From: Ktedonobacter sp. SOSP1-85
GTDB lineage: Bacteria; Chloroflexota; Ktedonobacteria; Ktedonobacterales; Ktedonobacteraceae
DNA: 64,000 bases
Assembly (NCBI RefSeq): GCF_016587415.1
Contig: NZ_BNJI01000003.1
Coordinates: 1,054,001 to 1,118,000 of the forward strand
Direction: 5' to 3'
Shown: positions 1 to 64,000 of the stretch, one piece after another
Layout: the number at the start of each line of letters is the position of its first letter
Position numbering within the stretch: position 1 is the first letter of the stretch
Program-made: the position numbers and the translations under genes
The notes under the pieces: model-generated
Told to the model about the DNA's origin: nothing
Database searches by the model: none
What the model saw: the letters and a program-made list of their open reading frames with translations, nothing else

Positions 1-156
1 ACCATCAATTATGAAGAGCGCGATCCCCTCTGCGACCTTGACTACGTGCCCAACCAGGGGCGCCCCTGGAATGGTGATATCATCCTCACCAACGCCAGTG
101 GCTTCGCCGGGCTACACGCATCAATGGTTCTGAGAGCAGCGCCAGGAGAGAAGTAA
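1..156 (+). CDS. Type II PKS ketosynthase alpha (KS-alpha), C-terminal fragment
   Basis: The window opens inside this gene; only the last 51 codons are present, ending in TAA at 154-156. The fragment contains INYE, CDLDYVPN and a Gly-rich end (ASGFAGLHASMVL). This matches the C-terminus of KS-alpha proteins of aromatic polyketide synthases, which typically end SGFGGFQSAMVL, better than FabF, which ends NSFGFGGHN. KS-alpha carries out decarboxylative condensation of malonyl-ACP as a heterodimer with KS-beta. The TAATG overlap with the following KS-beta gene indicates translational coupling. The catalytic Cys/His/His residues lie outside the window, so activity cannot be judged. Confidence 0.85.
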   Translation, partial: TINYEERDPLCDLDYVPNQGRPWNGDIILTNASGFAGLHASMVLRAAPGEK

Positions 157-1421
157 TGAAAAAGGTTGTCATCACAGGTATCGGGTGTATCACACCCGCG
201 GGAATAGGCATGGACGAGCTATGGGAGCGCGCTCGTTCGGGAGAGGCCTGCACACAAACCATTGACCGCTTCAATCCCGCGCGCTACCAGTGTCAGGTCG
301 CGGGCCAGGCCAACACCTTTGACGCGCAACAGGAGCTGCCAGCGCGCACCGTCAAACGCACGGACCGCTTTACGCACCTGGCCCTCGCCACGGTCAACCA
401 GGCCCTGGCGGACGCTCGCCTGAGTGTGGATGCCGAGAACGGCGTTCGCCCGGAGCGAGTCGCTGTCATGGTCGGCAACGTTCTCGGCGGCTGGGAGTTC
501 GCCGAGCGCGAACTGCGCGAGTTGTGGCGCGACGGCGCACGCGAGGTCAGCCCCTACCAGGCCACGGCCTGGTTCCCCGCGGCGCCCCAGGGCAATATCT
601 GCATCAACCTGGGCATCAAAGGGCCAGCACGTACCTTTGTCTCTGACCGTGCCAGCGGCGCCTACGCACTCATTCATGGCGCAGACGTCATTCGCCGTGG
701 CCAGGCCGACGTGGTTATCGCGGGCGGCACCGAAGCGCCGCTCTCACCCTACGCCTGGCTCTGCTGCCAGACCGCAGGCTATCTCACCCGCCACGGCAAC
801 AAGCAGCCAGGCGCGGCCTATCGCCCCTTTGAGCGCAAACACACCGGAACCGTCCTCGGCGAAGGCAGTTCCTTCCTGATTCTGGAAGAGCTGGAACATG
901 CACAGCGCCGTGGCGCAACCATCTATGGCGAGCTCAAGGGCTGGGCGGTCGGCAGCGATGGCTATATCCCGCTCTACACCGTTGAGCCGCATGGCTACAT
1001 CCTGGCTAAGACCATCCAGAAGAGCCTGCGCCACGCAGACCTGGAGGCTGGACAGGTCGACGCCATCTTCGCTCATGGCTCCGGCATTCCAGTAGAGGAT
1101 ATGACCGAGGCCTACGCCTTCAAGGATACCTTTGGCGCACGCAGCCAGGATGTCCCGGTTACAGCTCCTAAGTCCGCCATCGGGCATATGCTTGGCGCGG
1201 CAGCCCCAGCAGACGTAGCTCTGGCCCTACGCGCCATGGCGAAGAAGGAGCTTCCGCCCACTGCCAACCTGGATCAGCCAGCGCCCGGTTTTGACCTGAA
1301 CTTCGTGCGCGGCAATGCCCAGAAACTGGAATCCTTCCGGAACACCCTCGTCGTCTCACGCGGATTTGGAGGAGTGAACGCATGTATGGTAGTGAGCGCC
1401 TGGTCGGCAACCGTGGCCTGA
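156..1421 (+). CDS. Type II PKS ketosynthase beta / chain length factor
   Basis: A 421-residue thiolase-fold ketosynthase homologue, full length for the family. The N-terminus VVITGIGCITPAG, LPARTVKRTDRFTHLA and the ending SRGFGGVNACMVV are typical of KS/CLF proteins. Where ketosynthases carry the nucleophilic Cys, this protein reads VSDRASG, so Arg165 replaces Cys; actinobacterial chain length factors usually have Gln there (VSEQAGG). The His/Lys/His positions are kept (HGSG at 307, KSAIGH at 339-344). It is therefore the non-condensing partner of the KS-alpha just upstream and should set chain length. Start ATG 156 overlaps the KS-alpha stop by one base. The next gene overlaps its 3' end by 40 bases. 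A non-type-II KS pair is possible but unlikely given the ACP and cyclase downstream. Confidence 0.85.
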   Translation: MKKVVITGIGCITPAGIGMDELWERARSGEACTQTIDRFNPARYQCQVAGQANTFDAQQELPARTVKRTDRFTHLALATVNQALADARLSVDAENGVRPERVAVMVGNVLGGWEFAERELRELWRDGAREVSPYQATAWFPAAPQGNICINLGIKGPARTFVSDRASGAYALIHGADVIRRGQADVVIAGGTEAPLSPYAWLCCQTAGYLTRHGNKQPGAAYRPFERKHTGTVLGEGSSFLILEELEHAQRRGATIYGELKGWAVGSDGYIPLYTVEPHGYILAKTIQKSLRHADLEAGQVDAIFAHGSGIPVEDMTEAYAFKDTFGARSQDVPVTAPKSAIGHMLGAAAPADVALALRAMAKKELPPTANLDQPAPGFDLNFVRGNAQKLESFRNTLVVSRGFGGVNACMVVSAWSATVA

Positions 1422-1846
1422 TCCAGATACAAAACATTCAAGCACCCATGCAATCGCTCGCGCTCCTGCCAACCGTGCAGACTCTTGGGGTAGACCTGGT
1501 GCATATACAACGCATGCAGGATATCTACAATCGCTGGGGCGAGCGCATCCTGGTCAGGCTCTTTACTGACCAGGAGCGCCACTCCTGCCAGAACGCCAAT
1601 GGCTATCGCTGGCGCTCGCTGGCAGGCCGCTTCGGCGCTAAGGAGGCCGTCAAAAAGATCCTGGCGAGCCAGGGACAACTGGTGGGACTGAATGAAATCG
1701 AGATCCTGAATGGGACGTATGGCGAGCCATATATCAGGCTTCACGGGCGTGCGCAGGCCGCATTCGAGCACCTGGGATACACCCGCCTGATGCTCAGCAT
1801 CTCACACGATGCGGGCATGGCCATCGCCACTGTGATTGCTTCATAG
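1382..1846 (+). CDS. AcpS-type 4'-phosphopantetheinyl transferase
   Basis: A 154-residue protein with the AcpS signature: GVDLVHIQRM near residue 36 (Mg-binding Asp), RLFTDQER, and GRFGAKEAVKKIL (Glu/Lys of the active site), ending LSISHDAGMAIA. It transfers phosphopantetheine from CoA to a carrier-protein Ser, most likely the ACP at 2045. A GGAGGAG sequence about 8 bases before ATG 1382 supports that start, although those bases also encode the conserved FGG of KS-beta. A shorter form from ATG 1448 would begin closer to the family N-terminus and cannot be excluded. Its position inside the polyketide operon suggests a dedicated transferase separate from the housekeeping one. A second AcpS-like gene occurs at 16464. 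Confidence 0.85.
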   Translation: MYGSERLVGNRGLIQIQNIQAPMQSLALLPTVQTLGVDLVHIQRMQDIYNRWGERILVRLFTDQERHSCQNANGYRWRSLAGRFGAKEAVKKILASQGQLVGLNEIEILNGTYGEPYIRLHGRAQAAFEHLGYTRLMLSISHDAGMAIATVIAS

Positions 1847-1858
1847 TAAAAAGGAGGT

Positions 1859-1879
1859 GCAGGAGGGAAACCCTCCTGC
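1859..1879 (+). other. Perfect 9-bp hairpin after the PPTase gene
   Basis: Arms GCAGGAGGG (1859-1867) and CCCTCCTGC (1871-1879) are perfectly complementary around an AAA loop. It follows the PPTase stop by about a dozen bases. There is no T-run after it, so it may be a pausing or processing element rather than an intrinsic terminator. It lies directly before the possible structured RNA. Confidence 0.6.
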
Positions 1880-1896
1880 CGGGGCGTGGGCTTCCT

Positions 1897-1969
1897 TTCC
1901 GCTCACCTGAGCCAACAGGCTAGGTGCGAAAGTGCCGCTGCGCCCCCGAATGGGGGTTGGTGAGCGGAA
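1897..1969 (+). ncRNA. Possible structured leader RNA upstream of the ACP gene
   Basis: An 11-bp perfect outer helix, TTCCGCTCACC (1897-1907) with GGTGAGCGGAA (1959-1969), encloses three consecutive small hairpins. They are AGCC-AACA-GGCT (1910-1921), GGTGC-GAAA-GTGCC (1923-1936, with two G-U pairs and a GNRA loop) and CCCCC-GAAT-GGGGG (1943-1956). This is a compact multibranch fold. It sits 75 bases before the ACP start, so a riboswitch-like or processing element is possible. It matches no riboswitch class I can name. The pairings were found by eye; no energy calculation or covariation was done. Confidence 0.45.
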
Positions 1970-2044
1970 TAAGAAACCAGTCCCCCACACAATTCCCCTG
2001 TTTACTTTGTAAACAAATTACTAACGAGAAAAGGGATAGAAACT

Positions 2045-2293
2045 ATGAATATTCGTGCGGAACTTCTCCATGTCATGCAGGACCTGCACATTGATATTAG
2101 CAAGGTGACGCCCACGACCAGACTAAAAGATGACCTGGATATGGACTCCACCGAGATCGTCGAGATGGCGGTCGCGCTTGAGAAGCGCCTCCCTCTCACG
2201 ATTGATGACGCCGCTCTGGGTAAATTACAGACCTTTGCCGACGTAGAAAAATTCCTGCAAGCCCTCATGGACAAACAGGTAGCCGTTTCCTAA
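2045..2293 (+). CDS. Acyl carrier protein of the type II PKS
   Basis: An 82-residue acyl carrier protein. The phosphopantetheine site is Ser35 in DLDMDSTEIVEM, followed by the acidic helix II typical of ACPs and the hydrophobic helix IV (FADVEKFLQALM). It tethers the growing polyketide chain for KS-alpha/KS-beta. It lies between the PPTase and the aromatase/cyclase on the same strand. The upstream 200 bases are unusually structured (hairpin 1859-1879, possible RNA 1897-1969, and a GTTTAC-TTT-GTAAAC inverted repeat at 2000-2014). The start ATG is preceded by an AAGGGATAG sequence. Confidence 0.9.
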   Translation: MNIRAELLHVMQDLHIDISKVTPTTRLKDDLDMDSTEIVEMAVALEKRLPLTIDDAALGKLQTFADVEKFLQALMDKQVAVS

Positions 2294-2339
2294 TCGCCAA
2301 TTAAACAAACACAAAAATATAATATGGAGGATTACAACC

Positions 2340-2813
2340 ATGCCACGCATTCAAAACAGCATCATCATTTGCAAAGACCCGCAGACCGTCTTCGACATCA
2401 CCAATGACATCGAGCGCTGGCCCATTCTCTTCAACGAGTACCACGGTGCAAAGATTCTCAATCGCGAGAGCGAAGGCCGCTACACCCGCCTGTCCTTCCA
2501 GCTCACCAATGCCGAGGGCAACACCTGGCGCTCTCAGCGCCTGTTAGACCACCAGCAAATGGTCGCCACCGCTGAGCGTGAAGAGCCACTCTATCCCTTC
2601 GCGTACATGCACTTGAAGTGGACCTGCGAGGCCGCGCCAGAGGGTACAAAGATGACCTGGACCCAGGACTTTGAGCTCGATCCCAAATATCCCGATCCTC
2701 TGCCCGTCGTGCTTGACCGCATGAATGCTCACACTGTAGAGAACCAGCAGAATATCAAAGAGAAGATCGAATCTGGACAGGCTGAGAAGCTGACAGCCGA
2801 GGCCATGCGCTAA
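2340..2813 (+). CDS. Polyketide aromatase/cyclase (SRPBCC fold)
   Basis: A 157-residue single-domain member of the START/Bet v1-like polyketide cyclase family. Family marks are DIERWPILFNEY near residue 22, a central YMHLKW strand, TKMTWTQDFEL, and a long C-terminal helix with NAHTVENQQNIKEKIE. In type II systems these proteins direct first-ring cyclisation and aromatisation of the ACP-bound polyketone (TcmN N-domain and WhiE-VI type). It follows the ACP gene after 46 bases with a GGAGG ribosome site. Its presence makes an aromatic product far more likely than a fatty acid. The single-domain length suggests a monodomain aromatase, but the ring specificity cannot be read from the sequence. Confidence 0.87.
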   Translation: MPRIQNSIIICKDPQTVFDITNDIERWPILFNEYHGAKILNRESEGRYTRLSFQLTNAEGNTWRSQRLLDHQQMVATAEREEPLYPFAYMHLKWTCEAAPEGTKMTWTQDFELDPKYPDPLPVVLDRMNAHTVENQQNIKEKIESGQAEKLTAEAMR

Positions 2814-2833
2814 CTCAACCAATTCCACGTGAC

Positions 2834-2890
2834 GTGGTGTGTGGTAAGTCCATGGCGGCTGCAGGCTGCTATGGACTTACCACACACCAC
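2834..2890. repeat. Intergenic palindrome, 20-bp perfect stem
   Basis: Arms 2834-2853 and 2871-2890 are perfectly complementary (starting GTGGTGTGTGGTAAG), with a 17-base loop. It lies just after the aromatase gene and could end transcription, though only a short A/T run follows. Ten bases downstream, at 2901-2922, is a small hairpin (AGCGCC-GCA-GGCG) followed by GAGAAG; this module recurs next to other palindromes in the window. Confidence 0.8.
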
Positions 2891-3085
2891 TAAAAAAGCG
2901 AGCGCCGCAGGCGCGAGAAGTCAATAAAGCATACATGGCATCATCGAATGTTTTGCAGTAAGAGGTGAGTGGGAGGGAATGTGAAAACGTCTTAATTGCA
3001 GTATCCTCAGACGGATCGAAGGAAGAGTCCGAGAGCTCAGCATTCGCTTCCCGCATCCAACCTCTATCTGCGGGAGCAGCATAAC

Positions 3086-3949
3086 ATGGGAAAGCCAAAG
3101 ATGTCAATTGATTTTGCATTAAGGAGTAGAAAAGTGTTTGATGCTACCTTAAAGTTAAATGCTCGGGTGCCTAACACCATTTATAGAAAAAGCGTGGCCG
3201 AGGTTGAGGTACAGAACCTGGCGAAGCGCTACGGCAAGCTAGAAGCAGTCAAGGGCGTCACCTTTGGCATCAACAGGGGAGAGATCTTTGGCCTGCTCGG
3301 ACCCAATGGCGCGGGCAAAAGTACCGTCATCAATATGATGTGCGGCTACCTGCGCCCAACAGCTGGCGATACCTACATTCGCAATCTCTCCGTCAAAAAG
3401 AAAGGCAGAGCCGTCAAATATCACATCGGCGTCGTACCACAGGAGCTTGCACTATATAGTGATTTAAGCGCCCTGGAGAACCTAACCTTTTTTGCCAAAA
3501 TGTATGGCATTCCTGGCCAGCAACGTAAGAAGCGCGCCGAAGAGGTCCTCAACTTTGTGGGGCTCTACGAGCGGCGCAAAGATGCGCCGAAGCATTTCTC
3601 TGGCGGCATGCAGCGCCGACTCAATATCGCCATTGCCTTGATGCACAATCCATCCTTCCTGCTCATGGACGAGCCAACCGTCGGAGTAGATCCGCAATCG
3701 CGCGAGCACATCTTTGCAAGCATCGAGCGCCTGCGCGACCAGGGAACAACCATTCTCTACACAACGCACTATATGGAAGAGGCCGAGCGCCTCTGCCAGC
3801 GTATCGCGATCATGAATGAAGGGAGCATCATCGCTATAGGCACATTGCCCCAGCTACTTGCCCGGCTAGAACCAGAACGCACTATTCAACGACCACGAGG
3901 ACTACAAGAACTCTTTATCCAGCTTACAGGCAAAACGCTACGGGACTAG
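3086..3949 (+). CDS. ABC exporter ATP-binding subunit
   Basis: ATPase of an ABC-2 type exporter, 287 residues from ATG 3086, which has GGGAG upstream. A TTG at 2996 would add 30 residues with no family match. Walker A GPNGAGKST is at about 72-80, the signature SGGMQRR at about 172, and Walker B FLLMDEPTVGVDP at about 192, followed by an H-loop TTHYMEEAE. It follows the polyketide genes on the same strand and is 17 bases before a permease gene. The pair probably exports the polyketide or gives self-resistance (DrrAB-like arrangement). That role is inferred from position only. Confidence 0.85.
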   Translation: MGKPKMSIDFALRSRKVFDATLKLNARVPNTIYRKSVAEVEVQNLAKRYGKLEAVKGVTFGINRGEIFGLLGPNGAGKSTVINMMCGYLRPTAGDTYIRNLSVKKKGRAVKYHIGVVPQELALYSDLSALENLTFFAKMYGIPGQQRKKRAEEVLNFVGLYERRKDAPKHFSGGMQRRLNIAIALMHNPSFLLMDEPTVGVDPQSREHIFASIERLRDQGTTILYTTHYMEEAERLCQRIAIMNEGSIIAIGTLPQLLARLEPERTIQRPRGLQELFIQLTGKTLRD

Positions 3950-3966
3950 ACTGAAAGAACAATTCT

Positions 3967-5223
3967 ATGAGAACGCTCTGGCATATCGCGAAAAAAGACC
4001 TCTTGCAGGTCATTAAAGATAAACACTCGCTCATTCTGCTACTTCTCGTCCCGCTTTTGCTGATCAGCATTATGGGCAGTGCCTTTGGCAGCGCCTTCAG
4101 CAACAACGCGTCAGTAGAGTTTATGGTTGCCATCAACAACCAGGACAGTGGGCGCGTAGGGGATACTATTGTCAAAACCTTGCAAGGAACCAATAGCAGC
4201 TTTAAACTTAATGTGAAGGGATATAGCACCTCTCAGCAAGTCTTACAGCAGGTGGAGAACGAAAAAGCGGTCGCAGGCATCATAGTCCCCACGGGAACCT
4301 CGCAGAGGCTCCAGGATGCCGCCAGCAAAGGCCAAACGCCGAACAACGTCATTCAGTTCTACACCCGCCCTAACAGCAGAGATGAACGCAGTACCTTCAC
4401 GCAACAGCTCGTCACCGGTGTCATCAATCGCCAGATCGACGCCCTCTACGCGGGGAGCGCCGCCGTTCAGCAGGTGCAAGCTGTCTGCCAGCAGCCAGCA
4501 AATACCTGTAATTATGCAACTATCAAACCTGAAGCCATTAGTAAAACGGTTGGGGAAGCCAGCCAGACAAGTAAAAATATAAGCCTGGTGCAGATGCTTA
4601 CAACGGGGAGCGCACCCAGAAGCAACAACTTCGACCAGTTGCTGCCGGGCTTCGCGGTACTCTTCGCGCTGTTTGGTCTCAACTCGGCTGCGTCCACCAT
4701 TCTCCAGGAGAAGGAAGAGGGAACATTTCGCCGTCTGCTGATTGCTCCCGTACCCAGGTATGCTTTGCTTGGGGGCAAGCTTATCGCCCAGTTCCTGCTC
4801 ACGCTCCTACAATTGAGCGTACTCTTTACAATTGGCTATTACGTGTTCAAACTCAACATTGGCTCCTGGCAGGCCATCGCGCTCCTGCTGGTCAGCACCA
4901 GTTTCGCGACCACGGGTCTCGGCATGTTACTCGTCTCAATCGTCAAATCGAGGAGGCAGCTCACACCCATTGTCACGCTGACCACGCTGGTAACATCCGC
5001 CATTGGCGGCTCCTGGTGGCCGCTCTGGTCGGAACCGCAATGGATGCAGCAGATAGCCAAAATTGGCATCACGGCCTGGGCAATTGATGGGCTAAACGGA
5101 GTCATGATCTTCGGAAAAGGCCTCTCCGAGGTGCAGTTCAATATCCTTGGCCTGCTTGGGTATGGCCTGATCTGCTTTTTCCTGGCCTTGCGCCTCTTCC
5201 GTTTCCAGGAGCAAAGCGCGTAG
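3967..5223 (+). CDS. ABC-2 type exporter permease
   Basis: A 418-residue membrane protein with one N-terminal transmembrane helix (about 20-40), a large extracytoplasmic domain (about 45-215), then five to six C-terminal helices, the standard ABC-2 permease layout. The segment ILQEKEEGTFRRLLIAPV before the C-terminal helices is a hallmark coupling region of this family. It forms an operon with the ATPase at 3086. The gene is followed by a 23-bp palindrome that likely ends the transcript. Substrate is unknown; the polyketide made by the upstream genes is the natural candidate. Confidence 0.87.
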   Translation: MRTLWHIAKKDLLQVIKDKHSLILLLLVPLLLISIMGSAFGSAFSNNASVEFMVAINNQDSGRVGDTIVKTLQGTNSSFKLNVKGYSTSQQVLQQVENEKAVAGIIVPTGTSQRLQDAASKGQTPNNVIQFYTRPNSRDERSTFTQQLVTGVINRQIDALYAGSAAVQQVQAVCQQPANTCNYATIKPEAISKTVGEASQTSKNISLVQMLTTGSAPRSNNFDQLLPGFAVLFALFGLNSAASTILQEKEEGTFRRLLIAPVPRYALLGGKLIAQFLLTLLQLSVLFTIGYYVFKLNIGSWQAIALLLVSTSFATTGLGMLLVSIVKSRRQLTPIVTLTTLVTSAIGGSWWPLWSEPQWMQQIAKIGITAWAIDGLNGVMIFGKGLSEVQFNILGLLGYGLICFFLALRLFRFQEQSA

Positions 5224-5278
5224 ACGAGCGTTGCAAGCAAACTCTTCTCATCGTCAACTTTGCGCGTGTTTGATAAAA

Positions 5279-5327
5279 GAAGAGCCGATAATTATTTGAG
5301 CTAAGCTCAAATAATTATCGGCTCTTC
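5279..5327. terminator. 23-bp perfect palindrome, likely bidirectional terminator
   Basis: Arms 5279-5301 and 5305-5327 pair perfectly around a three-base loop. It stands between the exporter operon (plus) and the 3' end of the 23S gene (minus), where a terminator for both is expected. No long T-run follows on either side, so rho-independent action is not proven. It lacks the hairpin-GAGAAG side module seen at other palindromes. Confidence 0.7.
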
Positions 5328-5496
5328 CTCTATATCTGTAACCTGTCCAAAGAAGTATTCCCTCAATTTTGCTGAGCCACGCTGGCCTGCTCCTGCTCCC
5401 CGTGCTGCTCGCCCTCTCACTCGTGCTCAGGTCCGATCATAGACCGCTCTCACTCACACCACAAGGACTCACCACACTTCGCGAAGAAACAGAATG

Positions 5497-10237
<4,741 letters not shown>

Positions 10238-10542
10238 GTGATGAATGTATCTCACAGACACCAACAGGCATCTGTAATGATCATGTAGTTTGCGTCCAGG
10301 CTAGAAGCACGTTGTCGTTACTTCATTGCTTTGTTCGCAGAATTGACAGGAACGGTGTTCTTCACGATTGAGCGGTGCTCAATCAACGAAGTTCCGTTGT
10401 ACTTCTGCATTCCACTCTTCAGTTGTTCAGGGTACTCTGGTTCGTTCTTCTTTTGCTTGAACCGCAACCCGGCAAGCCCGTGAGCTTGCGCTTGTGTGTC
10501 GCTCCGGCGTTCGCGGTGTTCGTGTTCGCCGTTGACTGTGTC

Positions 10543-10571
10543 AGTATCGCATACTATTTGCGCTTTGTCAA
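10543..10571 (-). promoter_or_regulatory. rRNA operon promoter, proximal (P2)
   Basis: On the minus strand: -35 TTGACA (10566-10571), a 17-base spacer, and -10 GATACT (10543-10548). The predicted start near 10536 gives a leader of about 300 bases before 16S. The leader at 10238-10542 shows no gene. The -35 is perfect consensus and spacing is ideal, as expected for a strong rRNA promoter. Confidence 0.75.
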
Positions 10572-10863
10572 GTACTTTTCTGACTTCTTTTTGCGATCGC
10601 TGAAAACTCGTTTTCAGTCGTGAAAAATCTGGTCAGGAACCCTCCTGCATCCTGTCAGAGACAGCACAAAGCCACGTCCACTCTTCTCTGGAGAGAACGT
10701 GTTATGCAGCGGGGGAAGTACCCGTGGCGAGCCACCTTAGCGTGGCGCCTGGGCATCTGCGATCCTGCGCTTCAAAAGCGAGGTACAGACGCCGGGTAAA
10801 TCGGACAGGAGCACCGATCAAACCGGTGATTGTCGCTGTTTACCATGTGTTTGGAGTGAGGGC

Positions 10864-10892
10864 ATTATCCCACAGCTGTTCTGTACTGTCAA
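10864..10892 (-). promoter_or_regulatory. rRNA operon promoter, distal (P1)
   Basis: On the minus strand: -35 TTGACA (10887-10892), a 17-base spacer, and -10 GATAAT (10864-10869), one base from consensus. It lies 321 bases upstream of the second promoter, forming a tandem P1/P2 arrangement. The 10572-10863 interval between them holds no recognisable gene or tRNA. Confidence 0.75.
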
Positions 10893-11007
10893 ACAATGCG
10901 AGAAATCGGTACTATTGGTAGGCGTATTGCTCCAGGCGTAGTATATCGTGGTGCGAACATGGCTAGTCGTCACACTTAAATATAAATATGATCATACCCT
11001 GACTGCC

Positions 11008-11700
11008 CTAAAGCATGTTAATCGCTCGGGCCGCTACAATAACGATCAATGACATGGCGATCAGGGCCTGGACCATCATTAAGGCCTTAATACGACGCGT
11101 CAGGGGCATCGTATCGGTGGGGCTGAGCGCAGTGGCCGTGGTAAAAGCCACAAAGAGATAATCAAGATAGTGAGGCGCCCAACTGCCATCATTTCCGCCT
11201 ATTTGTTGAGGAAACTGCCAATCAACAGCCTTGTGTCCGGCCTGGTGACGCTTGACAGGCCCTCCTCCATCCACCTCCCAGTACCAGAGTGAGAAAACAA
11301 GAATGTTAAACAACCATAGCACAATGGCTGATGAGAAGAGGACCTGGGCATGCTTATCCGCTGGTAAAGTCACAATAAGCAACAAGACACCAATAGCCAG
11401 GGCCGCCGTGACCACCCCCAGCGTAAGTAATGTCAGCAGGCGAGTCGTGAAATGAGGGAGGCGCCGCCCAAACAAACGTGCAATGATCGCTGGGCATAAT
11501 GCTACAATCTCAATCGCCAGCAAAAGCCAGGCAGGACCCAGGCGCAATTTTGCGGGTAGGAAGAAATAAAGCACACCTAACATCAGAGAGCCAAGGATCG
11601 CAGCCCAGCGGGGGGCTACTACCATACCTTCAGGCAGATCGCGTCGCGCTGGATCTGTAAGGTTGGGATTTAAGGAGCTGTTCTCTTCAGCCGAGCGCAT
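11008..11700 (-). CDS. DUF1345 integral membrane protein
   Basis: A 230-residue membrane protein with about six hydrophobic segments. The C-terminal part YLFVAFTTATALSPTDT followed by a long hydrophobic helix ending IVIVAARAIN is characteristic of DUF1345 proteins, which resemble two-helix ion-channel pores. The biochemical function of the family is not established. A GGAGGAG site about 12 bases before ATG 11700 supports the start. It stands alone between the rRNA operon promoters and a copper-storage-like gene that runs the other way. Confidence 0.75.
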   Translation of the reverse strand: MRSAEENSSLNPNLTDPARRDLPEGMVVAPRWAAILGSLMLGVLYFFLPAKLRLGPAWLLLAIEIVALCPAIIARLFGRRLPHFTTRLLTLLTLGVVTAALAIGVLLLIVTLPADKHAQVLFSSAIVLWLFNILVFSLWYWEVDGGGPVKRHQAGHKAVDWQFPQQIGGNDGSWAPHYLDYLFVAFTTATALSPTDTMPLTRRIKALMMVQALIAMSLIVIVAARAINML

Positions 11701-11943
11701 AAGCTGTGTCTCTCCTCCTCAATATAGCGAGTTGCCTCTCTATTGTATTCCAGGATGCAGGCTTGTGTGAATATTGTCTACCTCTGATGTTACGATTTGA
11801 CATCAGCAAGCGTGTACTGCTAATATTTCTGCCTTTACTCTGGTACATTCACCAAATCTGTAGAGCCCATGCAATGCATGGACCCTTGCTGGAGGGCTTG
11901 CAAAGTCTAAACTAGCATGGACCCTACAAGGAGGAAAGCTGTT

Positions 11944-12276
11944 ATGCATGAACCTGTTATAGAGAGCCACTTGCGGCAATGCACACAAGCCTGCAACTAC
12001 TGCCATGCTGTCTGTGAGCAAACTTTGCACTATTGCCTCCACAAGGGAGGACGCCTCCTGCAAGGCGATTGTGTACAAGCGCTAATCGACTGCTCGCAAA
12101 TCTGCCAGCTTACACAGGATCTCACGCTACGCCAGTCGCCGCTTCAGGAGCGTACACGCGGTCTCTGTGCTGAGGCTTGCCACCGGTGCGCCCAGATCTG
12201 TCAGCAGTTTCAGGAAGACGCCCAGATGCACGTCTGTGCCAACATGTGTCAGCAATGCGCGACTGCATGCCAGTAA
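11944..12276 (+). CDS. Cys-rich four-helix bundle copper-binding protein (Csp-like)
   Basis: A 110-residue protein with 16 Cys, mostly as CxxxC and CxxC pairs spaced along predicted helices (QACNYCHAVCEQ, LCAEACHRCAQICQQ, CANMCQQCATACQ). This fits the Csp/DUF326 copper-storage family, in which Cys residues line the core of a four-helix bundle and bind many Cu(I) ions. No signal peptide is seen, so it is probably cytosolic (Csp3-like). ATG 11944 was chosen because AAGGAGG lies about 9 bases upstream; a version nine residues longer is possible. It is convergent with a metal exporter gene, suggesting a small metal-homeostasis island. Confidence 0.8.
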   Translation: MHEPVIESHLRQCTQACNYCHAVCEQTLHYCLHKGGRLLQGDCVQALIDCSQICQLTQDLTLRQSPLQERTRGLCAEACHRCAQICQQFQEDAQMHVCANMCQQCATACQ

Positions 12277-12300
12277 ATGCTTCACACAGGGGCAATTTCG

Positions 12301-12482
12301 CTAGTTGACACCCCCATCTTCTTCGGGAGGCTCCATGTGGAGCGTAATCGTATCTAAGCATGGAAAGCGCTGCCGCAGATCGCGCTTGACCTCTTCGGCC
12401 TGGATATGTACCTGGCTTACAGGGGCATGCGCTTGAAAAATCAGGTGGAATGTCAGGTCGAGTTGAGACATATCCTCGGGGT
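12301..12482 (-). pseudogene. Out-of-frame C-terminal part of the CDF exporter
   Basis: Read one base out of phase with the CDF gene upstream, this stretch encodes LDLTFHLIFQAHAPVSQ, HIQAEEVKRDLRQRFPCLD and a terminal HMEPPEED before TAG at 12301-12303. It matches the end of a second cation-efflux dimerisation domain, parallel to the first copy in the same protein (DVDLEVPTDLSLQEAHAQ). A one-base loss near 12470-12485 would explain the split. A sequencing error or a real recent mutation are both possible. No -1 slippery heptamer is evident. Confidence 0.7.
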
Positions 12483-13811
12483 TAAGTCTTCCCGCGCCTG
12501 CCCGCCTTCATCCTGAGCGCAATAGAGGTGAATATCATGCGCCCGCTCCCTACCGACTTTTTCGTCTACCCGCTGGCGGATCGCGTCTACCAGTTGAGGA
12601 TATGTTGCCGTGACCTCATTGCGCACGGCAACATGGGTTTCTGGCGCTTCTAAATGCGTGGTCACGCGCTGTATCTGTGGTTCAGAGGCGACAATGGTCT
12701 GCTCAAAGCGTGATGCCTGAGCATGGGCCTCCTGCAGCGACAAGTCTGTGGGAACCTCCAGGTCAACATCGGCTTCCAGGTGACTACCTACGGCGCGCAG
12801 GTGAATATCATGGATATGCACGCCCTGGCTCTCCGCCAGGCGATACAGGCGTTCGGCAATTGTCTCACCCGGCGAACGCATCGGCTCTGCATGTACGACA
12901 ATATCGACCTCCGCTTGCTCAGCCTGTTCATGTACAGCCTGGCTCACCGCATCCTCAACCTGCTCGCTCACCATGTGTGTCTGCTCAAAAGTCAGGGTGC
13001 GCGCGACAGCGATGGTGATCTCGATGAAATACGTGTTGCCAGCGCGACGCACACGTAAGCGACGGATTTCTAGCACCTCAGGTAGAGTTCGCACATGCCC
13101 GGTAATCGGCAAAATAAGCGCGTGCGGAGCCTTGTCCAGCAGGGCATCAAGCGTTTCCTTCGCCAGTTGCACGCTCACCCAGATAACAATAAATGAGACG
13201 ACCAGGGCAGCTACCGCATCAGCCTGAGTCAGCCATGCAGGGAGATGCAACGCATTTGTGACAAGTACGATAAACAGGCCAATAATCACTACCGCCGAAC
13301 TCCAGATATCGGTGCTGAAGTGTAAGGCATCGGCCTCCAGGGCCTGGCTACCCACTTTGCGGGCTACGCGTAACAGGACGCGTGAGCGTGTGAAATCAAC
13401 CACAATGGAAATACCCATCACCACAAAAGCCCAGATGCTAATCTCAACATGCCCTTCGTGGTACAGCAAACGACGTACGGCCTCATAAATGATCCAGAGC
13501 GCCGTTACGAGCAATAGGACCGCCTCTAGAAACGCGGAGAGATTCTCAATCTTTTCATGCCCATAGTGATGCGACTCGTCGGCTGGACGCGAGGCGAAGC
13601 GAACGGCGAAAAACGTCATCAGCGCGGCGATCAAGTCTAGTCCAGAGTGCGCCGCCTCAGCCAAAATGCCCAGGCTACCAGTCAATAAGCCAACGGCCAG
13701 TTTCAAAGCCGTCAGGCCTATGGCTGCTCCTACCGAGGAGAGTGCAACCATATTCTTCTCGCGTTGCGTTGCTTGCTTCTGTTTTTGCTGCTCTTGATCC
13801 GATACTGTCAC
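12453..13811 (-). CDS. Cation diffusion facilitator (CDF) metal exporter, frameshifted near the end
   Basis: A 452-residue reading frame. Six transmembrane segments occupy about 25-220, with the metal-site motifs HSGLD in helix 2 and HFSTD in helix 5. A cytoplasmic cation-efflux dimerisation domain follows. An unusual second copy of the C-terminal domain begins near 320 (HIHDIHL) and a third similar block near 430 (HDIHLYC), where the frame breaks. The last in-frame residues (EDLTPRICLNST) do not fit the family; the proper continuation is in the neighbouring frame at 12301-12482. It exports divalent metals such as Zn, Fe or Cd in exchange for protons. Start is GTG 13811 with TGAGGA upstream. 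Confidence 0.85.
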   Translation of the reverse strand: MTVSDQEQQKQKQATQREKNMVALSSVGAAIGLTALKLAVGLLTGSLGILAEAAHSGLDLIAALMTFFAVRFASRPADESHHYGHEKIENLSAFLEAVLLLVTALWIIYEAVRRLLYHEGHVEISIWAFVVMGISIVVDFTRSRVLLRVARKVGSQALEADALHFSTDIWSSAVVIIGLFIVLVTNALHLPAWLTQADAVAALVVSFIVIWVSVQLAKETLDALLDKAPHALILPITGHVRTLPEVLEIRRLRVRRAGNTYFIEITIAVARTLTFEQTHMVSEQVEDAVSQAVHEQAEQAEVDIVVHAEPMRSPGETIAERLYRLAESQGVHIHDIHLRAVGSHLEADVDLEVPTDLSLQEAHAQASRFEQTIVASEPQIQRVTTHLEAPETHVAVRNEVTATYPQLVDAIRQRVDEKVGRERAHDIHLYCAQDEGGQAREDLTPRICLNST

Positions 13812-13904
13812 AAATTCCTCACAAGCTCATCTTCAGATGCCTGGTTCTGCTCTCGCTGACCAGATACTGCCGTAAATTTCTCGCAAGCTCATCTTCAGGT
13901 ACCT
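13801..13904. repeat. Imperfect tandem duplication at the CDF start
   Basis: Two 42-base copies (13801-13842 and 13863-13904) share about 35 positions, including an identical AAGCTCATCTTCAG core, with a 62-base period. The first copy contains the GTG start and ribosome site of the CDF gene. The duplication may supply a second regulatory copy or be a relic of slippage. Confidence 0.7.
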
Positions 13905-14124
13905 AGTGTCACCACAGGTGTGAAAGGGTTCTCGGCCGCCATTGTATCTGATACAGAATAGCTATGTCCATAGAAAGTGCAAAAATATAATTTTTAGTTT
14001 AATAAAAAGAAATTTTCATAATACATGTATTCGTGGGCCAATAGCATCCCAGGCCGTAAAGTATGATATAGTGTCAAAGTATATTGATAAATATCGTTTT
14101 TCTTTTCTAGAAAAGAGGTCCTTC

Positions 14125-16053
14125 GTGGTCAGGGATACCAACAACCATGAAAGTTTTCTTCCGCGCATACCCGTCCAGAGTGAGACCCTCTTTGCCACCT
14201 ACTTTCCCGCAACACCAGCGATCTCACCCGATGGGCGCCAGGTAGCCTATACGCTCCGGTCATTTGAAGGAGAGCAGCAGAAAAGAAGCGGGCGCATCTG
14301 GCTGGTTGATACGCAAGGCGGTGAACCAGTCCCCTTTGGTGGAAACAGCAAGAGCGAGTGGGGAGCCAGCTGGTCGCCTGATGGCAAAGAACTGTCCTTC
14401 GTGGCCCTTGATGGCGAGCCAGAGCTCCCACAGCTCTTCGTGCGCGCCCTTGATGGGAAGAGCGAAGCCCGGCGCATCTGTAGCATGCCACGAGGATTAG
14501 AGGAGCCAATCTGGTCGCCTGATGGCTCACATATTGGCTTTCTTGCGCGTACTGGTCAGGAGCCTGAAAAGGATCCGCTGGTCCTGGCGCCCGCATCACA
14601 TCAGCGTCTCTGGGCCGTTCATCGCCACAGCGACACTCCTCGTCCTCTTACTCAGGAGAATATTACGGTCTGGGAGTATGCCTGGTCGCCTGATGGTAAG
14701 CACGTGGCTATTTATTATTCTACTGGCTCAGATGATACCGATTGGTACCGAGGACAGATAGGCATCGTCTCCACGCAGGGTGGCGCGGTGCGACAGCTAA
14801 CCGAACTGACGCGCCAGGCCAGTGGCCTTGCCTGGTCGCCTGATAGTACACATCTGGCGTATATCTCGGGCGAATGGAGCGATCCCTGTCGCGGCGGGGG
14901 AGATATCTTTGTCATCAACGTCGCGGGAGGCGAGGCGCACAACCTCACGCCGGGCATCGATTGTAGCCCAGGCTGGTGCCGCTGGCTCCCTGGGGGCAAG
15001 CAATTGCTCTATGCAGGCTGGTATGGAGCCAACGCCCAGCTTGGACTGATCAATGAGCAGGATGGCGCCATTACCTTGCTAGAGCGCGAGAACCAGGATT
15101 GTATCCTTGATCTCAGCATCGGCTTTCCAGGCGTGAGCGCCGATCTTAAACGCCTGGTCGCTGTACGCTCCTCTTCGACTCAGCCCCATGAAGTCTGGCT
15201 AGCGGACATTGCTCAGGAGACAGCCCAGTTGGCCTGGAGACGCCTGACCCATGTCAATAAGCTCCAGGAAGAGACGCTAGCTCTGGCACCCAGCCAGGAG
15301 ATCCGCTATCCCAGCGTCGATGGCTGGCTAATTGATGCCATCTATACGCCACCTCTGCACCAGAGCGAAGATAGCTTGCCCCCTCTCTATGTTGAGGTAC
15401 ATGGCGGCCCATCCTGGGCGCGCCAGCATAGCTGGTCGCCCTTCGTGCAATTCCTGGCGGCGGCAGGCTTCGCGGTCCTGCAACCCAACATGCGCGGCAG
15501 CTGGGGACATGGGGTTGCCTTCGCAGATGCCGTCCTGGGCGATATGGGTGGCAAAGACTTTCAGGATATCCTACATGGAATCGACTATCTCGTAGAGCAG
15601 AAGCTGGTGGATGGCGAACGCGTCGCCATTGGGGGTTGGAGCAATGGTGGCTTCCTGAGCGGCTGGGCGATTACGCAGGAGCCAAAGCGTTTCAAAGCAG
15701 CCCTTATCGGCGCAGCTATCATTGATTGGATTGGTATGCATGCTGGCTCAAATATTCCCGACGCCGACACGCGCCTGCTTATGCAAAATCCCCTGGAGAA
15801 TCCCGAGGCCTACCTGCGGAACTCGCCCCTGGCCTTCGCCGGGCGCATCGAGACCCCCTCGCTCATCCTGCATGGTGATGCAGATCCAGCCGTTCCCGTA
15901 GCCCAGGCCTACGCCTTCTACCGTGCCCTACGCGAGCGCGGCGTGCCTGTCGAATGCGTTATTTATCCCCGAGAGGGCCATGGACTAAGCGAGCGCAAGC
16001 ATATCAAAGACTACTACGAACGCCTGCTACGCTGGCTGAAGCGCTATGTATAG
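14125..16053 (+). CDS. S9 family serine peptidase (acylaminoacyl-peptidase type)
   Basis: About 642 residues from GTG 14125, which has AAAGAGG upstream. The longer frame from 13942 runs through A/T-rich, non-coding-like sequence. The N-terminal half is a beta-propeller made of repeated PD40 motifs (ISPDGRQVAY, WSPDGKELSF, WSPDGSHIGF, WSPDGKHVAI, WSPDSTHLAY). The C-terminal half is an alpha/beta hydrolase with nucleophile Ser506 in GGWSNGG, Asp587 in GDADPAVP and His619 in EGHGLS. It should cleave short peptides or acylated N-terminal residues in the cytosol, the propeller limiting substrate size. No signal peptide. It is convergent with the carrier protein gene at 16130 and shares a hairpin with it. 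Confidence 0.9.
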   Translation: MVRDTNNHESFLPRIPVQSETLFATYFPATPAISPDGRQVAYTLRSFEGEQQKRSGRIWLVDTQGGEPVPFGGNSKSEWGASWSPDGKELSFVALDGEPELPQLFVRALDGKSEARRICSMPRGLEEPIWSPDGSHIGFLARTGQEPEKDPLVLAPASHQRLWAVHRHSDTPRPLTQENITVWEYAWSPDGKHVAIYYSTGSDDTDWYRGQIGIVSTQGGAVRQLTELTRQASGLAWSPDSTHLAYISGEWSDPCRGGGDIFVINVAGGEAHNLTPGIDCSPGWCRWLPGGKQLLYAGWYGANAQLGLINEQDGAITLLERENQDCILDLSIGFPGVSADLKRLVAVRSSSTQPHEVWLADIAQETAQLAWRRLTHVNKLQEETLALAPSQEIRYPSVDGWLIDAIYTPPLHQSEDSLPPLYVEVHGGPSWARQHSWSPFVQFLAAAGFAVLQPNMRGSWGHGVAFADAVLGDMGGKDFQDILHGIDYLVEQKLVDGERVAIGGWSNGGFLSGWAITQEPKRFKAALIGAAIIDWIGMHAGSNIPDADTRLLMQNPLENPEAYLRNSPLAFAGRIETPSLILHGDADPAVPVAQAYAFYRALRERGVPVECVIYPREGHGLSERKHIKDYYERLLRWLKRYV

Positions 16054-16086
16054 ACAAGGGAGACAAAGTCAGAGGTAAAGAATATG

Positions 16087-16122
16087 AGAATAGAGCATTG
16101 GCATCCGCCAGCGCTCTATTCT
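16087..16122. terminator. Bidirectional terminator hairpin
   Basis: AGAATAGAGC (16087-16096) pairs with GCTCTATTCT (16113-16122). It is located between the converging peptidase gene and carrier protein gene, each ending within about 40 bases. A/T-rich flanks on both sides fit termination in both directions. Confidence 0.65.
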
Positions 16123-16129
16123 TAATACA

Positions 16130-16390
16130 CTAATCGTTACCAACTAAGCTGGAATCGCCGACCAGTTCACTGAGTGCATGCTGAATATTAGCGATGCTAG
16201 AGAAAGAGGCACGATTGAGAAAGCGAGCGGGAAACTCTACTTCAAATTCATCTTCCAGGGCAAGCATGACATTCACGCTTGCATGAGAAGAGAGCCCGGC
16301 ATCATAGAGATTGGCATCGTCGCTCAGCGTGTCTACATTGATTGGTAAACGCGCATTCTCACGTAAGATAGTTCGAATACGTTCATTCAT
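16130..16390 (-). CDS. Carrier protein (likely amino-acyl carrier)
   Basis: An 86-residue phosphopantetheine-binding protein. The attachment site is most likely Ser35 in DAGLSSHASVNVMLALED, followed by EFEVEFPARFLNRASF. This pattern (GLSSxxSV, LEDEF, FP, LNRxSF) is that of the small carrier proteins charged by amino acid:carrier-protein ligases rather than of fatty-acid ACPs. It is transcribed after its own PPTase gene (16464) and diverges from the ligase operon at 17309-24057. The role is inferred: it would carry an activated small amino acid such as Gly or Ala. Confidence 0.8.
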   Translation of the reverse strand: MNERIRTILRENARLPINVDTLSDDANLYDAGLSSHASVNVMLALEDEFEVEFPARFLNRASFSSIANIQHALSELVGDSSLVGND

Positions 16391-16463
16391 TTTTGTTCTA
16401 AGTCCCTTCTATGAGAGAAGTAAAGAAAGATAAAAACGATATATACACAGGAGCATCCAACGT

Positions 16464-16865
16464 TTAGCTGGATACAAGATCGGCAATCACGATAGCTGTA
16501 GCATATTCTATTTCATGGCTCATACTGAGAGAAAGAGCATAAATTCCCCGTTGCTCCGCCAGTTCAGCAGCTGTACTATGAAGAACAATATCGCAGGCTC
16601 CATCTGGGGCGCGCCTGACTTCGATCTCACGCCAATCGCCCCAAAAAGGTTCAGGACGCAGGATCTTCACCGTTGCCTCCTTTGCCGCGAAGCGCACGGC
16701 AAAGCTCTGAGCAACCGCTTGAGAACTGGTATGGCTGCAACAATAGGCCTGTTCTTCCTCAGTAAAGAGACGGTTTAGGTAGATTTTGCCAAAGCGCTCA
16801 ATAGATTCTTGGATATGTTTTACAAGTACGAGATCTATACCTACCCGATATGGTGATGCTTGCAT
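16464..16865 (-). CDS. AcpS-type 4'-phosphopantetheinyl transferase
   Basis: A 133-residue AcpS homologue: RVGIDLVLVKHI near the N-terminus (Mg-binding Asp), NRLFTEEEQAYC, RFAAKEATVKIL (active-site Glu/Lys) and LSLSMSHEIEYATAIVI at the end. It is distinct in sequence from the AcpS-like protein of the polyketide cluster (1382). It is the first gene of a two-gene transcript with the carrier protein 73 bases downstream. It should therefore activate that carrier. A perfect -35/-10 promoter lies about 50 bases upstream. Confidence 0.85.
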   Translation of the reverse strand: MQASPYRVGIDLVLVKHIQESIERFGKIYLNRLFTEEEQAYCCSHTSSQAVAQSFAVRFAAKEATVKILRPEPFWGDWREIEVRRAPDGACDIVLHSTAAELAEQRGIYALSLSMSHEIEYATAIVIADLVSS

Positions 16866-16913
16866 ATATTTGCTATTTTTCGATCGCTATGACGACTTCT
16901 TTGAATATTGCCC

Positions 16914-16943
16914 ATTATAAAAGTCTTCAATTGTACATGTCAA
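16914..16943 (-). promoter_or_regulatory. Consensus promoter of the PPTase-carrier protein operon
   Basis: On the minus strand: TTGACA (16938-16943), 18-base spacer, TATAAT (16914-16919). Both hexamers are perfect sigma-70-type consensus. The predicted start near 16907 leaves a leader of about 42 bases before ATG 16865. Confidence 0.75.
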
Positions 16944-17059
16944 TCTTTTCTCTTTTCTAGAGATCGAATATACCGGGTGGGACCAAATGGTAAAAGGACA
17001 TGGCCTTGCTATAGTGGTACAGTGCAGCCTCTGAAGCCCTTGCTGGCGATTTTTCTCTG

Positions 17060-17088
17060 TTGACGAAACAGATGGGCTATATTATAGT
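17060..17088 (+). promoter_or_regulatory. Promoter of the amino-acyl carrier operon
   Basis: TTGACG (17060-17065), 17-base spacer, TATAGT (17083-17088). It faces away from the PPTase promoter 117 bases to the left, so the two operons are divergently expressed from one region. The leader to ATG 17309 would be about 214 bases. The rest of the 16866-17308 gap is A/T-rich and shows no gene. Confidence 0.6.
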
Positions 17089-17308
17089 GTGATAGATAAA
17101 GTACGACATATGTCTTACGGCATTGGTATCCATGAGTCTCAGAAACAGTGCACAGCTACAGGGTCCCTTGAGGGGCTACATGTTGATAAATAAAAATTCC
17201 TATTCTAGATCTATACATCCCATTTTATTCTGTTCTTTGCGTTTACTCAAACTACAATACCTATATCTTTATGCTTCCTAAGCACAGCAAAGGAGACTTA
17301 TCTCTTTA

Positions 17309-18508
17309 ATGGAAACTATTCATTCTGTTGCCGAGGTTATTTCAAATCGAGATGACCTGATCCAAAAAGTACGCCATATCGGCAAAACAATCGCCCAACC
17401 GGCAGCGACCAGTGTGGACAGCGAGGCGCGTTTCCCTCACGAAGCTATAGACGCGCTACGCCAGGCACGTCTCCTCTCGCTCTATATTCCTCGCCAATAT
17501 GGCGGTGACGAATGTAGTTTTAGCGACTTGATTGCAATCGCCCAAACCCTCTCGCAATACTGTGCCTCAACGGCGATGATCTGGGCCATGCATCAGATCC
17601 AAGTAGCCTGCCTGGTCCACCATGAACAAAACTCCCCCTTCTTTCAGCAGTATCTACGCGAGATCGCCGAGCACCAACTCCTCCTGGCATCAGCCACCTC
17701 CGAGGCAGGCGTGGGCGGGGATATTCGCAGCAGTGTTGCCGCGGTCGAGCAAGATGGAGAAGGCTGCCGTCTCTTCAAAAAAGCCACCACAGTCTCCTAT
17801 GGCTCATATGCGGATGGCTACCTGGTAACGGCCCGCCGCTCACCTGAAGCGGCTCCTGGCGACCAGGTATTTGTGCTGCTCACCCGCCCCACGACCCAGC
17901 TAGAGCAGACAGGTACCTGGAACACCTTTGGCATGCGTGGCACCTGTAGCCCGGGCTTCAACATCACCTCTACCTTCCCCGCGGAACAGGTTTTGAGCAC
18001 CTCTTTCGCGGATATCGCTCCCCTAACGATGGTCCCCTTCTCGCACCTGCTGTGGGCCGCCTGTTGGCAAGGCATCGCCATTGATGCCTTTTCGCGCGCA
18101 CGTAAGTTTATGCAAGCCAAGGCTCGCCAACTCAGGACTACCTCCCTTCCAGGTGATGGCCGACTGGTCGAGGCCAATAGCAACCTGCAATTGATGCGTG
18201 CAACGCTCGCCACTGCGGTGCAGGAATACGAAGACATCCTGCGCGATCCCGAGCAAGCGGCAGAAAAAGCCTCCGACATGGGCTATAGCATTCGGCAGAA
18301 TAACGTCAAAACTCTTGCCTCACAACTTGTGGTACAGGTAGCGCAGCAAGCTCTTTACATTTGCGGCATGGCTGGCTATAAAGAAGATTCTCCCTTTAGC
18401 ATCGGGCGCCACTTGCGCGATGCCTACTCCGCCAGCCTTATGATCAGCAATGATCGCCTCAATACCACCAATGCCGCGTTACTACTCGTTCATAAAGAAG
18501 AAGCATAG
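17309..18508 (+). CDS. Acyl-CoA dehydrogenase-like flavoprotein
   Basis: A 399-residue member of the acyl-CoA dehydrogenase superfamily. The helical N-domain holds LYIPRQYGG and the substrate-side segment SQYCASTAMIWAMHQ. The beta-domain has SATSEAGVGG, where flavin-binding residues lie in the family. The C-terminal helical domain ends RDAYSASLMISNDRLN. The usual catalytic Glu of chain-shortening dehydrogenases is not obvious, so an oxidase or other reaction on a carrier-bound substrate is possible. It is the first gene of the operon with the amino acid:carrier-protein ligase, 17 bases upstream of it. I infer that it oxidises an aminoacyl or derived thioester on the carrier protein; the substrate is unknown. 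Confidence 0.8.
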   Translation: METIHSVAEVISNRDDLIQKVRHIGKTIAQPAATSVDSEARFPHEAIDALRQARLLSLYIPRQYGGDECSFSDLIAIAQTLSQYCASTAMIWAMHQIQVACLVHHEQNSPFFQQYLREIAEHQLLLASATSEAGVGGDIRSSVAAVEQDGEGCRLFKKATTVSYGSYADGYLVTARRSPEAAPGDQVFVLLTRPTTQLEQTGTWNTFGMRGTCSPGFNITSTFPAEQVLSTSFADIAPLTMVPFSHLLWAACWQGIAIDAFSRARKFMQAKARQLRTTSLPGDGRLVEANSNLQLMRATLATAVQEYEDILRDPEQAAEKASDMGYSIRQNNVKTLASQLVVQVAQQALYICGMAGYKEDSPFSIGRHLRDAYSASLMISNDRLNTTNAALLLVHKEEA

Positions 18509-18525
18509 AAAGTAGATAGAAGAAG

Positions 18526-19443
18526 ATGGCGCAAGAGTTTTCAGCCCACGAAAGTCCTTTTCTTGACCAGTTAATTGCCCATGGTCTGCTTATTCCTTCT
18601 GGCGTGCAGGGCATCTATGGCAAAAGCGGCATGATGGAGAATGTTATCTGCCGTATCGATGAGCTACTGACCGATATCGGGCGCGAGATGGGCGCGGATA
18701 TTATGCGCTTCCCACCCGTTATGAACCGGGCAACCGTTGAACAGACGGGCTACATGAAGTCTTTCCCTCAGTTGCTGGGTTCGGTTCACTCCTTCACTGG
18801 CAAGCATCGCGAGCATCAACAGTTGCTGAACGCGATGGAAGAGGGCCAGGACTGGAGCCAATCTCTCCCCTCAACGCAGGATGTCTTGATTCCAGCCGCC
18901 TGCTATCCCGTCTATCCTACCCTCACAGGCACGCTTCCAGAAGATGGACGCCTGGTTGACGTCTGCTGCTTCTGCTTCCGCCACGAGCCTTCGCCCGATC
19001 CCGCCCGCATGCAGTCCTTCCGCCAGCACGAGTTCATTCGCATCGCGGACGCCCACACGGTTGAACAGTGGCATGGTGAATGGATTAAACGAGGCGACGC
19101 GTTCCTGCGTTCACTGGGCCTGGAGCCAGTAGTCGCACCCGCCAATGATCCCTTCTTCGGTCCCGGCGGACGCCTGCTCGCAGCCAGCCAGCAGGAGCAA
19201 CAGCTAAAATTCGAGCTGCTCTCACCCATCAATTCAAGCGAGCATCTGACTGCCATCTCCTCCTGCAATTATCACCAGGACCACTTCGCGAGCAAGTTTG
19301 GCATTTATACCGCTAGCGGCGAGATCGCGCATACCTCGTGTATCGGCTTTGGCCTGGAACGCATCGCCCTGGCCCTCTTCCGCCAGCATGGACTGGATAC
19401 CGCTGAATGGCCCGTTGAAGTGCGAAAAAGGTTGGCCGTATGA
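18526..19443 (+). CDS. Amino acid:[carrier protein] ligase (SerRS-like)
   Basis: A 305-residue class II aminoacyl-tRNA-synthetase catalytic core without any tRNA-binding domain. Motif 2 is CFRHEPSPDPARMQSFRQHE (residues near 150-170) and motif 3 is CIGFGLERIAL. Cys in AACYP and SSCNYH, with a Glu between, fit the zinc site of atypical SerRS and of amino acid:carrier-protein ligases. These enzymes, known from Bradyrhizobium and Agrobacterium, adenylate a small amino acid and load it on the phosphopantetheine arm of a small carrier protein. The carrier at 16130 is the likely partner. The stop overlaps the next start (ATGA), showing translational coupling. Specificity for Gly or Ala is inferred from the family, not visible here. 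Confidence 0.85.
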   Translation: MAQEFSAHESPFLDQLIAHGLLIPSGVQGIYGKSGMMENVICRIDELLTDIGREMGADIMRFPPVMNRATVEQTGYMKSFPQLLGSVHSFTGKHREHQQLLNAMEEGQDWSQSLPSTQDVLIPAACYPVYPTLTGTLPEDGRLVDVCCFCFRHEPSPDPARMQSFRQHEFIRIADAHTVEQWHGEWIKRGDAFLRSLGLEPVVAPANDPFFGPGGRLLAASQQEQQLKFELLSPINSSEHLTAISSCNYHQDHFASKFGIYTASGEIAHTSCIGFGLERIALALFRQHGLDTAEWPVEVRKRLAV

Positions 19444-20414
19444 AACATCTTGTAACGAGTATCGATGTTAAGAGCTATACACCGCACTGGCTCCATAGCA
19501 GCACCAATCACTGGCCACAGTCCAACTGCTATGTAGATCTATGGATTGAAATTTTGCATACCCTGCATGTCAATCCCCTGGCCTGCTTCGCCTTTACGCT
19601 CTCCATCGATTTTGAGGGAGATCAGTGGACATTTTTCAAGTTTCCCATTCATGATCTCTTCTTGCTCTACGGCATCGATGTCCAGGAATTGAATATCTGG
19701 AACGCGCTTTTGCCGCAGATTTGTGAGCAGACAGGTCGGGATCGCCTAACGCTTGTGGAGGTCGATGCCTTCTATCTGCCAGATGTGAGCGATACAAATT
19801 ATCATCGCATGCATGAGAAGACCACGATTGGCATCCAGTCGATTGATCCCGAGGCACGTGAACTTCATTACTTCCACAACAGCGGCTATTATAGCCTGCA
19901 AGGCGAGGATTTCGACGGCATCTTCCATCCAGATGCGCAGGCGGGCAGAACGGCGGTTCTCCCTCCCTACGTCGAGTTTGCCAAATTTGATCGTTTACAG
20001 CGCCACGCGGATCAAGAATTGTCTACGTTAGCGCTTGAACTATTACGCGGCTATAGTCGACGCATCCCATCAGCCAATCCCTTCACGACCTATAGCCAGC
20101 ACTTCCAGGCGCACCTGGCGGCGCTCCCTGACCTGCAAGCCTATCACCAATATGCCTTTGCGACCCTGCGACAGTATGGCGCCTGTTATGCCTATGCCAG
20201 TCTCTTCCTTCAATGGCTGGCAGACTACCAGGGCGCCCATTTCAAAGAGGCCGCAGCACACCTGGAGGCTATCTCCAGCGGCACCCAGGTCTTCCTGCTG
20301 CGGGCCGCGCGCGTGGTCAGAAACAAGAAGCCCCTGGACCATCTCCCCTACTTTGAGGAGATGGCGATGCACTGGGATCAAGCCATGCAGCATATTCTCG
20401 CCAACCTGACATAG
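19440..20414 (+). CDS. DUF1839 protein
   Basis: A 324-residue protein of the DUF1839 family. Typical segments are NCYVDLWIEILHTL, FTLSIDFEGDQWTFFK, LYGIDVQELNIWNALL and VEVDAFYLPD. The family occurs next to amino acid:carrier-protein ligases in several bacteria. Conserved Cys32, His and Asp in NCYVD, KTTIGI and LHYFHN blocks recall papain-like or transferase folds, so acyl transfer from the carrier is conceivable; no activity is established. It overlaps the ligase by four bases and precedes the GH2 gene by 18. No signal peptide or membrane segment is seen. Confidence 0.8.
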   Translation: MKHLVTSIDVKSYTPHWLHSSTNHWPQSNCYVDLWIEILHTLHVNPLACFAFTLSIDFEGDQWTFFKFPIHDLFLLYGIDVQELNIWNALLPQICEQTGRDRLTLVEVDAFYLPDVSDTNYHRMHEKTTIGIQSIDPEARELHYFHNSGYYSLQGEDFDGIFHPDAQAGRTAVLPPYVEFAKFDRLQRHADQELSTLALELLRGYSRRIPSANPFTTYSQHFQAHLAALPDLQAYHQYAFATLRQYGACYAYASLFLQWLADYQGAHFKEAAAHLEAISSGTQVFLLRAARVVRNKKPLDHLPYFEEMAMHWDQAMQHILANLT

Positions 20415-20432
20415 GAAGAAAGAGACAAGGCT

Positions 20433-22952
20433 ATGCATCCCACTTATCAGGCGTCTACGCATCGGCAGATCTCGCTGCACGATGGCTGGGAACTCATCTC
20501 AGTTGCTCCGGGCAGCTATCAAAACCCGGAGCAACTGGCATCAGAGACCGCGCGCTGGCTTGCGGCCTCTGTACCTGGCACGGTCATGCAGACTCTACAA
20601 CGCCATCAGCCCTGGGACTTCAACGCACCTCCGAACGCCGACGAGCATGACTGGTGGTATCACTGCACCTTCGCGGCACCCACCAGAATGGAGGGAAAAC
20701 ACTACACCCTCGCGTTCGAAGGTCTGGCGACGGTCGCAGATGTCTGGCTGAATGGCAAACTCATACTCCAGGCCGAGAACATGTTCCGAGCCTATGAGGT
20801 GGACGTGACGCCGCTCCTCACTGAGCGAAACGAACTCTATCTCCATTTTCACGCCCTCACGGCTCTGCTGGCGCAAAAACGCCCACGTCCACGCTGGCGC
20901 ACTAATCTGGTTGAGCAACAGCAACTGCGCTGGTTTCGCACGACGCTGCTAGGCAAAATTCCTGGCTGGTCGCCTCCCATCCAGGCGGTTGGTCCCTGGC
21001 AACCAATCTCCCTGGTGGAGCGCTCGACCCTCGCCATAGAACACCTGCACATCCGCCCGAAGGTACAAGAGAATACGGGTGTCGTGAGCCTGGATCTCCA
21101 GGCCAGGAGCCTGGATGGAGGCGTGCCAAACCATGCCACGCTATGTGTTGGCGAGACCACTGTTGCCTTACAGGTGCAAACCAATACGCCAGTCACCTTT
21201 GCCCTTACCGGCGAGGCCCGGCTCAATGATGTCGCGCTATGGTGGCCACATACCCATGGGCAGCAACCACGCTATCCCGCCACCATTCAGCTTTATTATC
21301 CAGATACCGTGGCGGAGATAGGTTGTGGTTTGCTGGCCTTCCGCACACTTGAGCTCTGCACTGAACAAGAAGACTTCAGCCTCCGCGTCAATGGAGAAGC
21401 CATCTTTTGTCGCGGTGCCTGCTGGACGCCTCTCAACATTGTGACCCTCACAGCCTCTCCACAGGAGTACCGCGAGGCACTTCTGAGCGCTAAAAATGCT
21501 GGCATGAACATGATCCGCGTCGGTGGCACGATGGTCTATGAGGATGAGACCTTCTACACCCTCTGCGACGAGCTGGGCATCCTGGTCTGGCAGGATTTTA
21601 TGTTCGCCAATATGGAGTATCCAGTCACGCAGGAGAATTTCCTCGCCAACGTGCAGGCTGAGTGCGAGCAGATGCTACAACGCCTGCAACGGCATGCATC
21701 ACTCGCACTCTTGTGTGGCAATAGCGAGATCGCGCAACAGGTGGCGATGCTGGGCCTACCCGAGGAGCGCTGGAGCAACGCCTTCTTCGAGCAGCTCCTG
21801 CCAGAACTCTGCCAGAGCTACACAGACGTCCCCTACTTGTCATCGACACCCCATGGTGGCGCGCTCCCGTTTCAGGTCAATGCGGGGACCTCAAACTATC
21901 AAGGCGTAGGGGCCTATCTGCGACCGCTGGAGGATGCGCGCCAGAGTGGAGTACGCTTTGTCACCGAGTGCCTCTCCTTCGCCAATATCCCTGAAGATCA
22001 GACGCTTGACCTGTTCTTGAAACCCAATCAGTCGCCCGTCCATCATCCCAGGTGGAAGGCGCGTGTGCCACGCGACAACGGCCCCGGCTGGGACTTCGAC
22101 GATATCCGCGACTACTACCTGGAGAAGCTCTTCCGCGTTGAGCCTATGAAACTGCGCTACGCGGACATGCAGCGCTACCTAGCGCTGGGGCGCGTCACCA
22201 CGGGCGAAGTCATGGCCTCCGTCTTCGCTGAATGGAGGCGCCAGCACTCCTCCTGTCAGGGGGGGCTAATCTGGTTCTATCGCGACCTCTGGCCAGGAGC
22301 AGGCTGGGGCGTGATAGACTCCACGGGCTATCCCAAGGCACCCTACTACTACCTGCGTCGCGTGCTGGCTCCCACTACCTGTTTCTTCACGGACGAGGGC
22401 TTGAGTGGGCTGAGTCTACACCTTGTCAACGACACTGAGCATAGCATCCCTGCCATGGTACAGCTCACACGCTATCGCCTGCCAGGCACGCTACTGGAGG
22501 CAGCAAACGCTGAAATCCTGCTGCCCGCACGCGGTGCGCAAGAACTGCACACTGAGAAGCTCTTTGGACATTTCCTGGACCTGACCTACGCCTTCCGCTT
22601 TGGTCCACCGGGACAGGACCTCGTGGTTGCTACCCTAAGCGCCCAGGAGACAGGCCAGGTACTTGGAGAAGCCTTCTACTTCCCCCAGGGCCTGCCCAAC
22701 ACCCGCGAGCACTCTGTTGGCCTACAAGCCCACGCCCACCCCCTGGAAGATGGCTCTTACGAACTGCACATAAAGGCCGAACAATTCGCCCAGGCAGTCG
22801 CGATACGAGCGAACCAGTACCTACCAGAAGACAACTACTTCCACATGCGTCCCGGAAGCGAGAAAATAGTCCGGCTGGTACCGATGGGAAAAAAGTCATC
22901 CCTATGGGGGTCGCTCTCAGTGCTTAACAGTCTGAATGATATAAATATTTAA
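20433..22952 (+). CDS. GH2 family glycosidase, beta-mannosidase-like
   Basis: An 839-residue protein with the GH2 layout: N-terminal sugar-binding sandwich (about 15-190, with VPGTVMQTL), immunoglobulin-like domain (about 200-310), TIM barrel (about 320-600) and C-terminal sandwiches. The acid/base Glu432 lies in CGNSEIAQQ and the nucleophile Glu512 in FVTECLSF, matching the two catalytic Glu of beta-mannosidases. No signal peptide, so action is probably cytosolic. It is the fourth gene of the amino-acyl carrier operon, which is odd for a glycosidase. It may act on a glycosylated product or, by reverse reaction, build one. The precise sugar is uncertain because GH2 includes galactosidases, glucuronidases and mannosidases. 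Confidence 0.85.
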   Translation: MHPTYQASTHRQISLHDGWELISVAPGSYQNPEQLASETARWLAASVPGTVMQTLQRHQPWDFNAPPNADEHDWWYHCTFAAPTRMEGKHYTLAFEGLATVADVWLNGKLILQAENMFRAYEVDVTPLLTERNELYLHFHALTALLAQKRPRPRWRTNLVEQQQLRWFRTTLLGKIPGWSPPIQAVGPWQPISLVERSTLAIEHLHIRPKVQENTGVVSLDLQARSLDGGVPNHATLCVGETTVALQVQTNTPVTFALTGEARLNDVALWWPHTHGQQPRYPATIQLYYPDTVAEIGCGLLAFRTLELCTEQEDFSLRVNGEAIFCRGACWTPLNIVTLTASPQEYREALLSAKNAGMNMIRVGGTMVYEDETFYTLCDELGILVWQDFMFANMEYPVTQENFLANVQAECEQMLQRLQRHASLALLCGNSEIAQQVAMLGLPEERWSNAFFEQLLPELCQSYTDVPYLSSTPHGGALPFQVNAGTSNYQGVGAYLRPLEDARQSGVRFVTECLSFANIPEDQTLDLFLKPNQSPVHHPRWKARVPRDNGPGWDFDDIRDYYLEKLFRVEPMKLRYADMQRYLALGRVTTGEVMASVFAEWRRQHSSCQGGLIWFYRDLWPGAGWGVIDSTGYPKAPYYYLRRVLAPTTCFFTDEGLSGLSLHLVNDTEHSIPAMVQLTRYRLPGTLLEAANAEILLPARGAQELHTEKLFGHFLDLTYAFRFGPPGQDLVVATLSAQETGQVLGEAFYFPQGLPNTREHSVGLQAHAHPLEDGSYELHIKAEQFAQAVAIRANQYLPEDNYFHMRPGSEKIVRLVPMGKKSSLWGSLSVLNSLNDINI

Positions 22953-23211
22953 AGGGCAATATAACCAAATGCTCTTTTTTCTCAGTGGATAGAAAAGGAG
23001 GCAATTAAAACACATTTCACTTTAGTTGCGCCGTTAATCTTTATTATATACCTACTCCATGGTTATACATTAAATGTAATCGTGATTGATTCAACACGCG
23101 AGTAACCCGAATTGATCATGAATAATGAACGCTCTACCTATGGTTCTTAAACAGAAGAGATAAAGATGCTTTTAGCATCACATTTTGCTCCCGAGAGAAG
23201 GGATAAACGCT

Positions 23212-24057
23212 ATGTTAGAAACTATTCAGCCAGTTGAAAAAAAGACCGCAGCACCTACACGCACGATTCAAGTGGGAAAATCCAAACGCCCCTTTTTCTT
23301 TTTGCATGGCGCCTGGACAGGAGGAACGCCGCTCTATTGCTTTACGCTTGCTCGTACGCTAGGGCGAGATCAACCCTTCTACGGACTCGATCCATACAAT
23401 GTTGATGGTTTAGATGTACCAGCGACCTTGGAAGACATGGCAGCGGCACATATTCAAGCTATGCGTGCAATACAGCCAGAGGGTCCCTATCAGTTGGGCG
23501 GTTTCTGTAGCGGGGCATTTCTCTCTTATGAAATGGCTCGCCAACTCAAAGAGCAAGGGCAAGAAATAAACTTTTTACTACTTGTAGCACCATCTAATAT
23601 TACTGACTCACTTAGAAGGAAACGTAACATTTTTAATGCCCTGGGAAACCTATTTCATATCAACCGAAAGCAACAATTAAGCTTATTTCTGCGCCTCCGG
23701 CATGCATTGAGGCATATATATAGAAAAATTCTTCCACCTGAAGATGGAAGAATTGAGGGCTTTTCTACACTGCTCACACTGGAACCAAGGTTAAATATGA
23801 TGTTTCCACCCATGGAAGCTCTCTATAAAGATTTTCCTGGTCTTTTTCCCTGGCTTGCTGCTGATTATAAACCGCACTTTTTGCCAGAAAATGTTACATT
23901 TATCTGGGCTGGTGATGATCTTGGGGCAAAACCGATCTGGGGTTCAATTGAGCAGAAGGAAAACTCCGCCGTTATTCCTGGACCTTATATGGGACTTATA
24001 GACGAGCACCTGCATTTGTTAGCCGAACAGTTAAAGGTGAGCCTGAATAGAGTATAA
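23212..24057 (+). CDS. Thioesterase / alpha-beta hydrolase with Cys nucleophile
   Basis: A 281-residue thioesterase of the polyketide/NRPS type. FFFLHGAWTGG forms the oxyanion region, and the nucleophile elbow is GGFCSGAF, so Cys99 stands where Ser is usual. Asp in IWAGDD and His in DEHLHLL complete a triad. It probably releases or transfers an acyl or peptidyl group from the carrier protein. ATG 23212 with AGAAGGG upstream is preferred over a TTG 27 bases earlier. A 232-base A/T-rich gap separates it from the GH2 gene, so it may have its own promoter. It is convergent with the GH39-like gene at 24198. Confidence 0.83.
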   Translation: MLETIQPVEKKTAAPTRTIQVGKSKRPFFFLHGAWTGGTPLYCFTLARTLGRDQPFYGLDPYNVDGLDVPATLEDMAAAHIQAMRAIQPEGPYQLGGFCSGAFLSYEMARQLKEQGQEINFLLLVAPSNITDSLRRKRNIFNALGNLFHINRKQQLSLFLRLRHALRHIYRKILPPEDGRIEGFSTLLTLEPRLNMMFPPMEALYKDFPGLFPWLAADYKPHFLPENVTFIWAGDDLGAKPIWGSIEQKENSAVIPGPYMGLIDEHLHLLAEQLKVSLNRV

Positions 24058-24082
24058 GCATGTCAGGCATGGGGAAGGCTAG

Positions 24083-24131
24083 TAGCTGTAGACCAGGATA
24101 GCAAGTGGGATCCTATCCTAATCTACAGCTA
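24083..24131. terminator. Bidirectional terminator hairpin
   Basis: TAGCTGTAGA (24083-24092) pairs with TCTACAGCTA (24122-24131), and the inner CAGGATAG/CTATCCT segments extend the stem. It sits between the converging thioesterase and GH39-like genes. Confidence 0.7.
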
Positions 24132-24197
24132 TTATATTTAGCAAAGTCCTCCTGTGCTGTACCTTCCAGAAAACATCATGCGACAAGAGAACTTGTG

Positions 24198-25790
24198 TCA
24201 ACCCGCATAACTAACTACCTTTACCTGGTAAGGAGTAAGAAGCACGCTCTGACCGTTAACATCCACCGTAACAGAAACCTTCGTTTTATTGACCAACATC
24301 AATTTTTTATCAGAGGCTAAAGCTTCAACTTGGTCAGGTGCTGATACTGTCGTGCTATAAATCTTTGTGCCAGGTGCAAAATCGCTCTTGAGGCTGCTGG
24401 CACTATAGTACCAGGGTTCAGGTTGCGCGCTACCTGCATAGCTAGTGGTCCAGAGTCCCTTATCTGACCAGCCATCGCCCGATTCTCCCCAGGCAAGGGC
24501 CACCGCACCTCCAGCTTTTAAAAACTCGATCATCGTATAGGACTTCAATGCATTGTCATAAGCCGCATTTAGCACATCATTACGAGGATAAGAGAACCAC
24601 TCTGCGAACCAGACAGGGAGCGTGGTAGAGCCTGAATAGACGGCGGGATCTAGAGAATGTATCCATTTCACGACATCTGCAAATTTTTCAGACGCGACAA
24701 AAGGGTTTGCGGCAAGGTTACCGGTAGATCTCTCTTCCCGATTTTCAATCGAGCTATCTACGGTAATAAAGCCAGCACCTACTTTGTGTTGTAACCAGTA
24801 CTCTATGACATCGAAAGGACGTTGATCGAACGTACCATACGGCTTAATGAGATTTGAAGGATTGCTTGGTTGCTTCGCAGACCACACATCCATAAATACA
24901 TAAGGGCCTCCAATTTTTACACTATCGGTTGATATGCCTTGTGTCTGCGCTACCTTCATAATTGTGCTGTAGACCTGATTATACATGTAGGTATAACCAT
25001 GATTAGCATGTACTCCATTGGGATTACCCGGACTCGTTGTGAAATCGTAATTATTGATACCTGGATTGTAGTACCCCTTTAACTCATTCCAGACTTGAAA
25101 ATAGCGGACATTATAAGGCGGAGCCATGTAGCGTTCCGCTGTTCGTTGAACAAGATGCAGCCAGGCATCCATTTTATTATCCAGAATACGCGTTTCATAA
25201 GCAGCAGAAGACCATTCCTGTGCGGAGGTAAGCGTCCGGGCTTTGCCACCAGACAGTGGACTTCCCTTCATCCACCAGGGAGCCTCGTCTAATGAAAGAA
25301 CAGGAGTGCTTCCAGTATCTACCGCCAGTTGCACCCGGCTATCCAGGGCAGACCAGTTCGTTGGATCAGGGCTAGCGGGGTCAGGCCAGGGATCTGGTAG
25401 GCCCCAGCCCATAATGTGTGTATTTTGATATGATACCGACGTTCTGAGCAAAGACCTTACATCATTGCTAGAGTCAGAACCTTTACTCTCCGGGGGAAGG
25501 ACCGCCTCATTATTGACATGGGTCACACCGAGAGCAAACTGGCTCGTCGCGGAACAAGATTTATCGACTAAAACATGTATCTTGCCGTCATTTGTCGTGC
25601 TAGCATCTTTGCCCTTACAACGAGAAAGCTCATCCGGAGTACTCGTTGGAGATGGCTTTACCTGTCCAGTGACACTGTTCTTCACATGTGTAGGGCTGTA
25701 ATTATCGGGATTAGCGCAAGATGACAGACTAATCACAAGGAGTGCAAGGCACAACCAAAAATAAGTAGAACGTTTCTCCCATTCACTCAT
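24198..25790 (-). CDS. Exported lipoprotein, GH39-like glycosidase
   Basis: A 530-residue protein from ATG 25790 (AAGGTGAG upstream); a GTG three codons earlier is less likely. A signal peptide with lipobox VISLSSC ends near residue 25, then a Ser/Thr/Pro linker. The main domain is a (beta/alpha)8 glycosidase resembling GH39 (beta-xylosidase/iduronidase type). The acid/base Glu is in QVWNELKGYYNP and the probable nucleophile Glu in VWFAEWF. It is a paralogue of the gene at 38172-39635; the two bracket the polysaccharide genes. It probably trims or remodels the extracellular polysaccharide. The substrate sugar is unknown. Confidence 0.78.
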   Translation of the reverse strand: MSEWEKRSTYFWLCLALLVISLSSCANPDNYSPTHVKNSVTGQVKPSPTSTPDELSRCKGKDASTTNDGKIHVLVDKSCSATSQFALGVTHVNNEAVLPPESKGSDSSNDVRSLLRTSVSYQNTHIMGWGLPDPWPDPASPDPTNWSALDSRVQLAVDTGSTPVLSLDEAPWWMKGSPLSGGKARTLTSAQEWSSAAYETRILDNKMDAWLHLVQRTAERYMAPPYNVRYFQVWNELKGYYNPGINNYDFTTSPGNPNGVHANHGYTYMYNQVYSTIMKVAQTQGISTDSVKIGGPYVFMDVWSAKQPSNPSNLIKPYGTFDQRPFDVIEYWLQHKVGAGFITVDSSIENREERSTGNLAANPFVASEKFADVVKWIHSLDPAVYSGSTTLPVWFAEWFSYPRNDVLNAAYDNALKSYTMIEFLKAGGAVALAWGESGDGWSDKGLWTTSYAGSAQPEPWYYSASSLKSDFAPGTKIYSTTVSAPDQVEALASDKKLMLVNKTKVSVTVDVNGQSVLLTPYQVKVVSYAG

Positions 25791-26562
25791 GAAACTCACC
25801 TTCGGAAAGTTTTGTGGTCGCGTCTTTAGCTAAAAATGTTGGAGAGACACATTGGCTAACTATCTCCTGCCCAATTTACTCAAGAAGAAAGACCTTACAA
25901 CCAGACGCACTCATAATAACGGGAGGGAGAAGAGCTTTGTAACAAAACGTCCATAAAGTACATATGTTATAGGACTATTAATCCACCACTCTCTTTCGTC
26001 CCAAAAGACTACTTTGATCTTATAAACTTGATATAGCACCTACCCGCTAGTCAGTACAAAAGTACACCTCTATTGAGCAACTTTCTCTCTAGCCATCAAA
26101 CATACAAAAATACCAGGCTTGACAGACTAAGTTGTAGTGAATATACTCGGCCATAAACGCGAAAGAATAGCCATATTTTCTTTAAACTAGGGATAATTTA
26201 TACAATAAGCCCTTTATTCAATATAATATTGTAGAGGCATGTAAAGAGGAATATGCCTATGCATTTTTGCTTGTTCTATCTTAAAACTTTGTTTTATTCT
26301 CGAGAATCCTTATTTACATCTCGTTCTCTTCAAAAAAAAGAAATATTCCAGCCATATTTTCCCTACATTTACCATGTTTACGCCTATAGTAAGCAAAAAT
26401 CCATTACACTATCACACCATTTGACTTGATCACCCAAACTTATGATTATATTTCCGGTAAAGGGGGCACAAATAACCTGACTAGCACTTATGGCAAGAAT
26501 ACCATAGCTTTTCGCTTCTATAGTAGTAAGGCTTCTCCCTTTAGCGTTTAAAATACAGAAAG
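25791..26562. other. A/T-rich divergent intergenic region
   Basis: About 770 bases between the GH39-like lipoprotein (minus) and the first glycosyltransferase (plus). No gene was recognised. It contains the predicted plus-strand promoter at 26119-26147. Downstream of that is a leader of more than 400 bases, long enough for regulatory structure, though I saw no known riboswitch. Confidence 0.6.
26119..26147 (+). promoter_or_regulatory. Promoter of the polysaccharide operon
   Basis: TTGACA (26119-26124), 17-base spacer, TATACT (26142-26147). The -35 is consensus and the -10 has one mismatch. The next gene begins at 26563, leaving an untranslated leader of about 410 bases. Confidence 0.55.
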
Positions 26563-27357
26563 ATGTCGATTGTATACATGTCAAAGCAAGAAAAATATCC
26601 CAGCATCAGTGTTGTTATTCCAGCGCGCAATGAGGCACAAAATCTTCAGCATATTTTGCCTAAGTTGCCCGAAATCGTCACTGAAGTTATCCTCGTCGAC
26701 GGCCACTCAACGGATGATACAAGCAAAATTGCACAACAGCTATTGCCAGACATACACGTCATTCAACAGGAAGGAAGAGGCAAAGGCGACGCAATGAGAG
26801 TAGGCTTTGCTGCTTGTACAGGTGATGTTATTGTTATGCTAGATGCCGATGGATCTGCTAATCCAGCAGAAATTGTACGCTTTGCCGAAGCGCTTATGGC
26901 TGGCTATGATTTTGCAAAAGGTTCGCGTTTCATCAAAGGGGGAGGCAGCCAGGATATTACTTTACTGCGTAGCATTGGCAATTATGTTCTGTGCCAGCTA
27001 GCTAACCTACTATTCTGGCAACACTTCAGTGATCTCTGCTATGGTTATAACGCTTTTTGGCGTCACTGTCTTGACCGGATTGACATCGACTGCGATGGTT
27101 TTGAGATAGAGTCACAACTTTGCCTACGTATACACAAAGCTCACTATAAAATTATTGAAGTTCCTAGCGTAGAGCATAGACGTATCTATGGAGAAAGCAA
27201 TCTGCGCACATTCCGCGATGGATGGCGAGTCCTCAAAACAATTTTAAAAGAGCGCTCCAACACTCTCACTCAGACAGCACATTCCGCAGCACAAGGAAAT
27301 TTATATATGCAAAAACAACGTTCTATCAAAACAGTGGAGAATCCAAGCGTACAATAA
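26563..27357 (+). CDS. GT2 family glycosyltransferase (polyprenyl-phosphate type)
   Basis: A 264-residue GT-A fold glycosyltransferase. VVIPARNEAQNL is the nucleotide-sugar strand, ILVDGHSTDDT and MLDADGSANP give the Asp motifs, and EIESQLCLRI with HRRIYGESNL fits the dolichol-phosphate mannosyl/glucosyl transferase group. No transmembrane helices follow the catalytic domain. It probably makes a polyprenyl-phosphate sugar donor or starts the repeat unit. It is first in the row of polysaccharide genes. A second in-frame ATG at 26578 is an alternative start. Neither has a strong ribosome site. Confidence 0.85.
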   Translation: MSIVYMSKQEKYPSISVVIPARNEAQNLQHILPKLPEIVTEVILVDGHSTDDTSKIAQQLLPDIHVIQQEGRGKGDAMRVGFAACTGDVIVMLDADGSANPAEIVRFAEALMAGYDFAKGSRFIKGGGSQDITLLRSIGNYVLCQLANLLFWQHFSDLCYGYNAFWRHCLDRIDIDCDGFEIESQLCLRIHKAHYKIIEVPSVEHRRIYGESNLRTFRDGWRVLKTILKERSNTLTQTAHSAAQGNLYMQKQRSIKTVENPSVQ

Positions 27358-27427
27358 AACTCCAATGCTGGGTCCCCCCTAAATTAAAATACTTAGTATC
27401 TCAATAGATGACAAATTGGTGAAAGCT

Positions 27428-28792
27428 ATGCTATTACAGGCATATTATGAAGAAAATGTTGTTGAGCAAGCTCCAGATCTCATGCCAATGCGTATTGTCG
27501 AGATCGAGCTGGAGCAAGCCCTCCCGAATATCTCCGCTGTTGATCCCAAGACCCAACGTCGCTATCAACGCGTACTGGCCGTCGTGCGCCTGCACACCCA
27601 GCCCCTGGGCCTTGTCGAACTGCCCCTCTCCATAGAGGAGCTCACTCCTGCTACCTATGCTCCCTTGCTTTGGAATGCCCTGAGCCACCAGATCAACGAG
27701 CATTGCCAGCAAGACGGGTTGCCAGAGCTGAGTGAACTATCACTTCAGGGGCTGACCTCAGCTACGCCTCCTCGCTGTCTCGCCGAACGTGAAGCCTTTC
27801 TGGTCAGTCCCGATCTGCCCCTGGTCAGCGTGATTATCCCAACCCATGATCGCCCCGAGACCCTTGCCTCCTGTCTGGAGGGCGTATTGGCTCAGCACTA
27901 TCCACGCTTTGAAGTCCTTGTAGTCGACAATAAGCCCAGTACCGATGCAACACAACGACTCCTGACACAGATCTCAGGCACCCATCCACAGGTGCGCTAT
28001 CTGCGCGAAGAGGGTCCTGGCATTGGTAATGCCGCCAATTGTGGCATTGCAGCAGCCCAGGGCGAAATCCTGGCCTTTACCGATGACGATGTGGTGCTTG
28101 ATCCCTACTGGCTTGTCGAGCTTGTACGCGGCTTTCGCCAGGCAGAGAAGGTGGCCTGCGTCACCGGCCTGGTCCTCCCCCTTGAGCTGGAGCAACCCGC
28201 ACAGTTCTGGTTTGAGCAGTATGCTGGCTTCACCAAGGGCTTCCAACGCCGCCTCTTCGACATGAAGGAGCATCATCCACGCATGCCCTTACATCCCTAT
28301 ATGGCCGGTCGCTTCGGCACAGGGGCCAGTATGGCCTTTACTGCCTCCTTCCTCAAGAGCATTGGTGGCTTTGATCCTGTCCTGGGTGGCATAGATAAGG
28401 TAAAAGCAGGGTTAGACATTGCAGCATTTTTCGAAGTAATGATGCATGGCTATCGCCTGGTTTATGAACCTCGCTCCTTGCTCTACCACCTGCATCGCCG
28501 TGATTATTCCGGCTTGCGTAGGCAGCTTTATAATTATAGCGTAGGTTTTACATCTCACTTGACCAGATGCATCTGGGAGCGCCCGCACCTCCTTCTTAGT
28601 CTTCTGCCTCAACTGATTTACGGTTTCCTTTTTGCCTTCTTCAATCGCTCGATAAAAAATCGTTTGCAGCAAAGTAGTTATCCGAAAGAGTTGAAGCAGC
28701 TTGAATTCAAAGGTATGCTCTTTGGGCCTCTGGCTTATCTGCAAAGCCGAAGAGTGGCACGTAAAACCCTACCAAAAACTCAATTTAGCTAA
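27428..28792 (+). CDS. GT2 glycosyltransferase, tandem copy 1
   Basis: About 454 residues from ATG 27428. An N-terminal domain of about 120 residues (RIVEIELEQALPNI, QRRYQRVLAVVRLHTQPLG) of unknown role is followed by a GT-A domain. The latter has VIIPTHDRPETL, FTDDDVVLDPYW with the DxD-type metal site, and FGTGASMAFT. The usual ARN motif after strand 2 reads IGNAANCGI. It is the first of three tandem paralogues (27428, 28899, 30348). The DNA of its middle part is nearly identical to copy 2, but its C-terminus (NRLQQSSYPKELKQLE) is closer to copy 3. It likely adds one sugar of the polysaccharide repeat. Confidence 0.85.
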   Translation: MLLQAYYEENVVEQAPDLMPMRIVEIELEQALPNISAVDPKTQRRYQRVLAVVRLHTQPLGLVELPLSIEELTPATYAPLLWNALSHQINEHCQQDGLPELSELSLQGLTSATPPRCLAEREAFLVSPDLPLVSVIIPTHDRPETLASCLEGVLAQHYPRFEVLVVDNKPSTDATQRLLTQISGTHPQVRYLREEGPGIGNAANCGIAAAQGEILAFTDDDVVLDPYWLVELVRGFRQAEKVACVTGLVLPLELEQPAQFWFEQYAGFTKGFQRRLFDMKEHHPRMPLHPYMAGRFGTGASMAFTASFLKSIGGFDPVLGGIDKVKAGLDIAAFFEVMMHGYRLVYEPRSLLYHLHRRDYSGLRRQLYNYSVGFTSHLTRCIWERPHLLLSLLPQLIYGFLFAFFNRSIKNRLQQSSYPKELKQLEFKGMLFGPLAYLQSRRVARKTLPKTQFS

Positions 28793-28898
28793 TCAAAATG
28801 ATAGGAGTATTGTATAAAAAGCAACTCGTTATCGTTTAAATTCATAATTGGTCTTGGACAAGTGGATAATCACTACTAATGGATAAGGGTAAGAATAT

Positions 28899-30281
28899 AT
28901 GTTGTTGCTGACACGTCAGAAAGATGCCTCTAGAGAACATGAGAACACCTCTCTTGAGCAAACTCCAGATCTCATGCCCATGCGTATTGTCGAGATTGAG
29001 CTGGAGCAAGCCCTCCCGAACATCTCCGCCGTTGATCCCAAGACCCAACGTCGCTATCAACGCGTACTGGCCGTCGTGCGCCTGCACACCCAGCCCCTGG
29101 GCCTTGTCGAACTGCCCCTCTCCACAGAAGAGCTCACTCCTGCTACCTATGCTCCTTTGCTCTGGAATGCCCTGAGCAGTGAGATCAATGAACATCTTCA
29201 GCAAGATGGGTTGCCAGAGCTGAGTGAACTATCACTTCAGGGGCTGACCTCAGCTACGCCTCCTCGCTGTCTCGCCGAACGTGAAGCCTTTCTGGTCAGT
29301 CCCGATCTGCCCCTGGTCAGCGTGATTATCCCAACCCATGATCGCCCCGAGACCCTTGCCTCCTGTCTGGAGGGCGTATTGGCTCAGCACTATCCACGCT
29401 TTGAAGTCCTTGTAGTCGACAATAAGCCCAGTACCGATGCAACACAACGACTCCTGACACAGATCTCAGGCACCCATCCACAGGTGCGCTATCTGCGCGA
29501 AGAGGGTCCTGGCATTGGTAATGCCGCCAATTGTGGCATTGCAGCAGCCCAGGGCGAAATCCTGGCCTTTACCGATGACGATGTGGTGCTTGATCCCTAC
29601 TGGCTTGTCGAGCTTGTACGCGGCTTTCGCCAGGCAGAGAAGGTGGCCTGCGTCACCGGCCTGGTCCTCCCCCTTGAGCTGGAGCAGCCCGCACAGTTCT
29701 GGTTTGAGCAGTATGCTGGCTTCACCAAGGGCTTCCAACGCCGCCTCTTCGATATGAAGGAGCATCATCCAAAAACACGGTTGCACCCTTACACGGCTGG
29801 CCAATTTGGCACAGGGGCCAGCATGGCCTTTACTGCCTCCTTCCTCAAGAGCATTGGTGGCTTTGATCCCGCCCTGGGTGGCATAGGTCCGGTAAAAGCG
29901 GGATTAGATATATCGGCATTTTTCGAAGTAATGATGCATGGCTATCGCCTGGTTTATGAACCTCGCGCCTTGCTTTACCACCTGCATCGTCGCGATTATT
30001 CTGGCTTGCACAAACAACTTCATAACTATGGCATGGGCCTTACTGCTTACCTGACCAAGTGTGTCTGGGAGCGCCCGCATCTGCTCTTTGATCTGCTTCC
30101 AAAACTAGCGTATGGTATTTTTTTCACTTTGAGTAATCGCTCTGCAAAGAATCATAAGAGGCAGGATAACTATCCCAAAGCATTAAAACAAGCGGAATTA
30201 AAAGGCATGCTCTTTGGGCCTTTGGCCTACCTACAAAGTCGGAGAGTGGTACGTAAAGTTCTGCGGAAAAACACACTCTAG
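28899..30281 (+). CDS. GT2 glycosyltransferase, tandem copy 2
   Basis: A 460-residue paralogue of the preceding gene. Start ATG 28899 has AAGGG upstream, and the leader AAGGGTAAGAATAT is shared with copy 3. From about 28990 to 29755 the DNA is almost identical to copy 1, including the atypical IGNAANCGI segment and the DDDVVLDPYW metal site. Downstream, the segment HPKTRLHPYTAGQFGTG and the C-terminus (NHKRQDNYPKALKQAE) diverge from both other copies. The divergent patches may alter acceptor recognition. Function in polysaccharide assembly is inferred from family and context. Confidence 0.85.
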   Translation: MLLLTRQKDASREHENTSLEQTPDLMPMRIVEIELEQALPNISAVDPKTQRRYQRVLAVVRLHTQPLGLVELPLSTEELTPATYAPLLWNALSSEINEHLQQDGLPELSELSLQGLTSATPPRCLAEREAFLVSPDLPLVSVIIPTHDRPETLASCLEGVLAQHYPRFEVLVVDNKPSTDATQRLLTQISGTHPQVRYLREEGPGIGNAANCGIAAAQGEILAFTDDDVVLDPYWLVELVRGFRQAEKVACVTGLVLPLELEQPAQFWFEQYAGFTKGFQRRLFDMKEHHPKTRLHPYTAGQFGTGASMAFTASFLKSIGGFDPALGGIGPVKAGLDISAFFEVMMHGYRLVYEPRALLYHLHRRDYSGLHKQLHNYGMGLTAYLTKCVWERPHLLFDLLPKLAYGIFFTLSNRSAKNHKRQDNYPKALKQAELKGMLFGPLAYLQSRRVVRKVLRKNTL

Positions 30282-30347
30282 TGAAAACTTATATTTGATC
30301 TTAAACAAATTGGATGCATTATCACTGATACACAAGGGTAAGAATAT

Positions 30348-31724
30348 ATGTTGTTGCTAACACGTCAGAAAGATGTCTTTAGAGAACATGAGAACACCTC
30401 TCTTGAGCAGGCTCCAGATCTCATGCCAATGCGTATTGCCAAGATCGAGCTGGAGCAAGCCCTCCCGAATATCTCCGCTGTTGATCCCAAGACCCAACGT
30501 CGCTATCAACGCGTACTGGCCGTCGTACGCCTGCACACCCAGCCCCTGGGCCTTGTCGAACTGCCCCTCTCCATAGAGGAGCTCGCTCCTGCTACCTATG
30601 CTCCCTTGCTTTGGAATGCCCTGAGCCACCAGATCAATGAGCATTGCCAACAAGACGGGTTGCCAGAGCTAAGCAAACTACCACTTCAGGGGCTGACCTC
30701 AGCTACGCCTCCTCGCTGTCTCGCCGAACGTGAAGCCTTTCTGGCCAGTTCCGATCTGCCCCTGATCAGCGTGATTATCCCAACCCATGATCGCCCCGAG
30801 ACCCTTGCCTCCTGTCTGGAGGGCGTATTAGCTCAGCATTATCCACGCTTTGAGGTTATTATTGTTGATAACGCTCCAAGTACAAATGCGACAGAACAGT
30901 TTCTCACTCAAACCTATGGCACACATTCCCAGGTGCGCTATCTGCGCGAAGAGCGTCCTGGCGCTAGCTGGGCGCGTAATTGTGGCATTGCGGCAGCCCA
31001 GGGCGAAATCCTGGCCTTTACCGATGACGATGTGGTGCTTGATCCCTACTGGCTTGTCGAGCTCGTACGTGGCTTTCGCCAGGCAGAGAAAGTGGCCTGC
31101 GTCACCGGCCTGGTCCTCCCCCTTGAGCTGGAGCAGCCCGCACAGTTCTGGTTTGAGCAGTATGCTGGCTTTGCTAAGGGCTTTCAACGTCGCATCTTCG
31201 ATATGGCTGAGCATCACCCACATATGCCACTGCATCCTTATATTGCTGGCCGCTTTGGCACGGGTGCTAGCATGGCATTTACGGCTTCCTTCCTCCGCAG
31301 CATTAATGGTTTCGATCCCGCTCTAGGCGGTCTCGGTCCATCCAAAAATGGACAGGATATCTCAGTTTTTTTCGAAGTAATGATGCATGGCTATCGCCTG
31401 GTTTATGAACCTCGTGCCTTGCTCTACCACCTGCACCGCCGTGATTATTCTGGCTTGCGCAGGCAGCTTTATGGCTATAGCGTAGGATTTACGGCTCACC
31501 TGACCAAATGCATCTGGGATCGCCCACTCCTTCTTTTTGATCTCTTGCCTCAACTAGTTTCCAGTTTTTTCTTCGCCTTTCTCAATCGCTCAGCAAGAAA
31601 TCGTTTGCAACAAAACAGTTATCCGAAAGAGTTGAAACAACTTGAATTAAAAGGTATGCTTTTTGGACCCCTGGCCTACTGGCAGAGTCGTAGGATAACA
31701 GGCAAAACCTGGAAGAAGGCATAG
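30348..31724 (+). CDS. GT2 glycosyltransferase, tandem copy 3
   Basis: A 458-residue paralogue. The N-terminal 150 residues are nearly the same as in copies 1 and 2. The stretch from about 170 to 215 is different: VIIVDNAPSTNATEQFLTQ and RPGASWARNCGI, which restores the usual GT2 ARN motif. The metal site FTDDDVVLDPYW is unchanged. The C-terminus resembles copy 1 (NRLQQNSYPKELKQLE). ATG 30348 has the same ribosome site as copy 2. It ends four bases before the next glycosyltransferase gene. Confidence 0.85.
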   Translation: MLLLTRQKDVFREHENTSLEQAPDLMPMRIAKIELEQALPNISAVDPKTQRRYQRVLAVVRLHTQPLGLVELPLSIEELAPATYAPLLWNALSHQINEHCQQDGLPELSKLPLQGLTSATPPRCLAEREAFLASSDLPLISVIIPTHDRPETLASCLEGVLAQHYPRFEVIIVDNAPSTNATEQFLTQTYGTHSQVRYLREERPGASWARNCGIAAAQGEILAFTDDDVVLDPYWLVELVRGFRQAEKVACVTGLVLPLELEQPAQFWFEQYAGFAKGFQRRIFDMAEHHPHMPLHPYIAGRFGTGASMAFTASFLRSINGFDPALGGLGPSKNGQDISVFFEVMMHGYRLVYEPRALLYHLHRRDYSGLRRQLYGYSVGFTAHLTKCIWDRPLLLFDLLPQLVSSFFFAFLNRSARNRLQQNSYPKELKQLELKGMLFGPLAYWQSRRITGKTWKKA

Positions 31725-31728
31725 CATC

Positions 31729-32751
31729 ATGATCCAAGATACTATACAAGCAGAGACATCCGATATTAGTGTTATTATTTGCGCCTATACAGAGAGGCGC
31801 TGGGACGACCTGGCAGCTGCTGTATCTTCTGTACAGCAACAAACCTTACCAGCCCGAGAAATCATAGTTGTGATTGATCACAATCCGCAATTGTTTAACA
31901 AAGCACAAGCAGATTTGACAGGAATTGCTGTCATCCAAAATCAAGAAGAACGTGGATTATCTGGAGCACGCAACAGCGGAGTTGCCATTGCCCAAGGTCA
32001 ATTTATCGCTTTTCTAGATGATGATGCTCTAGCAGACGCAAACTGGTTGATGCTCTTCCAACAGGTCTTGCAAGACCCACATATTCTGGGTGTTGGCGGA
32101 TCTGTCGTTCCGCTGTGGGTAGACCATAACCCCTCCTGGTTACCAGAGGAATTTTACTGGGTTGTGGGTTGTACCTATCTAGGTATGCCTCAAAACAACG
32201 CGCCAATTCGTAACCCAATCGGAGCAAGCATGTGCCTGCGTCGTGAAGTATTTGAAAGTGTTGGAGGTTTCCGTAGTGGCATTGGACGTGTAGGCACACG
32301 CCCAATTGGCTGCGAAGAGACTGAGCTATGTATTCGTGCAAGCCAGCACTGGCCTGTGCGTCAATTCTTTTATCAGCCCCAGGCTAGGGTTCAACATCGT
32401 GTTCCGGGTCAACGCGCACAGTGGAGCTATTTCTGGTCGCGCTGCTACGCAGAGGGCATTTCAAAAGCATTTATAACACGCTACGTGGGAACAAAAGATG
32501 CGCTCTCGTCTGAGAACACCTATACATTTCATACTTTACCCCGGGGTGTAACACGTAATATAAAGTCTGTATTTACACAACATAATCCAGGTGGCCTTCT
32601 AAAGGCAATAGCTATCATTACTGGACTAGGAGTGACAGCAGGAGGATACATAATAGGAAGACTTTTTTCACGCAAAAATGAACAGGAGCAAAGTAAGCAA
32701 ATACTAGCTGTACACGACAGGCAAGAAGGAGATCCTACCCCTGTACTATAG
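31729..32751 (+). CDS. GT2 glycosyltransferase, separate subfamily
   Basis: A 340-residue GT2 protein not closely related to the three tandem copies. Motifs are SVIICAYTERRWDDL, GLSGARNSGVAIAQG, FLDDDALAD and GCEETELCIRA, followed by a C-terminal hydrophobic segment (LKAIAIITGLGVTAGGYIIG) that may anchor it to the membrane. The pattern resembles glucuronosyl or rhamnosyl transferases acting on lipid-linked sugars; the donor is not readable from sequence. It follows tandem copy 3 by four bases and belongs to the same transcript. Confidence 0.85.
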   Translation: MIQDTIQAETSDISVIICAYTERRWDDLAAAVSSVQQQTLPAREIIVVIDHNPQLFNKAQADLTGIAVIQNQEERGLSGARNSGVAIAQGQFIAFLDDDALADANWLMLFQQVLQDPHILGVGGSVVPLWVDHNPSWLPEEFYWVVGCTYLGMPQNNAPIRNPIGASMCLRREVFESVGGFRSGIGRVGTRPIGCEETELCIRASQHWPVRQFFYQPQARVQHRVPGQRAQWSYFWSRCYAEGISKAFITRYVGTKDALSSENTYTFHTLPRGVTRNIKSVFTQHNPGGLLKAIAIITGLGVTAGGYIIGRLFSRKNEQEQSKQILAVHDRQEGDPTPVL

Positions 32752-32921
32752 TACTTACTGTGTATGCAATATCCCCTACCCCTGGTTTATGCTTATATAT
32801 GGATTTATAAAAGTAATTCAAAGCCAGAATAGCCGCCTATAGAAGAAATCTGGGCGCGAGAATGCTCACCACAACAGTGGTGTTAAATTTCGCCGAAGAA
32901 TAAGTCGTTGCGGGAGTTTCG

Positions 32922-34772
32922 TTGGTGATAACGCCTATCTTTCAATGGGTCAAAAAAAATAAAGCCATATTATTTAATACCGGTTCACTGATTGGCACGA
33001 TGGTTGTTACATCATTGCTAGGCTTTGCCTACTGGTGGGTAGCAGCTCGATTGTTTAGACCAGAAGCCGTGGGTCTCGCCTCGGCGGCAACCTCAACCAT
33101 GATGCTGATCTCCTCATTCTGTATGATGGGTTTGGGAACTCTGCTCATCACCGAAATTCCCCGTAATAAGGGCAATGAGGGACCACTCATTAGTACAGCT
33201 CTTCTGCTGGTAGGAGGCGTTGGCTTTGTAGCTGGAGTCATCTTTGCTCTGCTCGCACCTTTTATTTCTCCCGCACTCCGACCCATAGGTGCAGGCATAC
33301 AAAATATTGTGCTCTTCGGTGCTAGTATTAGCATCACTGTGATTACCATAGTCATTGACCAGGCAGTGATCGGGCTTCTCCAGGGAGGATTACAGTTCTG
33401 GCGCAATACTATCTTCTCAATCGTCAAACTTATCGCCCTCTATCTCCTCGCTATTTGGCTCAACGATAAAATTGGTATGTCTATCTATGCAACCTGGACG
33501 CTAGGCAACATCATCTCGCTCATACCGCTGATATTCCTGGCTGTATGGAAAAATCGTACCAGGCTAGGTAGCCTTTTGCCTCGTTGGTATGTGCTGCGCA
33601 AGCTAGGAGGAGCGGCAATCCAGCACCATATCTTAAACCTGATACTTCAGGCACCAACCCAGGTCTTGCCTGTACTCGTTACTGTACTGCTCTCGCCAGC
33701 AATGAATGCCTGGTTCTATGTCTCATCCATGCTCGCCAATTTCGTGTTTTCTATCGCGGCCTCACTCACCACTGTGCTGCATGCAACGAACGCGGCCCAG
33801 ACAACTACGCTTTCACAGAAGACACGCCTGACGGTAGGCATCTCAGCTCTCACAGGTGTCGTCACCAGTGGCGTCCTGGTGCTCGCAGCGAACCTGGTTC
33901 TCAGTTTTTTTGGTCACAGCTATGCAGCGAACGCTGCATGGCCTCTGCGCATCCTGGCCCTGGCCGCTTTTCCGCTTATCATTAAAAACCATCATATCGC
34001 TATTCGCCGCATCAAAGACGAGATCACCAACTCGATGTTGCCCATTATACTAGGAAGCATTCTCGAACTGATGCTGGCGACACTAGGCGCATGTTTAGGG
34101 GGATCTAGCCTGAGTCATGGGTGGCTGGTAGCACTAAGCGCACATTTGGTAGGCTGGCCGGGACTGAGCCTTAGATGGGCAATGGCACTAGGCGCACATT
34201 TAGGGGGGTTAACCGGCCTGAGCCTGGGGTGGGTCGCGGCTCTAAGTGTTGAAGCCATTTTTATGGCCCCCCTCGTCTTCAAAACGATTCGCGGGACTGA
34301 TACGGTCGCCAATACCATCAGTAGCGTTGTAGACGCCGATACCATGATCCTACGAGCCATACGCCCACAAACCATTACCGATTCGCTGGGGAACTTCATT
34401 GATACGCCAACGCAGCAGCTAGCCACTATCATGGGACTGGATTCGCCTACTGACACCATCAAAACACTGACATTCATTGATGCACCGACCATAAAAATGA
34501 ATAGAATCCAGATCGAAGAGCAGCACACTATGCGGCTACCAAAGATAGAGAAACAGCAGCCACCTGTTACACCCAGACGATATGTCGTTCCAGATACGCC
34601 CGCGCCTTTAGCCAGATCCATCAAACGGCCAAAGTTGGAACCAATAACTATGGGAATGCGAGCCCTGAAGATTATAAGGACGCCCTCTAATAATGATGAA
34701 GGACCAAATCAGGTAGAGCAAGAGCACATTGTGAACCAGGCCTTTAGCCGGAATAGAAATGATGAATATTAA
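32922..34772 (+). CDS. Polysaccharide flippase with repetitive cytoplasmic tail
   Basis: A 616-residue membrane protein with about 12 to 14 transmembrane segments over residues 15-450. It resembles Wzx/MATE-like flippases and the C-terminal half of actinobacterial polysaccharide exporters (NTGSLIGTMVVTSLLGF, YWWVAARLF at the N-terminus). Three tandem 17-18 residue units (GAHLGGLTGLSLGWVAAL type) at about 387-439 expand one membrane loop. The hydrophilic tail (about 460-616) has scattered T-x-x-L motifs such as EEQHTMRLPKIE. It should move lipid-linked repeat units across the membrane. The start is TTG 32922 or GTG 32925; GGGAG is correctly spaced for GTG. Confidence 0.8.
   Translation: MVITPIFQWVKKNKAILFNTGSLIGTMVVTSLLGFAYWWVAARLFRPEAVGLASAATSTMMLISSFCMMGLGTLLITEIPRNKGNEGPLISTALLLVGGVGFVAGVIFALLAPFISPALRPIGAGIQNIVLFGASISITVITIVIDQAVIGLLQGGLQFWRNTIFSIVKLIALYLLAIWLNDKIGMSIYATWTLGNIISLIPLIFLAVWKNRTRLGSLLPRWYVLRKLGGAAIQHHILNLILQAPTQVLPVLVTVLLSPAMNAWFYVSSMLANFVFSIAASLTTVLHATNAAQTTTLSQKTRLTVGISALTGVVTSGVLVLAANLVLSFFGHSYAANAAWPLRILALAAFPLIIKNHHIAIRRIKDEITNSMLPIILGSILELMLATLGACLGGSSLSHGWLVALSAHLVGWPGLSLRWAMALGAHLGGLTGLSLGWVAALSVEAIFMAPLVFKTIRGTDTVANTISSVVDADTMILRAIRPQTITDSLGNFIDTPTQQLATIMGLDSPTDTIKTLTFIDAPTIKMNRIQIEEQHTMRLPKIEKQQPPVTPRRYVVPDTPAPLARSIKRPKLEPITMGMRALKIIRTPSNNDEGPNQVEQEHIVNQAFSRNRNDEY
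34081..34239 (+). repeat. Three tandem 51-54 base units inside the flippase gene
   Basis: Units 34081-34131, 34132-34185 and 34186-34239 each begin with CACTA(G/A)GCGCA. They encode 17-18 residue near-copies ending LSHGWLVAL, LSLRWAMAL and LSLGWVAAL. The frame is kept, so the expansion lengthens a hydrophobic segment without breaking the protein. Confidence 0.75.
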
Positions 34773-34777
34773 GAACA

Positions 34778-36703
34778 ATGAATAAAGGAATTACCATATC
34801 ACAAGCTCAGGGCGGTCTAAAAATACCGCTTCTCATAGATATCGTCTGCCTGCTACTACCACTAGGCGCTTTTGTCCTCTGGTATAGCTCACTAGGTAAT
34901 GTAGCGATAAATATATCACGGATGAATGACCTGGGGTTGGTTTCTATCATGCCACCCACCTTGATCATCGCTTTGCTGGTCATGATGGTGAGCTTCTGTC
35001 TAACACTACAACAGTCACGCCTGCGTATGCCCATTGTGCTGTTGCATTTTGCGCTTTTGATCTTTATGCTGTATGCTCTCTGCATCCTTGTAGAGGAGGC
35101 ACCACGCTTTGCGATTGTGTACCGTCATGCAGGATACACAGAGTATATTATGCGTACCGGGACGGTTGATCCCGGCCTGGATGCTTATTTTAGCTGGCCT
35201 GGTTTCTTTATTTTAAGTGCTTTCGTAACGCGAATCTCTGGCTACCCCGATATCCTGGGTTACGCTAGCTGGGCGCCTGTTTTTTATAACGTGCTCTATC
35301 TTGGTGCTCTATACATGCTCTTTAGCACATTTACGAGCAATAAACGTTTGATCTACCTGGCTTTATGGTTCTTTTGCATCACCAACTGGATCGGCCAGGA
35401 TTATTTCTCACCACAGGGCTTCTTCTTCTTCTCCTACATCGTTATTCTAGCCATCATCTTAAAATGGTTTAAAGCGCCACCTGGTACGCCCATTCGTCCC
35501 CTCGGTCCTCGTTTAAGTCGTATACGTTTCTTGCCCCAAGTCTATACCTGGCTCACAGCGCCCAACTCACTAAATACTCCTGCTATTTCACGAGCCAAAA
35601 GCATTGCGCTACTCATCAGCATGCTCACTATTTTTGCCTTCTCTGTCTATGGACATCAATTGACGCCTTTTTTCATCGTGGCAAGCGTTACTGGCCTTAT
35701 CGTCTTTCGTCGCTGTACACCCAAAATCTGGTGGCTACCTATCGCAATGATAATCATGATAGGGGCTTGGCTCATTCTTATGACCCAGTCATTTCTATCT
35801 GGACATATGAGCCAGGTTTTCGGAGGAATTGTCGATATTTTCTCTTCCGTCTCCTCCAATGTCTCAAATCGCGTGGGAGGAAGTCCTCAGCACACCTTTG
35901 TTGCACGCCTACGTCTCATCATGACGGCTTTTGTCTGGGGATTAGCTGGTATAGGGGCGATTTTCCGTCTTCTTAAGGGTCATAAAGATGCCTCGATCAT
36001 CATTCTAGCCCTGGCCCCATTTCCATTATTCATGATTCAACCCTATGGTGGAGAAATGCTGTTACGCTGCTATCTCTTTGCATTGCCACCTATGGTCTTT
36101 CTTGCGGCTTCAATATTTTATGAGCTACCAACGCTTCCAACATTCCTGGCATTCCTATCACCACTTGTATCACGGCTCACAGCACTCCTGGCTACTATAA
36201 AGCTCCCCTGGCAAGGCATAGCAATCGCGGGCATAAATATCATCTTGCTAAGCAGTTTCCTCTACACCCGCTATGGCAATGAGAATATGGATTACAAGAC
36301 ATACGATGAGATAAATGGTGTCTACAAGCTCTATAGTATAGCTCAACCCGGTTCGCTCTTAGTTGCTGGTTGGGACGGAACACCATGGCAGATTAAAGAT
36401 TTTGAAAAGTATCCACTCACCTCTCTCGATAGCACCGATAAACTAGGTGATGCAGTATACAACTTAAATGTTGCTTACGTTGTCCAATATATGCAAAACC
36501 AGAAGGGGCAACAAAGTCAACAAATCTACTTTATCTTCACACGCAGTCAGAAAGCCTGGTTTAACTCCATGTCGGGTTTCCCTCCTGGCGCACTTGATAA
36601 ATTTGAGAACGCCGTGGCCTCATCAGGTGACTTTAATCTGGTATATCATAGTCAGGATGTGCAAATATTCCAGCTTGCCAGTGCCGCTGGAGGGAAACTA
36701 TGA
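34778..36703 (+). CDS. Large polytopic membrane protein, probably polymerase or GT-C enzyme
   Basis: A 641-residue protein with about 12 transmembrane helices. A conserved periplasmic-side stretch reads YTEYIMRTGTVDPGLDAYFS, and NWIGQDYFSPQGFFFF lies between helices. A C-terminal soluble part (from about 500) has YKLYSIAQPGSLLVAGWDG. The architecture resembles integral membrane GT-C glycosyltransferases or Wzy-type polymerases found in polysaccharide clusters, but no catalytic motif is certain. It follows the flippase by five bases and overlaps the next gene by ATGA, so all three are cotranslated. I recognise the type but not the exact function. Confidence 0.65.
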   Translation: MNKGITISQAQGGLKIPLLIDIVCLLLPLGAFVLWYSSLGNVAINISRMNDLGLVSIMPPTLIIALLVMMVSFCLTLQQSRLRMPIVLLHFALLIFMLYALCILVEEAPRFAIVYRHAGYTEYIMRTGTVDPGLDAYFSWPGFFILSAFVTRISGYPDILGYASWAPVFYNVLYLGALYMLFSTFTSNKRLIYLALWFFCITNWIGQDYFSPQGFFFFSYIVILAIILKWFKAPPGTPIRPLGPRLSRIRFLPQVYTWLTAPNSLNTPAISRAKSIALLISMLTIFAFSVYGHQLTPFFIVASVTGLIVFRRCTPKIWWLPIAMIIMIGAWLILMTQSFLSGHMSQVFGGIVDIFSSVSSNVSNRVGGSPQHTFVARLRLIMTAFVWGLAGIGAIFRLLKGHKDASIIILALAPFPLFMIQPYGGEMLLRCYLFALPPMVFLAASIFYELPTLPTFLAFLSPLVSRLTALLATIKLPWQGIAIAGINIILLSSFLYTRYGNENMDYKTYDEINGVYKLYSIAQPGSLLVAGWDGTPWQIKDFEKYPLTSLDSTDKLGDAVYNLNVAYVVQYMQNQKGQQSQQIYFIFTRSQKAWFNSMSGFPPGALDKFENAVASSGDFNLVYHSQDVQIFQLASAAGGKL

Positions 36704-37992
36704 AAATGCGTTTACCCTGGCTGTGGCCTGCCATAATTATTCTTTGTGCCCTTGCGGCTTGTATCGTCACATATGTGATCCCCGATGCTCAAATTAGAGC
36801 TGTCACCGTCATGAGTTTTCTCTTTATTTGCCCTGGCATGGCGCTGGTACGTTTCCTTCGCCTCAATGATGTTGTCACGGAATGGATCATGGCTTTTTCT
36901 TTGAGCTTTGCCATTGATGCCATAGTAGGAGGCATATTTTTATACACAGGCCACTGGTCGCTTTCTGGTGTTCTCATTACCTTGTTAGTTATTAGTCTTA
37001 TGGGAGCAGCAGGGCAACTCGTAATTCTACATCCCGTGGTGGCGCAACGCCTGAGCGTGTTGTCCATTTTCAAAATGCCAGAAGATATAACTGACAGCGA
37101 GACGATGGCCCTACCAAAAATATCGCTCGCAGGTCATACAGGCAAAGCGGTAAGTATTGAAAATCAGCAGACAGCCTATTTGCCCAGCTATAAACTTACA
37201 TCTGGCACAAATCAAATCAGAGATGTAATCGAGACAGATACCGTACAAATGCCCTCAGCCATACGCAACACACCTGCTCAAGAAGATATTGCTGATCATG
37301 ATACAACATATATAAATGCACTTGAACACATAAATGCAAATGACTTACCAGATATAACTGACGAGTCACAAAGCAGCATAGAGGCCATTGAAGAGAAGGC
37401 AACTGTACATGTTCCCAGTATTAGTATTTCTTATTCCCCTGTACCTCTAGCGAAACCAATCACTGATAAACAACCTTTAGAGGAACAAGAAACACAGCAA
37501 CTAAGCACCAACACCACCCAAGAAAAAGACATCCTTGAGCAGCAAGACATTACACCTATCCCAGAGGCTTCACCCTCTTCGGCTGACAAAGAACAAGTCA
37601 TTGAGGAGCAAGACATTGCCCCTATCCCAGAGATTTCATCCTCTTCGGCTGACGATGAACAAGCCATTGAGGAGAAAGAAACTGTCAACATTCCATCAGT
37701 ACAGGTGCCTGAGCCTGATCTGATAGTGGAACAAACACCAGTCAATTCGCCAACTTCAGAGAAAGAACAAGAGGAACAGGAGGAGAAAGAGCCGGTCATT
37801 ATTGCAGCAAAACCAGAACCTTCCAAGGAACCACAGAAAAAAGAAAAAACTCTTTCTGCCAGAACAATAATTCCACACACCAATCCTCACAAAGCAATCG
37901 TTCAGGAGCCTACTACAAAAAATGTTTTGAGGAAGAAGCGTCTCACTAAAGAAGCCTTAAAGCGAGAGGTCTCAGAGCAAGACAACATTTGA
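36700..37992 (+). CDS. Membrane protein with long acidic repeat tail
   Basis: A 430-residue protein. Four hydrophobic helices (residues about 5-115) are followed by a roughly 310-residue acidic, probably disordered cytoplasmic tail. The tail contains about eight degenerate units of the form E-x-x-T-x-x-(hydrophobic)-P: DSETMALPKIS, NQQTAYLPSYK, ETDTVQMPSAI, EEKATVHVPSI, EQQDITPIPEA, EEQDIAPIPEI, EEKETVNIPSV. Similar motifs occur in the tail of the flippase encoded two genes upstream. The Thr within acidic context could be Ser/Thr kinase sites read by FHA domains, which is inference. The gene overlaps the previous one (ATGA). The family is not recognised. Confidence 0.6.
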   Translation: MKMRLPWLWPAIIILCALAACIVTYVIPDAQIRAVTVMSFLFICPGMALVRFLRLNDVVTEWIMAFSLSFAIDAIVGGIFLYTGHWSLSGVLITLLVISLMGAAGQLVILHPVVAQRLSVLSIFKMPEDITDSETMALPKISLAGHTGKAVSIENQQTAYLPSYKLTSGTNQIRDVIETDTVQMPSAIRNTPAQEDIADHDTTYINALEHINANDLPDITDESQSSIEAIEEKATVHVPSISISYSPVPLAKPITDKQPLEEQETQQLSTNTTQEKDILEQQDITPIPEASPSSADKEQVIEEQDIAPIPEISSSSADDEQAIEEKETVNIPSVQVPEPDLIVEQTPVNSPTSEKEQEEQEEKEPVIIAAKPEPSKEPQKKEKTLSARTIIPHTNPHKAIVQEPTTKNVLRKKRLTKEALKREVSEQDNI

Positions 37993-38171
37993 TTGCAGGC
38001 GAATTCTGTTTAACTACTTTTTACTTATGCTTTTAGCAATTTTAAAAATAAGCTTTTAAAGCAAAGAAGGTAGGAACAGGCCAATGTGTTTTTTATGCAG
38101 AAACACATTATAATACAACTTGGAAGGAAAGCGTTGCCAGAAAACTTAGTTTTTTAGAAGGTTAACACGAG

Positions 38172-39635
38172 ATGAGTAGGGAAAAGCAGTATAACCGTAG
38201 GCAAGTTTTGGGGGTTGCGCTTGCAGCTTTAAGCAGTTTTCTGCTCCTCTTTACCTCTGATGAACAGATGGCTTTCTCCTCTCTAGCTCCTACACCGGAT
38301 ATGCCACCCGATACGACTCTGCATATCGCAACAACATCTCAGCAAACTAGCGCCTTTACTCTGGGCATGAGCGATGTTGACACGAACCTTATCTATCCAC
38401 AATCCTCTGAGCAGGCTTCACAGATCAAGCACTTATTAGCGCAAAGCAGCTCTTTCACGAACATCCATATCATGGGCTGGGGAGCGGATGATCCCTGGCC
38501 AGATCCAGCGCAGCCAGAACCCACAAACTGGACCACACTGGATAAGAAGCTGCAAATCGCACTTGATACCGGGACGACGCCTGTGCTTACCCTGTGTGAA
38601 GCGCCTTGGTGGATGAAGGGGCGCCTGAATGCCGATGGCTCGACGACACGTCTCACCAGAGACGATGACTTTGCCGATATTACTTACGATGCACGCATCT
38701 TAGATAATCATATGTCTGATTGGTTACACCTTGTGCAAAGAATCGCGGAACGTTATATGGCGCCCCCCTACAATGTACGCTATTTTCAGGTCTGGAATGA
38801 GCTTAAAGGCTATTACAATCCAATAACCAATAATTGGGATGGCGGGAAGTCACAGGGAGATCCCACAGGGGATAACGCGCGTCACGGCTATACCTACATG
38901 TATAACCAGGTCTACACAACCTTGAAGCAAGTTGCTCAAGGACAGGGCATAGACCCTCCACAGGTAAAGGTTGGTGGCCCCTATGTGGTGATGGATAGCT
39001 GGGCCTCAACCAACGCCCCTGATCGTTCCAACGTCAAAGATCAGTATGGAGCACTTGACCGGAGAAGCCTCAATGTCGTCGCAACGTGGCTCGCTGAGAA
39101 GCTTGGAGGTGATTTCCTTACCATTGATGGCGGCAATGTTAATAAAGATCAGACCAATCTTACCGACCCCTTTACCGCCACAGAGAAATTCGCTGACGTC
39201 GTACAGTGGATTCGCTCGCTTAATCCCCATACACATCCTGGGGCGACGACCCTCCCTATCTGGTGGGCCGAATGGTATGCAATCCCTTTCGCAACAGAGA
39301 ACAATCCAGACTATAATAATGCCCTCAAAACCTACACCTTGCTCCAGTTTATTAATTCTGGAGTAAGTGTCGCGCTAGCATGGGGCTATGACGATCTGTG
39401 GTACGCTAACCCAGCAACACCGGGCCCCTGGTATGGGAGTGCCAAAGCCATCAAGGAGCATTTCTCCGCTGGAACCCCTCTCTATAAGACAAGCTCAACA
39501 TCACAAGATATTGTCGCGCTCGCATCCAAAAGCAGCGTGCTCATTATCAACAAATCATTGTTGCCGCACGTGGTTGATGTGAAAGGCAAACATATCCCGC
39601 TTCGATCTTTCCAGGTCGTTGTGGTCAACCGGTAA
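38172..39635 (+). CDS. Exported GH39-like glycosidase (Tat signal)
   Basis: A 487-residue paralogue of the lipoprotein at 24198. The N-terminus YNRRQVLGVALAALSSF carries twin Arg before a hydrophobic stretch, so Tat export is likely, with no lipobox Cys. The catalytic domain keeps HIMGWG, DPWPDP, EAPWWMKG, the acid/base Glu in QVWNELKGYYNP and the probable nucleophile Glu in IWWAEWY. It is likely released outside the cell or kept by its N-terminal segment, where it may cut the polysaccharide made by the upstream genes. A terminator hairpin follows at 39639. Confidence 0.78.
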   Translation: MSREKQYNRRQVLGVALAALSSFLLLFTSDEQMAFSSLAPTPDMPPDTTLHIATTSQQTSAFTLGMSDVDTNLIYPQSSEQASQIKHLLAQSSSFTNIHIMGWGADDPWPDPAQPEPTNWTTLDKKLQIALDTGTTPVLTLCEAPWWMKGRLNADGSTTRLTRDDDFADITYDARILDNHMSDWLHLVQRIAERYMAPPYNVRYFQVWNELKGYYNPITNNWDGGKSQGDPTGDNARHGYTYMYNQVYTTLKQVAQGQGIDPPQVKVGGPYVVMDSWASTNAPDRSNVKDQYGALDRRSLNVVATWLAEKLGGDFLTIDGGNVNKDQTNLTDPFTATEKFADVVQWIRSLNPHTHPGATTLPIWWAEWYAIPFATENNPDYNNALKTYTLLQFINSGVSVALAWGYDDLWYANPATPGPWYGSAKAIKEHFSAGTPLYKTSSTSQDIVALASKSSVLIINKSLLPHVVDVKGKHIPLRSFQVVVVNR

Positions 39636-39638
39636 AGC

Positions 39639-39672
39639 GAGGCACTTTCTACAGCTTAAAGTGCCTCTTTTC
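39639..39672 (+). terminator. Rho-independent terminator
   Basis: GAGGCACTTT (39639-39648) pairs with AAAGTGCCTC (39658-39667), followed by a T-rich run. It ends the GH39-like gene and may also serve the cupin gene on the other strand. Confidence 0.8.
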
Positions 39673-39676
39673 TCTG

Positions 39677-40039
39677 CTAGAGCACATCTATTTTAGTGCG
39701 CTCAGGGCGGAAGGCTGGCATGCAGAGCGACCAGTATTCGCACCCCTCGCCCTGGCTGGCATTGCTATAGGTAACACGCGTGCCACGCTCGACCAGGCAG
39801 GTCTCGCCGGGCGCGACCTTCAGGTGCTCTCCCTCGGCCTCTACTGCAAGCACACCGCGCACGACAATGACGACTTCATCGAAGTCCGCTACCTGGGCTG
39901 GCTCGCACCAGGCCGCGGGCGCCAACATATGCGCCAGGCTAAATCCATCATGCTGGCTGTGTAAAGCACCAAAATGCTCGTCGATGATTTTCCCGTCTTC
40001 ACGTGGGAAGATGCTCCCGTGCTCTACTTTATGTAACAT
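39677..40039 (-). CDS. Small cupin-domain protein
   Basis: A 120-residue single cupin. The barrel includes DFDEVVIVVRGVLAVEAEG and APGETCLVERGTRVTYSN, matching cupin motifs 1 and 2. Metal-ligand His residues of motif 1 are replaced (DFDEV rather than HxH), so metal binding is uncertain. ATG 40039 with GAGAGGA upstream is preferred; a longer frame to 40171 runs through the intergenic palindrome and is not believable as protein. Possible roles are sugar or small-molecule binding or isomerisation; no specific function can be assigned. Confidence 0.75.
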   Translation of the reverse strand: MLHKVEHGSIFPREDGKIIDEHFGALHSQHDGFSLAHMLAPAAWCEPAQVADFDEVVIVVRGVLAVEAEGEHLKVAPGETCLVERGTRVTYSNASQGEGCEYWSLCMPAFRPERTKIDVL

Positions 40040-40106
40040 AGGTGCTATTCCTCTCTTTGCTTTTTTATTGATTATACGATACTTCTCAGCGCCTGTGGCG
40101 CTTCGC

Positions 40107-40164
40107 GAGTTGGTGGGGTATCGTGGCCGTCGCTGACGCGACGGCCACGATACCCCACCAACTC
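40107..40164. repeat. Intergenic palindrome, 27-bp perfect stem
   Basis: Arms 40107-40133 and 40138-40164 pair perfectly around the loop TGAC. On the minus strand the hairpin-GAGAAG module (AGCGCC-ACA-GGCGCT then GAGAAGT) lies at 40081-40102, four bases from the stem. The right arm end is also the first unit of a 33-base tandem repeat. Confidence 0.85.
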
Positions 40165-40247
40165 GGTTCACTTTGCTTGTAGATACCCCACCAGTTCGGT
40201 TCGCTTTGCTTGTAGATACCCCACCAATTCAGCTCGCCTTACTTGTA
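40149..40247. repeat. Three tandem 33-base repeats
   Basis: Units 40149-40181, 40182-40214 and 40215-40247 each start GATACCCCACCA and have an exact 33-base period with a few substitutions. The first unit overlaps the right arm of the palindrome at 40107-40164. No CRISPR-like spacers. Confidence 0.8.
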
Positions 40248-40299
40248 AAGACAAATATGTGAGTTATTTCACACTTTATACAGCAAACACCTTTTTTCC

Positions 40300-40328
40300 T
40301 TGATTGACCCCAACGGCTCTGTTATAAT
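40300..40328 (+). promoter_or_regulatory. Promoter of the zinc-ribbon membrane protein gene
   Basis: TTGATT (40300-40305), 17-base spacer, TATAAT (40323-40328). The predicted start near 40335 leaves about 70 bases to ATG 40406. Confidence 0.6.
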
Positions 40329-40405
40329 TAGGGCGCTTAAATGCATTGCTTTCAATATAGTACTTACATGCAAAAACATTAGGAATGTAAGGTGGTATTA
40401 TTGCT

Positions 40406-42805
40406 ATGTTTTGCCCCCAATGTGGCGGAGAAACGCTACCAAATGGATTATTCTGCAATTATTGTGGAACGCGATTACCCACACCAGAGCGTACCTCGAA
40501 AGAGGATGTAGAGGATGATAAGACGGTACGCGTCAATACCCAACCTGGTGCCAGCGAAGCTGAAAACAAGGTTTCCAGCCAATCAGCACAGACAACCACT
40601 ATTCAGGCTCAGTCACCTGTTGAGGATACGCCTACAATCAACACGACCAGGCCGATCAATACATCTTCTCCACAGGTTACACCTGCCTCATCCCAGCCTT
40701 TAACAAGCGGCATCTATCCCTCACATCCATCCGCGCCAACAATGCCGGGCGGATTTTCGGGTGCCTATCCTCCTGTACCACAGGCTCAGACGCCGCTACA
40801 GAGCAATCCAAATTATTTTCAGTCAGGTGTTCAGACCACGCTTCCTCCACAGGCGGCTTCGGGCGCCAATTATGCTTTGTCTCCCTATCCAACACAGGCA
40901 GGAGCACCAGTCCAACCCCGGCAGCCTCTGATTATTGTGCTGCCAGAGCGACCCAACTGGGCACAAAAGCTTAATATTCGTCTCTTCCAGCCCTACCTGG
41001 CCAGCAACGCCATTTTCGGTATCATCCTGGGTGCGCTGGTCTCGACTCTACTCGGCATGCTCTGCTTTTTCTGCATTATCAGCCTGCTAAGCAATGCTAT
41101 ACCGGAAAACATTTCCCGGCAGTACTATAATGCGTCTGGCAACACTCAAAAATCAAACGGTGGAGAGTTTACTGCTGGCAATCTGCTCCAGTTTCTACCA
41201 CTACAGAGTCCTTTCCGCGATACCGCTGAATTATTCTTGATCTCCCAAAACACACAAACGACTCTGCAAGATACCTTTCCTGGCGGTTCGAACGGGACGG
41301 TTACTACCTACACTGAGACGATGACCTCGCCCTTCCATGGCCTCCTGCTACTCCAGGCTCTACTACTGGCATTGGGGGGCTATATCGCGGCCAGCACAGA
41401 CTTCCGCAATAGACGTGGCGCTTCCCTGGTACGAGGCATGGCCATTGCTATCCCTTATACCGTCCTGCTCTTCCTGCTCGCAACCCAGGTCAACGGAAAT
41501 ATCCCTCTGGCGACCAGTACTTCTGCGACACAACAGAGTACTTCCACGTTCTCCGTCGATAGTACAACTCTGCTCCTATATGGTCTGCTGTGGGGAGCAG
41601 TCTTTGGCCTTGTGGGCGCTGCAATCAAGCTGGGGCAGGGACAGATGCGCCATCACCTGCATCGCTATCTGTATACTCAGAGACATCCCCAGCTAACCGG
41701 TATCGTTACTGGTGGCCTGAGCGCGCTCCTGCTGGGACTCTCCCTGGCTTTGATCTTTGGCTATAGCTTGTATTCACAGATCAATCATTATGCCCTCAAT
41801 AGCTCCATCCCCGACGTAATTCTGAATTCAAACACGCCCACAGATCCAAATACTGGACCACTCCAGGCAGTGGCAATTTTTGTACAGGGACTGACACGAG
41901 CCGTTGGCCTTCTCGCCTATGCCTGTGGTATTCCTCTTGTTGTCCAGCACGCTAAGGGACAAGATGGCTACTTTAATGCAGAGCCAGGCTCCTACCAGGT
42001 ATGGAAACAGCTTGGCATGGGAGTTCTGGCGCATCCCTGGGTCTTCGTGCTGCTGCTGGTGCCTATCGTGGCGCTCTTCCTGGGCGGACGAGTAAGTGTA
42101 GCGATCTCACGCGTGCGTGGTGTCGGACCTGGTGCCATCCAGGGCGCGCTTATCGCGCTCCCCTTTACCGCCTTGCTGCTGCTCTTAACTGCGATTAATA
42201 CCAATAGCATAACCCAGTTCTCTACAGCCAATATAGCCAGCACGAGCACTATCTCTATTGGGACACAGGCAGGAGATGTGTTGCTCTGGGGCCTGGTCAG
42301 CGGGGTACTCCTGGGGGCACTCGGTGGAGCCTACCAGAATAGCGGCTTACGCTCGGTCATAAGTAGGGTGCTTGGCCTCCTGATTAAACCAGTCACGCTC
42401 CTCTTTACCCCACTCTATATCTTCTTCGATCTGCTCCTGGGGCGTCCTCGACAGCTGAAGCGGAGTAGCGCCTATGTACTGCTCTATACAGCGCTGATTG
42501 TGGCGATTGTGCTGGGTATGCTCTCTCTCTTCGTTGGATTGATGCTGATTCAACAGGCTCAGGTGCTTACCCGCGAGCAGAGCGAGAATTTCCGCAATGT
42601 TATGATGCTCTTATTGATCGCTCTGCCTGGTATCTTGCTTGTCAGTTCGGCAGCAGCGGCCCTGGCTCACGACCCGCTATTGCCCTACTTTGCGTCACTT
42701 CAGGGGAAAACTGGAGCGCAACCTCAACCTCAACCTCCGATGACGCCGCCAGCTGAAGCATCACAGCCGCTTACAGAATCAAACATTCAGGGAGGGAACG
42801 CATAA
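40406..42805 (+). CDS. Zinc-ribbon multi-pass membrane protein
   Basis: A 799-residue protein. The N-terminal zinc ribbon has Cys pairs CPQC (3-6) and CNYC (17-20). A Gln/Pro/Ser-rich linker (about 35-180) contains DDKTVRVNTQP. Then about 12 transmembrane helices appear in two similar halves (each with a loop and an LLWG segment, LLLYGLLWGAVFG and VLLWGLVSGVLLG). The tail is Pro/Gln rich. Function is not recognised; zinc-ribbon plus membrane halves suggest a scaffold or transporter-like role. The next gene overlaps by one base (TAATG), so the two proteins probably act together. Confidence 0.6.
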   Translation: MFCPQCGGETLPNGLFCNYCGTRLPTPERTSKEDVEDDKTVRVNTQPGASEAENKVSSQSAQTTTIQAQSPVEDTPTINTTRPINTSSPQVTPASSQPLTSGIYPSHPSAPTMPGGFSGAYPPVPQAQTPLQSNPNYFQSGVQTTLPPQAASGANYALSPYPTQAGAPVQPRQPLIIVLPERPNWAQKLNIRLFQPYLASNAIFGIILGALVSTLLGMLCFFCIISLLSNAIPENISRQYYNASGNTQKSNGGEFTAGNLLQFLPLQSPFRDTAELFLISQNTQTTLQDTFPGGSNGTVTTYTETMTSPFHGLLLLQALLLALGGYIAASTDFRNRRGASLVRGMAIAIPYTVLLFLLATQVNGNIPLATSTSATQQSTSTFSVDSTTLLLYGLLWGAVFGLVGAAIKLGQGQMRHHLHRYLYTQRHPQLTGIVTGGLSALLLGLSLALIFGYSLYSQINHYALNSSIPDVILNSNTPTDPNTGPLQAVAIFVQGLTRAVGLLAYACGIPLVVQHAKGQDGYFNAEPGSYQVWKQLGMGVLAHPWVFVLLLVPIVALFLGGRVSVAISRVRGVGPGAIQGALIALPFTALLLLLTAINTNSITQFSTANIASTSTISIGTQAGDVLLWGLVSGVLLGALGGAYQNSGLRSVISRVLGLLIKPVTLLFTPLYIFFDLLLGRPRQLKRSSAYVLLYTALIVAIVLGMLSLFVGLMLIQQAQVLTREQSENFRNVMMLLLIALPGILLVSSAAAALAHDPLLPYFASLQGKTGAQPQPQPPMTPPAEASQPLTESNIQGGNA

Positions 42806-43575
42806 TGCAGCCTGGTACCACCATCCCTACATTTACACCCACAAATTCAGGCTTTTATCCACTGCCAGCGGGATTGAGCACACGGCGACGCATTGCGCTG
42901 GTACTCACCATTCTGGTGATCATTGCGATCCTGGCTGCCAGCTTGATCTGGCTCTCCTGGTCAGGCCAGCAAGGATTGGAACTGGGATATCCCCAGCCAG
43001 TCGTACACATCAATCAATTGGCGGCGCAAACCTACCATACGCAAGACGAAATTCAATTTAGCGCCCAGGGCACTGGACGCGATTTGAAATACACCTGGAC
43101 CTTCGACGATACGAGCTCCGCGAACACCAGCGATACCTCAAACACCAGTAGCAGTGGAACCAATGTCGTAAATAAAGAAGGCCAGAACGTTAACTTTGTC
43201 TTTACAAGCGTAGGCTCACACAACGTCACAGTGACCGTAACCGATCCGCTAGGGCATACGAGCCAGGATAAAATGTCTGTTCCCATCTATCCACCCAAAC
43301 CAATAGTCACCTTAACAGTAGATAGCTCTTCCTTCTATACATACGTTTACTTCCGCGTTGATACCTCGAATATTGATGAGAGTACATCAATTGCTAGCTG
43401 CACCTGGGACTTTGGCGATGGCACAGTCGAGGACGATACTAATTCTTATAACTGTACTTCAAATTCACACAGCTATAGTAAAGGCGGAACCTATACAGTA
43501 AAACTCGTGGTCACCGATACTTTCGGCCAGAAAAGCGACCCGGCCACGCAGACTGTCCAAGTTCAGGATTCTTAA
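42805..43575 (+). CDS. Membrane-anchored protein with two PKD domains
   Basis: A 256-residue protein with one N-terminal transmembrane helix (about 30-52, IALVLTILVIIAILAASLIW) and two extracytoplasmic PKD-type beta-sandwich domains. The second has the hallmark CTWDFGDGTVEDD followed by HSYSKGGTYTVKLVV. PKD domains bind proteins or polysaccharides at the cell surface. A short membrane-near sequence before the helix is cytoplasmic and Pro-rich. It is translationally coupled to the zinc-ribbon membrane protein upstream. A 30-bp palindrome 36 bases downstream probably closes the transcript. Confidence 0.75.
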   Translation: MQPGTTIPTFTPTNSGFYPLPAGLSTRRRIALVLTILVIIAILAASLIWLSWSGQQGLELGYPQPVVHINQLAAQTYHTQDEIQFSAQGTGRDLKYTWTFDDTSSANTSDTSNTSSSGTNVVNKEGQNVNFVFTSVGSHNVTVTVTDPLGHTSQDKMSVPIYPPKPIVTLTVDSSSFYTYVYFRVDTSNIDESTSIASCTWDFGDGTVEDDTNSYNCTSNSHSYSKGGTYTVKLVVTDTFGQKSDPATQTVQVQDS

Positions 43576-43611
43576 CGCCCTTTTACACAAACTTGATAAT
43601 TGAAGCATCCA

Positions 43612-43674
43612 AGAAAGAGGTGTGTGCATGGGAAATCGGGCAATGCCCGATTTCCCATGCACACACCTCTTTCT
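43612..43674. repeat. Intergenic palindrome, 30-bp perfect stem
   Basis: Arms 43612-43641 and 43645-43674 pair without mismatch around a three-base loop. It follows the PKD protein gene. To its right, CACCGCAGGCACGAAAG (about 43682-43698) looks like a decayed copy of the hairpin-GAGAAG module. Confidence 0.85.
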
Positions 43675-43801
43675 CCCTACACACCGCAGGCACGAAAGTT
43701 CAGATACCCACGCTTGCTTTATCCGCTAGCACATACTAAAATAGATTTATACACCTCTTCTATGGTCTGCCTGCTCAGTTGCCACAAAAGGAGGCGCGGA
43801 T

Positions 43802-44239
43802 ATGCCCTGGACAGTCAATCGCTACTTCACCCTGGCTATCGCGATTATATTCCTCATCGTAGGCACCACTGGTATTGCGTACTCCGCAGATATGCAAACA
43901 GGACACATGCTCATCTTCGATGTCGATGTTGTACACAATATGATGCACTTCCTGACCGGAGTGGTAGCTATGGTCGTGGCTATTATGGGTCCCACATGGT
44001 CTAGGACCTTTAACCGTACGATAGGCGTGATCTATCTCCTGGTAGGGCTTCTCGGCCTGGCCTATCCCGTTCTCTACTTCGATGGTCGCCTGCTGGGCAT
44101 TATGCATGCCAATCTGGAGGATCATATCCTCCATCTCTTACTCGGCATTATCTCCCTGGCCATTGGCTTTGCCGCCGAACGCCTACCCGGCGTGGCAACA
44201 ACCTCGCCACCCGAAGCCTCCATTCAGGATGCTGGCTAA
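43802..44239 (+). CDS. DUF4383 membrane protein
   Basis: A 145-residue protein with four hydrophobic helices. VNRYFTLAIAIIFLIVGTTG at the start, the central HNMMHFLTGVVAMV with paired His, and HANLEDHILHLLLGIIS are characteristic of DUF4383. The regularly spaced His residues facing the membrane could bind heme or metal, but no function is established. An AAAGGAGG site lies upstream of ATG 43802. It stands alone after a palindrome and is convergent with the sugar-isomerase gene at 44318. Confidence 0.78.
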   Translation: MPWTVNRYFTLAIAIIFLIVGTTGIAYSADMQTGHMLIFDVDVVHNMMHFLTGVVAMVVAIMGPTWSRTFNRTIGVIYLLVGLLGLAYPVLYFDGRLLGIMHANLEDHILHLLLGIISLAIGFAAERLPGVATTSPPEASIQDAG

Positions 44240-44265
44240 ACGGTTGCTACACGCTCTTAAACAAG

Positions 44266-44300
44266 ACAACTGCCTGGCACTTTGTGCTATAGGCAGTTGT
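44266..44300. terminator. Bidirectional terminator hairpin
   Basis: ACAACTGCCT (44266-44275) pairs with AGGCAGTTGT (44291-44300), flanked by AAACAAG and TTTGACC. It lies between converging genes (DUF4383 plus, sugar isomerase minus). Confidence 0.75.
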
Positions 44301-44317
44301 TTGACCATACTTCTATG

Positions 44318-45163
44318 CTAGACACATTGCTTGTAGCGCTCGCTCATCAGGTGTAGGACCTCCATGCCTGGTAACTCCCAGAGCGCTTGATTGAAGATCT
44401 CCACTTCAATGGGGCCGCTATAGCCTGCGGCCTCCACCAGGCGCCGCAGGCGCCGCAGGTCGATGACGCCATCGCCCATCATGCCCCGACCATTCAACAT
44501 ATCGGGCGTGGGTACAAGCCAGTCACAGACATGGAAGCCCAGGATGTGGTCACTCGCTGCGGCAACCTGTTCTTCCAATTCGGGGTCCCACCATACATGA
44601 TAGGCATCAATGATGACGCCAACGCCTGGATGCGCCAGGCGCCGCACAAGCCGATTTGCCTCGCCCAGGCTAACGATCACTGAGCGATCGCCCGCGTACA
44701 TGGGATGTAGTGGCTCGATACCTAGCTTTACGCCGTGCTCTTGCGCATATGGCAGTAAGATACTTATCGACTCTTCGACATAGGCACGCGCCGCGGACAG
44801 ATCCCGATCCGCGGCAGGGCCGCACACCAACACCAGCGTCTCTGTCCCCAGGGTTGCCGCCTCTTCTATGGCGCGCCGATTATCATCGAGGCGCTCCTGG
44901 CGCTCCCGCACGCTCGCGGCACAAAACCAGCCGCCACGGCAGAGACTGGATACCTTGAGACCCGCGTCGCGTACAAGGCGCGCGCTCTCCTGTAGCCCGG
45001 TCTCAGCCACCTTGTCGCGCCAGAGACCAATCGAGGGGATGCCAACGCGGGCGCAGCCCTCAACGGCCTCGCGTACGCTCCAGGGCTTAGTGGTCATCTG
45101 ATTCAGGCTCAAGCGCGAGAGATCTGAGAGATTTGAGAGATCAGTAAATATGTCGTCGTGCAT
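44318..45163 (-). CDS. Sugar phosphate isomerase/epimerase-like TIM-barrel protein
   Basis: A 281-residue xylose-isomerase-like TIM barrel. SVREAVEGCARVGIPSIGLW opens the barrel. Metal-binding positions are probably Glu in LGIEPLHPMY, Asp/His in VIIDAYHVWW, His in ILGFHVCDW and Glu in PIEVEIFN. It probably isomerises, epimerises or opens a keto-sugar. It is the last gene of a three-gene operon with DUF993 (12 bases upstream) and a Gfo/Idh/MocA oxidoreductase. This pairing of an oxidoreductase and an isomerase-like protein recalls 3-keto-sugar pathways; the substrate is not known. Confidence 0.83.
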   Translation of the reverse strand: MHDDIFTDLSNLSDLSRLSLNQMTTKPWSVREAVEGCARVGIPSIGLWRDKVAETGLQESARLVRDAGLKVSSLCRGGWFCAASVRERQERLDDNRRAIEEAATLGTETLVLVCGPAADRDLSAARAYVEESISILLPYAQEHGVKLGIEPLHPMYAGDRSVIVSLGEANRLVRRLAHPGVGVIIDAYHVWWDPELEEQVAAASDHILGFHVCDWLVPTPDMLNGRGMMGDGVIDLRRLRRLVEAAGYSGPIEVEIFNQALWELPGMEVLHLMSERYKQCV

Positions 45164-45175
45164 GCTTCTTCCTCT

Positions 45176-46339
45176 CTAGGCCATGCCAGCCACAGCCAGC
45201 ACACGCCGCATGCGTTCACAGGCCATAACGGGGTCTACAAGCAGGCCTGCCTTATCCGCCAGGATAAACAGGTCGGCCAGGTGCACAAGCGAGCGCGCGC
45301 TCTCCAGGCCTACAACCAGGCGAAAATGCTCCTGGTGCCCATTCAGGTACGCCATAAAGACGACGCCAGTTTTGTAGTAGTAGGTAGGAGGCTGGAAGAT
45401 ATGGCGCGAGAGCGGCACCGTGGGTGCCAGGATGGCTTCATAGCGCTCCCATTCCTGGGCGTCTAACGCTTGAAAAGCGGCGGCGGCAGCGGGCGCGATG
45501 GCATCAAAGATCCCCAGCAGAGCGTGACTGTAGCCTTGTTCATCTCCACGAATGAGGTGGGCAAAGTTGAAGTCGTCGCCGGTATACATGCGCACTCCCT
45601 CCGGCAGGCGACGCCGCATCTCGACTTCGCGTTCAGCATCTAAGAGAGAGATCTTGATGCCATCAATCTTGCTAGCGTGGCGCTGAATGAGGTCGAGGCA
45701 GACCTCCATCGCCGCGCCATGCTCAGCATGCCCCCAGTAAGAGGCAAGAGCGGGATCAAACATCTCGCCAAGCCAGTGCAGAATAACGGGTTGGCTTACC
45801 TGCGAGAGAATGGCGTCGTAGACGTAGACGTAATCCTCTGGCGCACGCGCACAGGCAGCAAGGGCGCGGCTCGCCATCAAGATGATGCGCCCACCCTGCC
45901 CCTCGATAAAGGCGCACTGCTCCTGATAGGCCTCTATGACATTGGCGAGGGTCAGGCCAGGCCTGGGCAGTAGGTGATCTGTACCTGCGCCACAGGCGAT
46001 CTCGCCTCCATAGGACCGCGCCTCAGCCAGCGAGCGGCGTATCAACTCCTGGGATACCGTCCAATCCAAACCCATGCCACGTTGCGCCGTATCCATAGCT
46101 TCCGCGACTGAGAAGCCCAGGCCCCAGAGATAGCGGCGATAGGCCAGCGTCGCATCCCAATCCAATGTCGCCCCCGCGCCAGGAGTATTATCGGCGAAGG
46201 GGTCGGCAACCACATGCGCAGCGGCGTAGGCCTTGCGCTGGCGCGCTGGCGCGCTTGTCAGGGAATATGGTGAGGCCTCTGAAAGGGTGTATGTTTCCAG
46301 CGTATGGTTAACGCGTGGCAGACGTATCTGATAGATCAT
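45176..46339 (-). CDS. DUF993 protein (dihydrodipicolinate synthase-like barrel)
   Basis: A 387-residue member of DUF993. Family blocks are AAHVVADPFADNTPGAGATL, AMDTAQRGMGLDW, ILMASRALAACA, PVILHWLGEMFDPAL and IDGIKISLLDAEREVEMRRR. The Lys in GIKISL is placed like the Schiff-base Lys of aldolase-type TIM barrels, so aldol or retro-aldol cleavage of a keto-sugar is plausible. No characterised function is known to me. Start ATG 46339 has GAGGAGGG upstream. It lies between the oxidoreductase and isomerase genes and shares their regulation by the LacI protein encoded at 48064. Confidence 0.83.
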   Translation of the reverse strand: MIYQIRLPRVNHTLETYTLSEASPYSLTSAPARQRKAYAAAHVVADPFADNTPGAGATLDWDATLAYRRYLWGLGFSVAEAMDTAQRGMGLDWTVSQELIRRSLAEARSYGGEIACGAGTDHLLPRPGLTLANVIEAYQEQCAFIEGQGGRIILMASRALAACARAPEDYVYVYDAILSQVSQPVILHWLGEMFDPALASYWGHAEHGAAMEVCLDLIQRHASKIDGIKISLLDAEREVEMRRRLPEGVRMYTGDDFNFAHLIRGDEQGYSHALLGIFDAIAPAAAAAFQALDAQEWERYEAILAPTVPLSRHIFQPPTYYYKTGVVFMAYLNGHQEHFRLVVGLESARSLVHLADLFILADKAGLLVDPVMACERMRRVLAVAGMA

Positions 46340-46357
46340 GTGTGCTTCCCTCCTCGC

Positions 46358-47518
46358 CTAACTCAGTTCAGCAGTCAGGTCGGGAACGTCTATCCAGCGT
46401 CTCTCCTGCCAGGAGCGTAGCCCCAGTTCGGCTACCTGCACGCCTCGAGCGCCTGCCAGCAAATCCCATGGGAAGGGGGTGTCACAGGCGACATGCTTGA
46501 GAAACATCTCCCACTGGACCTTGAAGGCGTTCTCAAATATGGCATTATCTGGCACGTCCTGCCAGTTTGCATAGAAATCAATGGGGTTTGGAATGTCGGG
46601 GTTCCAGACCGCCTTTGGCGTGTTCACGCGGCTCTGCACCTTGCACTCGCGCAAGCCAGCGACCGCGCTACCATGGGTGCCATCAACCTGGATCGAAAGC
46701 AGTTCATCGCGATACACACGGACGCACCAGGACGAGTTAAAGTGAGCTATAATACCGCCCACTAGCTCAAATGTGGCATAAGCGGCATCGTCAGCGGTGC
46801 TGGCATAGGGCTGGCCCTGCTCATCGACGCGCTCAGGAATATGCGTAGCTCCCAGGCAGGAGAGGGCCTGAACCTCACCAAAGAGGTTCGCCAGGACATA
46901 GCGCCAGTGACAGAGCATGTCTACAATGATGCCACCCCCATCCTCCTGGCGATAGTTCCAGGATGGTCGCTGTCCAGGCTGCCAATCGCCCTCAAAGACC
47001 CAGTAGCCAAACTCGCCGCGCACCGAGAGGATACGCCCAAAGAAACCGCTATCGATCACACGTTTGAGCTTTAAGAGGCCCGGCAAAAAGAGCTTATCCT
47101 GCACCACACCATGTTTGATCCCCGCCTGGCGCGCCTGGACTGCCAGCGCGAGGGCTTCGCGCGTATCAGTCGCGGTTGGTTTCTCGCAGTAGATATGTTT
47201 CCCTGCGCGAATGGCGGCACTGACGCTCTCATAACGCTGCTTCGTCGTCTGGGCATCAAAGTAAATCTCGTCTTCCTGGTTGCGCAAACAGCTCTCCAGA
47301 TCGGTGCTCCAGCGCGTGATGCCGTACGCTCGCGCCAGGGCCTCTATCTTTTGTGCATTGCGCCCAACCAGAATAGGGTCGGGCATTAATACATCGCCAT
47401 CCGACAACTTAACGCCCCCCTGCTCACGAATGGCGATAATCGAGCGAATCAAGTGCTGATTCATGCCCATGCGCCCGGTAACGCCATTCATAATGATGCC
47501 AATTCTACGTGTTGCCAT
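46358..47518 (-). CDS. Gfo/Idh/MocA family oxidoreductase
   Basis: A 386-residue NAD(P)-dependent dehydrogenase. The N-terminus has IGIIMNGVTGRMGMN (Rossmann fold, with an unusual Gly spacing). CEKPTATD is the family signature containing the catalytic Lys. The C-terminal domain carries DGGGIIVDMLCHW, which holds the conserved Asp/His region. It should oxidise a hydroxyl of a sugar or inositol-like substrate. It is the first gene of the operon with DUF993 and the isomerase, 18 bases upstream of DUF993. An AAGGAATGG ribosome site precedes ATG 47518. A LacI-type operator lies in its promoter region. Confidence 0.87.
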   Translation of the reverse strand: MATRRIGIIMNGVTGRMGMNQHLIRSIIAIREQGGVKLSDGDVLMPDPILVGRNAQKIEALARAYGITRWSTDLESCLRNQEDEIYFDAQTTKQRYESVSAAIRAGKHIYCEKPTATDTREALALAVQARQAGIKHGVVQDKLFLPGLLKLKRVIDSGFFGRILSVRGEFGYWVFEGDWQPGQRPSWNYRQEDGGGIIVDMLCHWRYVLANLFGEVQALSCLGATHIPERVDEQGQPYASTADDAAYATFELVGGIIAHFNSSWCVRVYRDELLSIQVDGTHGSAVAGLRECKVQSRVNTPKAVWNPDIPNPIDFYANWQDVPDNAIFENAFKVQWEMFLKHVACDTPFPWDLLAGARGVQVAELGLRSWQERRWIDVPDLTAELS

Positions 47519-47657
47519 TGTCCATTCCTTTCGCGGCTATGCCACACTATCTCGTCATTGAGAAAACGTTATCCTCTCGCTCTCATGTTCAGAATAAAAT
47601 AGAAGGGCTTTATAAGCTCCTACCCCCAAGATATGGCTATTTTCAGATTTACTTTAC

Positions 47658-47671
47658 AGTAAACGTTTACT
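47658..47671. promoter_or_regulatory. LacI-type operator O1
   Basis: AGTAAACGTTTACT is a perfect 14-base palindrome with a central CG, typical of LacI-family operators. It overlaps the predicted transcription start of the Gfo/Idh-DUF993 operon, a position suited to repression. The half-sites AGTAA-N4-TTACT recur at 48004-48017. Confidence 0.8.
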
Positions 47672-47678
47672 ATTACTA

Positions 47679-47708
47679 ACTATAAACAACCTGGAGTATT
47701 TTTGTCAA
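47679..47708 (-). promoter_or_regulatory. Promoter of the DUF993 operon
   Basis: On the minus strand: TTGACA (47703-47708), 18-base spacer, TATAGT (47679-47684). The predicted start near 47672 falls at the edge of the operator at 47658-47671. Confidence 0.65.
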
Positions 47709-47783
47709 TATCTTTTCTCTTTCACTCCGGAGCTTTCCAGTTCTCTTCCAGTTCTTGCCTTGGCTCACTACGCTCGCCTCGGA

Positions 47784-47838
47784 GTAAGGGGGTGTGGGTG
47801 GAAAACGGCATTGCCGTTTTCCACCCACACCCCCTTAC
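47784..47838. repeat. Intergenic palindrome, 26-bp perfect stem
   Basis: Arms 47784-47809 and 47813-47838 pair perfectly, with an ATT loop. On the right, at 47844-47863, is the hairpin module AGCGCC-GCA-GGCG followed by TGAAGAG. It stands between the two divergent promoters of the LacI-controlled region. Confidence 0.85.
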
Positions 47839-47969
47839 CTCTGAGCGCCGCAGGCGTGAAGAGCTCCATATGCATGAGAATTGGAAAGCCCTGTCCTTCA
47901 CTCGGGCTTCTCAAAAGTTATCCATGTCCTGATGCTCAAAAAGAACTTTTGAGCATCCCTATCTTCTAC

Positions 47970-47998
47970 TTGACAAAAGTGGGGGACTCAGGAATACT
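47970..47998 (+). promoter_or_regulatory. Promoter of the LacI-family gene
   Basis: TTGACA (47970-47975), 17-base spacer, AATACT (47993-47998). The predicted start near 48005 lies inside the second operator, suggesting autoregulation. Confidence 0.55.
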
Positions 47999-48003
47999 TG
48001 CAT

Positions 48004-48017
48004 AGTAATCCATTACT
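48004..48017. promoter_or_regulatory. LacI-type operator O2
   Basis: AGTAATCCATTACT has the same half-sites and four-base spacing (AGTAA-N4-TTACT) as the operator at 47658-47671. One more base pairs on each side (T/A). It overlaps the predicted start of the regulator's own transcript. Confidence 0.7.
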
Positions 48018-48063
48018 AATACAGTTTGCGTATGTGCGCAATGGGGAGTAGAGAGTTAGAGCG

Positions 48064-49116
48064 ATGGGGAAACAGTTAGTCTCAATTGTGGATGTGGCCA
48101 GGCGCGCCGGGGTCTCGGTGGCCAGCGCCAGCCGTGTTTTAAGTAACGCCTCCTATCCTGTCAGCGAGGAGACACGCGGCAAGGTGCTGCAGGCCGCCCA
48201 GGAGTTACATTATGCACCCAACTCTCTGGCACGTAGCCTGCGCGCTCAGCGCAGCAACCTGATCGCGGTCCTCGTGGGCGATAACGCCGATCCCTATTTC
48301 GCTGAGATCACACGCGGCGTCGAAGAGGTGGCGAACGATTGCGGCTATCTCACTATCGTCTGCAATACTGAGCGCAAGGGTGAGCGCGAGCTACATTATC
48401 TCCAGATGCTCCAGGACTACCGCGCCGATGGTGTCATCTTCGCGGGAAGCGGCCTCAATGAACCTGGCCATACTGAGCGCCTCAATACCATAGTGCAAAC
48501 TATGCGTGAGCGCGGGGCGGCAATAGTAGCCCTGGCTCAACATACACTTCAGGTACCCGCTATCCAGGTTGATAACGCTAGCGGAGCTCGTGCCATGACA
48601 CGCCATCTATTGGAGCTGGGACACCGGCGAATCGCGTTTATAGGCGGTCCCTCCAATCTGATTGTGGCCAATATGCGTCTACAAGGCTACATGGCCGCGC
48701 TTATTGAGGCAGGCCTGGATATTGATCACACGCTTATCCTGGCGGGAAGCTTTGACCGCGAGGGAGGTGAACAGGCGGTGTACAACCTGGCCCAGTTGCC
48801 TGAGCCTCAGCGTCCCAGCGCGATTTTCGCCGCCAACGACGAGACAGCCTTTGGCGTTCTTCGAGGACTTAACAGTCTCGGCTGGCGCGTGCCAGCCGAC
48901 ATCTCCGTCTGTGGCTTTGGTGACCTCCCTATGGCCCAGGTGGTTGTTCCCTCCCTCACGACGGTCCATATTGGCCTGCGCGATTTAGGCCGAAGCGGCA
49001 TGCGCAAGCTCCTGGCCCAGCTTCAACACGATGATGCCGCAGACACCGAACTGCTACCCGTACAGGTCGTCCCCCGCGCTACAACCCAGACCTATTCACC
49101 ACCCATCACAGGCTAG
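48064..49116 (+). CDS. LacI-family transcriptional regulator
   Basis: A 350-residue LacI/GalR-type repressor. The N-terminal helix-turn-helix is SIVDVARRAGVSVASASRVL with the hinge helix PNSLARSLR. The effector domain follows (NLIAVLVGDNADPYFAEI, RRIAFIGGPSNL, PSAIFAANDETAFGVLRGL). It should bind the two AGTAA-N4-TTACT sites found in the adjacent divergent region, repressing the oxidoreductase/DUF993/isomerase operon and itself. The inducer would be a sugar or its keto form. Whether it also controls the molybdenum hydroxylase operon downstream is unknown; no copy of the operator was seen there. Confidence 0.88.
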   Translation: MGKQLVSIVDVARRAGVSVASASRVLSNASYPVSEETRGKVLQAAQELHYAPNSLARSLRAQRSNLIAVLVGDNADPYFAEITRGVEEVANDCGYLTIVCNTERKGERELHYLQMLQDYRADGVIFAGSGLNEPGHTERLNTIVQTMRERGAAIVALAQHTLQVPAIQVDNASGARAMTRHLLELGHRRIAFIGGPSNLIVANMRLQGYMAALIEAGLDIDHTLILAGSFDREGGEQAVYNLAQLPEPQRPSAIFAANDETAFGVLRGLNSLGWRVPADISVCGFGDLPMAQVVVPSLTTVHIGLRDLGRSGMRKLLAQLQHDDAADTELLPVQVVPRATTQTYSPPITG

Positions 49117-49140
49117 CTGCGCACCTGCGGTGCTCAGAGG

Positions 49141-49196
49141 GTATGTATGTGGCATGGAGGGCGTGCATTCGCACGCCCTCCATGCCACATACATAC
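49141..49196. repeat. Intergenic palindrome, 26-bp perfect stem
   Basis: Arms 49141-49166 and 49171-49196 pair perfectly around ATTC. On the left (minus orientation), at about 49117-49137, is the module AGCACC-GCA-GGTGC; on the right, GAGCCGAGAAG at 49204-49214 may be a truncated copy. It follows the LacI gene and may end its transcript. Confidence 0.85.
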
Positions 49197-49320
49197 TTAT
49201 AGTGAGCCGAGAAGATGCAGCTCTTGCATCTGCTCACCCCTGAACATATACTTGTTCTTATGAACTAACAAAATATTCTTCAGTTTGAATAACGGGCTTC
49301 AAAAGGAGCGAGCACCAGCT

Positions 49321-49854
49321 ATGCAACGAACGCTCATTACGCTCACTATCAATGGCGAAGAGAGAGAAGTCGCGGTCCTGCCTCATCATACCCTTATGGA
49401 GGTGTTGCGCGAGGATCTTGGGCTGACTGGCACTAAGCACGGCTGTGAACTGGGCGAGTGTGGGGCCTGCACCATCCTACTGGATGGCGAGCCTGTTCTC
49501 TCCTGCCTGGTGCTGCCTCTGGCGGTGCAGGATCGTGCTATTACAACTATAGAGGGTCTGGAACGCTATGGTCGACTTCACCCCCTACAGGAAGCCTTTG
49601 CGGAACTGGGCGCGGCTCAGTGTGGCTATTGCACACCCGGAATGCTCCTGGCGGGCGCGGCCCTGCTGGCAAAAAACCCTCGACCTACCCACACACAGAT
49701 GAAGGAGGCTCTGGCAGGTAATCTCTGCCGTTGTACTGGCTATACCAAGATCTATGAGGCTCTGGAAAAGGTGGCGGAACGAGGAGAGGTAGAAAGCACG
49801 AGACTGCCACGCCAGCTTCATCGTCGAACGGGATTAGGAGGCAAACGACAATGA
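49321..49854 (+). CDS. Molybdenum hydroxylase [2Fe-2S] subunit (HcrC-like)
   Basis: A 177-residue iron-sulfur subunit. The plant-ferredoxin-type site is KHGCELGECGACT with a fourth Cys in LSCLV. The second cluster is bound by QCGYCTPG and LCRCTGY in the C-terminal helical domain. ATG 49321 (AAGGAGCG upstream) is preferred to a TTG 36 bases earlier. It passes electrons between the molybdenum subunit and the FAD subunit. The next gene overlaps by four bases (ATGA). The set closely resembles 4-hydroxybenzoyl-CoA reductase; the FAD subunit gives the strongest support. Confidence 0.87.
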   Translation: MQRTLITLTINGEEREVAVLPHHTLMEVLREDLGLTGTKHGCELGECGACTILLDGEPVLSCLVLPLAVQDRAITTIEGLERYGRLHPLQEAFAELGAAQCGYCTPGMLLAGAALLAKNPRPTHTQMKEALAGNLCRCTGYTKIYEALEKVAERGEVESTRLPRQLHRRTGLGGKRQ

Positions 49855-52361
49855 AAGAACAGCAATTGGACAACAGGCAGCCTCACCCCTATAGTATAAT
49901 CGGTACGTCCAGACCTAAAGTCGATGCTTACCCCAAAGTTACTGGCCGCGCCCTGTATGCAGACGATATCTCGCTGCCACGCATGCTCTATGGCGCCTTG
50001 CTGCGCTCCCCTCATCCCCACGCCAATATTCTCGCCATTAATACACACCGTGCCCTCGATCTTCCAGGCGTGATTGCTATCCTCACAGGCTCAGACCTAC
50101 CACACAAGTTCGGTATCCTCCCCTCCAGTCAAGACGAGTACGCCCTGGCGCGCGATAAAGTACGCTATGTCGGCGATCCCGTGGCCGCCGTGGCTGCGCT
50201 CGATCCCGAGACCCTTGAGCAGGCTCTGAAGCTGATCGAGGTTGAGTACGAGGTCCTGCCCGCCTTGATGAGCATCGACGAAGCCCTGGCCCAACCCGAT
50301 GTCAAGATCAATGAGGAGGCACGCATCGGCAATATCCACAAGGCCGTCGCCTATGAATTTGGAGATGTGGAGGCAGGCTTCGCTGAGGCCGACTACATGC
50401 GCGAGGACTGGTTCTACTACGAGGGCAATACACACGCGCCAATCGAGGAGCACGCCTGCGTGGCAAACTGGGAACCTAATCCCAGCGACCCCATAGGCGG
50501 AAAACTAACCCTCTGGAGCTCAACTCAAACGCCTCACTATGTGCATCGCGAGTTGAGCAAGGTCCTGGGCCTGCCCCAATCGCATGTGCGTGTAATCGTC
50601 CCCAATGTGGGTGGCGGCTTTGGTGGCAAGTCTGATCCTTTTTCACACGAGATCTGTGCCGCCGAACTCTCACGACGCACTGGACGACCCGTAAAGATTA
50701 CTTGCACACGTGAGGAGGTCTTCCTGCTGCACCGGGGACGTCATCCCGTTAAGATGTGGATTAAGACGGGCGTAAAGCAGGATGGTACGCTAACAGCTAT
50801 GCACTTCCGCTCCTTCCTGGATGGAGGGGCTTATGGCTCCTATGGCATCGCGACTACCTATTATACTGGTGTGCTCCAGACTGTCACCTACAAGTTGCCA
50901 TCCTATAAGTTCGAGGGCATGCGTGTCTTTACCAATAAGCCTCCCTGTGGTCCCAAGCGCGGACATGGCACGACCCAGCCGCGCTACGCCCTGGAGACAC
51001 ACCTGGACAAGCTGGCGTGTGACCTCAACATAGATCCTCTCGCTTTGCGCAAACACAATCTGATCCAGCCCTACACCCGTACCATCAACGGGCTACGTGT
51101 AACCAGTTGCGCCCTGGATAAGTGTCTGGACGCTGTCACCGAGCGCTCCCACTGGTATGAGAGGCGCCAGAATACTCCAAATCAACCGTCTGTGGTGGGC
51201 CGAGGCCTGGGTGTCGCCGCCGCCTCCTACATATGTGGCGCGGGTAAACCTATTTACTGGAACGATATGCCACACTCCGCGGTGCAGATTCGCCTGGACC
51301 GTGGCGGCGGCGTGACCATCTACTGCGGCTCAACGGATATCGGGCAGGGCTCGACATCGATTCTGGCCTATATCGTTGCCGAGGAACTGGGCATCACACC
51401 AGAGCATATCCACGTGGAGACCGCTGACACCACACTTACTCCCGTTGATTTGGGTTCCTACTCCAGTCGTGTGACCTTCATGGCGGGCAACGCCGCCATC
51501 AGCGCCGCTCGTAAGCTCAAGCAGCAGCTTTTTGAGGTCGCCGCCACACGCCTGGCTGTTCCAGTTGGACGCCTGCTCGCAGCAGAAAACACTCTCTACG
51601 ACGAGGCTGATCCTGGTCGCTCACTACCCTTCACTTTGGCAGTCCAACTTGCCGAGACGAAGTTTGGCGCGCTGGTCGCGGCTGGAACATACGGGCCCCC
51701 CGAGGGCATTCACGGCGATTATAAGGGCGCGGGCGTCGGCCCATCACCAGCCTACTCCTACTCGGCCTGCGCGGCCCAGGTGGCGGTCGACATAGAGACT
51801 GGCGAGCTGACCGTTGAGAAGCTCTGGCTGGCCCATGATGTTGGGCAGGCTATCAATCCCCTGCTTGTGGCAGGCCAGGTCGAAGGCGGGGCATATATGG
51901 GCTATGGCGAGGCCGTGATGGAACAGCAAATCTTCCGCAAGGGTCGCCATAAGATCCCTTCACTGCTCGACTATAAGCTCCCTACAACCCTGGATACGCC
52001 CGAGATCGAGACGATTCTTATCGAAGAGGCCGACCCGGAAGGGCCCTTCGGAGCCAAGGAGGCGGGGCAGGGGCCGCTCAATCCCGTGATTCCAGCCATA
52101 GCCAACGCCGTTTACGACGCTATAGGCATCCGCATTGATGAGACGCCCATCACGCCAGATAAGATCCTCCAGGCCCTCAAAGCCCTCTCTGGTCAACGCG
52201 TCCAGGCACGCAGGATACAACCTGTTACCGCCCCCAATCCCTGGCCCACTCGCCTCATTCAATGGCAACCCGATGAGCAGGCAAAAGTTATTGAGCCTGC
52301 ATCACATTATGGCTATAAGAGCAATCAGCGCGCTACGTTGACGAAAGGAGGAGATATCTGA
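49851..52361 (+). CDS. Molybdopterin-binding catalytic subunit (HcrA-like)
   Basis: An 836-residue large subunit of the xanthine oxidase family. Markers are KVTGRALYADDI, the GGGFGGK loop, NKPPCGPKRGHGTTQPRYAL near the cofactor, GSTDIGQGS and the C-terminal GPFGAKEAGQGPLNP with the catalytic Glu. The residues around NKPPxGPxRGHG are like 4-hydroxybenzoyl-CoA reductase alpha rather than CO dehydrogenase, whose active-site Cys loop is absent. It should remove or add oxygen at an aromatic CoA ester or similar ring. It overlaps both neighbours by a few bases, forming a tight hcrCAB-like operon. Substrate is inferred. Confidence 0.83.
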   Translation: MKEQQLDNRQPHPYSIIGTSRPKVDAYPKVTGRALYADDISLPRMLYGALLRSPHPHANILAINTHRALDLPGVIAILTGSDLPHKFGILPSSQDEYALARDKVRYVGDPVAAVAALDPETLEQALKLIEVEYEVLPALMSIDEALAQPDVKINEEARIGNIHKAVAYEFGDVEAGFAEADYMREDWFYYEGNTHAPIEEHACVANWEPNPSDPIGGKLTLWSSTQTPHYVHRELSKVLGLPQSHVRVIVPNVGGGFGGKSDPFSHEICAAELSRRTGRPVKITCTREEVFLLHRGRHPVKMWIKTGVKQDGTLTAMHFRSFLDGGAYGSYGIATTYYTGVLQTVTYKLPSYKFEGMRVFTNKPPCGPKRGHGTTQPRYALETHLDKLACDLNIDPLALRKHNLIQPYTRTINGLRVTSCALDKCLDAVTERSHWYERRQNTPNQPSVVGRGLGVAAASYICGAGKPIYWNDMPHSAVQIRLDRGGGVTIYCGSTDIGQGSTSILAYIVAEELGITPEHIHVETADTTLTPVDLGSYSSRVTFMAGNAAISAARKLKQQLFEVAATRLAVPVGRLLAAENTLYDEADPGRSLPFTLAVQLAETKFGALVAAGTYGPPEGIHGDYKGAGVGPSPAYSYSACAAQVAVDIETGELTVEKLWLAHDVGQAINPLLVAGQVEGGAYMGYGEAVMEQQIFRKGRHKIPSLLDYKLPTTLDTPEIETILIEEADPEGPFGAKEAGQGPLNPVIPAIANAVYDAIGIRIDETPITPDKILQALKALSGQRVQARRIQPVTAPNPWPTRLIQWQPDEQAKVIEPASHYGYKSNQRATLTKGGDI

Positions 52362-53356
52362 TGCTTCGCCTTCCCCCATTTCGTCACCTGGCACCCTCCA
52401 CACTTGCTGAGGCCGCGCATATGCTCAGTGAGGAGGGCGAGCAGGCCATGCTGGTCGCGGGCGGTACCGACCTCCTCCCAAATATGAAACGCCGCCAGTT
52501 TACCCCGCAGGTCCTCATTGGCATCGGCAATCTTCCTGAGCTAAGCCATGTCACAGGCTCGCCCGAGGATGGGATGCACATTGGCGCGGGCGTGACACTC
52601 GCCAGGCTCTCCGAGCGGTCCGACATCCAGAGTGCTTACTCTGCCCTGGCCAGCGCGGCTAGCTCGGTCTCGACACCTCAATTACGCGCTATGGGTACGC
52701 TTGGCGGCAATATCCTGCTTGATACACGCTGCAACTACTACAATCAGAGCGAGTTCTGGCGCCACTCCATTGGCTATTGCATGAAGAAAGATGGCGAGAT
52801 CTGCCTGGTCGCGCCAGGCAGCCCACGCTGTTGGGCCATCTCCTCCGCCGATACCGCACCTGTACTGTTCAGCCTGAAGGCCCAGGTGCGACTCGTTAGC
52901 GCACGTGGAGAGCGCATGTTACCAATCCAGGAACTTTATCGCGACGATGGCATGCATCCCTATACCCACGAGCCTGATGAGATATTGCGCGAGATCTATC
53001 TCCCGCCTGCTGAGGGCTGGAAGAGTACCTACCTCAAGCTACGGCGTCGTGGTTCGTTCGATTTCCCCCTCCTGGGTGTTGCCATCGCTCTGCGTCAAGA
53101 GCACGATGGCACCATACAAGAAGCGCGCATCGTGCTCGGAGCTGTCGCCTCGTATCCGATTGTAGCGGAGAAAGCCGCGGCGCTCCTACATGGTCAGCGC
53201 CTCAGCGTCAATCTCATAGAACATGTCGCCCAAGAGGCCACCAGGCTCGCCAAGCCACTCGATAATGCCGACCTTACTATCAACTACCGCAAACAGGTCA
53301 CGCTCGTCTACATCCGGCGCGCCCTCAACCAGTTTCTTACTAATAGCAATCAATAA
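52361..53356 (+). CDS. FAD subunit with [4Fe-4S] insert (HcrB-like)
   Basis: A 331-residue FAD-binding subunit of the molybdenum hydroxylase family. AGGTDLLP is the FAD pyrophosphate motif, and MGTLGGNI the second flavin motif. Between residues 121 and 160 is an insert with Cys124, Cys140, Cys148 and Cys157. Spacings of 16, 8 and 9 residues match the four Cys that bind the extra [4Fe-4S] cluster in 4-hydroxybenzoyl-CoA reductase beta subunits. In that enzyme the cluster takes electrons from a low-potential ferredoxin. This is the best argument that the operon encodes an aryl-CoA reductase and not a simple hydroxylase. Confidence 0.87.
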   Translation: MLRLPPFRHLAPSTLAEAAHMLSEEGEQAMLVAGGTDLLPNMKRRQFTPQVLIGIGNLPELSHVTGSPEDGMHIGAGVTLARLSERSDIQSAYSALASAASSVSTPQLRAMGTLGGNILLDTRCNYYNQSEFWRHSIGYCMKKDGEICLVAPGSPRCWAISSADTAPVLFSLKAQVRLVSARGERMLPIQELYRDDGMHPYTHEPDEILREIYLPPAEGWKSTYLKLRRRGSFDFPLLGVAIALRQEHDGTIQEARIVLGAVASYPIVAEKAAALLHGQRLSVNLIEHVAQEATRLAKPLDNADLTINYRKQVTLVYIRRALNQFLTNSNQ

Positions 53357-53410
53357 GTAGAGTAGAAATTATCCGCATGGACGTGTACGTTCAGAGAGGA
53401 TGACGGGACC

Positions 53411-54685
53411 ATGATGGACCTGGAAGGTGCTATGAGAGCACAGATCGCTGCTCATCAACTACAACGGCTCCAGAAAGGGCTACGCCGTATCTCCACTCAT
53501 AACCGCTTCTATGAGCGCAAGTTCGCCTCCGCCGGGCTTAATATTGATGGTATTCGATCTATAGCCGACCTGGCATGGCTCCCTTTTACTGTCAAACGTG
53601 AGTTGGTGGCCGATCAAGAGGAGTATCCCCCCTTTGGGAGCAATCTGACTTATGCGCCATCGGCCTATATACGCCTGCACCAGACATCAGGTACTACAGG
53701 TCACCCATTAAAGATTCTTGATACACAGGAGAGCTGGGACTGGTGGGCAAAGTGCTGGGAGACTGTGTATAGGGCGGCAGGCGTGACGAAGGAGGACATT
53801 CTCTTTCTGGCCTTTGGCTTTGGCCCTTTTATTGGCTTCTGGTCGGCTTATGAGGGAGCTAAACGCATAGGCACATTGACTGTGCCTGGCGGCGGCATGA
53901 CCTCGCTACAGCGATTACAGGTCCTTCAGGATGTGGGCGCAACCGTCCTGGTCTGCACACCAAGCTATGCCCTGCACCTGGCCGAGATCGCTCGCGAGCA
54001 GCATATTCCTTTACATAAGAGCCGCATCCGCCTGACCATTCACGCAGGCGAGCCTGGGGCCTCAATTCCCGCAACGCGCAAACGGATTGAGGAGGCCTGG
54101 GGCACGGAGACCTTCGATCATGCAGGTATGACGGAAATGGGAGCCTATGGCTTCACCTGTAGCGCGCATACCGGCATTCATGTCAATGAAGAGGAGTTTA
54201 TCGCCGAGATCCTTCAGCCTCATTCTGGGCAGGCAGTCGCAGAGGGCGAGAAGGGCGAGCTGGTACTGACCAACCTGGGGCGCTGGGGCAGTCCCGCCTT
54301 GCGCTATCGCACGGGCGACCTGGTTGAGCATGGAGGCTATGCCTGCGCCTGTGGACGAGGCTCTCTCCTGCTGAAGGGAGGCATTCTCGGACGCGTGGAT
54401 GATATGCTTATCGTACGCGGGGTCAATCTATATCCCTCGGCCCTGGCAGGTGTACTGCATCGCTTCCCTGAGATTGCGGAGTACCAGGTGCTCGTTACTC
54501 GTGATGGCAGGATGGATGAAATTACCCTCAAGGTTGAGTGCCCCACAGAGCTTATTCCACGCCTTCAGGAGGATCTACGACTTGCATTCAACTTGCGCAT
54601 CCCTATAGAGGTCGTTGAGCCGCAGACGCTGCCGCGCTTTGAACTAAAGGCCCGGCGTGTCATCGATCAACGACCTCGTGCATGA
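53411..54685 (+). CDS. Phenylacetate-CoA ligase-like AMP-forming ligase
   Basis: A 424-residue PaaK-like adenylate-forming enzyme. The P-loop is LHQTSGTTGHPL near residue 95, the adenine motif AGMTEMGAYG lies near 240, and the C-terminal segment GRVDDMLIVRGVNLYPS is followed by the mobile domain. These enzymes make CoA esters of aromatic acids. It follows the HcrCAB-like genes by 55 bases, so it probably supplies their aryl-CoA substrate. A second Met directly follows the first, so the start could be 53414. Whether the acid is 4-hydroxybenzoate or another ring acid cannot be told from sequence. Confidence 0.83.
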   Translation: MMDLEGAMRAQIAAHQLQRLQKGLRRISTHNRFYERKFASAGLNIDGIRSIADLAWLPFTVKRELVADQEEYPPFGSNLTYAPSAYIRLHQTSGTTGHPLKILDTQESWDWWAKCWETVYRAAGVTKEDILFLAFGFGPFIGFWSAYEGAKRIGTLTVPGGGMTSLQRLQVLQDVGATVLVCTPSYALHLAEIAREQHIPLHKSRIRLTIHAGEPGASIPATRKRIEEAWGTETFDHAGMTEMGAYGFTCSAHTGIHVNEEEFIAEILQPHSGQAVAEGEKGELVLTNLGRWGSPALRYRTGDLVEHGGYACACGRGSLLLKGGILGRVDDMLIVRGVNLYPSALAGVLHRFPEIAEYQVLVTRDGRMDEITLKVECPTELIPRLQEDLRLAFNLRIPIEVVEPQTLPRFELKARRVIDQRPRA

Positions 54686-54688
54686 TTT

Positions 54689-54717
54689 AGGGAGAGAAGG
54701 CTACCTCCTTTCTCCCT
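54689..54717. terminator. Bidirectional terminator hairpin
   Basis: AGGGAGA (54689-54695) pairs with TCTCCCT (54711-54717), extended by partial pairing inward. It lies between converging genes for the CoA ligase and the methyltransferase. Confidence 0.6.
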
Positions 54718-54721
54718 TAGA

Positions 54722-55621
54722 TCAAGCCTTATTTGGATCGGGAACTTCACCAAGCACGGTCACGAAGGTCCAGAGGGCGCAGAAGTCCGGCGAGTTCATG
54801 TCTTCCAGCGCCAGGTGATAGAGGCGGTCTAGCTCTTGCTGCGTCGCCAGTCCCAACTGGAGCAGGTATGGCTGCACCAGTTTATAGACTGTCTGCCCAT
54901 TCTGATAGGCTCTCACACGCTCAAGGCTGCTTGCCGAACAATCAATGGCGTAGCTAAAGAGGCGCACATTGCGACAACCTGCGTCCTGCAACAGGCGCTT
55001 CATCACTGGTATAAGGCCGAGATGGCGCCCATCAGGTGAGAAACCAAGGCCTCCCGCCTTCATGCTCTGGGCAATCAAGGCGTTCAACTGTTCACAGGCG
55101 GCACTATTGGTGAGCGGCGCCTCCGCTTCTACGACGCGAATAGCTCCGCCCGGTCGCGTGATACGCGCACATTCCCGCAAAAAGGTGGGCCATTTACTCG
55201 TTGGCATGAAGCTAGAGAGCAGCCTCGCATTGACGAGATCGAATGTATTGTGGGGAAAATCCAATGGCCCGGTTGCGTCCATGAGGTGCAAGTGCAGATT
55301 CTGTACATCCTCTTCCTGAGCCTGTGAGCGCGCATATTCTAGCATTCCCAGGTTGATATCAACGCCCGTCACCTGGACAGTCGGGTGCGCAAGCGCGATA
55401 TCAACGGCCCATCCTCCGGCACCACACGCAATATCAAGCACATCTTGAATATGGGAAAAGTCGCTTATCTCTGGCAGGGCACCTCCCATGCCATTCGCCA
55501 ACAGGCGATGCTGTTTACACAGGCGCGCGACCTCGCCGAAATTATCGGCATCTATAAAATATGTGCTCTCACCAACCTGTTCTTCTCTCTTCGCTTCAAT
55601 AGCTTCCCATTGCTCCGACAT
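54722..55621 (-). CDS. SAM-dependent class I methyltransferase
   Basis: A 299-residue Rossmann-fold methyltransferase. Motif I is VLDIACGAGGWAVDIA, followed by VTGVDINLGMLEYA (acidic residue for the ribose) and LMDATGPLDFPHNTFDLVNA (post-I region). The N-terminal about 60 residues and the C-terminal helical part (from 210) resemble small-molecule or ubiquinone/polyketide-type methyltransferases. The acceptor is unknown. It is convergent with the CoA ligase gene and apparently a single-gene transcript. The start ATG 55621 has AAGTAGGA upstream. Confidence 0.83.
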   Translation of the reverse strand: MSEQWEAIEAKREEQVGESTYFIDADNFGEVARLCKQHRLLANGMGGALPEISDFSHIQDVLDIACGAGGWAVDIALAHPTVQVTGVDINLGMLEYARSQAQEEDVQNLHLHLMDATGPLDFPHNTFDLVNARLLSSFMPTSKWPTFLRECARITRPGGAIRVVEAEAPLTNSAACEQLNALIAQSMKAGGLGFSPDGRHLGLIPVMKRLLQDAGCRNVRLFSYAIDCSASSLERVRAYQNGQTVYKLVQPYLLQLGLATQQELDRLYHLALEDMNSPDFCALWTFVTVLGEVPDPNKA

Positions 55622-55872
55622 AGAGTCCTACTTCCTTAAAGTATCAAAAATAACCTCTCTCCAAAACAATTATAATATGCTGACTTTAGTACCGCAATAT
55701 AGCTTAACCTCTTGACACATGTCCTAATTACGGTTTAGATTACAATAATTGCGTATTTCAGTTGCCTCTCATCCGCTATACACATATGTTTAAAAAAAGT
55801 CCTGAAGTAGAACGCAGAAAGTAGCTACTCAGATCCTCTCTCCAAGAGACACTCGCAGCGTCTCAGACGCTG

Positions 55873-55936
55873 CGTAGGGTTATGGGATGTGGAAAAAAAA
55901 CCGGAAGGTTTTTTTTCCACATCCCATAACCCTACG
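55873..55936. repeat. Intergenic palindrome, 30-bp perfect stem, with side hairpins
   Basis: Arms 55873-55902 and 55907-55936 pair without mismatch around GGAA. To the left, CGCAGCGTC/GACGCTGCG (55854-55874) forms another hairpin that shares a few bases with the arm. To the right, AGCCAC-GTA-GTGGC followed by GAGAAG (55937-55956) is the conserved module with a different but still paired stem. The remainder of the 55622-55996 gap shows no gene. Confidence 0.85.
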
Positions 55937-55996
55937 AGCCACGTAGTGGCGAGAAGTCCTGAGCAGTTGCCGCAGCAATTTTAAGCAGGTGCGCTT

Positions 55997-58105
55997 ATGA
56001 GTTCCCTTATGAATACCAGGCCATATCACTATGCGGAGACAATGTTAGAGCATGCTCCAGTAGGTATGGCTATTTATGATGCCGCCGATTTTCGTTTGCT
56101 TGAGGCCAATTCGCGCTTCCTGGGCTTTTTTGATACCCACTTTGCGACTCAACCGGAGCATAAGCTCCGGCCCGATCAGACTGTTGCCGATTGGGTATAT
56201 CATCCCCAGAGCGCGCAACTTCTCGCCATCTTTCAGCAGGTCAAAGCCAGCGGCCAGGCCTATCAGAACCCTGAGTTTTGTTTCCACAGCGGCGAAGGCG
56301 TTTCTTATTGGAGTTGGACTCTCCAACCGGTCTTTGATGATCAGCAGAATATCACGCACATTATTCAGAGCATTACGGAAGTAACTGAGCAAGTCCTGGC
56401 GCGTCAGAAAGCTGGTGCGATTCTCAGCACAAAGAGCGATTTAGCCGAAATAGAGCACCAGGCGGTGGCAGTCATCGAACACATTGCGCGCAGCCTGCGC
56501 AACTCCCTCGAAATCGAAACCGTGGCTCAGACAGCTATTCATGCGATTGCACATCATATCCGTCCCCTCAAAGCCAGTCTCTTTGTCAGCGACACCACGC
56601 ACCGCGCGCTACGTTGCCTGTCCTCGCACCAAGACGCCCAGGCCGAGCATCGCCTGCTAGACGTTGACTACCTGCCCTTCGAGAGCCAGAATCTCCCCCT
56701 TACTTCCTCAATTCTCCAGCAGCGCGAACCTGTACTCATTACTAATCTCCAACTGGCCGCCGCTCAGGAGCGTGTGCCCGCCAGAAACCCATTCGTGACC
56801 GCCGGGATACTGGGCTATGCCTACCTGCCCCTCTGGCATAGCAATCGCTTTGAGGGGGCGCTCTGTGTACTTTTCCAGACCCCCATCGATCCAGCAGGAC
56901 CTGAGATCCGCATCTTACGCGGATGCAGCGCGTATATCGCCTCGGCTATGGCGCATGCGCGCATCCATACCTCTGTCGAACGCGAACAATCCTATCTCCA
57001 GGCCGTTTTGGATCAGCTCCCTGAAGGCATCCTGATTGTTGAGGCAGCCAACGCGACCATCAGTTACGCGAATGAGGCCGCCGCCAACATCCTCGGTTTA
57101 GAGTCACAGGATGTTATTAATCAGCCATTGCACCATTATCGACGGCAAATGAAGAACGAGGATATGCGCGTGGGTGGGCAAATGCTCACGCCCTGGACGG
57201 TTATCGTGGTGCGGGCACTCTGTGGCGAAACCATTAAAGGCAAAGAGGCTATCGTTGTGCATGCAGGGGGAAGTCGTCTGATTACACTGGCTTCCTGCGC
57301 GCCTTTCTACACGGAAGATGGTATTATGAAGGGCGCAGTCGTCGTTCTACAGGACGTCACGACCCAGAAGACCTTCGAACAGCATAAAAATGAGTTCTTC
57401 TCTATCGCCAATCATGAGCTGCGCACACCAATCACGGTCATTCAGGGCTTTGCGGAGATCCTCCAGATGAAGGCCCAACAAGAGCCCATCTTTGATGGCA
57501 CAACGAAATATGCCTTGAGCAGCATCTCGGAACAGAGCCAACATCTTACCCACTTGATCGAAGAGATGCTCGATATCTCGCGGATTGAGCAATCCCGCTT
57601 CACCCTTCAACGCCAGGCATATGACCTGCTACCCATCATCACCAATGTGTTTCAGGGTCAGCAGGTAGCGGCTCGCCAGCACCAGCTTCACTTCATACTG
57701 CGTGGTCTTAATGTCAGCGACCGCCTGCTGGCCCTGGTGGATGAAGAGCGTTTAATCCAGGCGCTCAACAATCTTATTGGCAACGCGATAAAATATAGCG
57801 CGCCAGGCAGTGAAATTGAGGTTGGTTTGCGTTACAATAGAGAGCAAGAGGGAGATCAGGAAGTTGTTTTCTGGGTTAGGGACCAGGGCATTGGCATCGC
57901 CAACGATGAAATCCCGCTGATCTTCAAGCGCTTCTACCGCGCGCGTAACGTTGATCAGAGCCAGAGCGGCTTCGGTATTGGCCTCTACCTGGTCAAAGAG
58001 GTAATTTCCAGGCACGGTGGGCGCATCTGGGTTGAAAGCAAGGAGGGCAAAGGGTCAACGTTCTATTGTGCCCTCCCAATCGTAACGCTCCAAACCACAC
58101 CTTAA
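55997..58105 (+). CDS. PAS/GAF sensor histidine kinase
   Basis: A 702-residue cytosolic hybrid-free kinase without transmembrane helices. Order: PAS (about 15-130), GAF (about 155-320), PAS (about 330-450), HisKA dimerisation domain with the phospho-acceptor His473 in SIANHELRTPITV, and HATPase (about 575-695). The HATPase N-box is NNLIGNAIKYSAPG, the G1 box DQGIGI and the G2 box GFGIGLYLVKEV. It probably senses a small ligand, light or redox state via the PAS/GAF modules. No response regulator is adjacent; the next gene (32 bases) is a GntR regulator, so its partner must be elsewhere. Confidence 0.9.
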   Translation: MSSLMNTRPYHYAETMLEHAPVGMAIYDAADFRLLEANSRFLGFFDTHFATQPEHKLRPDQTVADWVYHPQSAQLLAIFQQVKASGQAYQNPEFCFHSGEGVSYWSWTLQPVFDDQQNITHIIQSITEVTEQVLARQKAGAILSTKSDLAEIEHQAVAVIEHIARSLRNSLEIETVAQTAIHAIAHHIRPLKASLFVSDTTHRALRCLSSHQDAQAEHRLLDVDYLPFESQNLPLTSSILQQREPVLITNLQLAAAQERVPARNPFVTAGILGYAYLPLWHSNRFEGALCVLFQTPIDPAGPEIRILRGCSAYIASAMAHARIHTSVEREQSYLQAVLDQLPEGILIVEAANATISYANEAAANILGLESQDVINQPLHHYRRQMKNEDMRVGGQMLTPWTVIVVRALCGETIKGKEAIVVHAGGSRLITLASCAPFYTEDGIMKGAVVVLQDVTTQKTFEQHKNEFFSIANHELRTPITVIQGFAEILQMKAQQEPIFDGTTKYALSSISEQSQHLTHLIEEMLDISRIEQSRFTLQRQAYDLLPIITNVFQGQQVAARQHQLHFILRGLNVSDRLLALVDEERLIQALNNLIGNAIKYSAPGSEIEVGLRYNREQEGDQEVVFWVRDQGIGIANDEIPLIFKRFYRARNVDQSQSGFGIGLYLVKEVISRHGGRIWVESKEGKGSTFYCALPIVTLQTTP

Positions 58106-58137
58106 CAGTGGTGTTCTTACATTGGGAAGATGTTTGC

Positions 58138-58884
58138 ATGAGTATTATTTCTAGAAATAGTCCTTTACCGCGCTATTATCAGTTAAAAGAGATTATGCGC
58201 GAGAAGATTCGCAACGGTGAGTGGCAGCCAGGGAACCTCATTCCCTCAGAGCGCGAGCTAAGCGAACAATATGGTATCAGTCGCATGACAGCGCGCCAGG
58301 CCATTACTGAACTGGTCAATGAAGGACTCTTTTACCGTGAGCAGGGGCGCGGCACCTTTGTGAGCCACCACCGCATTACGCAGCACCTGACGCAGCTAAC
58401 CGGCTTTAGCGAGGACATGCACGCGCGCGGACAACGTCCCAGCGCCCACGTCCTCTCGGCGAAGATGTGGCCTGTTGACGAAACAGTGGCTGAACGCCTG
58501 CATATTAAACCAGGCGACAAGGTCTTTCGCCTGCACCGCCTGCGCCTGGCCGATGGCGATCCGCTGGCTCTGGAGACCTCATTTATCCACTTTATGGGCT
58601 GCGAACGACTGCTTGAAGAGGACCTCAATCAGCACTCGCTCTACTACCTGCTAGAAACAAAATATGGTCAGCCCCCCATGGAGGCCGATCAAGAGCTTGA
58701 GGCGGGCCTGGTGGGGCCAGAGGAGGCCAAAGTCTTAAAAATCGCCGTGGGTAGCCCCGTCCTCTACACACGCCGCACAACCTATACCGAGCGCAAGCAG
58801 CCTCTTGAGTACGCAACCTCCATGTACTGTGGCCACAAATATACCTTCTACACCCACCTGCAACGCGAACAACTTACACGCTAG
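58138..58884 (+). CDS. GntR/HutC-family transcriptional regulator
   Basis: A 248-residue regulator. The N-terminal winged helix-turn-helix is LKEIMREKIRNGEWQPGNLI and SERELSEQYGISRMTARQAI. The C-terminal UTRA domain (about 90-240) holds the effector, with the usual VFRLHRLRLADGDPLALETS. ATG 58138 with GGGAAG upstream is preferred over an upstream in-frame start at 58066 that overlaps the kinase gene. Typical ligands of this group are amino sugars or other small acids. The target genes are not evident; the neighbouring GlsB-like gene and sulfatase are candidates by position only. Confidence 0.88.
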   Translation: MSIISRNSPLPRYYQLKEIMREKIRNGEWQPGNLIPSERELSEQYGISRMTARQAITELVNEGLFYREQGRGTFVSHHRITQHLTQLTGFSEDMHARGQRPSAHVLSAKMWPVDETVAERLHIKPGDKVFRLHRLRLADGDPLALETSFIHFMGCERLLEEDLNQHSLYYLLETKYGQPPMEADQELEAGLVGPEEAKVLKIAVGSPVLYTRRTTYTERKQPLEYATSMYCGHKYTFYTHLQREQLTR

Positions 58885-58889
58885 AAGAT

Positions 58890-58968
58890 AGAAATAAATT
58901 ATAAACACAATTTATGGGGCAGCTGGAGAAGCTAGCCGCCCCATAAATTGTGTTTATAATTTATTTCT
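58890..58968. repeat. Intergenic palindrome, 31-bp perfect stem
   Basis: Arms 58890-58920 and 58938-58968 pair perfectly; the 17-base loop contains AGCT-N5-AGCT. It begins six bases after the GntR stop and probably ends that transcript. The A/T-rich arms differ in composition from the other palindromes, and no clear GAGAAG module is present. Confidence 0.85.
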
Positions 58969-59144
58969 TAAAAAGCTTAACGCCGCTTTAGAGTATAATA
59001 AATTCCTCTATAATCGGTTATGATGCTGAAACTTTTTCTATCGCCGACCCGTACTAGAAAATGTAAATGATACAGCAATGGTTATTCACAAAAGGTATCA
59101 ATTAAGTCACTTTTTCAGAGCAAGGAAATGGAGGATCTAGAGTT

Positions 59145-59444
59145 ATGTTTACACAGGCTACTCTCGTACTTGCGGCCATTGACCTTACCAGCATCGTATG
59201 GTGGCTGCTCGTCGGCTTGATCGCCGGTTTCCTGGCCAGCGTTGTGATGCGTGGTGGCGGCTATGGTATCGTCGGTGACATCGTCGTCGGTCTGATTGGC
59301 GCCTTCATCGGTGGCTTCCTGGCCAGCCTGGTGGGTCTGGGTTCGAGCGGTTTCATCGGCACGATTATCATCGCCTTCATCGGCGCTTGTGTGCTGATCG
59401 CCCTCTTGCGCCTCGTCTCCCGTGGTACGGCTCGCCGCTACTAA
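59145..59444 (+). CDS. GlsB/YeaQ/YmgE-family small membrane protein
   Basis: A 99-residue protein with three hydrophobic segments rich in Gly: WLLVGLIAGFLASVVMRGGG, IVVGLIGAFIGGFLASLVGL and TIIIAFIGACVLIALLRLV. This is the transglycosylase-associated (GlsB/YeaQ/YmgE) family, linked to stress and membrane integrity. A GGAGG site lies upstream of ATG 59145. It is a single gene between two palindromes and converges with the sulfatase gene. The molecular function of the family is not well defined. Confidence 0.88.
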   Translation: MFTQATLVLAAIDLTSIVWWLLVGLIAGFLASVVMRGGGYGIVGDIVVGLIGAFIGGFLASLVGLGSSGFIGTIIIAFIGACVLIALLRLVSRGTARRY

Positions 59445-59472
59445 TAGCGCCTCGTCAATCCACGAGAAAAAT

Positions 59473-59520
59473 AGACAGAGAGAAGGAGCAGCCTCGCGAG
59501 GCTGCTCCTTCTCTCTGTCT
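59473..59520. terminator. 48-base perfect palindrome between converging genes
   Basis: The whole 48 bases are self-complementary (22-bp stem, loop CGCG). It stands 28 bases after the GlsB-like stop and eight before the sulfatase stop, the expected place for a bidirectional terminator. Confidence 0.8.
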
Positions 59521-59528
59521 GCGACTAC

Positions 59529-60869
59529 TTACTTACGATACTGCATGGGTTCATCGGGTGAGATTTGGTCGGGGCTGTTGACTAGCGCACCTGCGGGCAA
59601 AGGGATGGCTCCACGCAGTAAGGGATCGTGTGTGGCCTGCATCCATTGCATTAAACGTTGGCGCATGGCGTCGGCAATTGTGGATAACTCAGGGTCATCG
59701 ATGCGGTTACAGGCTTCATTTGGGTCAAAGAGCAGATCATAGAGCTCTTCATCACGCCTGGTCGCCTCTCCCCAGCCAGAACGCATCAGGAGATCCTTGG
59801 TGGGGCTGTCATCACAATTGGCCAGGATTGGCCTGCGATGGTGCGTATCGAAGTAGCGGATATACTTCCAGCGCTGCGTACGTACGGCCCGCTGTGGCTC
59901 GTAGGCGGCGTGATAGTTCACCTCGGCGAAGATGGCCTCGTTAATCTGCTCACGCTCCTCGCGTATCAAGGGCAAGAGGGAGCGCCCCTGCACCCACTCA
60001 GGCCTGGGCACATGCAGCAACTCGCAGAGCGTTGGATAGATATCGATATGCGAGACCAGGGCATCACAGACCTTCCCGCCACAAAAGCCACCTGGGCCGC
60101 GCATCAAGAGCATCACCCCGATGCCATGATCGGTCAGGTTACACTTCATCCTGGGAAAAGCGAGGCCGTGATCGGTAGTACAGATTACCAGCGTATGCTC
60201 CGCCAGGTTACTCTCCTCCAAGGCCGCCAAGACCGCGCCAATGGCTTCATCAAGCTTTTGCACACTTGCCTTAAAGGCCGCCATGTCGCGCCTGACTTCA
60301 GGCGTATCAGGCAGTGGCGCGGGTGGCAAGATATACTTTTCATCCTGGGTAGAGAACGGCTCGTGGAAGGGGCGATGCGTCTCCGAAAAACCAATGGAGA
60401 GAAAACAGGGTTGAGGCAGACCATTCTTCAAGAGTTGAACCGCCCTGGGAACAACATCTTTCGTGTCTGCACTGGCGACCTCTACTATCTCATCATAGCC
60501 AAGCAGAGCAGGATCGCGCGCCTCATGCTGCATACCAAGCAACAGCGAGGAGTAGCCCGCCGGGCGCAAAGCGTTCGCCAGGTGCTGTTGATAATCATAG
60601 AGTGAGAAGCCGCGATGAGCCAGGCCAAGCATACCCGCCGAATGAGGACTCTGCCCAGTAAGCAGAGCAGCGCGACTGGGAGAGCAGGTAGAAGAGACAG
60701 AGAACGCCTGGCGAAACAGCACCCCCTGCTCCGCCAGGCGTTGCAGATGTGGCGTGGGTAGAGCATGCCCATACGGTTGAATATAGCGACCGGTATCATG
60801 CGAGTGAATATACAAAATATTAGGCTGCAAAATATTAGGCTGCAAAATATTGGGTCGTGCTTGCTCCAT
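59529..60869 (-). CDS. Sulfatase (formylglycine type)
   Basis: A 446-residue type I sulfatase from ATG 60869 (AAGGAGC upstream). A longer frame adds 17 residues without family support. Cys62 in STCSPSRAALLTG is the formylglycine precursor site (CxPSR). Metal ligands are likely Asp25 of HSHDTG and Asp/His in CTTDHGLAFPR. No signal peptide, so it is cytosolic or exported by an unseen route; many similar Chloroflexota and Planctomycetota sulfatases act on sulfated glycans. The N-terminus contains a threefold PNILQ repeat from a 15-base DNA duplication just before the first conserved strand. Substrate unknown. Confidence 0.87.
   Translation of the reverse strand: MEQARPNILQPNILQPNILYIHSHDTGRYIQPYGHALPTPHLQRLAEQGVLFRQAFSVSSTCSPSRAALLTGQSPHSAGMLGLAHRGFSLYDYQQHLANALRPAGYSSLLLGMQHEARDPALLGYDEIVEVASADTKDVVPRAVQLLKNGLPQPCFLSIGFSETHRPFHEPFSTQDEKYILPPAPLPDTPEVRRDMAAFKASVQKLDEAIGAVLAALEESNLAEHTLVICTTDHGLAFPRMKCNLTDHGIGVMLLMRGPGGFCGGKVCDALVSHIDIYPTLCELLHVPRPEWVQGRSLLPLIREEREQINEAIFAEVNYHAAYEPQRAVRTQRWKYIRYFDTHHRRPILANCDDSPTKDLLMRSGWGEATRRDEELYDLLFDPNEACNRIDDPELSTIADAMRQRLMQWMQATHDPLLRGAIPLPAGALVNSPDQISPDEPMQYRK
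60813..60857. repeat. Threefold 15-base repeat at the sulfatase N-terminus
   Basis: Units 60813-60827, 60828-60842 and 60843-60857 begin CAAAATATT. They are in frame and add QPNIL-type copies to the protein before NILYIHSHD. This looks like replication slippage. Confidence 0.85.
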
Positions 60870-60940
60870 AATTTTGCTCCTTTTTCTAGCTATCCGCTTA
60901 CCTGGGCGTTGAAAGTCCATATCTGCATGGACCCTACAAA

Positions 60941-60982
60941 TATAACATAAGGTCCATGCCTAGACATGGACCTTATGTTATA
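60941..60982. repeat. Intergenic palindrome, 18-bp perfect stem
   Basis: Arms 60941-60958 and 60965-60982 pair perfectly around CCTAGA and contain GGTCCATG/CATGGACC. Another CATGGACC copy (60926) is just to the left. The hairpin separates the HNH lipoprotein gene (its 3' end at 61002) and the sulfatase gene, both on the minus strand. Confidence 0.8.
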
Positions 60983-61001
60983 CTGCCAGCAGGCAGGCTT
61001 A

Positions 61002-61592
61002 TTAATTGCCGCCCATTTTGTTATAGACGTCGAGCCAGTTGGTCGCGATCTCAATCTGGGCGTCTTTCAGGCTGATCGCGCCAGAGCACACCTGGTCGTG
61101 CAGATAGTTCTCGACCTTGTCTTTCTCATGGAAGCCCGGCTTAGGGCTGGCAGCCTCGGGCCAGAGATTAGAGATGTCATTAGAGCCACCCAGCTCCAGG
61201 CTTACCAGGTGATCGACCTCATACTCGCCCGTCGAGTGATGCGTAATGCCATACTCCTGGTAGACCTGATTCTTCTCGCTTGTTGGCACGTTGCGCACCG
61301 AGGAGGCATAGCCCGAGCGACAGATATCCGTCTTGGTCACATTGGGGAAGATGGCACCTGGCGAACAGGCTTTATCCTGAAGCGGCCCCTGGACCTGACA
61401 GCCAGTGGTCTTGCTTTGCACGCCCCAGTTAGGCGCACCACCGCTGCTCGAACCTGAGTTTGAACCTGTACTATCAGGACTTGAGGTCACACCCGGAACA
61501 TCTGAACCACCATAGCTAGATGAGTTACATGCTGTAAGCAAAAGTGCTGCAACCATGCAGGCACCAAGCAGGTGAATCCATACTTTGCGCAT
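61002..61592 (-). CDS. HNH-like nuclease lipoprotein
   Basis: A 196-residue protein from ATG 61592 (AGGAGA upstream). A signal peptide with lipobox LLLTAC ends near residue 22. A Ser/Gly linker follows, then a C-terminal domain with THHSTGEYEVDHLVSLELGG, SNDISNLWPE and HEKDKVENYLH. This is the D-H/N/H-type metal finger of HNH endonucleases and of a related actinobacterial secreted family. A DICRSGYASSVRNV segment precedes it, as in those relatives. It would act at the cell surface on DNA or RNA, maybe for nutrient use or defence. The tandem repeat at 61654-61769 lies upstream. Confidence 0.75.
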   Translation of the reverse strand: MRKVWIHLLGACMVAALLLTACNSSSYGGSDVPGVTSSPDSTGSNSGSSSGGAPNWGVQSKTTGCQVQGPLQDKACSPGAIFPNVTKTDICRSGYASSVRNVPTSEKNQVYQEYGITHHSTGEYEVDHLVSLELGGSNDISNLWPEAASPKPGFHEKDKVENYLHDQVCSGAISLKDAQIEIATNWLDVYNKMGGN

Positions 61593-61653
61593 ATTTTTTA
61601 TCTCCTGTCGTCTACTCCACCCAACATTCACCCCTGAGTACAAAGACTCATAA

Positions 61654-61769
61654 AGGGTCCATGCTTGCATGGACTAAAACGCTCAGCAAGCATACTATTG
61701 CTATATATATGTAGGGTCCATGCTTGCATGGACTAAAACGCTCAGGCAAGCATACTATTGCTATATATA
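61654..61769. repeat. Two tandem 56-57 base repeats with inner palindromes
   Basis: Copies 61654-61709 and 61713-61769 differ by a single inserted G. Each contains GTCCATGC-TT-GCATGGAC and a weaker AGCAA/TTGCT pair, so each forms two small hairpins. GCATGGACCC motifs also occur at about 11873, 11915 and 60925. The rest of the 61593-62053 gap shows no gene. Confidence 0.85.
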
Positions 61770-61999
61770 AAGGCTCTAGCTTATATACGTTTGTACAGTA
61801 GCAAATGGACGCACCTGTATTGAGCTCAATTCCGGCTCATCCGCCATTTGGTGATGAGGAGAATATCTGAACGGCAAAGCGTATTAAAAACCCGCCAATT
61901 TAGTTGGATGGAGTAGTATGTTTAGCGCCAGGGGAATAATATCAAATTATGTTTCTGTTTATAACTCTGATCGTTCGCCTTATCGTCCAGGTGGCTGAA

Positions 62000-62028
62000 T
62001 TGGTCATGGCTAAATTCGCATATATTAT
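62000..62028 (+). promoter_or_regulatory. Promoter of the NMT1/THI5-like gene
   Basis: TTGGTC (62000-62005), 17-base spacer, TATTAT (62023-62028). The predicted start near 62035 leaves a leader of about 19 bases, too short for a riboswitch. Confidence 0.5.
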
Positions 62029-62053
62029 ATTTCACATATGGAGTAGGTAATTA

Positions 62054-63061
62054 ATGTTCCGACGTCCTCGTTCGTTTTCCCTTCTGGTATTCGGCTTGTG
62101 GTTGTTGTCCATCAGCCTGTTAGCGAGTGGTTGCGGAGGAAGTACAACCACGACAACGGCCTCTTCAAATAGAGTACAACAGGTTTCTATTGGTCTAGGG
62201 TATATACCAGACATCCAGTTCGCACCCTTTTATGTTGCTCAATCAAAGGGGTATTATAGTGAGTCAGGTCTAAACGTTACCTTTCATCATGGTATCGTTC
62301 CAGATCTCGTCGGTTCGATGGTGGCCGGAAAGAATACATTCGTCATGGCTGGCGGCGATGAATTGCTTACCGCCCGCAATGAGCATATACAGGCAAAAAA
62401 TGTCGCAACAATCTTCCAGAAGTACCCCATCAGCTTGATTGTTCCTGCCAACTCACCAATTAAGTCTCCAGCCGATTTAAAGGGACACTCTGTCGGCATA
62501 CCCGGTCCCTATGGGTCAAGCTATACTGCGCTGCTAGCATTCCTCTACAAGGAACATCTCTCGCTTTCTGATATCAAGCTTCAATCCATAGGTTTTACAC
62601 AGGTTGCGGCCTTGCTGGCTCATCGTGTGGATGCGATTATAGGCTACTCCAATAACGAACCACTACAGCTTGCCAGGCGCAATGTACAGGTTCGCACATT
62701 CGCCGTCTCTGACTATCAACCGCTCGTCTCAGAAGGAATTATTGTCCCTGAAACAACACTTCAGAAACAACCACAGGTAGTCCATGAGTTTGTGCTGGCC
62801 ACATTAAAGGGGCTACAGTACGTGATCGATCATCCTGAGGATGCAATCACACTGAGTAAGCCTTATATTCCCGGCATGACCAATACTCAACAGACGCTGG
62901 AGATATTGAAGGCAACCATTCCTATTTGGCAAGGGAATGGAACGCTTGGTATCAATGATGAGGTAGCCTGGCAAGCGATGGAGCAATTCATGGTTGCACA
63001 GAAGATGATAGGTCCCATCCCGAAGGTCTCGGACGCCTATACCAACCAATACACAAAATAA
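62054..63061 (+). CDS. NMT1/THI5-like substrate-binding lipoprotein
   Basis: A 335-residue periplasmic-type binding protein. The signal peptide ends in lipobox LLASGCGG near residue 27, then a Thr-rich linker. The mature part has GYIPDIQFAPFYVAQSKGYY and GLNVTFHHG, typical of the THI5/SsuA family that binds pyrimidine precursors, aliphatic sulfonates or similar ligands. Also seen are VAGKNTFVMAGGDELLTARN and AHRVDAIIGYSNNEP. No cognate permease or ATPase lies in the window, and no TPP riboswitch precedes it, so a thiamine role is unproven. It is followed after 215 bases by an aldo/keto reductase. Confidence 0.85.
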   Translation: MFRRPRSFSLLVFGLWLLSISLLASGCGGSTTTTTASSNRVQQVSIGLGYIPDIQFAPFYVAQSKGYYSESGLNVTFHHGIVPDLVGSMVAGKNTFVMAGGDELLTARNEHIQAKNVATIFQKYPISLIVPANSPIKSPADLKGHSVGIPGPYGSSYTALLAFLYKEHLSLSDIKLQSIGFTQVAALLAHRVDAIIGYSNNEPLQLARRNVQVRTFAVSDYQPLVSEGIIVPETTLQKQPQVVHEFVLATLKGLQYVIDHPEDAITLSKPYIPGMTNTQQTLEILKATIPIWQGNGTLGINDEVAWQAMEQFMVAQKMIGPIPKVSDAYTNQYTK

Positions 63062-63276
63062 ACACCACTCTCTTGTTTACCCGGGTTTCTTGGATGTGGC
63101 ACGAAAGGTCGCTTTTCGTCTCAACCTCGTTCGTCATTGTGCAAGTGGCAAGATTGAGGTGGAGATGGAATACGTTACATCCCTGTTCCATGTAAAGCGC
63201 CATTGGTGCTGAGAAGCCTTCGGCAAACAGGCGCTGAATAGTCACTACCAATGAAAAAATGAGGAGATCACTCACC

Positions 63277-64000
63277 ATGCAAACACATCAGTTTGGCAGA
63301 ACAGATATGCGGATTACGGCCATTGGGCTGGGAACATGGGCACTTGGGGGAAATCAATGGGGTCCTCAGGACGACCAGGAGTCTATAGCAACGATACAAC
63401 GAGCTCTAGACCTGGGTATCAACTGGATTGATACCGCTGCTATTTATGGGTTGGGAGGATCCGAGAAAGTGGTGGGAAGAGCTATTAAAGGGCGCAAACA
63501 ACCTTATATCTTCACGAAATGCTCACTGATCTGGGATGAGGAGATGCAGGTAAGGAGCAGCCTGAGAGCTAGTTCGATCCGTCATGAAGTTGAGGAGAGC
63601 TTAAGACGACTCGATATCGAGACCATTGATTTGTACCAGATACACTGGCCCAATCCCGATCCAGAGATTGAAGAAGGGTGGAATACGCTTGCCGAGCTCA
63701 AACGGGAAGGGAAAGTACGCCATATAGGCGTATCAAACTTCAATGTAGCGCAACTGCAGCGCGCGGAGAAGATAGCGCCAGTTGAAACATTACAGCCACC
63801 GTACTCATTAATTCATCGCCAGGCGGAGCACGAAATTCTGCCCTATTGCCAGCAAAACACGATTGGTACGATCGTCTATTCCCCTATGGCGTCGGGCCTC
63901 TTGTCTGGGCACATGACCCGTGAGCGCATTGCACAACTGCCAGATGGTGATTGGCGCAAACAGGGTCAGGAGTTTCAGGAGCCGCGCTTGACGCGTAATT
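63277..64000 (+). CDS. Aldo/keto reductase, 3' end outside the window
   Basis: Open from ATG 63277 (GAGGAG upstream) to the end of the window, at least 241 codons. The N-terminus is FGRTDMRITAIGLGTWALGG. The catalytic tetrad is Asp and Tyr in WIDTAAIYGLGGSE, Lys in IFTKCS and His in YQIHWPNPD. KVRHIGVSNF and IVYSPMASGLLSG are the classic later motifs. It should reduce aldehydes or sugars with NADPH in the cytosol. The closest class is the YghZ/Tas-like AKR group. The gap 63062-63276 contains no recognisable gene. Confidence 0.9.
   Translation, partial: MQTHQFGRTDMRITAIGLGTWALGGNQWGPQDDQESIATIQRALDLGINWIDTAAIYGLGGSEKVVGRAIKGRKQPYIFTKCSLIWDEEMQVRSSLRASSIRHEVEESLRRLDIETIDLYQIHWPNPDPEIEEGWNTLAELKREGKVRHIGVSNFNVAQLQRAEKIAPVETLQPPYSLIHRQAEHEILPYCQQNTIGTIVYSPMASGLLSGHMTRERIAQLPDGDWRKQGQEFQEPRLTRN

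Follow-up and report, generated by a model that had tools for sequence, protein, structure and literature searches.

A conserved seven-gene cassette of Ktedonobacter as a candidate carrier-protein pathway for aminoacyl amides of amino sugars

The seven-gene locus and its occurrence in other genomes

The window, a 64,000-nucleotide stretch of the Ktedonobacter sp. SOSP1-85 genome, contains seven ORFs between positions 16130 and 24057 (Table 1). All seven had been described in a sequence-only reading of this DNA; each was found at the coordinates given there, and profile searches placed each in its named family, with scores that confirmed the assignments. The divergent promoters that this reading had called consensus-like also held up, with a perfect match to the consensus on the minus strand and 10 of 12 matching positions on the plus strand, both being consensus matches only. 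The residue that it had named Cys99 in the thioesterase-like protein carries this number when counted from the ATG at 23212 and corresponds to Cys108 when counted from the TTG start. The ligase is 98% identical to those of Ktedonobacter racemifer and K. robiniae, and the source genome is close to both.

Table 1. Features of the cassette and of the adjoining polysaccharide module (positions in the window; single numbers identify genes by position)
Feature	Position	Strand	Basis or remark
Small carrier protein (ACP), 86 aa, phosphopantetheine Ser35	16130-16390	-	PF00550, NF005480
AcpS-type phosphopantetheinyl transferase (PPTase)	16464-16865	-	PF01648
Sigma-70-like promoter for PPTase-ACP	16914-16943	-	TTGACA-18-TATAAT, 12/12; consensus match only
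Sigma-70-like promoter for plus-strand operon	17060-17088	+	TTGACG-17-TATAGT, 10/12; consensus match only
Acyl-CoA-dehydrogenase (ACAD)-fold flavoprotein without the dehydrogenase glutamate	17309-18508	+	PF02771/PF00441
Amino acid:[carrier protein] ligase, SerRS-derived	18526-19443	+	NF005479; PDB 3mey/4h2w
DUF1839, proposed papain-like aminoacyl transferase (Cys30, Thr128, His146)	19440-20414	+	PF08893, conservation, fold matches
Cytosolic GH2, beta-mannosidase-like, Ser431-Glu432 / Glu512	20433-22952	+	PDB BtMan2A family match
PF00975 thioesterase-like (TE) alpha/beta hydrolase, Cys108 elbow	23185-24057	+	PF00975; Cys conservation
Lipoprotein-like protein, 533 aa, probably extracellular	24198-25799	-	No family match; associated, not core
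Linked polysaccharide module	26563-37992	+	Associated, not core
GT2 genes of the module	26563, 27416, 28899, 30348, 31729	+	
Flippase-like protein	32922	+	
10-TM protein	34778	+	
4-TM protein	36700	+	

We surveyed 400 Chloroflexota genomes together with plasmid records and examined 16 proteobacterial DUF1839 loci located on plasmids. Five Ktedonobacteraceae genomes other than that of the window contain the gene set (K. racemifer, K. robiniae, G002, G011, and G009), and we reject an artifact or a chance grouping. In the window and in the first four of these genomes, the seven genes are arranged in the same order and orientation. In G009, which belongs to a different genus, the ACAD-ligase-DUF1839-GH2-TE block lies at one site, and the PPTase-ACP pair is found with a second TE gene 1.36 Mb from the rest of the cassette. 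The PPTase therefore keeps company with the carrier protein even when the cassette is split; PF01648 matches in the genome number four. DUF1839 was detected in 6 of the 400 Chloroflexota genomes, all of which encode the ligase, and none of the 400 contained DUF1839 without it. We found no DUF1839 in viral contigs, and scanning genome contigs with a single protein recovered only two near-identical Ktedonobacter loci.

All 16 proteobacterial plasmid loci combine ACP, ACAD, ligase, DUF1839, and GH2. They come from Azospirillum, Rhizobium, Phyllobacterium, Shinella, Methylobacterium, Burkholderia, Caballeronia, Cupriavidus, and Mycetohabitans. One of them, the Rhizobium leguminosarum locus L020, shows decay: its ACAD gene is split, and its GH2 gene, beside an IS element, is truncated. 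In 50 plasmid records we found GH2 proteins that share at least 38% identity with that of the window; every one of these records also encodes DUF1839, within 1.5 kb in 49 cases. The next-best GH2 proteins on plasmid records reach at most 30% identity, and none of their records contains DUF1839. The seven genes are thus one conserved cassette. The notion of a closed set of seven, with GH2 and thioesterase conserved alongside the core in relatives, held for the cassette-bearing Ktedonobacteraceae and for the GH2-DUF1839 pairing throughout, but the thioesterase is conserved within Ktedonobacteraceae only and falls outside the pan-phylum core; Proteobacteria carry a different alpha/beta hydrolase, at the locus or elsewhere. 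Partial versions of the cassette also exist: another Chloroflexota genome (G175) has ACP-ACAD-ligase at a contig end, and Tsukamurella has PPTase-ACP-ligase, without DUF1839, inside a polysaccharide cluster. Canonical fatty-acid metabolism was rejected as the role of the cassette, as was its identification as a type II PKS or NRPS cluster.

Predicted loading and oxidation of the carrier-bound residue

The carrier protein scored 101.7 bits against NF005480 (cut-off, 72), and its Ser35 is invariant in 21 homologues. The ligase scored 431.8 bits against NF005479, "amino acid--[acyl-carrier-protein] ligase" (cut-off, 357), and its closest PDB chains are those of Bradyrhizobium Bll0957, an enzyme that has been studied biochemically. 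At 305 aa, it aligns with type-2 SerRS over the C-terminal core alone and lacks the tRNA-binding N-terminal domain. The zinc ligands C126, E169, and C272 are invariant in 20 homologues, as are E154 and the class II motif arginines R152 and R279. Because the zinc ligands and these arginines are invariant, the ligase is probably active, and both family membership and residue conservation support the prediction that it loads the carrier protein. The Bradyrhizobium ligase prefers glycine, within a glycine/alanine specificity.

The cassette resembles the Bradyrhizobium and Agrobacterium ligase systems (Mocibob et al. 2010, 2013) in the ligase family, the zinc ligands, the small carrier encoded in the vicinity, and the ACAD gene adjoining the ligase gene (bll0957/bll0958; PMC10888616). 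It differs from them in having its own AcpS-type PPTase, in the divergent transcription of the carrier-PPTase pair, in its Chloroflexota host, and in the PF00975 Cys-elbow protein that replaces a tandem alpha/beta hydrolase.

The flavoprotein scored above the cut-offs of PF02771 and PF00441 and below that of PF02770. The catalytic glutamates of acyl-CoA dehydrogenases sit at MCAD Glu376 or at the isovaleryl-CoA-dehydrogenase (IVD) position, and these were the sites compared. At the MCAD-type position, all 21 flavoprotein homologues have Ile or Val (motif RDxxSxxLMISNDR), and the IVD base position is of the Ser/Thr type, not Glu, and adjoins the invariant His246. Profile matches in the PDB include nitrososynthases, DszC, and prolyl-ACP dehydrogenase. 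Neither a flavin reductase nor an ETF partner is encoded in the cassette. With no dehydrogenase glutamate in the flavoprotein, oxidation at N or C-alpha is more likely than alpha,beta-desaturation, which would be impossible if the loaded residue is glycine, an amino acid that lacks a beta carbon. The loss of this glutamate had not been part of the earlier reading.

DUF1839, the glycosidase, and the Cys-elbow hydrolases

The DUF1839 protein scored 329 bits against PF08893. Its Cys30 is kept in 20 of 22 proteins, His146 in all 22, and Thr128 is near-invariant. The proteins without Cys30 are two in-operon copies from Cupriavidus, and both of these loci encode a second, Cys-bearing DUF1839. DUF1839 has been classed as papain-like, its triad being C(T/S)H (PMC10318531). 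We built two models from six Ktedonobacteraceae sequences, and with these six rows only, both were poor, with pLDDT values of 56 and 53. In Foldseek searches with the first model, the top 10 matches were all AziU3, CcbD, or CtaG (probability of up to 0.99), whereas with the second model CcbD and CtaG appeared only from rank 16, with E-values above 2; the best E-value for either model was 0.008. The second model places the Cys at the start of a helix and the Thr and His at the start and end, respectively, of neighboring strands, as in papain folds. Aligning DUF1839 with BtrH_N proteins by hhalign, in full and trimmed form, gave a probability of about 1% and E-values of 0.05 to 0.07, which are not significant. 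The strand following "VDxFYL" was in register in this alignment. DUF1839 contains no match to PF14399 and had no match among PDB chain sequences.

CcbD uses Cys-His-Glu in a ping-pong reaction that joins carrier-bound proline to an aminooctose in celesticetin biosynthesis (PMC12945683), a reaction of the type that had been predicted for this gene neighborhood in 2010 (PMC2922099). We propose that DUF1839 shares with CcbD/LmbD, and also with BtrH, AziU3, and CtaG, a Cys-based transfer, in its case one that moves an aminoacyl group from the carrier onto an amino sugar. CcbD-type proteins are the top fold matches of the first model, and in both cases the catalytic Cys is predicted at a helix start with the other catalytic residues on adjacent strands. 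The two differ in that DUF1839 has no detectable sequence homology to CcbD/LmbD, its fold coming from low-confidence models, and in that the positions of its His and Thr/Ser are swapped relative to the Cys-His-Asp/Glu order, in agreement with PMC10318531. The comparison with CcbD is suggestive and goes no further, because sequence profiles give no significant link and the replicate model ranks CcbD and CtaG low. DUF1839 is likely a papain-like transferase and the bond-forming enzyme of the cassette, an identity that the sequence-only reading had not included.

The GH2 protein matches the BtMan2A family in the PDB with an E-value of 1e-63 and shares with this beta-mannosidase the domain order and both catalytic glutamates. 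E432 (acid/base) and E512 (nucleophile) are invariant in all 20 correctly framed homologues. Directly before the acid/base, 17 of 17 aligned homologues have Ser (Ser431), and the Asn of the mannosidase motif (GNNE) is absent. The exo-beta-D-glucosaminidase CsxA likewise has Ser468 directly before Asp469 (PMC6566704), so that the pair is Ser-Glu here, Asn-Glu in the mannosidase, and Ser-Asp in CsxA. In sequence, the Ser hints at a 2-amino-sugar substrate; a search of relatives for exo-glucosaminidase homologues with which to compare the motif yielded two weak matches only. The protein has no signal peptide and would therefore act in the cytosol, a further difference from BtMan2A and CsxA, and it is at least 38% identical to GH2 proteins of cassettes only.

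The intact retaining active site and missing signal peptide of GH2 would also suit a catabolic or quality-control module in which GH2 and a DUF1839 peptidase or amidase degrade glycosides bearing aminoacyl groups, with recovery of the freed group through the carrier system; papain-like enzymes are indeed often amidases (PMC10318531). We consider such a module distinctly improbable: ATP-dependent loading of a carrier follows biosynthetic logic, a dedicated PPTase and carrier would be wasteful for catabolism, and no transporter is conserved in the cassette.

The thioesterase-like protein scored 63.3 bits against PF00975 (cut-off, 26.4), but it departs from the Ser-Asp-His triad. All six Ktedonobacteraceae relatives have a Cys elbow and lack the Asp, and in the window and in G009 the His is replaced by Tyr. 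The proteobacterial tandem hydrolase is a fusion related to exosortase-A-associated hydrolases 2 and 1 (TIGR03101 and TIGR03100), with scores below the curated cut-offs for both, and the Ktedonobacter cassette has no counterpart of it. Exosortase-A-associated hydrolases 1 and 2 belong to exopolysaccharide loci. In the second, C-terminal domain of the tandem protein, a Cys elbow was present in all seven loci examined (six proteobacterial and one from Tsukamurella). Both non-orthologous hydrolases have the Cys elbow, so that the cassette is repeatedly accompanied by an alpha/beta protein of this kind, through non-orthologous replacement.

This recurrence, which extends to the DUF1839-free Tsukamurella locus, could also mean that the Cys-elbow protein is the transferase and DUF1839 an auxiliary, for instance in carrier-protein presentation. 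Two Cupriavidus loci, in each of which a DUF1839 copy within the operon has lost Cys30, point the same way, yet Cupriavidus retains the second copy with Cys30, the hydrolase is missing from or distant from several cassettes, and neither Asp nor His is conserved in the TE. We regard this assignment as distinctly unlikely and retain DUF1839 as the transferase.

Polysaccharide linkage and the proposed pathway

Downstream of the cassette lie a lipoprotein-like gene and a polysaccharide module (Table 1). The 24198 protein has a single hydrophobic segment at its N terminus with a lipobox-like Cys after it, and a homologue is encoded at the ACP-PPTase locus of G009. Homologues of two of the five GT2 genes of the window lie near the cassette of K. 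racemifer, and homologues of two GT2 genes and of the flippase-like protein lie upstream of that of G011. The split ACP-PPTase-TE locus of G009 contains homologues of 24198, 26563, 31729, 32922, 34778, and 36700, and its other locus has a GT2 gene after the TE gene. In G002, the ACP gene has as its neighbors genes for a chain-length determinant (Wzz), a polyprenyl sugar transferase, and a GT4. As cassette-bearing genomes have only 15 to 31 GT2 matches each, proximity by chance in several genera is unlikely. The module is not specific to the cassette: the 34778 protein occurs in 15 of 61 genomes, comprising all 6 with the cassette and 9 of 55 without it (relatives not being independent), and the module is therefore a linked but not an exclusive partner. 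The 26563 GT2 family is ubiquitous, and its presence alone is thus uninformative. Proteobacterial loci showed no constant polysaccharide neighbor, as illustrated by the nif genes at the Rhizobium gallicum locus. The linkage to polysaccharide genes, to which the earlier reading had pointed at this locus, recurs in Ktedonobacteraceae and Tsukamurella. The probable acceptor in Ktedonobacteraceae is a precursor of an exported polysaccharide made by the linked GT2 and flippase genes.

Taking these data together, we assign a probability of about 0.5 to a pathway with a dedicated carrier protein in which an amino sugar receives an aminoacyl group in amide linkage. The transfer of an amino acid or an oxidized derivative to a sugar had been suggested from the sequence of this locus and fits the GH2-DUF1839 tie, the intact zinc and ATP residues of the ligase, and the polysaccharide linkage, but the idea is not new. 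A note in proof from 2010 (Biol Direct 2010;5:48; PMC2922099) described the linkage of a SerRS-like ligase with genes for an ACP, a redox enzyme, a glycosidase, and a highly conserved protein of uncharacterized function. It predicted that an amino acid, probably after monooxygenation, is joined to an amino group on a sugar of the cell surface and proposed the conserved ORF Atu2574 as the ligating enzyme. The sugar-transfer interpretation is thus a published prediction, reached independently, that the present locus extends. Both neighborhoods unite ACP, redox enzyme, conserved ORF (DUF1839 being the putative counterpart), and glycosidase with the ligase; the 2010 description left Chloroflexota aside and assigned no fold to the conserved ORF. 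What is new here is a member from Chloroflexota that encodes a PPTase of its own and a Cys-elbow protein of the PF00975 type. To the prediction we add a mechanistic candidate in DUF1839, with a modeled papain/CcbD-like fold and residue data, arguments on the type of oxidation and on the glycosidase substrate, quantified co-occurrence, and the polysaccharide linkage.

A small-peptide or aminoacyl-amide pathway, in which an oxidized residue is coupled to an amino acid or amine to give a signal, a siderophore-like compound, or an antibiotic and GH2 processes a protecting glycoside, also has points in its favor. Priestia carries PPTase-ACP-ACAD-ligase beside an ATP-grasp L-amino-acid-ligase-like enzyme, a type II TE, an alanine permease, and an alanine racemase, with neither DUF1839 nor GH2, and the oxidized aminoacyl group therefore does not always go to a sugar. 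CtaG and AziU3, which are also fold matches of DUF1839, act on acceptors that are not sugars. Non-ribosomal peptide synthesis was suggested by Mocibob et al., as reported in PMC2922099. For the present cassette we nevertheless judge such a pathway unlikely, given that GH2 is inseparable from DUF1839, that DUF1839 cassettes have no second adenylation or ATP-grasp gene, and that the polysaccharide linkage recurs in Ktedonobacteraceae and Tsukamurella.

From the observed gene set, its conservation, the residue patterns, and the linkage, we infer every catalytic step and all substrates of the sugar-directed pathway. In step 1, the AcpS-type PPTase would place phosphopantetheine on Ser35 of the carrier, and in step 2, the SerRS-derived ligase would activate a small amino acid, with glycine as the most likely one, and load it. 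The flavoprotein would then oxidize the carrier-bound residue, more likely at N or C-alpha, by hydroxylation or imine formation (step 3), before the acyl group would move to Cys30 of the papain-like DUF1839 and from there, in the manner of CcbD, to the amine of an amino sugar (step 4). The cytosolic GH2, with its glucosaminidase-like Ser, may trim a beta-glycoside of the acceptor or product (step 5), and the Cys-elbow alpha/beta protein may edit the carrier or perform a second acyl transfer (step 6). A more far-reaching possibility, which we consider less likely than not, is that the products are N-oxidized amides (e.g., N-hydroxyglycyl or glyoxylyl-derived) of an amino sugar on lipid-linked glycans. 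The SerRS-derived ligase, a nitroso/hydroxylase-type flavoprotein, and DUF1839 as a permuted-triad amide synthase would then bring lincosamide-type chemistry to the decoration of surface polysaccharides in at least two phyla.

What becomes of the amino acid that SerRS-derived ligases load onto carrier proteins has been a question since 2010, and a 2022 review still described the biological role of these ligases as unknown (PMC9437257). With DUF1839 as the likely bond-forming enzyme, a probable type of oxidation, and a likely class of acceptor, the end product becomes testable by a short in vitro reconstitution. The hosts of the cassette include nitrogen-fixing rhizobia, Azospirillum, and Burkholderia-type bacteria as well as Ktedonobacter. 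In a Bradyrhizobium phaR mutant grown microaerobically, both bll0957 (ligase) and bll0958 (ACAD) were raised (PMC10888616), and the system is therefore expressed.

Diverged and interrupted cassette genes in Ktedonobacteraceae

The thioesterase encoded by the K. racemifer cassette (L009 14521-15417) was only 48% identical to that of the window, whereas the other cassette proteins showed 93-100% identity, indicating that the K. racemifer thioesterase either was replaced or is fast-evolving. In the Ktedonobacteraceae genome G002, a frameshift beside a C run splits the ligase gene (L040 about 10290-10310) of an otherwise intact cassette, reflecting either a sequencing error or a recent loss. The GH2 frame of K. 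robiniae is broken at residue 770 (L010 14214-14220), and the remaining cassette is intact.

DUF1839 copies and proteobacterial cassettes

Both Cupriavidus loci carry two DUF1839 copies, of which the in-operon copy lacks the proposed catalytic Cys30 (NRH) and the other contains it. A genuine BtrH-type acyltransferase (BtrH_N plus DUF4872) is encoded in the window's genome (G000:C3:932990-933376, locus L062), at a position unconnected with the cassette. The symbiosis region of the Rhizobium gallicum plasmid pRgalR602b also houses a cassette (L054 128-13434), which directly follows nifKENX-fdxB and precedes an ACC deaminase gene.

Neighboring genes in the window

The two probably extracellular proteins are homologous (about 49%), and neither had a match in Pfam or NCBIfam; the minus-strand protein contains a WNE motif reminiscent of clan A glycosidases. 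Three GT2 paralogues lie in tandem at 27416-31724 (27416, 28899, and 30348); K. robiniae likewise has a tandem array. Near the cassette, window 156-2813 comprises a compact type II PKS-like cluster with its own carrier protein and PPTase.

Coordinates of neighboring genes and of Cupriavidus DUF1839 copies
Feature	Locus	Position	Strand
Ketoacyl synthase	Window	156-1421	
AcpS-type PPTase of second small carrier protein	Window	1382-1846	
Second small carrier protein	Window	2045-2293	
Polyketide-cyclase-like protein	Window	2340-2813	
Homologous pair, probably extracellular	Window	24198-25799	-
Homologous pair, probably extracellular	Window	38172-39635	+
DUF1839 copies	Cupriavidus L029	9925-10905; 14686-15687	
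DUF1839 copies	Cupriavidus L053	13726-14709; 8971-9948

Follow-up and report, generated by a model that had tools for sequence, protein, structure and literature searches.

Palindromic repeats of Ktedonobacter as mobile DNA: a conserved side hairpin, and arms probably kept symmetrical by template switching

Why should a small constant hairpin stand beside long palindromes whose own sequence differs from copy to copy? The question arises from a stretch of 64,000 nucleotides from the genome of the soil bacterium Ktedonobacter sp. SOSP1-85 (contig C3, 1054001-1118000 of the source genome; hereafter the window), in which a first-pass annotation had described five such modules, each a hairpin and four of them followed by GAGAAG or GAAGAG, and had read module and palindrome together as a composite mobile or regulatory element undergoing compensatory change. 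Here, the module, the palindromes and their ends were compared within the genome and with related genomes.

The side module and its palindromes

The element at the finding and the other module-bearing elements of the window are as follows.

55825-55966, plus strand: whole element, subfamily F1c, found in each of the three Ktedonobacter genomes; order TIR, hairpin, palindrome, hairpin, TIR
55825-55840, plus strand: F1c left TIR-like end, CTACTCAGATCCTCTC; the family end CTACTCAGGACTTCTC is repeated in the source genome, K. racemifer and K. robiniae
55856-55872, plus strand: F1c left side hairpin, CAGCGTC-TCA-GACGCTG
55873-55936, plus strand: F1c main palindrome, perfect, with arms of 30 bp and the 4-nt loop GGAA; K. 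robiniae and K. racemifer have a different loop and inner stem
55937-55950, plus strand: F1c right side hairpin, AGCCAC-GTA-GTGGC
55951-55966, plus strand: F1c right end, GAGAAGTCCTGAGCAG, a 12/16 inverted repeat of the left end
55951-55956, plus strand: GAGAAG, inner end of the F1c right TIR
47728-47893, plus strand: 166-bp MITE of subfamily F1b, sharing its TIR with a resident ISAs1-family element
47718-47727, plus strand: left target duplication of the MITE, TCTTTCACTC
47894-47903, plus strand: right target duplication of the MITE, TCCTTCACTC, 9/10 match
47784-47838, plus strand: main palindrome within the MITE, with arms of 27 bp
47844-47863, plus strand: side hairpin of the MITE, AGCGCC-GCA-GGCG followed by TGAAGAG
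2834-2890, plus strand: palindrome, 26-bp arms (92%), degraded in K. racemifer
2901-2920, plus strand: side module AGCGCCGCAGGCGCGAGAAG, subfamily F1
40106-40165, minus strand: palindrome, 28-bp arms
40081-40102, minus strand: side module AGCGCC-ACA-GGCGCT-GAGAAGT
43612-43674, plus strand: palindrome with 31-bp arms; both relatives differ from it by two paired changes
43680-43699, plus strand: degenerate side module CACACCGCAGGCACGAAAGT
49141-49196, minus strand: palindrome with arms of 26 bp; compared with K. robiniae, three base pairs have changed on both arms and the loop is inverted (ATTC/GAAT)
49117-49137, minus strand: side hairpin AGCACC-GCA-GGTGC, without GAGAAG

All five modules of the first-pass annotation were recovered (2901-2920, 47844-47863 and 55937-55956, and on the minus strand 40081-40102 and 49117-49137); the side hairpin is common to all of them, whereas GAGAAG is absent at 49117-49137. 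It had overlooked a sixth, degenerate module at 43680-43699 (CACACCGCAGGCACG). Nine of the ten palindromes in the window lie outside ORFs of at least 100 aa, which cover 86% of it; at 40106-40165, the tenth coincides in part with a predicted ORF. Beside this tenth palindrome, at 40165-40245, the outer arm piece GATACCCCACCAACTCG forms an imperfect short array, so that arm sequence has seemingly been copied in tandem. The window also holds a palindrome with 35-bp arms and no side module (58890-58968); in K. racemifer, an extra, different palindrome (locus L185 4273-4326, C7:1085273-1085326) is inserted 30-40 bp upstream of its counterpart.

The module has the consensus AGCGCC-GCA-GGCGC-GAGAAG, and a search of the whole 11.0-Mb, three-contig genome with the pattern AGCGCCGCAGGCGNGAGAAG, allowing up to 3 mismatches, returned 106 + 92 = 198 matches as compared to 4 + 5 = 9 for the reversed pattern used as control; the original observation thus holds, and for a family larger than the window alone could show. 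Ninety module matches were taken from the genome, and a long palindrome lay directly upstream in 86 of them, which speaks against random placement of the module relative to palindromes. In nearly all copies examined, these palindromes are perfect, variable in sequence and have arms of 23-38 bp. Palindromes with arms of at least 18 bp numbered 40 in 184 kb and none in a shuffled control; chance does not account for the observation. A typical F1 copy reads TGCAAGTTATTTC, CTGGGTAGTGGTGTGGTGCGTGCTGGCAGCC, a 3-nt loop, the reverse complement, GCG, AGCGCC-GCA-GGCGC and GAGAAGTCA; GGTAG/CTACC, to be compared with the conserved GTAG-type foot of REPINs, is common at the foot of the palindrome and is not conserved. 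Pairwise identity among copies is ~75-86% over ~100 bp, and the repeats are short, gene-free and encode no protein.

The side hairpin consists of a 5-bp stem and a triloop of the GCA, GTA or ACA type, and GNA-type triloops make stable small DNA hairpins. Between subfamilies the stem differs while pairing stays complete (GCGCC, GCACC, GCCAC, CCACC and GCGTC, each with its exact complement), and a hairpin with a stem of at least 5 is present at 33 of 220 palindrome sides as compared to 44 of 660 nearby control stretches (p = 3e-4). Within the main subfamily, F1, no covariation signal was detected in the side stem, which is uninformative because the copies were selected by that very sequence and the stem hardly varies. 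The module diverges by 1.7% and its flanks by 4.2% (p = 0.01), a difference no more than suggestive of constraint or selection on the module, since the loci were chosen partly for module similarity.

Subfamilies, ends and mobility

The F1b copies are non-coding MITEs of 166-186 bp. The ends of the copy at 47728-47893 are of the type CAGGGCTTTCCAATTCTC/GAGAATTGGAAAGCCCTG, in common with two 1.33-kb ISAs1-family elements: pairs of GGGCTTTCCAATTCTC lying 1.33 kb apart enclose 409-aa ISAs1-family transposases (NF033564, E ~1e-59), and these two elements are bordered by the 10-bp TSDs ATAAGGCAAT and CCTTTATAGA. The window MITE has the 10-bp TSD TCYTTCACTC, and another locus (L231) shows a perfect 10-bp TSD with CTTATGGAAG on both sides. 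An empty site for the window MITE is found in K. racemifer, where the flanks can be aligned and the insert is missing; in K. robiniae, a wider stretch is absent at this position. The shared TIR, the TSD and the empty site support the assignment of the F1b window copy as an ISAs1-type MITE, and its ends suggest that F1b may be mobilised in trans by the ISAs1 transposase. In size, lack of coding sequence, shared TIR and TSD length, F1b resembles known ISAs1-derived MITEs; the interior differs, consisting here of a long perfect palindrome and side hairpins that evolve symmetrically. Loci L321/L323 (C2 1255768-1261073) contain a third member of the ISAs1 family, which has another TIR (CAGGGCTGTTGCAAAGT) and seems to be split by ~4 kb of other DNA.

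In F1c, to which the element at 55825-55966 belongs, side hairpins stand on both sides of the palindrome and the TIR CTACTCAGGACTTCTC has the partner ACTGAGTAGTTACA, GAGAAG being the inner end of the TIR on the other strand. One F1c insertion in K. robiniae is bordered by a 9-bp duplication (CAATATCTT) and is absent from the source genome; no duplication is visible at the ends of the window copy. Matches to the F1c TIR in three genomes included no convergent pair 1-3 kb apart that could mark an autonomous partner. F1, the most numerous subfamily, carries the side hairpin and not the ISAs1 TIR, its ends are weakly conserved, and a scan of all offsets in 83 copies revealed no consistent TSD or direct repeat. 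F1 is thus MITE-like, short of a full MITE assignment by TIR and TSD, and, since many orthologous F1 copies are common to different species, it may be largely immobile at present.

Taken together, these results mark the elements as mobile DNA, with miniature transposons making up at least part of the copies. The earlier idea of a composite mobile element made of a constant flank and a variable palindrome therefore stands for F1b, with its TIR, TSD and empty site, and for F1c, with its TIRs and one species-specific insertion, but not in full for F1, which lacks a TSD. That the constant flank is the recognised part is plausible, because the ends are TIRs in both F1b and F1c and GAGAAG coincides with the inner TIR end of F1c. 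Elements also decay: an element that is intact in K. racemifer is 42 bp shorter in the source genome and K. robiniae, consistent with deletion between direct repeats of GCCGCAGGC, which occurs in both the palindrome tip and the side hairpin, so that the tip of the side hairpin would have acted as deletion partner for the palindrome.

Paired changes in the arms and their possible causes

The palindromes change while remaining palindromes. In 23 F1 ortholog pairs between the source genome and K. robiniae, comprising 695 base pairs, 32 double changes preserved Watson-Crick pairing, 16 changes were single and no double change broke pairing, whereas 2.3 double changes were expected under independence (Poisson P ~2e-25); when the partner position was shifted by 1-4, the doubles dropped to 1-8. 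For all palindromes of the syntenic blocks (184-234 kb per genome, three genomes, 45 orthologous comparisons, 1,168 scorable pairs), the corresponding figures were 63 pairing-preserving doubles, one non-preserving double and 59 single changes, with 7.5 doubles expected. The loops turned over as well: among 24 F1 loops, 11 were exact reverse complements of their ortholog, 6 were unchanged and 7 were different in another way, and the blocks yielded 8 exact inversions versus 15 unchanged loops. In the collected copies, 17 of 2,585 pairs were mismatched (99.3% Watson-Crick), with G-T accounting for 8 and A-C for 6. A covariance model, proposed earlier as a check, found 30 of 31 stem pairs to covary, with E-values down to 1e-30, nearly all of this signal residing in the long palindrome and none of it being informative for the F1 side stem.

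The compensatory change described in the first-pass annotation is thus real as far as paired changes are concerned, but the evidence favours copying from arm to arm at the level of DNA over selection on a folded RNA. Double changes in F1 accumulate at 4.6%, the flanks diverge at 4.2% (Fisher p = 0.67), and such equality is expected if a new mutation is as likely to be reverted as to be carried over to the partner arm, both arms ending in the same state; were pairing under selection and the intermediate harmful, the double rate would be expected to stay below the flank rate. Template switching is known to homogenise arms and invert the spacer in yeast (PMC8604942), and in rRNA genes to leave compensatory changes together with an inverted loop (PMC8794818). 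The palindromes described here display the same marks, namely arm homogenisation with paired changes and inversion of the loop, and this match favours arm-to-arm template switching over RNA selection and points to paired changes that would act on DNA rather than on a selected RNA. Coding palindromes of Nematomorpha are reported to share arm homogenisation, compensatory changes and loop inversion (PMC6649704). In contrast to these template-switch systems, the present case concerns many loci of one bacterial repeat family that change at the flanking substitution rate, and loop orientation is apparently randomised at ~4% divergence.

We therefore regard the elements, with a probability of about 0.78, as non-autonomous MITEs and their decayed relatives, whose palindromes are kept symmetrical by arm-to-arm template switching. 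The full layout would be TIR, side hairpin, long palindrome, side hairpin and TIR. A transposase acting in trans, ISAs1 in the case of F1b, would recognise the ends, with GAGAAG as their inner part, and after insertion the palindrome would fold as a DNA hairpin or cruciform, at which the replicating polymerase might jump from one arm to the other as template. A point mutation in one arm would then be either erased or copied across, often with inversion of the loop, and as a result the sequence would drift at an approximately neutral rate with near-perfect symmetry. It is a long shot that the palindrome is more than a passive target and that this copying belongs to the replication cycle of the element itself, through a single-stranded intermediate that is primed by a hairpin and initiated at the side hairpin; if true, such fold-back replication would set these elements apart as mobile DNA of a new class, able to restore its symmetry unaided.

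The symmetry might also be due to homologous recombination or gene conversion between the arms, or to cruciform resolution, in place of replication template switching. Inverted arms that recombine should turn the loop around, the same paired changes would be explained and the footprint would be similar, and the present data do not tell the two processes apart. The arms are only 23-38 bp long, near the lower limit for RecA-type recombination, and this route is considered rather unlikely.

A function of the DNA hairpin or cruciform itself in protein binding, nucleoid organisation or transcription termination could in principle preserve pairing, in agreement with the position of nine of the ten window palindromes outside the ORFs and with the GNA-type triloops of the side hairpins. 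Yet the intergenic placement is equally predicted by the survival of insertions, the arms diverge as fast as the flanks, the copies take no set direction relative to gene ends, and from one species to another entire copies have gone missing or decayed; selection of this kind is accordingly given little probability.

As intergenic, palindromic repeats present in hundreds of copies, in a genome with 42 Y1_Tnp matches and with F1 lacking an obvious TSD, the elements invite comparison with REP/REPIN sequences mobilised by a RAYT (Y1 transposase), a link to IS200-like or RAYT transposases having been proposed for them earlier. The search did not bear this out: no module, and hence no linked single-copy RAYT, was found within ~1.5 kb of the 30 Y1 loci fetched from the 42 matches. 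The inspected Y1 loci were IS605-like with TnpB, and many other Y1 genes were near-identical 143-aa copies and not single-copy RAYTs. Moreover, two related subfamilies have TIRs and TSDs (the F1c duplication being known from one K. robiniae copy), and IS200/IS605-type transposition is not known to make either. On present evidence, the elements are not RAYT-linked REPs, and mobilisation of this type is quite improbable. They share with REP, BIME and REPIN sequences (PMC3116915) the high copy number, the intergenic position and the capacity to form hairpins, but REPs are conserved in sequence, whereas the palindromes here are free to vary.

Similarly improbable is a transcribed structured RNA or cis-regulatory leader in which selection retains pairing via compensatory mutations. 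The strong covariation would fit such an RNA, and many copies lie immediately upstream of start codons; yet gene orientation, counted over 70 loci, is close to random (++ 20, -- 14, convergent 13, divergent 8), which argues against a leader and likewise against the regulatory role suggested earlier. The pairs are Watson-Crick almost throughout and G-U is not preferred over A-C, and neither the exact loop inversions nor double changes at the flanking rate are in line with selection on RNA. At gathering and relaxed thresholds, Rfam returned for the elements generic or spurious miRNA-hairpin matches alone and, otherwise, rRNA and a near-threshold T-box located elsewhere. Since a strong covariance model arose despite the evidence against RNA selection, covariation is not by itself proof of a structured RNA and would have been misleading here.

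Finally, long palindromes are difficult to sequence, but mis-assembly with falsely perfect arms and flipped loops is very unlikely, as palindromes of ~65 bp are spanned by ordinary reads, the pattern recurs in a second genus and in several genomes that were assembled separately, and two rRNA-operon copies within one assembly differ by a loop T/A.

Distribution and related repeats

Where it can be aligned, the window is ~94-97% identical to K. racemifer SOSP1-21 and K. robiniae SOSP1-30, and ~75% to Ktedonospora formicarum SOSP1-1. The covariance model, built from 22 copies, gave at least 150 matches in each of three Ktedonobacter genomes, 44-147 in four of five genomes of one other genus of the Ktedonobacteraceae (the fifth had 1), 6 in a further genus and 10 in Ktedonospora, K. 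formicarum being nearly devoid of the family; five other genera gave no matches. The distribution is therefore patchy, and the copies seen outside Ktedonobacter carry the same side hairpin. Double-hairpin elements of organelle genomes are likewise small mobile hairpin elements, whereas those of Ktedonobacter are bacterial, bounded by TIRs and probably have far longer perfect arms.

MITEs, ISAs1 elements and template switching are known kinds. In the literature searched, no report of such repeats in Ktedonobacteria was found, nor of the combination of high-copy bacterial repeats, drift at the flank rate, preserved symmetry and randomised loops; the K. racemifer genome paper lists 601 transposase genes as well as numerous identical fragments, and mentions no such element. 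The hundreds of replicate loci offer a natural experiment for measuring template-switch mutation in bacteria. By a rough estimate, a mismatch between the arms seems to be removed ~300 times faster than new ones form, and ~4% divergence is already enough for the loop orientations to be mixed.

Several further repeats were observed beside the family. At least two palindrome families without the module occur in the syntenic blocks of the source genome, K. robiniae and K. racemifer, namely CGACGCTACTAAAGTACGCGTCTACATATCATGG with 38-bp arms and AGTAGCCGCGTACGCAAGTAGCGG (for example at 76991, 126566 and 159882, and at 94047 and 105544, of the source-genome block), the latter also with an inverted loop. 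At locus L028 (C1 near 1226294), the left arm is missing and the module is preceded by an array of the ~23-bp repeat ACTCATTAACTCTTTGGACATTC. The same palindrome lies downstream of the 23S gene in two rRNA operon copies (L066 and L077, C1 near 595668 and 3139635), where the single-base loops differ (T against A) and the two sequences become unrelated within the side module or just after it. A probable T-box leader was found at L004 2436-2792 (E 6e-18), scoring slightly under the Rfam gathering threshold.
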